A DNA stretch of 30,809 bases from a virus, in the IMG/VR virus record IMGVR_UViG_3300043419_001320, positions 1 to 30,809 of that record; one strand, given 5' to 3'. The translations under genes were made by a program, and so were the position numbers. How positions within the stretch are numbered: position 1 is the stretch's first letter; each line of letters begins with the position of its first letter. Positions 1-30,809 of this stretch are shown one piece after another. Under the pieces are notes generated by a model that was not told the origin of the DNA, made no database searches, and saw only the letters and a program-made list of their open reading frames with translations.

Positions 1-2
1 AT

Positions 3-125
3 GGTAAAGTTGAAATAGTGGTTATTGACAGCTGTGAGTACCTATACGGACCTTGGGGTAATGCCACTGTGTTAACCCATAAAGGGAATTGTAAGAACCA
101 TATTCATAAGGGAGGTGACAAATGA
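3..125 (+). CDS. Hypothetical protein, C-terminal part (5' end outside window)
   Basis: An open frame runs in from before the window and ends at TGA 123-125. The visible 40 residues contain SCEYLYGPWG and then THKGNCKNHIHKGGDK, a Cys/His-rich tail. I recall this HKGNCxNxxH ending from small proteins of Bacteroidota phages, but know no function. The His and Cys residues could bind a metal, which is a guess. The stop overlaps the next start (ATGA at 122-125), so it is the first visible member of a tightly packed plus-strand operon. Family recognition is from memory only. Confidence 0.6.
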   Translation, partial: GKVEIVVIDSCEYLYGPWGNATVLTHKGNCKNHIHKGGDK

Positions 126-283
126 AGCAATACGACTTACAAAAAGAAATAGAACTGTTAAGAAAATTATTTATATTGGCAGCCAGACGTAGCATGAGAC
201 CTTCAATGCAAGACAACGAAACAATGAAATTGCTTTTCGAAGAATTGTATTTACTTACTGACAAAGAAATCTATAAAGTATGA
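122..283 (+). CDS. Small helical hypothetical protein (53 aa)
   Basis: ATG at 122 overlaps the upstream stop as ATGA, and the frame ends at TGA 281-283, which again overlaps the next ATG. The 53-aa product is charged and predicted helical (starts MKQYDLQKEIELLRKLF, later NETMKLLFEELYLL). No catalytic motif or membrane segment is seen. The stop-start overlaps on both sides are the main support that it is a real, translationally coupled gene. Function unknown. Confidence 0.6.
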   Translation: MKQYDLQKEIELLRKLFILAARRSMRPSMQDNETMKLLFEELYLLTDKEIYKV

Positions 284-375
284 AACAAAACTATTGGTGG
301 ATATTGTTTTTAGGGATCCTTATAGGGATTAACATAGGTTTATTGATAGTTAACTTAACTTTACTGTTGCCATGA
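280..375 (+). CDS. 31-aa single-pass membrane peptide
   Basis: ATG at 280 overlaps the previous stop, and the frame ends at TGA 373-375 overlapping the next ATG at 372. After MKQNYWW, almost the whole product is one hydrophobic segment (about residues 8-30) with a GxLxGxNxG small-residue pattern. It would be an inner-membrane peptide. Such tiny membrane genes in early phage operons are often host-takeover or accessory factors, but nothing here shows a specific role. Supported by its exact fit in a chain of ATGA overlaps. Confidence 0.5.
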   Translation: MKQNYWWILFLGILIGINIGLLIVNLTLLLP

Positions 376-551
376 CTGTAGGTGAATTAAAGAAATATCT
401 GGAAACATGTGATGATTCACTAACAGTACATGTTGGAAACATAGATTGCTATCAAATCATATTAAGAGATTTTGACATTTATAGAATGAATGATCATGAC
501 ACAAACTTTGTTTGTTTTTCAATAGATAACCTAGAACAATTTTTAAATTAA
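372..551 (+). CDS. Small acidic hypothetical protein (59 aa)
   Basis: Starts at ATG 372, overlapping the upstream stop, and ends at TAA 549-551. It begins MTVGELKKYLETCDD, followed by alternating hydrophobic and acidic stretches that look like a small alpha/beta fold: a helix, then SLTVHVGNI and INFV-type strands. I do not recognise a specific family. It sits four bases before the next gene in the same operon. Function unknown. Confidence 0.6.
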   Translation: MTVGELKKYLETCDDSLTVHVGNIDCYQIILRDFDIYRMNDHDTNFVCFSIDNLEQFLN

Positions 552-555
552 ACAT

Positions 556-765
556 ATGGCTTACGTACAAAAACCTAACACGTTTACATTATTTGTGAAT
601 GATAAAAAAAGCAATAATTCACCAGATATGACAGGTACTTTTGTTGATTCAACTGGTAAAGAAATGAGAATAGCCGCTTGGAAAAAACAAGGTAGCAAAG
701 GTGAATTTTATTCTGGTCAAATATCAGAAAAGATCGCTAAAGACAAAGAAGATCTACCATTCTAA
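556..765 (+). CDS. Small DNA-binding-like early protein (69 aa)
   Basis: The 69-aa product begins MAYVQKPNTFTLFVNDKKSN and contains GTFVDSTGKEMRIAAWKKQG followed by an acidic tail ending in DLPF. The pattern (KPN..LF.NDKK, a short strand with 'AWxKxGxKGxF') matches small phage proteins often labelled as DUF736-like or single-stranded DNA-binding-like. The acidic tail ending in a hydrophobic residue recalls SSB tails. A role with replication or recombination proteins is inferred from this likeness and from RecT farther down the operon. ATG 556 follows an A/C-rich leader. Stop TAA overlaps the next start (TAATG). Confidence 0.7.
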   Translation: MAYVQKPNTFTLFVNDKKSNNSPDMTGTFVDSTGKEMRIAAWKKQGSKGEFYSGQISEKIAKDKEDLPF

Positions 766-1001
766 TGAATTTACCAATCATACCTATAGATAAGGCTAAC
801 CACGCGTTGTATGGTATTGCTATATATGCCGCTGCTGCTTCGATATTTAGTGCGCCATTCTCAATGATCGTAGTGTTTGCGTTTGCGGCTGGCAAAGAAC
901 TATATGATTCTGTACTAAAAGAAAAGCAATTTAGCAGCTTAGATTTAGTTGCAACATTGTGTGGCGGTTTGATTGGAATGTACATTGGTCTGTTTACATG
1001 A
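765..1001 (+). CDS. Small membrane protein with KxNH motif (78 aa)
   Basis: Start ATG 765 overlaps the upstream stop as TAATG. The 78-aa product begins with the polar motif DKANHALYG, followed by two hydrophobic segments (about residues 15-42 and 60-77) separated by GKELYDSVLKEKQFSSLDLVATL. The D-K-x-N-H, K-E-x-x-D and S-x-D-x-x-A-T layout matches small integral membrane proteins seen in many phages and bacterial lipoproteins (DUF2279/YfiM-like). No enzymatic role is established that I know of. Its stop overlaps the terminase start, so it is coupled to packaging. Confidence 0.65.
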   Translation: MNLPIIPIDKANHALYGIAIYAAAASIFSAPFSMIVVFAFAAGKELYDSVLKEKQFSSLDLVATLCGGLIGMYIGLFT

Positions 1002-2296
1002 TAGAATACCTGCCTAAACAAAAGGAAGCATTGCGTGTTTTGGGTAATTCACATGAATCACGTGTTGTTCTTTTTGGTGGTGCAGCTGGTGGATCTAAAT
1101 CATTTATAGGTTGTGCTTGGCAGATAAGTAGACGGTTTAAATATCCAGGCACGCGTGGCCTAATTGGTAGAAGTAAACTTGATACGCTAAAAAAGACTAC
1201 TTTAAAGACGTTTTTTGAAGTGGCTCAAATGATGGGCTTAAATCCCAATGAGCACTTTACACTTAACAATCAAACGCATACTATCAAATTCACAAATGGT
1301 AGCGAAATAATACTAAAAGATCTTTTTGCCTATCCATCAGATCCTGAATTTCATGCATTAGGTGGTCTTGAATTAACTGATGCCTACGTGGATGAAGTAG
1401 CACAAGTAAGTAAAAGAGCAATTGATATATTGCAATCCCGTATTCGTTTTAAGTTGAATCAATATGACCTTAAACCAAAGATGCTGCTCACATGCAATCC
1501 ATCAAAAGGATGGTTGTACAACGAGTTTTATTCCCCATATAAGGCACAAACACTTGCGCCACATCTTGCGTTCATACAATCATTGCCAAATGACAATCCG
1601 CATTTGCCCGAATCGTACATTGAAACGTTGCGCATGTTGCCTGAAGTGGACAGAAGACGTCTACTGGATGGAGATTGGGAGTATGATGAAAGCGTAGACA
1701 ATTTGTATCAATATGATGATCTTGTTAGATGCTTTAGGGATGAGGAAAGCAAAGGTGATAAGTTTATTAGCGCTGACATTGCACGTTTAGGAAAGGACAG
1801 AACAGTTATTTGTGTATGGAATGGATTACATTTAATAGAAATTCACGAACTACGAAAGCAACCAATTACAACAACTGTTTCTACTATTAGACAATTATGT
1901 GATAGACATAGTGTAAAATTAAACAACGTAATCTGTGATGAAGATGGTGTAGGTGGTGGCGTAGTAGACAGTTTAAAATGTAGAGGTTTTTTAAATGGTG
2001 GCAGAGCTAAACAGTCAGATAAGTTCGTCAATCAAAAGGCAGAATGCTATTTTAAATTAGCAGAACTAATAGAACAAAACAAAGTTGTTTTCAAGGTCAA
2101 TCAATTTCGTGATGTGATTGTGCAAGAACTGGACATGATTAGACGCAGACAGCCGGAAGCAGATAGCAAACTAGCTGTAATTAGTAAAGACGAGATAGCA
2201 AGAATGCATGGAAAGTCACCAGACTATGCAGATGCTATCATGATGCGCATGTATTTTGAGCTGTTTCCAAACTATGGCAGCTATTCTTGGGCTTAG
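998..2296 (+). CDS. terL: Terminase large subunit (TerL), ATPase-nuclease
   Basis: This 432-aa enzyme packages phage DNA into the prohead: an N-terminal ATPase drives translocation and a C-terminal RNase H-like nuclease cuts the genome. Walker A is GGAAGGSKS at residues 27-35 (K34), Walker B is YVDE at 130-133, and the coupling motif LTCNP is at 164-168. Nuclease acidic residues are D260 (SADIAR), D314/D316 (CDEDGVGGG) and D409/D412 (SPDYADA). The frame is open from 959, but ATG 998 fits better: it overlaps the upstream stop (ATGA) and starts with the usual YLPKQKEAL. Length is normal. It lies in the plus unit, away from the small subunit and portal on the minus strand. Confidence 0.96.
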   Translation: MIEYLPKQKEALRVLGNSHESRVVLFGGAAGGSKSFIGCAWQISRRFKYPGTRGLIGRSKLDTLKKTTLKTFFEVAQMMGLNPNEHFTLNNQTHTIKFTNGSEIILKDLFAYPSDPEFHALGGLELTDAYVDEVAQVSKRAIDILQSRIRFKLNQYDLKPKMLLTCNPSKGWLYNEFYSPYKAQTLAPHLAFIQSLPNDNPHLPESYIETLRMLPEVDRRRLLDGDWEYDESVDNLYQYDDLVRCFRDEESKGDKFISADIARLGKDRTVICVWNGLHLIEIHELRKQPITTTVSTIRQLCDRHSVKLNNVICDEDGVGGGVVDSLKCRGFLNGGRAKQSDKFVNQKAECYFKLAELIEQNKVVFKVNQFRDVIVQELDMIRRRQPEADSKLAVISKDEIARMHGKSPDYADAIMMRMYFELFPNYGSYSWA

Positions 2297-2376
2297 TTAA
2301 GTAATTGATTCTCAGTGTTCATTTGTTAAATTTTCAAAGATCTTCACTTTTTTTATACAAGATGAAAGATTTTGCA

Positions 2377-2384
2377 TATATTTA
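2377..2384 (+). promoter_or_regulatory. Putative Bacteroidota-type promoter -7 element
   Basis: TATATTTA at 2377-2384 differs from the TAnnTTTG consensus only at the last base. It is followed by an A/C-rich leader (CTCCATCAATAACAACAACAAT) and ATG 2407. The same layout precedes other genes in this window. I find no good -33 TTTG, so it is weak on its own. Confidence 0.4.
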
Positions 2385-2406
2385 CTCCATCAATAACAAC
2401 AACAAT

Positions 2407-2634
2407 ATGTTTGAAACATCTAACAAATACTTTAAAGAATTCTACATTGGATCTAAATACATAGGACAATTACCTTGTGAAAAAGATCGTGAGGAAATAG
2501 GTTACTACGGTAGACAAAAAACCATATTGACTGAGGATGTTATTCTAAAAAACAAGAAAAAGATCAAAAAAGGCACGGAAGTAAATACATTGATTTACCC
2601 AATCTGCGAAAAGATTGTACGACAAAGCATTTAA
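2407..2634 (+). CDS. Hypothetical basic protein (75 aa)
   Basis: The frame is open from 2305, but ATG 2407 is preferred because it follows the -7-like element at 2377 and a leader rich in AAC repeats. The first in-frame ATGs would place the promoter inside the gene. The product starts MFETSNKYFKEFYIGSKYIG, has an acidic middle and a lysine-rich stretch (KNKKKIKKGTEV), and ends in EKIVRQSI. GTEVNTLIYPI could be part of a small SH3-like barrel. Not recognised. It is the first gene after terL and may begin a separately started transcript. Confidence 0.6.
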   Translation: MFETSNKYFKEFYIGSKYIGQLPCEKDREEIGYYGRQKTILTEDVILKNKKKIKKGTEVNTLIYPICEKIVRQSI

Positions 2635-2672
2635 CTTTTACACGTTAAAGATAAAACAAAAACATAAACAAC

Positions 2673-2930
2673 ATGGCAATTATTTACGGAGTTACTGATC
2701 CCTATCCACACAACCACAAATGCATTTACTGCGATTGGGAAGATGCATATTATGATGAAGTTAAAGATCAGGCAATTGAATTAGTTAAAAAGCACAATGA
2801 GACAGCTGATGAAGATGAACAGTTATTACTTGTTGAATGGGACACTTATATTGATGAAGCTGTTGAAATAGTATCTCAGCATAGTGATGTACACATTGAA
2901 TGCGATGACTGCCATGACTTTGAAGATTGA
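2673..2930 (+). CDS. Small acidic protein with two CxxC pairs (85 aa)
   Basis: ATG 2673 follows an AAACAAC-rich leader. The 85-aa product has CIYC at residues 17-20 and CDDC at 77-80, with a long acidic helix-rich middle (EVKDQAIELVKKHNETADEDE). Two CxxC pairs at opposite ends suggest one structural zinc site that clips the ends together. The rest is strongly acidic, which fits neither a simple nucleic-acid binder nor an enzyme I recognise; a protein-interaction or host-inhibitor role is possible but unproven. It is one of a run of small early genes between terL and recT. Confidence 0.65.
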   Translation: MAIIYGVTDPYPHNHKCIYCDWEDAYYDEVKDQAIELVKKHNETADEDEQLLLVEWDTYIDEAVEIVSQHSDVHIECDDCHDFED

Positions 2931-2952
2931 AATTTAAAACCAATAAATACAA

Positions 2953-3294
2953 ATGACAAATAGAATTACAATCCCCGTTGTTGCAAACACAATAATTGGA
3001 ACAACCGAAATCAAACTTCCTTTCTATTTCATCTCCGGTGACTATAGCAAAAGTTATTGTTGTATGAATGAAGACTATGTACTTATTCATGTCTACAATT
3101 TAGGAGAAGGACGAGTAATGCAAATTGAAACTAAGCAGTATGAAGATGCCGCTGAAGTAGCCTTTCGTTTAGAACGCGAAAGCCGTGATAAACATTATGC
3201 ACCTATTGAAGAGGCAGTGTTCATGCACCAATTCAGTCAAGTACACAGAGAGATCTTTTATCGAGTTAACCCACAATTAAAACCAATCGAATGA
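2953..3294 (+). CDS. Hypothetical protein (113 aa)
   Basis: ATG 2953 follows an A-rich leader and the frame ends at TGA 3292-3294, overlapping the next ATG. It starts MTNRITIPVVANTIIGTTEI, and the N-terminal half is beta-rich. The C-terminal half is helical and charged (AEVAFRLERESRDKHYAP). No recognised catalytic motif and no membrane segment. Coding is supported by its length, plausible composition and tight coupling to the next small gene. Function unknown. Confidence 0.65.
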   Translation: MTNRITIPVVANTIIGTTEIKLPFYFISGDYSKSYCCMNEDYVLIHVYNLGEGRVMQIETKQYEDAAEVAFRLERESRDKHYAPIEEAVFMHQFSQVHREIFYRVNPQLKPIE

Positions 3295-3395
3295 AACTAA
3301 TATCTAAAATCCTACGTTACATTGTAATTGCAATTGTAATTTATGCAGTTCTAAGTTACTGTCAAGAAATAAATGATTGTCTAATGAAGTATTGA
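3291..3395 (+). CDS. 34-aa membrane peptide
   Basis: ATG 3291 overlaps the upstream stop (ATGA) and the frame ends at TGA 3393-3395. The peptide has a basic start (MKLISKILRY), one hydrophobic helix (about residues 9-24, IVIAIVIYAVLSY) and a short polar tail with two cysteines. It would sit in the inner membrane. Like the 31-aa peptide at 280 it is coupled by overlap to a soluble gene. The next promoter starts within its last codons. Function unknown. Confidence 0.5.
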   Translation: MKLISKILRYIVIAIVIYAVLSYCQEINDCLMKY

Positions 3396-3404
3396 ATATA
3401 TTTG
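3377..3404 (+). promoter_or_regulatory. Putative promoter for recT
   Basis: TATATTTG at 3397-3404 matches the Bacteroidota -7 consensus exactly and is followed by CATAATTAAAACC and ATG 3425. A TTG at 3377-3379, 17 bases upstream, could serve as the -33 element, with spacing slightly short of the usual 19-21. This would start a recombination transcript. Confidence 0.6.
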
Positions 3405-3424
3405 CATAATTAAAACCAATACAC

Positions 3425-4318
3425 ATGACACAATTAACAACAACAACAGCCAATTTGAAGGCTATGTTTAGTAGCGAAGACGTTGCTAAGCGATTGAAAG
3501 AAATCTTAGGCAAAAGAGCATCTACTTTTACAACTTCTGTTTTACAGATAGTTCAGTCAAATGATCTATTAAAAAATGCTGATGCATCATCTGTATTAAA
3601 TGCCGCTATGATGGCTGCCACTTTAGATCTGCCATTGAACAATTCTTTAGGTTTCGCATACATCATACCATTCAATAATAAGCAAAAGGATGGCACTTGG
3701 AAGACTGTAGCGCAATTTCAATTAGGCTACAAAGGTTTTATACAGTTAGCACAAAGAAGCGGTCAGTTTAAGTCTATAGATGCAAAACCAGTTTATGAAG
3801 GTCAATTAGTAGAAGACAATTCATTTGCTGGTATCTCATTCAATTGGTCAAATAAGAAATCAGATAACATACTTGGGTACGCTGCTTATTTCCAACTGTT
3901 GAATGGTTTTGAGAAAGTGTTGTACATGACAGTTAATGAACTGCAACAACATGGCACTAAGTATTCTCAAACATTTAGAAAAGGATTTGGACTATGGAAA
4001 GATGAGTTTGATACTATGGCAAAGAAGACGGTGATAAAATTACTATTGTCTAAGTATGGTCCACTTTCAATAGATATGCAACAAGCCGTTATTAGTGATC
4101 AGGCACTCATTACTGATGATGGACAAGTAGAGTATATTGATACTAAGGTGGTGACAACTGATGTTGACCTTGCTTATGTAAGTGATTTGATATCTAATGC
4201 AAATACTAAAGAAGATCTTGAACTAATTGAAAAACAATGCGGTGAAGATTTGCTATCTCAATTAAGATTAGAGTTTAATGAGAAAAAAAGTAAAATCACA
4301 GGTGAAACAATAGTTTGA
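3425..4318 (+). CDS. recT: RecT-family single-strand annealing protein
   Basis: The 297-aa product belongs to the RecT/Bet-type annealing proteins, which bind single-stranded DNA and anneal complementary strands during phage recombination and concatemer formation. Family hallmarks are visible: LNAAMMAATLDLPLN (about 59-73) followed by GFAYIIPF, then FQLGYKGFIQLAQRSGQF (about 99-116), and the distal AKKTVIKLLLSKYGPLS (about 198-214). The C-terminal tail is acidic and variable, as usual. It has its own -7 element at 3397 and is followed by a nuclease gene, giving a typical annealase-exonuclease pair. Length is typical for the family. Confidence 0.93.
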   Translation: MTQLTTTTANLKAMFSSEDVAKRLKEILGKRASTFTTSVLQIVQSNDLLKNADASSVLNAAMMAATLDLPLNNSLGFAYIIPFNNKQKDGTWKTVAQFQLGYKGFIQLAQRSGQFKSIDAKPVYEGQLVEDNSFAGISFNWSNKKSDNILGYAAYFQLLNGFEKVLYMTVNELQQHGTKYSQTFRKGFGLWKDEFDTMAKKTVIKLLLSKYGPLSIDMQQAVISDQALITDDGQVEYIDTKVVTTDVDLAYVSDLISNANTKEDLELIEKQCGEDLLSQLRLEFNEKKSKITGETIV

Positions 4319-4319
4319 A

Positions 4320-4327
4320 TAAATTTG
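4320..4327 (+). promoter_or_regulatory. Putative promoter for the exonuclease gene
   Basis: TAAATTTG at 4320-4327 fits TAnnTTTG and begins right after the recT stop. It is followed by CACAATAACATAAACAC and ATG 4345, the same leader style as other starts here. No clear -33 TTTG at normal spacing. It would allow exonuclease and annealase to be made in different amounts. Confidence 0.45.
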
Positions 4328-4344
4328 CACAATAACATAAACAC

Positions 4345-5127
4345 ATGAACACACAAAACATTTTATTTAGAGCTTCATCAATAGGTACGTTGATGACAAA
4401 TGCAAGATCAAAATCTGAGAAACTTTCAGAGACCACTAAAGCGGAATTGCTTAATGTATACATTCAAGAAAAGTATCATAGACGAGAAGAGTTTAGTAGT
4501 AAGTATACTGAAAAAGGTATTGCTGTTGAAGCTGACGCTATTGATATTTGGAGAAGATTGAATAATGTTATCACTTTCAAAAACAACATTAGATTTCAAA
4601 ATGAATTTGTAAGTGGTTTACCTGATCTATTGGTTAAAGATGAAAATGGAGAAGTGATGTATGTTCCAGATATAAAATCAAGTTGGTCATTGAACACTTT
4701 TTACAATAGTAAAATCAATTCTATTGATAAATCATACTACTGGCAAGGTCAAGTGTATTCTTGGCTCACCAATGCACGATACGCTAAGTTCTGTTATGTA
4801 CTTACAAATGCTCCATTACAGTTAATTGATGATGAAAAGTATAGATTAGCTAGACGAATGAATCTAATAGATCCACAAAGTAATGAAACGTTTGTAGAAA
4901 AAGCTAAACAGATTGAACGTAATATGATCTATGACATGAGTAGATTTTTGAATGATTATCCTCACGCTAATCTTGAAACAAACATTAGTGATTGGTCATA
5001 TGATATTCCAATTCAACAACGCATCCATGAAAAGATTGTTGAGTTTGATAGATTAGCTATAGAAGAATTAAAAGAAAGAGTACCTTTATGGCGTGAATAC
5101 ATTACTGATTTAGATAAAATTCAGTAG
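4345..5127 (+). CDS. YqaJ/lambda-exonuclease-like PD-(D/E)XK nuclease
   Basis: The 260-aa product is a PD-(D/E)XK nuclease of the YqaJ/lambda Exo group, which resects double-stranded DNA ends 5' to 3' and hands strands to the annealing protein. Candidate active-site residues are E62 (TEKGIAVEAD), D94 (GLPDLLV), and D109 with K111 (PDIKSSW), followed by WQGQVYSWL near 133-140, where the family has a conserved Q. The N-terminal RASSIGTLM is the usual start of the fold. Directly following recT, it completes a two-gene recombination system. The last 60 residues are helical and not assigned. Confidence 0.85.
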   Translation: MNTQNILFRASSIGTLMTNARSKSEKLSETTKAELLNVYIQEKYHRREEFSSKYTEKGIAVEADAIDIWRRLNNVITFKNNIRFQNEFVSGLPDLLVKDENGEVMYVPDIKSSWSLNTFYNSKINSIDKSYYWQGQVYSWLTNARYAKFCYVLTNAPLQLIDDEKYRLARRMNLIDPQSNETFVEKAKQIERNMIYDMSRFLNDYPHANLETNISDWSYDIPIQQRIHEKIVEFDRLAIEELKERVPLWREYITDLDKIQ

Positions 5128-5220
5128 ATTTTGTCTTTTTTTCATTTCCTAACGTATTGATTTACAGGTGCCAAATGTTAAAATTGTTAAATCTTAACCA
5201 TAGTTGTGCAAAGTTTTACA

Positions 5221-5228
5221 TATATTAG
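5221..5228 (+). promoter_or_regulatory. Putative promoter in the 5128-5270 gap
   Basis: The 143-base gap holds TATATTAG at 5221-5228 (one mismatch to TAnnTTTG at the second T of the TTTG block), then an A/C-rich leader to ATG 5271. A TTG at 5204 lies only 14 bases upstream, too near for a standard -33. Upstream is a pyrimidine-rich stretch (TTTTGTCTTTTTTTC, 5130-5144) that could end transcription weakly but has no convincing stem. Confidence 0.4.
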
Positions 5229-5270
5229 CACATCAAACAAAACAATAATAACAATTTAAAACACAAAGCA

Positions 5271-5573
5271 ATGAATGCACAAGAATTAAAAAAAGGCTCA
5301 ATTGTAAGAATGACATTTGTAACAACTTCAAAAGAAATTCAACCAAACTGGGAGATTCGTAGTTCTTACCCAGTTGGACAAGGTGAAGATCAAACTAATA
5401 TGACTTGCTATGTAGCTGAATGCGTTGTTCACCGAGTAACAACTCATTTTTTTACAGTGATCATTCCTCATTCAAAAGGTGAATCAGTTCGGTATTCAAA
5501 AAAATGTTTTACCACAACAAAACATTCTTACGCTGATGACGCTGATTTCAAAGCATCAATTGTAAAAATTTAA
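5271..5573 (+). CDS. Hypothetical beta-rich protein (100 aa)
   Basis: ATG 5271 follows a long A/C-rich leader. The product starts MNAQELKKGSIVRMTFVTTSKE, which resembles the first strands of a small beta-barrel, and continues with CYVAECVVHRVTTHFFTVIIP and YSKKCFTTTKHSY. Four cysteines are scattered without a CxxC pair. I do not recognise the family. It is the first gene of a set of short genes leading into the DNA-modification cassette. After it, 5574-5637 holds only a short possible hairpin (GATGCG...CGCATA). Confidence 0.65.
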   Translation: MNAQELKKGSIVRMTFVTTSKEIQPNWEIRSSYPVGQGEDQTNMTCYVAECVVHRVTTHFFTVIIPHSKGESVRYSKKCFTTTKHSYADDADFKASIVKI

Positions 5574-5637
5574 TATGTATAGAGGGATGCGACTCTACAA
5601 CGCATATCACCATCACTAATAAAAAAAACAATCAGTC

Positions 5638-5829
5638 ATGAATACATTAACAGAAATTAAGTCAATGAGTATTGACATGCTAGAGGAAAAACTAAGCGCT
5701 CTATGCACAATCCTAGGCACACTAACAAACGATTACAAACACGTGTTTGACAGTCAAGAAGAAATATGCTTGATTGTACACGGCCAAATCGACAGTATCG
5801 TTTTAGAATTAGAATCACGTTTCCAATAA
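5638..5829 (+). CDS. Small helical hypothetical protein (63 aa)
   Basis: ATG 5638 follows an AATAAAAAAAACAATCAGTC leader. The 63-aa product is predicted all-helical and acidic (TEIKSMSIDMLEEKLSALC, later EEICLIVHGQIDSIVLELE). It looks like a helical hairpin that could dimerise. No motif gives a function. It lies thirteen bases before the next gene. Confidence 0.6.
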   Translation: MNTLTEIKSMSIDMLEEKLSALCTILGTLTNDYKHVFDSQEEICLIVHGQIDSIVLELESRFQ

Positions 5830-5842
5830 ACAAATTGACAAG

Positions 5843-6076
5843 ATGTATACATTACTTATAGAACCAATGAAAGGTTATCACACTGAAACAACTAAAATTT
5901 TCATGTACAATTCTTACAACCAAGCGCTTAATGCTTTTAAAGAAAGATGTGATGCTTATGGTTATGAGTATGACACAGTAGATCCTATTTTATATCCATG
6001 CGAATGGGAAGCTGGTGGAATTGGACATGATTACAGAATCAGTATTGTAGTAAATTTACTTCATAATTACAAATAA
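5843..6076 (+). CDS. Hypothetical protein (77 aa)
   Basis: ATG 5843 follows AAACAAATTGACAAG. The product contains aromatic-rich stretches (FMYNSYNQALNAF, YGYEYDTVDPILYPCEWE) and ends in ISIVVNLLHNYK. The alternating strand-helix-strand appearance suggests a small alpha/beta fold. Its stop is one base before the next ATG (TAACATG). Not recognised; function unknown. Confidence 0.6.
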   Translation: MYTLLIEPMKGYHTETTKIFMYNSYNQALNAFKERCDAYGYEYDTVDPILYPCEWEAGGIGHDYRISIVVNLLHNYK

Positions 6077-6077
6077 C

Positions 6078-6347
6078 ATGAACATCTTAGAACAAGCAAA
6101 CGAAATCGTCTTCAAAAGATCTGAAGAGAAATCAAGAATGTATGGACCATTTGAAGAAGGCATGCAACGAGCAGCCAAAATCCTCAGTGGTATGACTGGT
6201 CAAGAATATGATGCTACATTTATGTTTAAAGCAATGATAGCATTAAAGTTCTCTCGTGAATCTTATCATCATAAGAATGATAATTTACTCGACGCAATAG
6301 CTTATACAGCAGCTTTAAATAACTATGAAAACACTAAACAGAAATGA
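6078..6347 (+). CDS. DUF6378-like phage protein (89 aa)
   Basis: The sequence runs NEIVFKRSEEKSRMYGPFEE, then AAKILSGMTGQEYDATFMFKAM and KFSRESYHHKNDNLLDAIAYTAALNNYE. This pattern (R.EEK.R.YGPF ... MFK.M..LK.SRE...H..DN.LDA..Y..ALN) is a small conserved phage family that I recall as DUF6378. The conserved acidic and His residues (E, H, DN, D) could form a metal site. The family has no function known to me. The stop overlaps the glucosyltransferase start by four bases, so the two are translationally coupled, which makes a link to nucleotide metabolism or DNA modification worth considering. Confidence 0.75.
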   Translation: MNILEQANEIVFKRSEEKSRMYGPFEEGMQRAAKILSGMTGQEYDATFMFKAMIALKFSRESYHHKNDNLLDAIAYTAALNNYENTKQK

Positions 6348-7372
6348 AAAAAATAGCAATCATTAGTCCATTAGCTAGAGTAGTTATTGATGGCAAATCA
6401 ATTAGAAGCTTAGAAGCTATTTATTTAAAAAAGCATCTTGAAAATACACAAAATGCAATAGTGCATTACGTGAGCAAGAAGATCAAAGAAACAAATGACT
6501 ATGTAAACATATTCGAATTGCAAGATCTAAATGATTACGATGAAGTTTATATACATAATTTCAATACTAACTTCTTTGGTGGAACTGTTCCTAAGCTTAC
6601 AAATGCTTATATGAAATTGCTATCATCATATCAAGGAAAAGTATGGTACTACATAACTGATCCTAAGTTAACATATAAAAATGTAGCTAAAGAAATACTT
6701 AAGCGTAAGTCCACAAAGTTTGAAGAGGAAATAACAGTTGAACAATTAAAAAAATACGCTGATGATATTTCATTTGTTGAATTAAGAATGAACGCGTTGT
6801 TCACTGGATACAACTACCAACCTATCTATGGTTTAGATTTCTACAATGTAACTAAACACAACGTGTTTCATGATATAGCTTTAGAAATGAAAGACAATGA
6901 AAGCGTTGACTTATTTGCTGAACCAATAAAAAAAGAATTTGACATTTGCTATTACGGTGACAATAGAGGTACACATAGGAACAATAAGATCAAAAAATAC
7001 TTCAACAATAGTAGATTATCAACCATGACTATTGGATGTGACCTTGATCTCCAAAACAACACAGCGCATGATAAGGTTGAGCATTCTAAGCTAAAAAGCG
7101 TAGTTCAAAGATCTTATTCATCATTAGTGATTGGAGACAAAGAACATGAAAATGCGTTTATCACTATGAGATTTTATGAGAATCTTAAGTTTGAAGTAGT
7201 TAGCTTCATAGATATTGATTATGATCCAAATAAGACGCTCTTTAAGAGCCAATTGTTGAAAGATTTTAACTATATTGCAAGTGAAGCTGAACTTTGTAGT
7301 AAATTAGCTACCATAAAATCAGATGAAAATTTTTATCAACAAATAATAAACCAACAAAAATTAGAGTTATGA
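6344..7372 (+). CDS. bgt: T4 BGT-like DNA beta-glucosyltransferase
   Basis: The 342-aa product aligns along its length with phage T4 beta-glucosyltransferase, which moves glucose from UDP-glucose to 5-hydroxymethylcytosine in DNA. The N-terminus KKIAIIS...SLEAIYL matches T4 KIAIIN...SSETIYL (E24 for T4 E22). DYDEVYIHNFNTNFFGG matches DYDRLIVVNSSINFFGG. D106 in YYITDPKLT corresponds to the T4 catalytic D100. R208 and R212 (DNRGTHRNNK) match UDP-binding R191 and R195. IGDK(x)7FITMRFYE matches T4 IGDK(x)7FITLRVWE, so D265, R276 and E279 equal D258, R269 and E272. T4 numbers and sequence are from memory. Length is close to T4 (351). The neighbouring hydroxymethylase and pyrophosphohydrolase fit the pathway. 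Overlaps both neighbours by four bases. Confidence 0.9.
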   Translation: MKKIAIISPLARVVIDGKSIRSLEAIYLKKHLENTQNAIVHYVSKKIKETNDYVNIFELQDLNDYDEVYIHNFNTNFFGGTVPKLTNAYMKLLSSYQGKVWYYITDPKLTYKNVAKEILKRKSTKFEEEITVEQLKKYADDISFVELRMNALFTGYNYQPIYGLDFYNVTKHNVFHDIALEMKDNESVDLFAEPIKKEFDICYYGDNRGTHRNNKIKKYFNNSRLSTMTIGCDLDLQNNTAHDKVEHSKLKSVVQRSYSSLVIGDKEHENAFITMRFYENLKFEVVSFIDIDYDPNKTLFKSQLLKDFNYIASEAELCSKLATIKSDENFYQQIINQQKLEL

Positions 7373-7542
7373 GTGAACAACAAATCGTTAAAGGAACAGA
7401 AGTAAAATTCACATCTAAGCGTGAAGAAAAACAAGGTAAGGTTGTAAAGATCTACAATGAAAATGATAAGACGTACTGTAAGATCAATTGCAACAACAAG
7501 TATTATTTCAAACAAATCCAAAAAGTAGAGTTATGCAACTAA
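7369..7542 (+). CDS. Small SH3/KOW-like hypothetical protein (57 aa)
   Basis: ATG 7369 overlaps the glucosyltransferase stop (ATGA) and the frame ends at TAA 7540-7542, overlapping the next gene by ten bases. The sequence KGTEVKFTSKREEKQGKVVKIY, followed by TYCKINCNNKYYFKQIQKVEL, has the short alternating strands of a small beta-barrel such as a KOW or SH3-like fold. It is basic, consistent with nucleic-acid or protein binding. It is embedded in the modification cassette, so a helper role is possible but only inferred from position. Confidence 0.6.
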   Translation: MSEQQIVKGTEVKFTSKREEKQGKVVKIYNENDKTYCKINCNNKYYFKQIQKVELCN

Positions 7543-8117
7543 GAAATGAATTTGAATCAATTCGCGAATGGGCTAAAGAACGCGGATTGTATGAAAAAGG
7601 AAATGTAAAGACACAATTCCTTAAGCTTAATGAGGAAATGGGTGAATTGTCAAGAAGCATATTAAAAGATGACTACGAAGAGTATAAAGACGCTATTGGA
7701 GACATGGTTGTAGTGCTAACCAATATGGCACATATGACTAATACTACAATAGAGGAATGTATCAATGGTGCTTATAAGCAGATCAAGAATAGAAAAGGTA
7801 AGATGATCAATGGTACATTTGTAAAGAATGTTGAGCAACAAGTTGAAAAACCTATTGAGCAACAATCTTTGACAATTAACTATATGGTGACTGATATAAA
7901 TGGACCGTATGATGGACCATTCTCTAAAGACATCATCACATATACGTTAATGAATGGCAATCACATCATACATTGGCATGAAGGTCCTAACAAAAAATTA
8001 GGAGCAAAAATAGGTGATGTAGTTAGTAACATAGTTCTGCATGATGATGGCGTTATTGACTACAAAAAATCAAACGTCAAAATAGTAAGATCACAATTGG
8101 AAATGCCTTATGAGTAA
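7533..8117 (+). CDS. MazG-like nucleotide pyrophosphohydrolase with extra C-terminal domain
   Basis: The N-terminal about 100 residues are an all-alpha NTP pyrophosphohydrolase: LNEEMGELSRSI gives the metal-binding EExxE (E34, E35, E38), and KDAIGDMVVVLTNM gives D53 and D57. In the modification pathway such an enzyme would convert dCTP to dCMP, feeding the hydroxymethylase and keeping plain dC out of DNA, the job T4 gp56 does. The substrate is inferred from context. Residues about 105-194 form an unassigned beta-rich module (VTDINGPYDGPF, HIIHWHEGPNKK, GDVVSNIVLHDDGV). Start ATG 7533 is chosen over an in-frame TTG at 7488, because it begins just before the domain and gives the usual short overlap. 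Confidence 0.82.
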   Translation: MQLRNEFESIREWAKERGLYEKGNVKTQFLKLNEEMGELSRSILKDDYEEYKDAIGDMVVVLTNMAHMTNTTIEECINGAYKQIKNRKGKMINGTFVKNVEQQVEKPIEQQSLTINYMVTDINGPYDGPFSKDIITYTLMNGNHIIHWHEGPNKKLGAKIGDVVSNIVLHDDGVIDYKKSNVKIVRSQLEMPYE

Positions 8118-8754
8118 GATCTATGAAAATGCTAATGAAGCATTTGAATCTTTATACTATTGGATTTCAAATTATGGTTTTCCATACGCTAATACTAAAG
8201 CTACATTATGCTGTGGATTTATGATTGAAAACCCAATGGACAATGAGATCACAACTAAATGGCGTAATTGGAAAAAAGATTATGCTGAAAAAGAATGGGA
8301 ATGGTACTTGTCTAAAGATCCTTCAGTTAGTGAAATAAAAAAGCACGCTAAGATTTGGGACAAAATGCACAATGGCAATGACATCGTTCAGTCAAATTAT
8401 GGTTGGCAATGGGAAAGAAATAACCAATTGCAATACTGTATTGACGAACTATTAAGAGACAACAACACTAGAAGAGCTTTTATTTCAATCTACGATGGAA
8501 AGGAGCATGAAAATTACTCTCATGACACTCCTTGCACCCTATCTATTGGTTTCAATATAGTCAACAATAAGTTGAATATGATGGTCCAAATGAGATCTAA
8601 TGACTTATGGTATGGTTTCTGCAATGATCAGTATTGCTTTTCTAAACTACAAGAGCACGTTTCAAAAATGGTCAATAAAGAAATTGGATGGTACTATCAC
8701 TTTGTAAATAACCTACATATTTACAATGACTTTTTGAATAAGAACTGTAGTTAA
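8110..8754 (+). CDS. dCMP hydroxymethylase (T4 gp42-like, thymidylate synthase fold)
   Basis: The 214-aa product has the thymidylate synthase fold and aligns best with T4 dCMP hydroxymethylase, which makes 5-hydroxymethyl-dCMP from dCMP and methylenetetrahydrofolate. Visible landmarks are EWEWYLSK with E62 (T4 E60), SNYGW at 95-99, phosphate-binding R121-R122, nucleophile C142 (DTPCTLSIGF; T4 C148), MRSND at 161-165, GFCND at 169-173, and LHIY at 202-205. D173 takes the position of T4 D179, where thymidylate synthases have Asn; this Asp selects cytosine over uracil. It is somewhat shorter than T4 gp42 (246 aa). It overlaps the MazG-like gene by eight bases and ends the plus unit before a terminator. 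Confidence 0.9.
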   Translation: MSKIYENANEAFESLYYWISNYGFPYANTKATLCCGFMIENPMDNEITTKWRNWKKDYAEKEWEWYLSKDPSVSEIKKHAKIWDKMHNGNDIVQSNYGWQWERNNQLQYCIDELLRDNNTRRAFISIYDGKEHENYSHDTPCTLSIGFNIVNNKLNMMVQMRSNDLWYGFCNDQYCFSKLQEHVSKMVNKEIGWYYHFVNNLHIYNDFLNKNCS

Positions 8755-8779
8755 GTGTTATAGTGGTTGTTATTGTTTG

Positions 8780-8810
8780 AAATGCTCCTGCAACGGTGGG
8801 AGCATTTTTT
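8780..8810 (+). terminator. Intrinsic terminator between convergent units
   Basis: AAATGCTCC (8780-8788) pairs perfectly with GGAGCATTT (8799-8807) around a ten-base loop and runs into six T at 8805-8810. It lies 26 bases after the hydroxymethylase stop, and its T tract touches the stop of the minus-strand gene at 8809. It ends the plus unit; the minus unit meets the same stem but has only three T after it, so termination in that direction would be weaker. Confidence 0.88.
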
Positions 8811-9102
8811 ATTTATTGGCCTTCAAGTAGCCATTTAACTCAGCTAAATGAGAACTGATCATGGCAATCTGAGTTTGTATTGCATCAATCTTACCTTCCA
8901 ACTTATCATTCTTACTATTCAATTCAATTTTTTGCTCTTTGATTGCTTCGTTAATCATTTCGATCTCTCTTTTATGATAAGTTTCAATGTTACGAACTTG
9001 TCCTGCTACTTTGTCTACACTTCTTTTAAGCGCAAAATATAAAGATGCAAGTGATATTGTTGCACCTATTATTGTAATTAAGTCACGTAGTTCGAATTCC
9101 AT
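8809..9102 (-). CDS. Membrane-anchored coiled-coil protein, end of lysis region
   Basis: The 97-aa product begins MEFELRDLITIIGATISLAS with one transmembrane helix at about residues 7-26, followed by a long charged coiled coil (about 30-90) rich in E/K/I heptads and ending in YLKANK. Start at 9102 is chosen over an ATG at 9120 because it lies one base after the upstream stop (TAACATG). It could be a holin-like or other lysis accessory protein given its place after the endolysin and spanin-like genes, but no family is certain. It is the last gene of the late unit. Confidence 0.7.
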   Translation of the reverse strand: MEFELRDLITIIGATISLASLYFALKRSVDKVAGQVRNIETYHKREIEMINEAIKEQKIELNSKNDKLEGKIDAIQTQIAMISSHLAELNGYLKANK

Positions 9103-9103
9103 G

Positions 9104-9544
9104 TTAAAGCAATATAGCATATATAGACAAAACAGACAAAGTTGTTACAGCCAAAGTCAAAGTTGTGTTGGTAATTATTAACCGTCTGTTTCTTTTTTTC
9201 AACTCTTTGATCATATTATCTTTTTCTGAAGCTATAGCCTTTTCAATGCTTTGCTTATTAGCGTAGATCTCAGCTAATGTTTCATAATTGTTTGCCTGAA
9301 TACCTGTTATTTTTGAGTAGTATGTAACCTTCAACCGTTCCATTTGATATAAACTATCAATTTGTTGAGCAGTATCATACCAATATAACATGCTATTGAA
9401 GTTGAGATTGAAAAGTTGCTGATCGTAAGTTGTAAGTTCTGGTGTAAAATCCCGCTTTAAGTAAGCTGTCCGATTTTTTGAGGGTTGACCTATACTGATT
9501 AGTGGCATTAGCAGGAGAAGCAGACAATATGTTATAGGTTTCAT
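9104..9544 (-). CDS. Secreted or membrane lysis accessory protein, o-spanin position
   Basis: From the ATG at 9544 the 146-aa product has a signal-peptide-like start (MKPITYCLLLLLMPLISIG), a periplasmic part with helical stretches (TTYDQQLFNLNFNSML, NKQSIEKAIASEKDNMIKELKKR) and a C-terminal hydrophobic helix at about 122-143. Its first 152 bases overlap the preceding gene out of frame, as Rz1 genes overlap Rz. A classical lipobox cysteine is not obvious, and the C-terminal helix is not Rz1-like, so o-spanin is only a positional inference. The frame is open to 9580; the 9544 start fits the signal peptide best. Confidence 0.65.
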   Translation of the reverse strand: MKPITYCLLLLLMPLISIGQPSKNRTAYLKRDFTPELTTYDQQLFNLNFNSMLYWYDTAQQIDSLYQMERLKVTYYSKITGIQANNYETLAEIYANKQSIEKAIASEKDNMIKELKKRNRRLIITNTTLTLAVTTLSVLSIYAILL

Positions 9545-9806
9545 TGCGGTAGATTTCATTGGTGATTTGTTGGCGTTCAATAATAGTGTCCTGATGAATC
9601 TGCAAACTGTCTATTTTCAAAAACAAACTATCAGTCTTAGCGTTATTTGTTTCAATGATTTGGTATAGCGAATCATTGATGTCTTGTAATCTTTCAATAG
9701 CTGGATTTGTTACGGGTTTATTGCACGAACGCACAGTAACAATCAATGCAAGTAGCATAAGAATTACAATAGCGGTTCCAACTAAATACTCTGTCCTTTT
9801 CCCCAT
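9393..9806 (-). CDS. Probable i-spanin (Rz-like)
   Basis: The 137-aa product has an N-terminal membrane anchor (about residues 8-26, LVGTAIVILMLLALIVTV) followed by a periplasmic coiled coil (RLQDINDSLYQIIETNNAKTD, then KIDSLQIHQDTIIERQQ). This is the layout of inner-membrane spanin subunits, which help disrupt the outer membrane at lysis. It follows the endolysin with a 25-base overlap and overlaps the next gene out of frame by 152 bases, also typical for spanin pairs. The sequence itself is not diagnostic; the call rests on topology and context. Confidence 0.65.
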   Translation of the reverse strand: MGKRTEYLVGTAIVILMLLALIVTVRSCNKPVTNPAIERLQDINDSLYQIIETNNAKTDSLFLKIDSLQIHQDTIIERQQITNEIYRNETYNILSASPANATNQYRSTLKKSDSLLKAGFYTRTYNLRSATFQSQLQ

Positions 9807-10363
9807 CGAGTAATATGTAAATTCTTAGTTAAAGGTCTTATCTTGTAATAAACACCATCTTGTGATCTTGAATCACGCATTCCTTGCTCATTTGTGTTTC
9901 CCTCAATAGTACGTACTGAATACCTACCAATCCTATCTATAATACCAGTATGGCCAATACCTTTAAATCTTTGCTTTCTAAAATTAGAATAACTTAAAGT
10001 CATTACCAATACATCATTATCGGTATATTGTTGTTTGAATTTACCATCAGTAAATATCACATCGCGCTTATTGTAGGCAGTAGGTGACCAACCAGTAATG
10101 TTATTAGTAACACCACATTCATTAAGCATAGCCATAACAAAGAATGAACACCAAGCGTAACCAGGTAACCAACCTTCTTGACGCATTAACACTTGTAGTG
10201 CTGGATCATTAAACCCTTTGTTATTACCTCCCTTTTCTTTAACACCTACAAATGAAGCAGCTGTTACTCTTACGCAGTAGCCGTCATTACCAACCAAAGA
10301 ATAATTAGGAATGATAACAGAAACGCAAAATAGACAAATAAGTACAATTTTATTTTTTGCCAT
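9782..10363 (-). CDS. Secreted CHAP/NlpC-like endolysin
   Basis: The 193-aa product is a predicted peptidoglycan-degrading cysteine amidase/peptidase. An N-terminal signal peptide (about 1-22, KIVLICLFCVSVIIP) would take it to the periplasm by the Sec route. The catalytic region has GVKEKGGNNKGFND, then WLPGYAWCSFF with the probable nucleophile C72, GHTGII with H138, and RTIEGNTN, matching a CHAP-type Cys-His-(Glu/Asn) triad. Such secreted endolysins with the GGNNKGF motif are familiar from Bacteroidota phages. Its first 94 bases, which encode the signal peptide, overlap the end of the upstream membrane-protein gene. Confidence 0.85.
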   Translation of the reverse strand: MAKNKIVLICLFCVSVIIPNYSLVGNDGYCVRVTAASFVGVKEKGGNNKGFNDPALQVLMRQEGWLPGYAWCSFFVMAMLNECGVTNNITGWSPTAYNKRDVIFTDGKFKQQYTDNDVLVMTLSYSNFRKQRFKGIGHTGIIDRIGRYSVRTIEGNTNEQGMRDSRSQDGVYYKIRPLTKNLHITRWGKGQSI

Positions 10364-10683
10364 GAGTTCAATTCCATTTTAGAATAATACTGCAAATCTT
10401 TTGAGTAAAACTCTTTCTGTAAGTTTCTAAAGTTAAAGTTTATGCCTACAAACACAATGAAATTACCAAACACAAGTATTAGTGCAGCCATAAATACTTG
10501 TTGTAAATACTCTATAGATATAAGTGGATCACCAAAGTAGACTGAACTTATGTATCCAAATACCGAAAAAGCTATAAATGCAAGTGGAATAGACCACAAT
10601 CCATCAAATAATTGTAATTTATATAGCGATTTCTTTAACCAGATCTTATTTTTTGGTTGTTTTTTCTCGTTCTGTTGTTCCAT
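10270..10683 (-). CDS. Multi-pass membrane protein, probable holin
   Basis: The 137-aa product has a lysine-rich cytoplasmic start (MEQQNEKKQPKNKIW), then DGLWSIPLAFIAFSVFGY and a second helix QQVFMAALILVFGNFIVFV, a charged loop, and a third helix at the C-terminus (LYLFVYFAFLLSFLIILWLV). Three predicted helices, a basic end and the position just before the endolysin fit a holin. I know no family with certainty. It overlaps the 40-aa gene upstream by 38 bases and the endolysin by 94, so the lysis genes are tightly interleaved. Confidence 0.65.
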   Translation of the reverse strand: MEQQNEKKQPKNKIWLKKSLYKLQLFDGLWSIPLAFIAFSVFGYISSVYFGDPLISIEYLQQVFMAALILVFGNFIVFVGINFNFRNLQKEFYSKDLQYYSKMELNSWQKIKLYLFVYFAFLLSFLIILWLVMTATA

Positions 10684-10768
10684 TTGCTCTGAGTTTTAAT
10701 GAAAGTTCACGCTCATATTTGCGCAAACGTTCAGTGTATTCTTGTTTTAGCGTCTTTTTATCACTCAT
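10646..10768 (-). CDS. 40-aa highly charged peptide overlapping the holin gene
   Basis: A short frame starts at ATG 10768, overlapping the upstream stop as ATGA, and ends at TAA 10648-10646, inside the following membrane-protein gene (38-base overlap). The peptide is very rich in K, R and E (starts MSDKKTLKQEYTERLRKYE, ends REKTTKK) and would form one amphipathic helix. It fills the only gap in the minus operon between connector and lysis genes. It may be a small head or lysis protein, or simply bridge translation to the holin. Evidence is position and exact junctions. Confidence 0.5.
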   Translation of the reverse strand: MSDKKTLKQEYTERLRKYERELSLKLRANGTTEREKTTKK

Positions 10769-11334
10769 GGTATACGATTAATGATGTTACGTGAGTAAGT
10801 GGGGCGAAAGCTAGTTGATGTATTGCCTGAGCTAAACTGATAGTTCAACGTATTAGTGACATCTGTACGTGGAGAGCGGTCAGGCCATTGCGCTGTGCTG
10901 TATTCAGGAAACAAACTGCTGTTAGCACATAAGTAATCGACTAGCAAAGTAGTGTAATGCTCAGCGTTTTGACGTGCTCTGTCAATCATGTCTTTCATAA
11001 CTGAATCAGAGACAGGAGAAGTGTCTTCGCTTTGACGTTGTACCAGCGTGCCATTGTCCATGCGATAGCACAGGTTAGGTGTAACATCTACCATCACCCA
11101 CCAAAGCAGCATCTTTTGGATGTAATCTTCAAGTAGCGTTTCGTAGTTACCGCTTATTGTACCTGCAGCAACGTCTGCTTTTATCTTATTCAACAGATCT
11201 GTGCCTAAAAACGGAAGCAACCATTTGTCTTGTGCTAAATAAATGGATGGGTACAATAAATTGGGATCTACACTGCCATTAATGGTTGTGTATTTTTTAA
11301 TGTAGTTCTCTGAAATAAGTAGTACTTCTGGCAT
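10765..11334 (-). CDS. Head-tail connector / head completion protein
   Basis: The 189-aa product starts MPEVLLISENYIKKYTTING and is mainly helical, with LYPSIYLAQDKWLLPFLGTDL and the long helix DYIQKMLLWWVMVDVTPNL, then RQNAEHYTTLLVDYLCAN. Proteins of this type (I recall DUF6712-like) lie next to portal genes in Bacteroidota phages and are taken as connector or adaptor proteins closing the portal after packaging. The sequence resembles gp6-type helical adaptors only loosely, so the role is inferred mainly from its position eight bases after the portal gene. Confidence 0.7.
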   Translation of the reverse strand: MPEVLLISENYIKKYTTINGSVDPNLLYPSIYLAQDKWLLPFLGTDLLNKIKADVAAGTISGNYETLLEDYIQKMLLWWVMVDVTPNLCYRMDNGTLVQRQSEDTSPVSDSVMKDMIDRARQNAEHYTTLLVDYLCANSSLFPEYSTAQWPDRSPRTDVTNTLNYQFSSGNTSTSFRPTYSRNIINRIP

Positions 11335-11342
11335 AGTTGTAT

Positions 11343-13463
11343 TTATTGATTACCGTAAATAGGATTAGTTGGAAGGAAACCATTGTTGTCCATGTCTTGT
11401 GGTACTTGAGCTACTTTTTTATCATTGCGTATTTTGTAACCCATTCTTTCTGCCATAGCAACAGCTATTCTTTTTGCGTCTGGATCGTTAGGATTGATCT
11501 TCGCTCCTTTTGCATCTACATATACGCGCTTCTCCCAAAAATGTTGGCAATTACCTCCTCCTTTATAGAACCAAATATCATAAGTATCAATACCATTTGG
11601 TCCCCAACCTGGGTTAACAGCTATAAACTCCATGGCCTGTATGTCTTCCATTCTATACAACTTATCTGCTTGAATCATTTTCTTACAGAATGGACGCATA
11701 TTAGTATGCCTAAACTCACCTGCGTAAACGTAACGAGTAATAAAGTACTTGCCATCAATAATAGCATCTTGATCACTCTTAGCGGATGGCCTAGCGGAAC
11801 CCGTACTAACCGCAAACTCATGTTCAATATCGACTTTATATGCATCTATCAAAATCATATTCTCGTTAGCATCTTCACCTAATTCAATAAGTGCTTCTGC
11901 TACGTGTAAGTCTTCTAAGTCTTCCTTTTTTATTCTTTCTACAATTCTACTTGCCCACGCTTGACCAGGATCTCCACCCCATAATTGCCAAGCTACTCTT
12001 CCAGCTGTAGGAAAACCTTCCTCATCTCTATTCCAACCGGTCGCTTGTTTATCTACTTCATGACGTGAAAAGTAACTGTGCATTCTTTTAAATGTATCTA
12101 AAGAAAGATTACGTTTATTGCTAATGTCTCTTGCTCTAGCAACACCAACCATTGTTCCTCCTCTCCCATATTCTTCTCGCCACTTTAAACCTAACTCAGC
12201 TTCAGCGGCCATTTCATCAGTTGGTGCATAACTATCTTCAGCTGCAACTACTTTTTTTTTTTCAAAAGCCATCAATGTAGCCTCAACTATTGAACTAACT
12301 TGAGCTTCATTTAAAGAAGCAGGTGCAGTAACATTACCTATTGCATTCGCATTGGTTTGTACTGCCACCTGTTCTGTAATTAAAGGAGTATTTGGTACGA
12401 TTTCTAATGTTACACCGGGCATTTGATTGCTCAAAAGATCTTGAATACTTTTATTGATCTTTGCTTGATATGGCTCAACTACTTGTTTATTGAATATCTC
12501 CAAACCAATTACCATTTCATCTTTGTTGCTACCAAAACCAGTGCCAGTATCACGTATACCAAATAAAAGTGGAGTAGTAACACGATGTGCTGTAATAATT
12601 TTTTGAGTAGCAGTATTGTCCATCAATTCATACTGCTTGTCTGCATCATTAACTGGAAATGGTGTGACTTCTGTTTTAGGTTGATCACGTTCATTGAAAA
12701 ACATAACTACCTTGCCAGCATTCCTAGCACCACTCATCTTATTTTCCCAATCCATCATCATCTGCTGCTTCTGTTCAGGTGTTGCCTGCCCATTATAGAA
12801 GTTAATGATAGTGGAAGGGAAAAGACCGTTTGATATTTGGTTGATATGGAATATCGATATCTGTTTATCTAGTTCAATATAGTTAATAGCACTCCAATAA
12901 TCAGGACGTGGGTAAACATCGCTACCTGTGTAAGTGAAGCACCAATAGATTTGTCTTGGCTCTTCAGTTCGAGTAAGGTAGTTGTATTTAGGAATAAATT
13001 CAGGTGTGTTCTTTTTCTTGCGGATATTAGTCCAATCGTAGCTATGGAAGATACCTATTTCGCTTTCATCATCCTGATTGATTGCAATACGACACTCTTC
13101 AAATGGTATAGCATTTAGTTTTGATATAACAGTTCTGTCATTGCTCCATATAACCTCTATAAAAAATCCCCCAAACAACTTTAAATCATTTGCGCAAGCA
13201 TAAGTGAGTGTATTTACATCTAAAGCGTCAAGTTCTGCCTGATATTGCTCTGATTTAATCCCTTTCCCTGCAATCATATCACCAATGGCCACGACGAGTG
13301 AACCATGCACTGGTGATTCGTGCGCTAGATCACGTAAGTATTGTGGGAAATCATTTTGATCTCCATAATTTACCCAACCTTTCCTGTCTACTTTTTCTGC
13401 ATCGCTCTTAGCTACATATTCGCTAAGTTTCAAAGAAACTATGTTTGATTCGTTATGGTTCAT
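11343..13463 (-). CDS. Portal protein with two extra C-terminal domains
   Basis: Residues 1 to about 345 are a portal: GWVNYGDQNDFPQYL, LKLFGGFFIEVIW, ISIFHINQISNGLFPS, KVVMFFNE and ITAHRVTTPLLFGIRDTGTGFGSN are typical. The dodecameric portal is the vertex through which terminase packages DNA. After a linker come two conserved modules: about 430-520 with GRGGTMVGVARARDISNKRN, FSRHEVDKQ, GRVAWQLWGGDPGQAWA; and about 575-706 with MRPFCKKMI, NPGWGPNGIDTYDIWFYKGGGNC and NNGFLP. I know these last two modules from phage proheads and protease fusions but not their functions. At 706 aa it is much longer than common portals (about 400-550). It overlaps its upstream neighbour by 11 bases. Confidence 0.88.
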   Translation of the reverse strand: MNHNESNIVSLKLSEYVAKSDAEKVDRKGWVNYGDQNDFPQYLRDLAHESPVHGSLVVAIGDMIAGKGIKSEQYQAELDALDVNTLTYACANDLKLFGGFFIEVIWSNDRTVISKLNAIPFEECRIAINQDDESEIGIFHSYDWTNIRKKKNTPEFIPKYNYLTRTEEPRQIYWCFTYTGSDVYPRPDYWSAINYIELDKQISIFHINQISNGLFPSTIINFYNGQATPEQKQQMMMDWENKMSGARNAGKVVMFFNERDQPKTEVTPFPVNDADKQYELMDNTATQKIITAHRVTTPLLFGIRDTGTGFGSNKDEMVIGLEIFNKQVVEPYQAKINKSIQDLLSNQMPGVTLEIVPNTPLITEQVAVQTNANAIGNVTAPASLNEAQVSSIVEATLMAFEKKKVVAAEDSYAPTDEMAAEAELGLKWREEYGRGGTMVGVARARDISNKRNLSLDTFKRMHSYFSRHEVDKQATGWNRDEEGFPTAGRVAWQLWGGDPGQAWASRIVERIKKEDLEDLHVAEALIELGEDANENMILIDAYKVDIEHEFAVSTGSARPSAKSDQDAIIDGKYFITRYVYAGEFRHTNMRPFCKKMIQADKLYRMEDIQAMEFIAVNPGWGPNGIDTYDIWFYKGGGNCQHFWEKRVYVDAKGAKINPNDPDAKRIAVAMAERMGYKIRNDKKVAQVPQDMDNNGFLPTNPIYGNQ

Positions 13464-13842
13464 AGATTATGTCATTTGGTATTGTAATAGAAGGCACATC
13501 AAAGAATTGTGTGTTTGCCGTTAATACAACATAGCCACGTTTCAGCAAACCTACTACACTTGCGTTTGTTAGATCGATATTTACAGCTGAATTTTGACCG
13601 TATACATCATAACGATAACGACCTGCCAACGTTAATGAACTAGTTGTTACAGTCAATTCACTTATTCGCACATTCTCATTCACTATCTGTGCTACTTGTG
13701 CAAGCTTATCTCCTGTTGTACTATTTTCCTCGTGCGTCAAAATAAACAAGTAGTGAGTAAATGGTGTGGCAAAATACTGCCTTGTTTCATCTAATTGTAA
13801 GTAGATGGTTTGTGCAGGTGTATCGGATTGTAAATATATCAT
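13453..13842 (-). CDS. Hypothetical structural protein (129 aa), beta-rich
   Basis: The 129-aa product starts MIYLQSDTPAQTIYLQLDETRQYF and is predicted mostly beta strand (THYLFILTHEENSTTGDKLA, ISELTVTTSSLTLAGRYRYDVYGQN, RGYVVLTAN), ending in IIYEP. Comparable short proteins occur beside capsid and tail tube genes in Bacteroidota phages and are thought to be minor structural or adhesion-like proteins; no firm role is known to me. It follows a strong terminator and overlaps the portal start by 11 bases, which couples the two translationally. Confidence 0.7.
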   Translation of the reverse strand: MIYLQSDTPAQTIYLQLDETRQYFATPFTHYLFILTHEENSTTGDKLAQVAQIVNENVRISELTVTTSSLTLAGRYRYDVYGQNSAVNIDLTNASVVGLLKRGYVVLTANTQFFDVPSITIPNDIIYEP

Positions 13843-13858
13843 AGTTTTGTTTTAATTT

Positions 13859-13889
13859 AAAAAAAGGGGCGGTAACTGGTACCACCCCC
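13859..13889 (-). terminator. Minus-directed intrinsic terminator after the tail tube gene
   Basis: On the minus strand GGGGTGGTA pairs with TACCGCCCC (nine pairs, one G-U) around a five-base loop, followed by seven T (13865-13859). On the plus strand the same site has a C-A mismatch, so it is built to work in the minus direction. It lies between the genes ending at 13923 and starting at 13842 and would reduce expression of portal and lysis genes. Confidence 0.85.
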
Positions 13890-13922
13890 TTCAATACACA
13901 ATGATACAACAGAACACAAAAA

Positions 13923-14498
13923 TTATCCTCCTACTGCATAAGGTGGATCAACAAGAATACCAGGGAAGTTCTCAAATGGAAGTTCTCCAGCGCCAAACGC
14001 AACCAAGTGAACAGCTGGAGCAAGTTCTTCAGCAGTAACTGTTACTTGATAACCCATCAAATCAGCTTTTTGTGCACCTGTTTGAACAGTACCAGCACTA
14101 AGATCAGCTCCCGCACCAGCGCCAATCATTAAAATTTGATCGTCATTAGTACGAACAAACACAACCATTTTTGCTTTTGCTAGATTCAAAAATTCATTAC
14201 GCAATACTTGTGTTAGTTTACCAAATGTCCAACTAACTTCTTGAGTAAAGAACAATGTTCCTGTTTCTAAACTCTTATTCACTGTTTCTACGTATGAACC
14301 AGAATTGCGAAAAGGTTGATAACGCCAAACTGTTATAGGATCACCAACGGTTCCTGGTAATTCAGATATTGCGCCACCAGGTCCTCCGTAAACTATACCA
14401 GAATCAAAATAGGTATAATTTGATACAAATATCTCTTTTACCCCACCTATCCCTTCAAGGCAAGATAATTCAAATCCTCTAGTTAAATCACAAGGCAT
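13923..14498 (-). CDS. Probable major tail tube protein
   Basis: The 191-aa product starts MPCDLTRGFELSCLEGIGGV and continues with EIFVSNYTYF, TLFFTQEVSWTFGKLTQVLRNEF, KMVVFVRTNDDQILMIGAGAGADL and a beta-rich end. Alternating strands with one central helix, small size and the position directly after the capsid gene fit a tail tube subunit, and I recall similar MACDLT-type starts in Bacteroidota phages. A minor capsid or decoration protein is the alternative. It lies between two intrinsic terminators, suggesting that its amount is set separately from the capsid and the portal. Confidence 0.55.
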   Translation of the reverse strand: MPCDLTRGFELSCLEGIGGVKEIFVSNYTYFDSGIVYGGPGGAISELPGTVGDPITVWRYQPFRNSGSYVETVNKSLETGTLFFTQEVSWTFGKLTQVLRNEFLNLAKAKMVVFVRTNDDQILMIGAGAGADLSAGTVQTGAQKADLMGYQVTVTAEELAPAVHLVAFGAGELPFENFPGILVDPPYAVGG

Positions 14499-14512
14499 AT
14501 TTTTATAGTTTT

Positions 14513-14539
14513 AAAAAAGGGGGCTATTAACCCCCTTTT
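14513..14539 (-). terminator. Minus-directed intrinsic terminator after the capsid gene
   Basis: On the minus strand AAAAGGGGG pairs with CCCCCTTTT around the seven-base loop TTAATAG, and the T run continues to six T (14518-14513). It is ten bases past the capsid stop. The stem is symmetrical, so it could work on the plus strand too, but no plus gene is nearby. It would trim transcription after the most abundant structural protein. Confidence 0.88.
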
Positions 14540-14548
14540 GGTTAATGA

Positions 14549-15442
14549 TTATGCTCCCCAGTAGGTGATGTCTTCACCAACCGCAATCTGTGCTCCAAGG
14601 TAGAAACGTGCACCGTAACGAACGTTTTGTGAACCATCAAGATTCTGCATATCCAAAATGAAAACTTCGTTCATTTGGTTTTCCTGCCATGTTCCCATCC
14701 ATAAGTTACTCTTTTGAGCAAATACAATGTTGTCAGCAGCCATACCTGGACATACATAGATTTCGTACATTCCAACGAAACGACGAGCAACTTCAGGACC
14801 AGCGGTTAAATACCATCCGTTACCTTCGGCGATTTGTGCTTCCATGTACTTTTCCCACGCGGCCTGTCCCATATACAAAGCTGGCTTTTCAGTAGCACCT
14901 TTAACAGCAGCGGGAGCAGTGTTGATGATGTCCCAAATAGTAGCAATGATATTACCAGCGGTGATTGCACCTGAACCAGCAGATACAGCGCCTGAACCAG
15001 CGGCCTTGATCAAAGTCAAGAAACCATCATATTGACCAGCTGTTGCATTAACACCATTCCACATGATTGATTCATTTGCAGCGGCAATACCGCCTGTCAT
15101 TCGCTCAATGATTGCATCCTGAATCTGTGTGTTTATACGACCACTCATTACATCAGTTGCAGACCAATCAATAAATAATTCTTTCTTACAGATTTGGCGT
15201 TGAACTTGGAATTCTTCCAAAGTCAAAATTCGCTCAGTCAAAGTGATTGTGCCTGTTGGCGTGAAATCACATGTGCCTGCGGCAAATGATACAGTGTCAT
15301 CAATTTTGCGTGCCACTGATTTGTAAGGCACGTTTGGCTTCATTGTAACGTAGTTAGTTGATACGTTAGATAGCAGAGCCTTTGCTACGATTTCACCAGC
15401 CAGCTCTCCGGCGTAGGTGGTGGTTAATACTGGATTTGGCAT
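14549..15442 (-). CDS. Major capsid protein (HK97-fold)
   Basis: The 297-aa product is the likely main shell protein. Features fitting HK97-type capsids are an early strand-rich part with TLTERILTLEEFQVQRQICKKELF, a long spine-like helix region (IQDAIIERMTGGIAAANESIMWNG), a Gly/Ala-rich loop (AAGSGAVSAGSGAITAG), the P-domain-like ALYMGQAAWEKYMEAQ and the VRYGARFYLGAQIAVGEDI end. It follows a coiled-coil scaffold gene and an XkdF-type protease two genes upstream, the normal head order. Length is typical. A strong terminator follows directly. Confidence 0.88.
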   Translation of the reverse strand: MPNPVLTTTYAGELAGEIVAKALLSNVSTNYVTMKPNVPYKSVARKIDDTVSFAAGTCDFTPTGTITLTERILTLEEFQVQRQICKKELFIDWSATDVMSGRINTQIQDAIIERMTGGIAAANESIMWNGVNATAGQYDGFLTLIKAAGSGAVSAGSGAITAGNIIATIWDIINTAPAAVKGATEKPALYMGQAAWEKYMEAQIAEGNGWYLTAGPEVARRFVGMYEIYVCPGMAADNIVFAQKSNLWMGTWQENQMNEVFILDMQNLDGSQNVRYGARFYLGAQIAVGEDITYWGA

Positions 15443-15466
15443 ATTACTTTATTTTTTATTCTTTAA

Positions 15467-16060
15467 TTAGTTACTTTGTTTAGCACGCAGATTTGCCATG
15501 AAGTCGCTGAATGAGTTACCATTCGAAGCAACTACAGGTGCTGCGTTTTTCTTAAATTCTTGAGACTTAACAGAAGGTACAGCAGGTGCTTTCTTAACTG
15601 AAGCAAGTTCAGTCTTCAATGCTTCCGCATCCTTCTTAGCAGTTTCTACTGCCGCTGATAATTGAGTCTTTTCAGTCTCTAGTGCAGCAATGCGCTCTGA
15701 CAATGAACCAATAACAGCAACGAGATCTTCGCTGCTCATTTCAGTTGATTGTTCTTCGCGTTCGATTTCGGTGATGGTACCTTCTTCGCCTACATAGACT
15801 TTGGTAACACCATCTTCTAACATGTATTCACCGGCTGGCACTGGCACTGGATTGCCTTCAGCGTCTTGAGTGTAGATGTCTACACCAACAACCCACTCAT
15901 CAGCTGTTGAGTAGATCTTAGTACCATCAGCCAAAGTGCCCTCAACCGCAAACTTTACTTCTGTTGCTGTTGCTTCCTCTTCGAACTTGATACCCACTGT
16001 TGAAGGATCAATGCCGTACTTGGAGAATACGGATTTGATTTGTTCTTTAATATTAGACAT
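15467..16060 (-). CDS. Capsid scaffold-like protein
   Basis: The 197-aa product has an N-terminal beta-rich part with GTLADGTKIYSTADEWVVGVD and PVPAGEYMLEDGVTKVYVGEEG, a coiled coil at about 105-155 (IGSLSERIAALETEKTQLSAA and following) and a basic C-terminal tail ending in SDFMANLRAKQ. A coiled coil with a short basic capsid-binding tail is the design of scaffolding proteins, and the DGTxIYxxADxW...PAPxGEYxLEDG block is common just upstream of capsid genes in Bacteroidota phages. The adjacent XkdF-like protease may process it. The call combines layout and context. Confidence 0.78.
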   Translation of the reverse strand: MSNIKEQIKSVFSKYGIDPSTVGIKFEEEATATEVKFAVEGTLADGTKIYSTADEWVVGVDIYTQDAEGNPVPVPAGEYMLEDGVTKVYVGEEGTITEIEREEQSTEMSSEDLVAVIGSLSERIAALETEKTQLSAAVETAKKDAEALKTELASVKKAPAVPSVKSQEFKKNAAPVVASNGNSFSDFMANLRAKQSN

Positions 16061-16120
16061 TTTTGGATATTTAGATAGATATAGACAATTTCAAAGTTTG
16101 TTTCATATAAAATATCATAA

Positions 16121-16149
16121 AAGAAAAAAGAGTCACCCGTTGGCAACTC
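16121..16149 (-). terminator. Minus-directed hairpin with T tract upstream of the scaffold gene
   Basis: On the minus strand GAGTTGCC pairs with GGTGACTC (eight pairs, two of them G-U) around the tetraloop AACG, followed by six T, C, TT (16129-16121). On the plus strand the two wobbles become mismatches, so it is directed to minus. It ends transcripts from the tail genes and protease, or acts as an attenuator if the -7-like element at 16209-16202 is a real start. Confidence 0.8.
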
Positions 16150-16201
16150 CTTTTCATTGTTTAAAACCTAAAACCAATTTACACACTAAACCAAGATGAC
16201 G

Positions 16202-16209
16202 CAAATTTA
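16202..16209 (-). promoter_or_regulatory. Possible minus-strand promoter -7 element after the protease gene
   Basis: On the minus strand TAAATTTG (16209-16202) fits TAnnTTTG and starts just after the protease stop. A CTTG lies about 24 bases upstream, slightly far for a -33. If active, it would give the scaffold and capsid genes their own transcript with a leader of about 130 bases that contains the hairpin at 16149-16121. Confidence 0.35.
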
Positions 16210-16216
16210 TATAAAA

Positions 16217-16807
16217 TCATTTTTTGAAATCAGCAAGTATTTGGTCTAATTCAAAAACCAATTCTGCTTCGTAGTTCTTTACACCACTCATAGCTACACC
16301 TACTTCGTTAAAGAAACCCTCAATACTATAACCTTTTACCTTACCTTCTTTAACATCATTCCACACGTGATCTTCATCAACCTTTGTTCCTATAAACCAT
16401 GTACCATCAGGCAGTTCAGGTAATCCAAGTTCTATACTTTTATCATTCTTGCCTTCCTTTAACCATGATTCTACAACTGTCACACCGGTTACTGGTATTT
16501 CATGTTGCAGGTTAGTGGTGTGTTGCAGATTCTTTTTGAAGAATTGATGCGCTATTGCCTGCACTGTTGCCTTTTCAAAGTACACATAGTACGGTTCGCC
16601 TTTGTCATCGTAACGCAGTATCTCCTTATCCGGGATTAACGCAGGACCATACAGCATTCTGCGTTCGTCATCGACTTTGGCAAGCTGCATCTTGCTCAAT
16701 GCAATCCAATTTTCTTCGATTGCTGGCATGTCTACTAAGCCCATTGCCGTAATACCTAAACGACCTTCTTCGTCAATTACACACTTAACTACTTTTCTCT
16801 TATCCAT
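16217..16807 (-). CDS. XkdF-like prohead serine protease
   Basis: The 196-aa product matches the XkdF-type phage protease family (peptidase S78_2), which trims scaffold and capsid proteins during head maturation. Family landmarks are VDMPAIEENWIALSK (25-39), MLYGPALIPDKEI, PYYVYFEKATVQAIAHQFF, NLQHEIPV with probable catalytic H102, VVESWLKEG with S114, LPDGTWFIGTKV and VKGYSIEGFF at 157-166. It precedes scaffold and capsid genes as expected. Unusually, the tape measure gene is directly upstream, so the tail module comes before the head module. The length fits a stand-alone protease. The call is strong; the exact catalytic third residue is not certain. Confidence 0.87.
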   Translation of the reverse strand: MDKRKVVKCVIDEEGRLGITAMGLVDMPAIEENWIALSKMQLAKVDDERRMLYGPALIPDKEILRYDDKGEPYYVYFEKATVQAIAHQFFKKNLQHTTNLQHEIPVTGVTVVESWLKEGKNDKSIELGLPELPDGTWFIGTKVDEDHVWNDVKEGKVKGYSIEGFFNEVGVAMSGVKNYEAELVFELDQILADFKK

Positions 16808-16825
16808 TTTACAAATTTAATTTAG

Positions 16826-18670
16826 TTATCCTATACGTGCTAAGTCTTCTACGTTCTCGCGTACTTCTTGCTGACTTGATACATCCCCTGCCAAAACATA
16901 CGCACGTGGTAAGTATTGATCAGGGCGATTTGCTACGAACTGCGCAGCAAATGGATTGAATGTTGCTGGTTGTGAACCGTTGTCACCTCCACCTCCACCC
17001 AGTGAAGGAGGTGTTGTGTTGTTATTGCCCGGTGTTGAACCACTACCTTGAAACTGCTGTGATGCGATTGTGGCAACGTTAGCAAGACCAGCAGCAACAG
17101 CTACACCAGCTGCTACAAATGGCGCAGCTGGAAATGCAACAGTAATTGGATTCTTTGCTGTGCTATTAAAAATTGAGTTAGCAGATTCATATGTACTAAT
17201 AGTTGCTTGTGCAATACTGATTGCCTTTTGTACCTTAAATGCTGCCTTTGCTGTCTTCTCGTTATTCTTACCAAATGCCGAAGTAATAGCTGCTATACCA
17301 TTCAGTGTTTGCTTTGCAAAATCTAACTTTTGCATCTGTGCATTCTTTTCAATTTGCGCAACTTCATCCGCATTCATCTGTGCAATAATTGCAAGCTGTT
17401 CGGCATTGCCTTTAGCAGCATCGCGCATAGCTGCATATTTTGCATCAGCCATGGCAATCTCTTTATCTACACCTTCCTGCATCAATTGAATACTAAAATC
17501 TTGTGCGCTTCGCTGCGCTTCTATTTCAGCATCAAAATCACTTATATCACTTTTAGCACTCTCTGGTTTAGTTTGGTCACCTTCAATTTGTGCTTTTAAC
17601 TTTTCACTTTGCTCATAAACCTGTCTGCGAATTTCCAACAAGCGTTGCCCTGCAGCTTCGAGTTTGCGCAGTCTATCTTCTTCGCGTTTTTGCGCATCGT
17701 CTTGCGCTTTTTGGTCTGCTTCACTAATCGTTTTGTTGATGTCACCTAATGCCTTATCGATGGCAGCATTTTCTTTGATAGCAGCGTCTAAACGTTGCTG
17801 TTGGTATTCATCCAACTTACCACCACGCTCAACAATTAGATTAGCTTGGTCAATTAAACTTTGATTAGCTTCTTTTACTTGATCGCTGTATTCTTTAAAA
17901 CGCTCACGCGCTTGCTTTAGATTGCCATTTGAAGCCTGTAGGATTTCTTGACTTTTTTTCTCTACATCACTACCTACAGTATTAGCATATTCCTTGACGT
18001 TATCTAATGCTTCCTTATTTTGTTGCTTAATTTTTTCGGCTTGCTCGGCTGCTTTTGTATTGGTCAATCCTATAGCATCGGATAATGAAAGCAAACTATC
18101 TTTAAGAAATGTAACAGAATCGGATATTCCTGTAAAGAAATCACCCAGTGCACCGCCCGAATTTTTAAGTGCCTCAAAGTTTGAAATGATTCCTACTAAA
18201 ACAGTCCCAAGTAAGAAAATAGGATTTGTCAATAGTGCCTTACCTAAAGTGCCCAGCGTAGAAGTCAAACCTTTTACACCTTCGCTTACATCCTTCAGCT
18301 TTATACTACCAGCATTCTGTGCAAATAATTTAGCACCTTCCGCAGCACCTTGAAAATCTAATGAAAATAAACGTGATGTAACAAGTCCTATAGAACCACT
18401 AACCTTTTCAAACGCACCACCTGCCTGTGTACCTACCGCTTGTGCTGCATCCTGAATCTTATCCTTTAGTTCCCCTGCTGCCTGCGATAAGTCACGATAT
18501 TTTTGCGTTTGTGGATCAGTGTTGGCTAACTGCTGTTGTAATTCACGCAACTGTGCTTTAAGCGATTTGCCAGCGTTATCTGCGCTATCAAAAGCACTAC
18601 CAAGTGCATTTAATTTTTGTTCACTTGATCCTGTGTCAATTTGAAAGGTCCGTACAATAGGTTCAGCCAT
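16826..18670 (-). CDS. Tail tape measure protein
   Basis: The 614-aa product is a rod-like tape measure, which sets tail length and is ejected during infection. It starts with the FQIDTGSSEQKLNALGSAFDSA motif and long coiled coils (LKAQLRELQQQLANTDPQTQ; about 220-460 rich in Q, E, K, A), hydrophobic segments at about 147-165 (NPIFLLGTVLVGIISNF) and 515-545 (VAFPAAPFVAAGVAVAAGLANVA), and a Gly-rich end (SLGGGGGDNG). At about 0.15 nm per residue it would give a tail near 90 nm, a rough estimate from the general rule. Start overlaps the upstream 57-aa gene (TAATG). Confidence 0.88.
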   Translation of the reverse strand: MAEPIVRTFQIDTGSSEQKLNALGSAFDSADNAGKSLKAQLRELQQQLANTDPQTQKYRDLSQAAGELKDKIQDAAQAVGTQAGGAFEKVSGSIGLVTSRLFSLDFQGAAEGAKLFAQNAGSIKLKDVSEGVKGLTSTLGTLGKALLTNPIFLLGTVLVGIISNFEALKNSGGALGDFFTGISDSVTFLKDSLLSLSDAIGLTNTKAAEQAEKIKQQNKEALDNVKEYANTVGSDVEKKSQEILQASNGNLKQARERFKEYSDQVKEANQSLIDQANLIVERGGKLDEYQQQRLDAAIKENAAIDKALGDINKTISEADQKAQDDAQKREEDRLRKLEAAGQRLLEIRRQVYEQSEKLKAQIEGDQTKPESAKSDISDFDAEIEAQRSAQDFSIQLMQEGVDKEIAMADAKYAAMRDAAKGNAEQLAIIAQMNADEVAQIEKNAQMQKLDFAKQTLNGIAAITSAFGKNNEKTAKAAFKVQKAISIAQATISTYESANSIFNSTAKNPITVAFPAAPFVAAGVAVAAGLANVATIASQQFQGSGSTPGNNNTTPPSLGGGGGDNGSQPATFNPFAAQFVANRPDQYLPRAYVLAGDVSSQQEVRENVEDLARIG

Positions 18671-18843
18671 TAGTAGATGAGTTTATAGATTAAATAAATA
18701 ACACTTAGTCCGAGCAATATGCGCCATGTATACAGTGTAACATACCATAACAAACGCTGCCATTTGCGTAGTGAGTAGTTATGTTCATTCTTTGTTGCGA
18801 TGCCAAGCTGGATGTAGCGCATTGAGTTTTTGATTGAATCCAT
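18670..18843 (-). CDS. 57-aa tail-region membrane-type protein
   Basis: A short frame starts at ATG 18843, one base after the upstream stop, and ends at TAA 18672-18670, overlapping the tape measure start. The product has a basic, aromatic first half (MDSIKNSMRYIQLGIATKNE, LRKWQRLLWYV) and a hydrophobic end (WRILLGLSVIYLIYKLIY) that could span a membrane. Its perfect fit between two large tail genes supports it. It might be a membrane or tail-tip component; no family recognised. Confidence 0.6.
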   Translation of the reverse strand: MDSIKNSMRYIQLGIATKNEHNYSLRKWQRLLWYVTLYTWRILLGLSVIYLIYKLIY

Positions 18844-18844
18844 T

Positions 18845-21800
18845 TTATGCTGTTTTTGATTGTTGGTATTGTAGTGAAGATGTGATTAGGAAGCCATCTG
18901 GATAACTTCCACCTGTAAACGTGATATTTATGCGATGTTCATCTGTGTCTGTTGTCGTATCGATTCCAAATGTGAAGACATTTGAACCGATTGAACCTAT
19001 TGTGCTTAGCGTAGTAATTGCACTGGCTGTTGCAATGCCACTTGTCTTATCAAGTGTGAAGTGATGAATAGAAGTTTCACTTGCTCCTGTTGTGTCTTTT
19101 ATAGTTACATTCCAAAGGCAACTCCATAAGGTTTCATCAGGTAGATTTATATATTCACCAGCCACGCCTTCGATATATAAATTTTGAGTTGAACCCGAAG
19201 TTAAGACAGTGACTAAACGTTGCAGCACAAATGTTCCAAATTGCGCCCACCCGTAATAAGGTGCAGTTGGATTACCACCACGATAACCACCACCTATGTG
19301 CAAGCCGGGTAGATTAGTTTCTACGTTTTTACCTAATGCATTGCTATTTGTATTAGATTTAGTTATTCTTAAATTACTTCCAACGGCTAATAGATTGCTA
19401 TTCGGGGATTCAATTAAGACATTGCCGCCTTGAATAACAGAATTCTCAATGGATAAATTACCTGATTGTGCTGCGCTCATTTGACCATTCAACATGGCTG
19501 TAGATTGATCAACTAATGAACTGCGGAATTGACCACCATTATTAAATGCCCAACATACACCATTGCTTTCATCCCAAAAATATCCATATCGTGAACAGCA
19601 ATCTTCTGTCGATTCTACAGGAGTACCATCGCTTTCAAATTGAACTTCTCCATTTGTGGTAATACCTACAGGTGTAGATGAACAGTCATTGATTTGATCA
19701 AGAAACTTAATCAATTTGACCTTTGTACTTTCCTGTAATCCTACTTTATAATCACTGATTTCAAGTATGCGCCAATAGCTGTCCTGAATCCAAATCTTAT
19801 CTGCAAAGCTGAATGTAAGTATATCCTTTAAGTCAAGCGCAAAGAATGCTTCCATTATTCTACCTTCAGGAGAATAAATCTCATTCATGTAATTGCGCCA
19901 ATACAAGTTAAACAGATTATTGTAAGGATTGGCTTGCACCGTTTGTACGTGTGGTGGCGTTTCAGGAGCCCAGTTTAAATCAAAATCTTTAACATTTGGA
20001 TAAGCATCGCTATAGTGATTTAGTATTGGAACTAATGTAATTGGTGATGCACTATTAGTTACATCGTTATACAAATTTACCTCCACAATCCCAGCATAAA
20101 ACAAGGCACGTGGACCGGGTGCAACAAATTCTATATTGTCATTGTAGAAACATTGAATTGGTGCAGCACTGCCCGGTAGCATTGCAGCAGGTGCGCTACG
20201 TGTTACAAGGCTAATCTTTTGATCACCTATAGCAAAGTCACTTGGAGCAGTTGATGGATTGATTGTGTAACCTTCAGCTTTAAAATCACCATATACACGA
20301 CCAGCATCACGATATAATTTGCTGTATGCGTCTTCCCCAGCTGTATAGGTAAACTGAAATGTTGCTTTTTGTATATCTACCGTACTTGAAATAACAACAT
20401 CTTTTGATATGTCTAATTTGCTAGTCCAATCTACTACATCACCTGTACCTAAATAATTGTTTTGCGGAATGATTGCTATTTGATTCGGTACAATTCGACT
20501 TGGTATGATTGCGCAGTTATGCATCTTAACTACGTCATTGACAAAATCAATCTGTCGCATATTAGGCGCATTCAAAGAATACGAAATAATTTGACCAGTA
20601 TCTAGTACAATGTTTGTTAAAGCAATATACGAACTATTTAACTCTCCTGAACTAGTTGGAATTTGTATGGTGGCAGTACCTATGTTAATCCAAAAGCCAG
20701 GACCTTCAGCACCTTGTGGACCAACAGAAACTGTACTGAAATTACGCGATACTGGTTGCAATTCAAATTTGACAATGTCACCAGATGCTAGATAAACACT
20801 ATAAGTAAAAGAAAAAAAAGTAAGATTAGTACCTACATTAGGTTGAAAAATAACAGTGCGAACTCCATTTATATTGATTGCTATGTTGACTCGTTGACTA
20901 AAAATTACGTTACTTTCAGCTATTGTTTGAAATCCGAATTGTCCAGCAAAGGTATATGTGCCAGCGCCCGGAACGGTGTATGTTCCTGTTCCAGCAGTAA
21001 AATCACCATTGTTATCAAATACTTCAGTCAATAAGTTATACGTTACAAATGGTCCAGAACCAACTTGTGGATCTGAACTGGTACTAAATACAAATGGAGT
21101 AGCATTGTAAGCGCGGAAAAAGTATTGATTTATATCACCGTCAATCCACAACTGCGGTGTATTGCAAAACGGCATCCAATAATCATTAAGTATGTTTTCA
21201 AGTGAAGATGCAACAAGGTCAAATCCTGCTTCCTTTACAATGTTGCGCAGCAGAAACCACCAACTCACGGCAGGTGTCAAATCAGCAGGATAAATTGGTG
21301 CATTTACATCGCGAATAGGTCGAGAACCGGAACTTTGATCATTGCTCCACTTTTGCGCACGATCACAAAGCGACCAAATACGGTCTGCTGTTTCAGTTGT
21401 TACATTTGCATATGTAATAGCTTCATTCAAATCCGCAAGTGCAGCAATATCACTTAGCTTCTTCTCGCCAATTGTGCGCACTAAGTCAGGTGTTTCAGCA
21501 TAGAAGGCTACCTCTACTTCATTAATGCGATTCATTTGCTTGTACACCTTGCGCACACGCAAATAACCACTAGCAATCGGTAGCGTATCTACACGAATCT
21601 CAGCAGGCAGTTTGTAAAAGAAATAGTTTTCCGCACCCTGTTCGGAGTTAGTATCGAATAATGGACCGATAGCTTTGATGTTGTTATCGGACATCGGAAT
21701 GCGAAATTCACGACTGAATGCGCCCTGTGCCGTGAAGTTGGATAAATCTTGAAACTTCCAGTTCTGCGAGATACTTTCGTTTTCGAATAGGTCAAGATAA

Positions 21801-22117
21801 CTATCTGCAACGATGAGCGTGTAAGCGTAAATAGAAACACCTTCATCGGTAACATTTGATGTGAATGGTTGGTCTACTGTTATCTCACCTGTGACTGTAT
21901 CGTATGCTGTAACATATCGCGTAAACAAAACAATTTCAGGCGAAACGCTTTGGTCGATGATTTCAATTTTGCTGCCTATTGTATAGAATGTTTCTTGTCC
22001 GGGACCACCAAAGCAAAAACTATCACCTGAAACAATAGGTGCGGTCAACGCGTCTGTTAATGTTGGAATTGTAGATACTTGCTCGCTTCTTACTATTAGT
22101 TGTACTTCTCCGTTCAT
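18845..22117 (-). CDS. Large tail hub / tail-tip structural protein
   Basis: This 1090-aa product is the largest in the window. The N-terminal half has conserved blocks I associate with Bacteroidota phage tail proteins: IVADSYLDLFENESISQNW, FSREFRIPMSDNN, YLRVRKVYKQ, and later WWFLLRNIVKEAGFDL and WIQDSYWRILEIS. These suggest a central tail hub contacting the tape measure. The last 300 residues include a repetitive beta-solenoid-like stretch (GNLSIENSVIQGGNVLIESPN, then GSNLRITKSNTNSNALG, LPGLHIGGGYRGG), like receptor-binding or self-processing tail-tip modules, and a beta-sandwich end. No catalytic domain is clear. It is two bases after the distal tail gene. The exact tail role is inferred. 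Confidence 0.72.
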   Translation of the reverse strand: MNGEVQLIVRSEQVSTIPTLTDALTAPIVSGDSFCFGGPGQETFYTIGSKIEIIDQSVSPEIVLFTRYVTAYDTVTGEITVDQPFTSNVTDEGVSIYAYTLIVADSYLDLFENESISQNWKFQDLSNFTAQGAFSREFRIPMSDNNIKAIGPLFDTNSEQGAENYFFYKLPAEIRVDTLPIASGYLRVRKVYKQMNRINEVEVAFYAETPDLVRTIGEKKLSDIAALADLNEAITYANVTTETADRIWSLCDRAQKWSNDQSSGSRPIRDVNAPIYPADLTPAVSWWFLLRNIVKEAGFDLVASSLENILNDYWMPFCNTPQLWIDGDINQYFFRAYNATPFVFSTSSDPQVGSGPFVTYNLLTEVFDNNGDFTAGTGTYTVPGAGTYTFAGQFGFQTIAESNVIFSQRVNIAININGVRTVIFQPNVGTNLTFFSFTYSVYLASGDIVKFELQPVSRNFSTVSVGPQGAEGPGFWINIGTATIQIPTSSGELNSSYIALTNIVLDTGQIISYSLNAPNMRQIDFVNDVVKMHNCAIIPSRIVPNQIAIIPQNNYLGTGDVVDWTSKLDISKDVVISSTVDIQKATFQFTYTAGEDAYSKLYRDAGRVYGDFKAEGYTINPSTAPSDFAIGDQKISLVTRSAPAAMLPGSAAPIQCFYNDNIEFVAPGPRALFYAGIVEVNLYNDVTNSASPITLVPILNHYSDAYPNVKDFDLNWAPETPPHVQTVQANPYNNLFNLYWRNYMNEIYSPEGRIMEAFFALDLKDILTFSFADKIWIQDSYWRILEISDYKVGLQESTKVKLIKFLDQINDCSSTPVGITTNGEVQFESDGTPVESTEDCCSRYGYFWDESNGVCWAFNNGGQFRSSLVDQSTAMLNGQMSAAQSGNLSIENSVIQGGNVLIESPNSNLLAVGSNLRITKSNTNSNALGKNVETNLPGLHIGGGYRGGNPTAPYYGWAQFGTFVLQRLVTVLTSGSTQNLYIEGVAGEYINLPDETLWSCLWNVTIKDTTGASETSIHHFTLDKTSGIATASAITTLSTIGSIGSNVFTFGIDTTTDTDEHRINITFTGGSYPDGFLITSSLQYQQSKTA

Positions 22118-22118
22118 G

Positions 22119-23423
22119 TTATGTCCAGTATTCGTTAGCCATTCTTACTTTCAAAGACAGATTGTACAACTTGCCGTCACGTGTCTTGCGTTCCGTGTAT
22201 GTAGTATCGTCTAAGTTTACGGGTAATGCAATGTTGTTACCACTAAAATCAGTGGTAAGCCACACAACTTGATTGCTAACTAACAATGATCTCAAGAATA
22301 AAAATTCACCTTCTTGAATGTAGTCACTTGTAACTGTTAGCACTTGTTGCACTAAGTTTCTACGCTCATATAAACCCCTGTCATCTTTATTAAATATGCT
22401 TGTTGTACCATTGAATAAAACTTTACGGTACTTCTTACGTTCAATTTCATCATTCATTTCGGATTTCTTGATGAAGTTGAAGTAATCCCAACCACCGCGA
22501 CTATTTACCCAACCTAATCTAATCTTATCATGTTGGCAATCTTTTTGACCATAATATGCTGCGTTGTAAAATCTATATTTAGCACTTCTTTGAGTGTTAC
22601 TTTCACGTAGCCATACTTCATAATATCTCCAACCAGGATTATTATTTTCATTAGGTTGAATAGGCAATCCTGTCCAATCATTAAGATTACCAGGATAAAC
22701 AGGTAATGCTTCAATATCATAACCCGATAAACTAATGGTTGATGTAATAGTAGAACCGTTTGCCTTATACATCACAATACGCATATTATCAATTACATTA
22801 TTGAACATGTAGATATCATTACCAGGTATGCTTAACGTGCCGTAATCATTTTCAAAAGAAGGTATCCATACTACTCCAGCGTTAGTTGGATCACCAGCAT
22901 TCCACGTGTTTGATAGACGGCAAGAATGAGTCGTGATCAGTCTATCACTCATAGCGTAATTGGCACTAAACTGCAAAACGTATTTAATGCGATCATTACC
23001 TATTTCAGGATTTGGCTTGTATCCATCAAACACTTGATAATAACCATTGATGACAATGCGACCACTTGTAGTTACTTCACTACCTTCATTCTCCGTTAAA
23101 ACAAGTCCCTGACCTGGTACATTAACTAACCACCATTCAGTTATTGCTGCACTCAAAGCGTACTTGCTTAAGTCATCTACAGTGTTATCAGTAGCAAAGT
23201 GATGTTGTTGGTTGCGAAGATCATCTACTAGCGGTGAAATATCGAAGTACATATTTCCATCTGGAGAAGGTGTCAAATAAAACTGATATGTCTTAGCATC
23301 AACTGTAATCACTAAGCCATACCTAAAACCAAGTTGTGCGGTTTCTGTACTGGATGCAATAAGCATAATCTTTTGTCCACGAACTACCCAATTAAATGGT
23401 TCATCTACGATTGTTAACGCCAT
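22119..23423 (-). CDS. Distal tail (Dit-like) structural protein
   Basis: The 434-aa product begins MALTIVDEPFNWVVRGQKIML and ends VNLDDTTYTERKTRDGKLYNLSLKVRMANEYWT. Beta-rich throughout, with conserved blocks DGNMYFDISPLVDDLR, YFNFIKKSEM, DRGLYERRNLVQQVLTVTSDY and LRSLLVSNQVVWL. Proteins with this signature lie between the tail completion and tail hub genes in Bacteroidota phages and are probably distal tail or baseplate hub-ring subunits; I know of no firm experimental role. The 1-nt and abutting junctions with both neighbours show a single operon. Confidence 0.65.
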   Translation of the reverse strand: MALTIVDEPFNWVVRGQKIMLIASSTETAQLGFRYGLVITVDAKTYQFYLTPSPDGNMYFDISPLVDDLRNQQHHFATDNTVDDLSKYALSAAITEWWLVNVPGQGLVLTENEGSEVTTSGRIVINGYYQVFDGYKPNPEIGNDRIKYVLQFSANYAMSDRLITTHSCRLSNTWNAGDPTNAGVVWIPSFENDYGTLSIPGNDIYMFNNVIDNMRIVMYKANGSTITSTISLSGYDIEALPVYPGNLNDWTGLPIQPNENNNPGWRYYEVWLRESNTQRSAKYRFYNAAYYGQKDCQHDKIRLGWVNSRGGWDYFNFIKKSEMNDEIERKKYRKVLFNGTTSIFNKDDRGLYERRNLVQQVLTVTSDYIQEGEFLFLRSLLVSNQVVWLTTDFSGNNIALPVNLDDTTYTERKTRDGKLYNLSLKVRMANEYWT

Positions 23424-23954
23424 CTATCTTTTGTTTAATAGTAATCTTTGTTCAATATCTTTCACATAGGCATTCATTAGCCTATCCTTATACTCATCCC
23501 ATGTATCATCTATGGCTTCACCATAATAGTTGATCCCTTGGATCCCTCTTTCACCTATGCTAATGGCTATTCGTCTAGCTGCTGATCTTAAAGCCGTTTC
23601 TGTCGTTTTAATAAATTGCCCCTGATTATTTCTTAATCTTAATCTCTTTACTAATAACCATTTGTATATTTCTTCAATTGGTGGTCTTTTATTTGGTTGT
23701 CCTGGATATGGCTTACGACCAAATTCAATTACATCAGCATATTTACCAGCTTGATCGTTGTCTACAGTAAAGTCAATAGTAGCCTTTCCATATCTCATCC
23801 GTATTTTGTACACCAATGAATTATGCAACTTTCCTGAAGCATAACGATTCACTACTTTGCCGCGTACTCTACGCTTAATACGCAGATTTGATTGTGCTCT
23901 TTCAACAACTTTAGCTGCATATTCGTTTAGTATTTGATCAAATTCACTTGCCAT
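23424..23954 (-). CDS. Tail completion / head-tail joining protein (gp10-like)
   Basis: The 176-aa basic product starts MASEFDQILNEYAAKVVERAQSNLR and includes VVNRYASGKLHNSLVYKI, a beta strand FTVDNDQAGKYADVIEFGRKPYPGQP, a helical region with QGQFIKTTETALRSAARRIAISIGERGI and a basic end. The helix-strand-G-x-Y-A-x-x-x-E-F-G pattern is that of HK97 gp10-type tail completion or connector proteins, which terminate the tail or join it to the head. It overlaps the upstream fibre gene by one base. Likely tail completion protein; level of certainty is moderate. Confidence 0.68.
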   Translation of the reverse strand: MASEFDQILNEYAAKVVERAQSNLRIKRRVRGKVVNRYASGKLHNSLVYKIRMRYGKATIDFTVDNDQAGKYADVIEFGRKPYPGQPNKRPPIEEIYKWLLVKRLRLRNNQGQFIKTTETALRSAARRIAISIGERGIQGINYYGEAIDDTWDEYKDRLMNAYVKDIEQRLLLNKR

Positions 23955-26590
23955 TATGCTACCTCCTCAAATTCTAAGATTGAACCAGCTTTGATTGTAA
24001 GCAATCCACTTACTGATGATATAACACTCATGCTTAAATTGCCATTTGCCGTAGGTTGGAAAATTCCATCTGCAGTCGCTATTCTTAATGTAGTTGACAT
24101 TAACACGGCACTGCCTACGTTATGCGCTATATTGTTGTTAATCGTATTAGTAGTACCACCTGTTCCGATTGTAAAACGATACGTAGTTGGGCCAGTTGGC
24201 CCTGACGTAGAAAGCATACCATTCGTACTACCCGTAGCAATCATTAAGATAGTCGCTCGCCACTTATACGTTTTTCCCGCAGTCACCGCAAACGAAAGTC
24301 CTGTGATATTTTGATATGCCGTGCCACTGGTTACATAGTCGCTCGTCAATACCGCATAACCTCCAACTCCAATATCTGCTTTCAATTCAGCAAGTGTTAA
24401 AGCAGAAACAGTGTTATCGCCATTGATGCGCAAATAACGTGTTGCACTTGGATTCGGTAGCGTTGCAAGAAAAGTTCCTACTGTCGTGAATCCAACAGCA
24501 TTCTGCTTACCATTAAACGTTGACCAATCCGCGCTGCTCAATGCACCGCGATTCGCTGCGCTCGCTGTTGGCAGGTTAAATGTATGTGTGCTTCCTGTGC
24601 TGCTTATTGCGAAGTCAGTACCTGCTGTGCCTGTTGCAAAGTTTTGCGTGGATGCAGTCAAGCCATTAAGCGAAGACAATCCGATTGCGTAGGTAGTATG
24701 CACTTCACCAATCTTACCATTTTCCGTATATAGGGTTACAGTCTTACCATTGGTATTTTGAATATCGAATTCAATGTGAATTCTGTCGGTTGCAGCTGTG
24801 ACTGTGTTGGGAACGGATACGCTGAAAGTGTACAAATCAGGTACGCTTCCATTAGTAATTTCTTCTATCGGTGAAGTAGCTACCAGTGTAAACGTGCTTC
24901 CGTTATATGTGTAAACTTTTGCAAGTATTTGAGCATGGTTTGAACCACCACCTGTTTCACTTAAGTAGACATCAATAGTCCATACACCTGAAGGTAAGAT
25001 AAGATGGTTTGGGCTGCCTACATCGGTAATGAATCGTGCAAGTACACCAGTAGTATTACGTGTGAAATTTGCTGATGGTCCTGTATTAGCAGTCGTGCCT
25101 AATTGATAGTAGGCATTGCCTCCTATTGAAGGTTGCGCAACATTACCATTGAAGTAGAATATTTGCCCACCTCCACCACCTGTTGAAGGCAATGTGCGCA
25201 GTGCTCCTGTTCCATCTATATATTGATCTACTGTACCATTAGCCTTAACATCAAGTGTGCCCGATATCGTAACAGGTGAACCAGTTACACTAAACGCAGG
25301 ATTCGTTGGTGCAGGCATTGAAAGACCAACCGAAGTAACCGAACCACCTGAAGCAGGTGTAGTAGCTTCCCAATCTCCTGAAGTGCTGTTATAACTTAGC
25401 ACCTGCCCGTTTGAAGGTGTGGGTGCGTTTACATCCGCTAAGTCATCAAGGTTAGTTGGTATACTTGGCTGATTGATTAAGTCAGTATAATCTCCTGTCG
25501 TGGCAACGGTGGCAAGCGGTACGTTCTCAAATTTATTTGTGACGCTATCGTAAATGAGTGTATCTCCATTCGCAATTGTGGTGATTTGCACGTCTAACAA
25601 ATCATCAATAGCAAGTCCGCTAATTACTTCCCAATTAGTATCACCACGTTGAATCAACTGCCCCTTAGTTGTACCTGGCAATAGATCGTCAAGCGAATCT
25701 GGAATGTTTGGTTTATTTAGTATTTGATAGTCACCACTTGTTGCGTTCCAATCAACAGGTGTTTGGCGTAAACGATAACCAACCGCAACCAAAGTCCAGT
25801 ACGTTGGATTTGTTGGGTTGATTGCGTCATTGTTGGCAATGCATCTGTAAACACTTCCGTTATACCAAACGCGGTCACCTATTTGATACGGATTGCCTTG
25901 TGCTGTTGTGTGATTTGCGTTCCATTCGGTACTAACATATTCACCACCTCCTCCTCCTCCACCTGCTGCATCTATTGTAACACTTCCATCTCCATTATCA
26001 GTTATGGTTATGTTCGTGCCTTCTACTAAATCAAGTATGTTTTGAACTGCGTTATCTACGCCATTGGTGCGAAGTGTCAAGCCGTAACCCGTACCACTAC
26101 CACCACTTGATGAACCACCCACTGTCCACACAGCAGGTATATCACATGCTGACCAGTCCCATGGTACTTCTAATTGAATAGTGAAAGCTACACCAGTTAT
26201 AGTGTTTTTGTACTCCTCAATGAATGGTTCAAATGTAGGATTGTTTACCATCTGAACATCAAAACCAAAAAGCTGCAATCCATTGCGTACTTCAGCAATT
26301 AAGTCTTGTCCTAATCTAACGCAATCACTGATTACTTCACGCTGATATTCTGCCTTATATTCTTTGTCACGTGGAATATCGGCAAACATGATCATAAAGC
26401 CAAATTGCATTCCACCTTGAACTGGAGTGATAGTGTCTGGTGTTACGTGCATGAATGGGTATTGATCATCCTGCAACTGATCTGCAAGGTCAATCTGCCC
26501 ATGTGTGAAACGCTTAATCAAAAAGTGACCAGCGGCGAAAGCTTCAAGTCGATTGATAAGTACGTTATAACTATAATTGTAGCTTGTCAT
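23954..26590 (-). CDS. Tail-completion-like domain fused to a tail fibre with carbohydrate-binding module
   Basis: The 878-aa product has an N-terminal domain (1 to about 155) with YNVLINRLEAFAAGHFLIKRF, YPFMHVTPDTI, FGFMIMFADIPRD and ITGVAFTIQLEVPWDW, a type I know as a separate tail completion/neck protein in Bacteroidota phages. After Gly-rich linkers (156-170 and 209-216) comes a CBM5/12-like module at about 218-268 (PYQIGDRVWYNGSVYRCIAN, NPTYWTL). Then fibre repeats follow (TSGDYQILNKPNIP, TTGDYTDLINQPSIP, LDDLADVNAPTPSNGQVLSYN) and a beta-rich receptor-binding end. It probably binds host surface sugars. The frame overlaps the frameshifted chaperone stop as ATGA. Domain calls are from memory and composition. 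Confidence 0.75.
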   Translation of the reverse strand: MTSYNYSYNVLINRLEAFAAGHFLIKRFTHGQIDLADQLQDDQYPFMHVTPDTITPVQGGMQFGFMIMFADIPRDKEYKAEYQREVISDCVRLGQDLIAEVRNGLQLFGFDVQMVNNPTFEPFIEEYKNTITGVAFTIQLEVPWDWSACDIPAVWTVGGSSSGGSGTGYGLTLRTNGVDNAVQNILDLVEGTNITITDNGDGSVTIDAAGGGGGGGEYVSTEWNANHTTAQGNPYQIGDRVWYNGSVYRCIANNDAINPTNPTYWTLVAVGYRLRQTPVDWNATSGDYQILNKPNIPDSLDDLLPGTTKGQLIQRGDTNWEVISGLAIDDLLDVQITTIANGDTLIYDSVTNKFENVPLATVATTGDYTDLINQPSIPTNLDDLADVNAPTPSNGQVLSYNSTSGDWEATTPASGGSVTSVGLSMPAPTNPAFSVTGSPVTISGTLDVKANGTVDQYIDGTGALRTLPSTGGGGGQIFYFNGNVAQPSIGGNAYYQLGTTANTGPSANFTRNTTGVLARFITDVGSPNHLILPSGVWTIDVYLSETGGGSNHAQILAKVYTYNGSTFTLVATSPIEEITNGSVPDLYTFSVSVPNTVTAATDRIHIEFDIQNTNGKTVTLYTENGKIGEVHTTYAIGLSSLNGLTASTQNFATGTAGTDFAISSTGSTHTFNLPTASAANRGALSSADWSTFNGKQNAVGFTTVGTFLATLPNPSATRYLRINGDNTVSALTLAELKADIGVGGYAVLTSDYVTSGTAYQNITGLSFAVTAGKTYKWRATILMIATGSTNGMLSTSGPTGPTTYRFTIGTGGTTNTINNNIAHNVGSAVLMSTTLRIATADGIFQPTANGNLSMSVISSVSGLLTIKAGSILEFEEVA

Positions 26591-26856
26591 CTATTCCTTT
26601 TTTTCATTTCCATTTTCTGCACATACACGTAGTCTGCTAAGTACGTTAAGTGTGTGAACACTTCATAACAACTTCTCTCAGTAACAGCGTCAAACTTAGT
26701 AATATCTCTATCTGCTAAGCTTTCAATAATATGAAACCAACCATAAACACCTAAACCGTCTGGGGTTGCTGTTCCTTCATCTCCTTCACTATCTCCGTTA
26801 TCTCCTTGGCCAAATAAACGAGGGAATCGTTGTACAGTTCTAGTTCTAAAGTCGAA
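26587..26856 (-). CDS. Tail assembly chaperone, -1 frameshifted C-terminal part (GT-like)
   Basis: In the -1 frame relative to the chaperone gene at 27353-26751, an open frame runs from just after a TGA near 26901 to TGA 26589-26587, overlapping the fibre start. It has no usable ATG/GTG/TTG before its conserved-looking part (GLGVYGWFHIIESLADRDITKF, CYEVFTHLTYLADYVYV). A -1 slip on the T run at 26863-26855 would join residue 166 of the upstream protein to 89 residues here, making a 255-aa fusion. This is how many long-tailed phages make the minor GT chaperone that bridges tape measure and tail tube protein. Confidence 0.75.
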   Translation of the reverse strand, partial: FDFRTRTVQRFPRLFGQGDNGDSEGDEGTATPDGLGVYGWFHIIESLADRDITKFDAVTERSCYEVFTHLTYLADYVYVQKMEMKKRNR

Positions 26857-27353
26857 AAAAAAAGCAATGTATTTAACACGTGATCTAATGTTAGTTCACT
26901 TATTGCATTTTCGTACTTCCTTTTGTCATTAGTCTTATATGCTTCAATGTCATAATACTTACCAAACTTTGCAACAATAGGTCTATATAGTATTGACATC
27001 ATTTTGTGAGCAGCTTCACCCATGATAGTTCCATCTTTATAGATATTGGTACAAGTCGTGTCCAAATCTACATATTCGCCAAATGACATAGCACTCAGAT
27101 CAGGAATAAATCCTAATTCATATGTACCAACACGTACTGTTCTTTCAAAATCTTGACTGGTTAGTCTTATAGCGGCTTCAAACTGCTCAATAATCTCATC
27201 AATGACATGTAACTGTAAGAATCTAATGCTTTCAGTACTTTTGCCAGTTATAACCCTTACTTTTTCTATGTTATCAACAGCATTTTGATAGTCGATGTAC
27301 TTGCCAAGTGTAATACCTTTTGCGTTGGCAGCTATCTCAAAATTGAGTTTCAT
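26751..27353 (-). CDS. Tail assembly chaperone (gpG-like)
   Basis: The 200-aa product has the features of tail assembly chaperones of Bacteroidota phages: an N-terminal NFEIAANAKGITLGKYIDY, then LSAMSFGEYVDLDTTCTNIY, GEAAHKMMSILYRPIVAKFGKYYDIEAY and a helical end. Such proteins coat the tape measure and recruit tube subunits. Nine T on the minus strand at 26863-26855 encode LFF at residues 164-166, where a -1 slip would give the longer product. After the slip site the frame continues for 34 residues, including a Lys/Glu-rich helix ending QQPQTV. Position before all tail genes agrees. Confidence 0.8.
   Translation of the reverse strand: MKLNFEIAANAKGITLGKYIDYQNAVDNIEKVRVITGKSTESIRFLQLHVIDEIIEQFEAAIRLTSQDFERTVRVGTYELGFIPDLSAMSFGEYVDLDTTCTNIYKDGTIMGEAAHKMMSILYRPIVAKFGKYYDIEAYKTNDKRKYENAISELTLDHVLNTLLFFSTLELELYNDSLVYLAKEITEIVKEMKEQQPQTV
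26855..26863 (-). other. Slippery T9 run, predicted -1 ribosomal frameshift site
   Basis: On the minus strand the upstream reading frame is CTT TTT TTT TCG. The heptamer T TTT TTT allows both P- and A-site tRNAs (Phe) to re-pair in the -1 frame (TTT TTC GAC). The -1 frame is open from about 26900 to 26587. I did not find a clear downstream pseudoknot or stem by eye. Confidence 0.7.
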
Positions 27354-27384
27354 CTATTAGTATGTAGAATTTATGAGTTTTTTG

Positions 27385-27675
27385 TTACAAGTCTGGATGG
27401 ACTTGAATAATTACTGGTGATTTTTCATCACCCGAGTGAGTTATACGGGCTTGTTTTGGCTTGAAGTATTCCAATACATCTAAAGCCAGAGAAGATGCCT
27501 TAAACTTAAGATCTTCATCTCTAGAATCCATACACTCATCTATAAATGTAGCAACCTTAGGTAAGGCTCTTGCCACAAACTCTCGACCAAATTCTTCCCA
27601 TTCTAATGTTTTTTTATTCAAAGTCCCAAGTGGTCTACCATTAGGATTGTTAGTCATTCCTTTTTGAAGTCCCAT
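27385..27675 (-). CDS. Small terminase subunit-like protein
   Basis: The 96-aa product starts MGLQKGMTNNPNGRPLGTLN, the NNPNGRPxG motif found at the start of many phage small-terminase or DUF5681-like proteins. It is followed by two helices (WEEFGREFVARALPKVATFIDEC, LKFKASSLALDVLEYFKPK) and a short beta tail. It would recognise phage DNA for packaging by TerL. Here it lies in the minus late unit while terL is in the plus unit about 5 kb past the other end of the window, an uncommon split. The role is based on motif and size, not proven. Confidence 0.65.
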   Translation of the reverse strand: MGLQKGMTNNPNGRPLGTLNKKTLEWEEFGREFVARALPKVATFIDECMDSRDEDLKFKASSLALDVLEYFKPKQARITHSGDEKSPVIIQVHPDL

Positions 27676-27699
27676 ATTTGTTATTTTGTTGTTTACAAG

Positions 27700-27840
27700 T
27701 TATTTTTCTTTGTACTGAGCTATGCATACAGCTAAACGTTGTTGCGAGTCAGGGAATTCACTTTGTGTTTTCGCATCACTCATGCATCTAGCTATAAAGT
27801 CGTTCTTTGATTCTTTTGCTGTAGGTGTTGGTAATGGCAT
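27700..27840 (-). CDS. 46-aa protein with FIxRCM...FPDxxQRxAVC motif
   Basis: A short frame from ATG 27840 to TAA 27702-27700 encodes a product with KESKNDFIARCMSDAKTQSE and FPDSQQRLAVCIAQY. This ESxxxFIxRCM...FPDxxQRxAVC signature is one I know as a very common short phage module, usually fused to prohead proteases, portals or other head proteins; its function is not known to me. Here it stands alone between a Zn-type protein and the small-terminase-like gene, which again ties it to packaging or head assembly. The two conserved Cys (C19, C39) could form a pair. Confidence 0.75.
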   Translation of the reverse strand: MPLPTPTAKESKNDFIARCMSDAKTQSEFPDSQQRLAVCIAQYKEK

Positions 27841-27844
27841 ATTG

Positions 27845-28294
27845 TTATGGTTTATCTATTTTGCTTAATTGTCTATAGAATTCGTTAATTAGATCACGTA
27901 CACAAGAGGCGCATGTACTAGGGCGCTCGTACTTTTTCGTTATTTTACTGTACCATTGGTATAGTATTTTCAAGTCTTCTGATTCTATTCTGTTGGTCTT
28001 ATTTATGCGTTGAATAAATGCATCAAGTTCTGCTATTTCGTTTGGTTGCATATCTTGAGCAAACCACTTTCGTGCTGGGCATGATGCAAAGCGGAACTTT
28101 GTCTTCACGTCCATGAAGCATCCACAAAGCTTTATCTTCTCTTTGTAATAGGTAACATCATTTTCTTCAGCGTTGATGTTATTGCCTACTATAGGTGTAC
28201 CACATGTGCCAAATGTAGCATTGTAGAACTTGCATTTTTTACAAATGCTTAATCTTTCTCTCTGGATTTGTAATGGAACGTTGAAGTTTAACAT
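27845..28294 (-). CDS. Cys-rich zinc-binding phage protein (149 aa)
   Basis: The N-terminal half carries many cysteines: C18 and C21 (SICKKCKFYN), C31 (TCGTP), C57 and C59 (KLCGCFM), C72 (SCPARKW). The C-terminal part has a helical region and C128/C131 (STCASCVRDLINEF). The RLxICxxCxxx...CGxP...LCGCfM...CPxxKW pattern is familiar from Bacteroidota phages, where it is annotated only as hypothetical or zinc-ribbon. It overlaps the sigma-like gene by 56 bases and precedes packaging genes, so a packaging or late-transcription role is plausible but unproven. Confidence 0.72.
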   Translation of the reverse strand: MLNFNVPLQIQRERLSICKKCKFYNATFGTCGTPIVGNNINAEENDVTYYKEKIKLCGCFMDVKTKFRFASCPARKWFAQDMQPNEIAELDAFIQRINKTNRIESEDLKILYQWYSKITKKYERPSTCASCVRDLINEFYRQLSKIDKP

Positions 28295-28799
28295 ATTCTC
28301 TTATTCGTTTTAATGCTCGATGTATGCTGATTCGTAGGTAGTTGTATGGTATACCTGTTTCTGCGCTTAATTGTTGGTAATTGAAATCCGGTTTTGAATA
28401 TAGACGTAAAAGTATAGCATCAAACTCATTTAATCTTCCTATTGCGTTGTATAGATATTCACCATCTATAAATGCACCAATCCAAGTTTCATCTGTTGAT
28501 TCTAATTGTTTTGTTGATTGTTCTACTACAATATATTTTTTATATAGGGAATAATAATCACTTGACGAACTATACCATGATAGCCACATTGATCTGCTTA
28601 TATATCCATTTAGGTTTCCTTCGTTGTAAATGTGTAGTTGCTTGTCTTTATTTTTATTGAGAAATCTAATTAAAACAGTATGCAATAACTCTTCTGAACG
28701 TACTTTGTCTTTAGTTAGAAACATAGCTTTCTTTAACCACTCTTGATAGTTATCATTTATGAATTCATTGAGTGATTTTTTATTCGCATTTTGTTTCAT
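28239..28799 (-). CDS. Sigma-70-like late transcription factor
   Basis: From ATG 28799 the 186-aa product looks like an ECF-type sigma factor. A helical region-2-like part (about 11-75, FINDNYQEWLKKAMFLTKD, SEELLHTVLIRFL, NLNGYISRSMWLS) is followed by a linker and a region-4-like helix-turn-helix at 118-168 (IGRLNEFDAILLRLYSK, YQQLSAETGIPYNYLRISIHRALKRI). It would redirect host RNA polymerase to late genes, and it is the first gene of the late minus unit, so the unit could be self-amplifying. The frame is open to 28919, but the 28799 start keeps the promoter outside. Region 2 is divergent, so a sigma-like regulator other than a true sigma factor is possible. Confidence 0.72.
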   Translation of the reverse strand: MKQNANKKSLNEFINDNYQEWLKKAMFLTKDKVRSEELLHTVLIRFLNKNKDKQLHIYNEGNLNGYISRSMWLSWYSSSSDYYSLYKKYIVVEQSTKQLESTDETWIGAFIDGEYLYNAIGRLNEFDAILLRLYSKPDFNYQQLSAETGIPYNYLRISIHRALKRIREYVKLQRSITNPERKIKHL

Positions 28800-28822
28800 T
28801 TGAAAAAAAATACATATATTTG
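28790..28822 (+). promoter_or_regulatory. Rightward promoter of the divergent switch
   Basis: TTTG (28790-28793), 21-base spacer, then TATATTTG (28815-28822), matching the Bacteroidota -33/-7 consensus. The start would fall near 28829, about ten bases before ATG 28840 of the Cro-like gene. The -33 element lies inside the first codons of the sigma-like gene. Confidence 0.75.
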
Positions 28823-28830
28823 CAAATATA
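28815..28830. repeat. Perfect 16-bp palindrome formed by two abutting -7 elements
   Basis: TATATTTG followed directly by CAAATATA reads the same on both strands. It sits centrally between ATG 28799 (minus) and ATG 28840 (plus). It can be both the two -10/-7 boxes and an operator for a dimeric regulator. Confidence 0.85.
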
Positions 28831-28856
28831 CATTTTTTTATGAAGCCGTTTGCAAA
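28823..28856 (-). promoter_or_regulatory. Leftward promoter of the divergent switch
   Basis: On the minus strand TTTG (28856-28853), 22-base spacer, then TATATTTG (28830-28823). The start would fall near 28816, about 17 bases before ATG 28799 of the sigma-like gene. The -33 element lies within the Cro-like gene. Confidence 0.65.
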
Positions 28857-29085
28857 AATTATTTTATCAAAGTCAAAAAACATTAGTGAGTTCACGAGAA
28901 CTTTAAAGTCAAAGGGCATTAAGGTTACTTATCGTACAGTTCAAAATTGGATTGATGATCCTTCCAAAATTCAAAGTAAAAACATACCTGTGATTTTGGA
29001 TGTTTTGCAAATTCAAGCAAATGATTTTTTATCCATTGTAAAGTATGACCAGAAATGCGTTAATGATATTTCATCACAAGAGTAA
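28840..29085 (+). CDS. Cro/CI-like HTH regulator (81 aa)
   Basis: The 81-aa product has a helix-turn-helix-type domain: NISEFTRTLKSKGIKVTYRTVQNWIDDPSKIQSKNIPVILDVLQIQANDFLSI. The R-T-V-Q-N-W recognition-helix pattern and the I-P-x-I-L-x-V-L end are those of XRE/Cro-type repressors. It begins the plus unit right at the divergent promoter palindrome, so it could repress one or both promoters by binding there. Whether it switches early to late genes or controls lysogeny is open; no integrase is present in the window. It overlaps the next gene by 41 bases. Confidence 0.78.
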   Translation: MKPFAKIILSKSKNISEFTRTLKSKGIKVTYRTVQNWIDDPSKIQSKNIPVILDVLQIQANDFLSIVKYDQKCVNDISSQE

Positions 29086-29500
29086 GAGGAAGATCACTTC
29101 TAAGGAATTTGATTTTATTCAACAGAACTTTAATAAGCTTCCTTTTCAGCATTTACGTAAGAAGTTAAAAGTTCAAGATTCAACTTTGTATGAATGGCTA
29201 TTAGATGTTTTTAAGTCTAATCATTCATCATTTGATTATAATGAACTACAAGAAGTTCTTAGATACAGGTTTTTTTTAGTTGAAATAGCAGACATTGTTT
29301 ATTTAGTTGAATTTGATGAAGCTGTTGTAGCTTCGAATATAAAGTTCTGTCCTATTAAGTTAGGTGTTGATTACAATGTTAGTGTTTTAGGCGATTATGA
29401 ATTTCATAGATTGAAAAAAGATCTGTATGTGTTTAGAATAGAAGTTTCTAATAATTACGTATATGATTTTTGGTCTACAACTCAATTTTTTCTAACATGA
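29045..29500 (+). CDS. HTH-containing hypothetical early protein (151 aa)
   Basis: The first third resembles a helix-turn-helix (ITSKEFDFIQQNFNKLPFQ, then LRKKLKVQDSTLYEWLLDVF), and the rest is beta-rich (FFLVEIADIVYLVEFDEAVV, LKKDLYVFRIEVSNNYVYDFW) like a ligand- or protein-binding domain. It may be a transcription regulator acting with the preceding Cro-like protein. ATG 29045 lies inside the preceding gene; an in-frame ATG at 29063 is an equally good start. The stop overlaps the nuclease start (ATGA). Family not recognised. Confidence 0.65.
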   Translation: MTRNALMIFHHKSKRKITSKEFDFIQQNFNKLPFQHLRKKLKVQDSTLYEWLLDVFKSNHSSFDYNELQEVLRYRFFLVEIADIVYLVEFDEAVVASNIKFCPIKLGVDYNVSVLGDYEFHRLKKDLYVFRIEVSNNYVYDFWSTTQFFLT

Positions 29501-29859
29501 AGCACGAAGAGAGCAAGATCCAGCAGCAATGTGTTCAGTGGTTTCGTTATTCGTTTCCAAAGAAATTGATTTTTGCCATACCTAATGGTGTTCTAATTGG
29601 CGGTAATCAACTTCAACGCATTAAAAGATGGAATATATTGAAAGCAGAAGGTGCCACGTCTGGTGTGCCCGATTTGCTTATTTGCTTTCCATCAGGTCAG
29701 TATCACGGTTTGTTTGTAGAAATGAAGACAGAAAAAGGTAAACTATCTGAAGCACAAAAGACAATTCATAGTCAGTTGATAAATTCAGGTTATTGCGTTA
29801 AGATTTGTAGATCTTTAGATGATTTCATTCAAACTGTTCATAAATATGTAGATCTTTAG
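29497..29859 (+). CDS. VRR-NUC domain nuclease (120 aa)
   Basis: The single-domain 120-aa product is a VRR-NUC nuclease, a PD-(D/E)XK enzyme common in phage replication modules and thought to cut branched DNA. Motifs are an N-terminal acidic residue (E4 or E5, KHEESKIQQQ), AIPNGVLIGG, GATSGVPDLLI with D59, and FVEMKTEKGKLSEAQ with E75 and K77, then GYCVKICRSLDDF. Start ATG 29497 overlaps the upstream stop. The frame is open from 29470, but this start matches the domain start. The replication gene after it has its own promoter. Confidence 0.88.
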   Translation: MKHEESKIQQQCVQWFRYSFPKKLIFAIPNGVLIGGNQLQRIKRWNILKAEGATSGVPDLLICFPSGQYHGLFVEMKTEKGKLSEAQKTIHSQLINSGYCVKICRSLDDFIQTVHKYVDL

Positions 29860-29888
29860 TTGTTCTATCATACATATGCATATATTTG
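29860..29888 (+). promoter_or_regulatory. Putative promoter of the replication gene
   Basis: TTG (29860-29862), 18-base spacer, then TATATTTG (29881-29888), followed by CATCATACATAAAAACTC and ATG 29907. This is one of the best -33/-7 matches in the window and separates the replication gene from the nuclease. Confidence 0.65.
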
Positions 29889-29906
29889 CATCATACATAA
29901 AAACTC

Positions 29907-30659
29907 ATGGCAAAAGATCCTGCTTTCCTTTTTTACTACCAAGATTTCTTAGTTGGTACTGATGATATGACCAATGACGAAGTTGGTGCTTACATTAGGT
30001 GCTTATGTCATCAGGCTTCAAAAGGATCAATAAGTGAAAAACATATGATGAAGATATGTTTAAGACATGATGTGTTTGATGCTGTTGCTTTAAAATTTGA
30101 TCGTGATGAGAATAACAACTTTTGTAATGAAAGATTGTCTATTGAAATCAATAAACGTAAAGCTTTTGCGGAATCAAGAAGGAATAACAGACTAAAAAAA
30201 TCATATGAAAAAGATATGATTGACATATCTAAAACATATGATGAACATATGGAAAATGAAAATGAAAATAAAAATATAATTAAAAATAAAAAAACTACAA
30301 GCAAAAAGTTTGTGAAGCCAAATGAAAATGAAGTGTACAACTTAATGGGAGAACTTAACGTTAAAGGTGGAAGCTTTCTGACAGAAGATAAGTTAGTTAA
30401 TTTTGCACGCACTTTCATTGATTATTATGAAGCAAAAGGATGGGTGATAGGAAGATCTCCAATGAAAAACTGGAATAGCGCTGTAAGAAATTGGATGCGC
30501 AAAGAATGGGACAATTTAAAAAATCAAAAACCAAATGGATACACAAAACAATCAACTTCAACAGCAGACAGCGTTGCAAAAGCTAATCAACTTTTCGCCG
30601 AAGCAGTCGCTATCAGTCGCGCACGCGATAACACAAGACAAGATTTCTCTGCTTCGTAA
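29907..30659 (+). CDS. Replication initiation / replisome organiser-like protein
   Basis: The 250-aa product has an N-terminal winged-helix-type domain (DUF1376-like: DPAFLFYYQDFLVGTDDMT, DEVGAYIRCLCHQASKGSIS), a low-complexity Asn/Lys linker (about 112-135, ENENENKNIIKNKK) and a C-terminal region with FIDYYEAKGWVIGRSPMKNW and AVRNWMRKEW like DnaD/phage replication proteins. Such proteins bind the phage origin and load the helicase. The linker is made of AAT/AAA/GAA codons. It has its own promoter and is followed 31 bases later by a gene cut by the window end. Confidence 0.82.
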   Translation: MAKDPAFLFYYQDFLVGTDDMTNDEVGAYIRCLCHQASKGSISEKHMMKICLRHDVFDAVALKFDRDENNNFCNERLSIEINKRKAFAESRRNNRLKKSYEKDMIDISKTYDEHMENENENKNIIKNKKTTSKKFVKPNENEVYNLMGELNVKGGSFLTEDKLVNFARTFIDYYEAKGWVIGRSPMKNWNSAVRNWMRKEWDNLKNQKPNGYTKQSTSTADSVAKANQLFAEAVAISRARDNTRQDFSAS

Positions 30660-30690
30660 GATAGATAGACAAACAACTAAAGAAAAAATC

Positions 30691-30809
30691 ATGCAACTGG
30701 TTACAAGATGTACTCAGTTAGTCAATGTACAGAACAACATGAATGCTATGCAAATTGAATTCTGTGCAGAGAATATCCTAGAAAAAATGTGGATGTATTC
30801 ACTTGAAGA
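30691..30809 (+). CDS. Hypothetical protein, N-terminal part (3' end outside window)
   Basis: ATG 30691 follows an AAACAACTAAAGAAAAAATC leader, and the frame stays open to the window end (39 codons). It starts MQLVTRCTQLVNVQNNMNAM and continues ENILEKMWMYSLE, a helical pattern. It resembles the start of small Bacteroidota phage/plasmid proteins in which a 'YxxLxLExI' helix precedes a replication-related domain, but that is a weak recollection. By position it is probably a replication-module gene. Confidence 0.5.
   Translation, partial: MQLVTRCTQLVNVQNNMNAMQIEFCAENILEKMWMYSLE

Follow-up and report, generated by a model that had tools for sequence, protein, structure and literature searches.

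The 40-bp space between a sigma-70-like gene and an XRE/Cro-type gene in this virus is, in our assessment, probably a shared but biased promoter region from which transcription of both halves of the genome starts. The window examined here is a virus record of 30,809 bases, over whose full stretch all positions are counted. Its strong genes from 28840 rightward, through the window ends and on to 8754, all lie on the plus strand, and those from 28799 down to 8809 all lie on the minus strand; the 40-bp space is therefore the only point of divergence in the genome. In a related contig, with matched ends 97–99 % identical to those of the window, the two window ends are separated by ~1.8 kb of genes on the plus strand, indicating that the window represents a genome of ~32 kb opened within its plus unit.

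From the 40-bp space, ~12 kb of replication genes (plus strand) and 20 kb of structural and lysis genes (minus strand) diverge. The early unit begins at 28840–30809 (+), runs on through the ~1.8 kb missing from the window and continues at 1–8754 (+) with genes encoding SSB-like, TerL, RecT, exonuclease, MazG-like and thymidylate synthase proteins. The late unit (8809–28799, −) encodes the sigma-like, tail tape measure, capsid-like, virion, portal and endolysin proteins, and the two units meet at an intrinsic terminator (8779–8808, +). Within the late unit, two G-C-rich hairpins with T-runs on the minus strand, just upstream of 14498 and of 13842, flank a 191-aa gene located after the capsid-like gene and are likely terminators that grade late expression. 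The early unit also carries a beta-glucosyltransferase-like gene (6344–7372; phrog_7922, E 7e-29), suggesting that the phage may modify its DNA.

The intergenic space (28800–28839) has the sigma-70-like gene (−) on one side and the XRE/Cro-type gene (+) on the other, and holds a 16-bp perfect palindrome, TATATTTGCAAATATA (28815–28830, no strand), composed of two abutting −7 boxes, as an earlier note on this DNA had described. The box of the early (plus) promoter, TATATTTG, occupies 28815–28822 (+), and its exact inverse at 28823–28830, with zero bases between, is the same TATATTTG box of the sigma/late (minus) promoter. Both conform to the −7 element TAnnTTTG, with no G at either n. Because TANNTTTG shows no enrichment across the window (32 found versus 44 expected), box matches alone were discarded as promoter evidence. 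In a window of the same composition, a facing TAHHTTTG pair with a gap of 0–14 is expected 0.115 times and a gap-0 pair 0.013 times; for a facing pair in the 67-bp stretch, P is ~5e-4 at local composition.

Further early-type −7 boxes were identified on the plus strand: a second TATATTTG at 29881–29888, 26 bp before the ATG at 29907; TATATTTG at 3397–3404, 28 bp before recT (3425); and TAAATTTG at 4320–4327, 25 bp before the exonuclease gene (4345). Host-type boxes thus stand 25–28 bp before four plus genes (28840, 29907, 3425 and 4345), and the only late genes preceded by one are the sigma gene and 16807, where the box is very near the start codon. The four early boxes (28815, 29881, 3397 and 4320) have TAWATTTGCA in common, with CA right after the −7 element.

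Each box has a TTTG at 21–22 bases, again in agreement with the earlier note: the candidate −33 element of the plus promoter (28790–28793, +, 21-bp spacer) lies within the first codons of the sigma-like gene, and that of the minus promoter (28853–28856, −, 22-bp spacer) within the Cro-like gene. Since a TTTG at 17–23 bp has a probability of ~5 % (+) or ~2.5 % (−) in this window, these elements are only mildly unlikely by chance and are weaker evidence than the box pair. Nor does the combination TTTG-N18-24-TANNTTTG show enrichment, with 4 occurrences in the window against 2.45 expected. In Flavobacterium johnsoniae, the promoter consensus TAHHTTTG lies at −12 to −5, leaving 4–5 nt to the start, and the −33 motif is generally weak (PMC6847099). 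Applying this geometry, with a Bacteroidota host inferred from the promoter type, predicts starts at ~28827–28828 (+) and ~28817–28818 (−), 1–2 bases inside the positions proposed earlier (28829 and 28816). The predicted starts, read from the sequence only, are ~9–11 bp apart and each falls within the opposite box; two open complexes should therefore be unable to coexist, and the overlap geometry would exclude simultaneous binding of polymerase at both promoters.

A search with the sigma-like protein returned 80 loci, two of which share 98 % identity with the window, against 53–61 % for the others. The two near-identical contigs were the only matches of the P0002 query among viral contigs, no relative was found in INPHARED protein searches with P0001 and P0002, and a genome-contig scan of bacterial genomes with the sigma alignment likewise returned none. 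The relatives represent a family of uncultured phages, probably of Bacteroidota to judge from the promoter type. Counting the window, 67 of 70 distinct regions (66/69 distinct relatives) have facing TAnnTTTG boxes ahead of the sigma-like gene, as do five of six further loci beyond these regions. These counts do not represent independent events, as the relatives share ancestry. They support the earlier proposal of divergent host-type promoters with overlapping cores between the replication and structural units.

The distance between the boxes varies: gaps of 0 (one region), 1 (7), 6 (1), 7 (42), 9 (1), 11 (2) and 12 bp (13) were recorded, gap 0 being confined to the window and its two near-identical contigs. 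On the sigma-gene tree the gap length changed at least eight times with both boxes retained. On both strands, TA..TTTG is constant in the relatives and the middle bases and the gap are variable (the early-strand box is TAGATTTG in some); hence, conservation applies to the promoters and does not extend to the exact palindrome. The sigma-strand box is retained in 68 of the 70 distinct regions, including L073, in which its partner is degenerate. L027, L064 and L096 are without the whole promoter block, the loss running from the first codons of the divergent gene to near the early box, which may reflect either a natural deletion or an assembly fault. As a control, no TAHHTTTG was present within 170 bp upstream of three later late-unit genes (52–60 sequences each). 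The window gene at 2953–3294 is 92 % identical to its counterpart in L019, against only 53–61 % likeness between the two groups in the sigma-like protein, and we read this identity as a recent exchange within the phage group.

In the relatives, the two promoters are unequal. On the early side, a TTG is found at 19 bp from the box in 60/66 and at 17–23 bp in 63/66 (shuffled control: mean 8.3, maximum 16). On the sigma side, a TTG occurs in 20/66, which equals the shuffled mean (20.0) and places the −33 element at chance level; in Flavobacterium columnare, a −7-only promoter functions and absence of the −33 goes with low expression (PMC2483708). The start position of the sigma frame in the 69 distinct relatives is ATC (38), ATA (4) or TTG (27), a single conserved position that often lies two codons past a stop, and no ATG or GTG is found ahead of the conserved part of the frame in 69/69. 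The neighbouring orthologues start with ATG (g149, 69/69; g200, 59/59; VRR-NUC, 56/56). An ATG in an alternative frame was considered for the sigma gene and rejected, as only about half of the relatives with ATC, and none of those with ATA, have an overlapping ATG frame. The base at −3 of the relatives' sigma start is mostly C or T, and in F. johnsoniae A at −3 favours translation initiation; the leader is ~46–87 nt. Taken together, the relatives' sigma gene looks weak in both its promoter and its translation start. The window itself, having TATATTTG as both boxes, TTTG on both sides and ATG as the sigma start, does not display this asymmetry.

The late unit opens with the gene for the sigma-70-like protein (186 aa; 28239–28799, −), which is similar to two-domain ECF factors. 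The window protein matched a PHROG sigma factor (E 9.5e-8), and Pfam Sigma70_r4_2 was detected in 24/24 family members (best 1.5e-5), with the window protein under the Pfam cut-off; sigma region 2 was detected in only 3 of the 24, weakly. Fold matches of its predicted structure were ECF factors (best E 0.003, from a model with a low overall pLDDT of 68).

These observations bear on the claim that polymerase on one promoter must block the other, making the site an either/or switch. Overlap would indeed prevent simultaneous binding; the switch is not established by it, given that the relatives show a bias and that in E. coli all five bidirectional promoters tested were transcribed in both directions with no competition at the basal level, competition appearing once one direction was activated (PMC12825309). 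The claim is thus too strong, and the shared region is likely a weighted junction, early strong and sigma weak, rather than a proven either/or switch. The same E. coli data favour a simpler account that we regard as somewhat unlikely, namely plain compact divergent promoters serving head-to-head genes, both active, with an overlap of no regulatory meaning. Bidirectional promoters are common in bacteria, phage genomes are compact and the spacing of the boxes varies freely between 0 and 12 bp; yet the gap never exceeds 12 bp despite the relatives' longer intergenic region, and the asymmetry is consistent among relatives, which also possess the candidate operators described below.

The first early gene of the window, third in the relatives, encodes an 81-aa XRE/Cro-type helix-turn-helix (HTH) protein (28840–29085, +). 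Its AlphaFold2 model has a five-helix XRE-like fold (pLDDT 83), and the top PDB folds returned by Foldseek were XRE regulators, including TP901-1 MOR (TM up to 0.64, E-values >0.6); the predicted structure thus contains the helical HTH of the XRE type. Pfam HTH_3 was weak in 3/18 family members and returned nothing for the window protein. A profile match of E 3e-32 to the window protein proved false, as the profile included a near-identical copy; with this copy removed, homology was recovered at E 0.0015 among the window's frames with filters off, and default filters gave no match to the window's Cro-type protein. We therefore base the equivalence of the window and relatives' proteins on synteny, since a g151 homologue and VRR-NUC follow. 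Homologues of the relatives' first two early genes sit at 2673–2930 and 2953–3294 in the window, indicating that a rearrangement brought the Cro-type gene beside the promoter.

In the relatives, one dyad, GKGTACAAATNTACAC, lies on the early −7 and another, GTGCAANNNNTTACAC, on the early −33; a single further match was found in 383 kb. Where the second dyad is present, the encoded recognition helix is I[VT][KR]KT, and at the other loci it is ISDRT, IAVKT, ITERT or VTLKT, the dyad class agreeing with the recognition-helix class in 57/58 relatives. On trees, this co-variation amounts to 2–4 supported independent changes, all in the same direction, so that significance is unreachable (sign test not significant), and linkage could explain it because helix and dyad lie within ~0.8 kb of each other. 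Dyad A, an early-promoter dyad in the relatives, overlaps the initially transcribed bases of the sigma promoter, and its binding could therefore block both directions. In the window, three of the four copies of TTTGCAAA cluster locally (no strand): a candidate operator at the palindrome centre (28819–28826), a copy 30 bp away over the minus −33 (28849–28856) and one near the end of the Cro-like gene (29004–29011). The local expectation is 0.1 per kb and the clustering has a post hoc P of ~7e-4 or less.

Co-variation and motif clustering are suggestive of a Cro-type operator at the shared promoter region, a plausible candidate. The specific proposal that the palindrome is this operator fares less well, as the palindrome is unconserved and the dyads over the early −7 and −33 appear to be better candidates in the relatives than the abutted boxes. 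It is unlikely that a Cro-type operator repressing one or both directions is the main role of the palindrome, or of the repeated TTTGCAAA, the box likeness of one strand being secondary. Such a role would suit the TTTGCAAA cluster near the junction and the predicted XRE/Cro fold of the 81-aa protein; against it, the window's other three early boxes have no second half, gap 0 is limited to the window lineage, and the relatives' sigma-strand TA..TTTG, with its free middle and varying distance, behaves as a promoter element and not as a fixed half-dyad.

A second conserved promoter inside the late unit was also sought, and only AAAACTACAATA before g200 stood out. This block lies at 27354–27384, between the 96-aa and 200-aa (g200) late genes, is found at the same place in relatives (55/56 distinct sequences), and is possibly a late promoter or a translation signal. 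That late transcription starts at phage-sigma-dependent promoters elsewhere, the sigma-strand box being an accident of the early leader, is improbable: the relatives' chance-level sigma-strand −33 and the AAAACTACAATA block, which could be another kind of promoter, would fit, but the box is kept in almost all regions with nothing comparable ahead of other late genes, and −7-only promoters work in F. columnare, with the −33 weak in F. johnsoniae generally.

Returning to a shared, biased promoter region, from the sequence, conservation, asymmetry and layout observed at the junction we infer how its activity, polymerase competition, repressor binding and timing would combine. Two Bacteroidota housekeeping-type promoters would face each other at a site that, by its geometry, one polymerase at a time can open. 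Rightward transcription would yield the Cro-type protein and the replication genes, and leftward transcription the sigma-like protein and the structural genes. Early expression would dominate at first, given that the relatives pair a complete early promoter with a −7-only sigma promoter and a non-AUG sigma start. As it accumulates and binds the dyads covering the early −7 and −33, the Cro-type protein would lower the early direction and let the sigma direction rise, after which late transcription would be continued by the sigma-like factor. We put forward more tentatively the further idea that in a widespread phage group the facing pair is kept unequal by selection and so times the genome, through an early promoter with both elements, a late promoter with the −7 alone, an AUC/AUA-started sigma gene and a fast-evolving Cro-type protein that changes together with its operators.

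If this reading is correct, 40 bp would suffice to launch the two halves of a 32-kb phage's programme, and the junction would be a simple natural setting in which to ask whether competing polymerases at overlapping promoters set the timing of expression in organisms other than E. coli. It would also be the first early/late control map for this phage group, which is probably of Bacteroidota and is not represented among the annotated phages searched. A regulatory gene with a conserved AUC/AUA start would be highly unusual among bacteria and their viruses.

The junction resembles the bacterial bidirectional promoters described by Warman, Grainger and colleagues (PMC12825309, PMC10268837) in that its core elements are nearly symmetric between the strands and a single polymerase would occupy the site at once. 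It differs in using TAnnTTTG and two abutting boxes instead of one shared −10; the boxes are separate (28815–28822 and 28823–28830) and lie up to 12 bp apart in relatives. The predicted start spacing in the window, ~9–11 bp, compares with E. coli bidirectional classes of 18, 10 and 23 bp. In contrast to the bidirectional definition (starts 7–25 bp apart), the predicted starts of most relatives are 2 bp apart or overlapping, gap-7 and gap-12 pairs falling outside it. Moreover, each arm of the junction serves an entire half of a phage genome. The Pc/Pr switch of pLS20 with Rco (PMC4207663) likewise has overlapping, divergent and unequal promoters, one of which makes the regulator of the region; however, it is a plasmid conjugation switch with two operators, DNA looping and no sigma factor. 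We found no evidence of looping at the phage junction.

Switches of the lambda, 186 and TP901-1 type express a Cro/XRE-type protein from one of two opposed promoters, and a lambda-type lysis/lysogeny switch comprises two opposing repressors and an integrase. The junction shares with these a Cro-type protein made from one opposed promoter, with a predicted fold near TP901-1 MOR. It has one XRE gene, and no second repressor or integrase was found among the proteins scanned against PHROGs, the window being ~1.8 kb short of the genome. As the genes at the head of the opposed unit encode a sigma factor and structural proteins, the choice here would be early/late and not lysis/lysogeny. With no shared −10, looping evidence or integrase found, the junction does not appear to be a member of these known systems. 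A further likeness is to Bacillus subtilis sigG (PMC5942855), a late sigma gene kept weak by a suboptimal promoter and a non-ATG start that are conserved across species. There, a GTG/TTG start, poor promoter spacing and a leader hairpin are involved, and in the phage relatives the lack of a −33 and AUC, AUA or UUG starts; if our reading is true, the phage sigma gene would be held back at several levels, in parallel to sigG.
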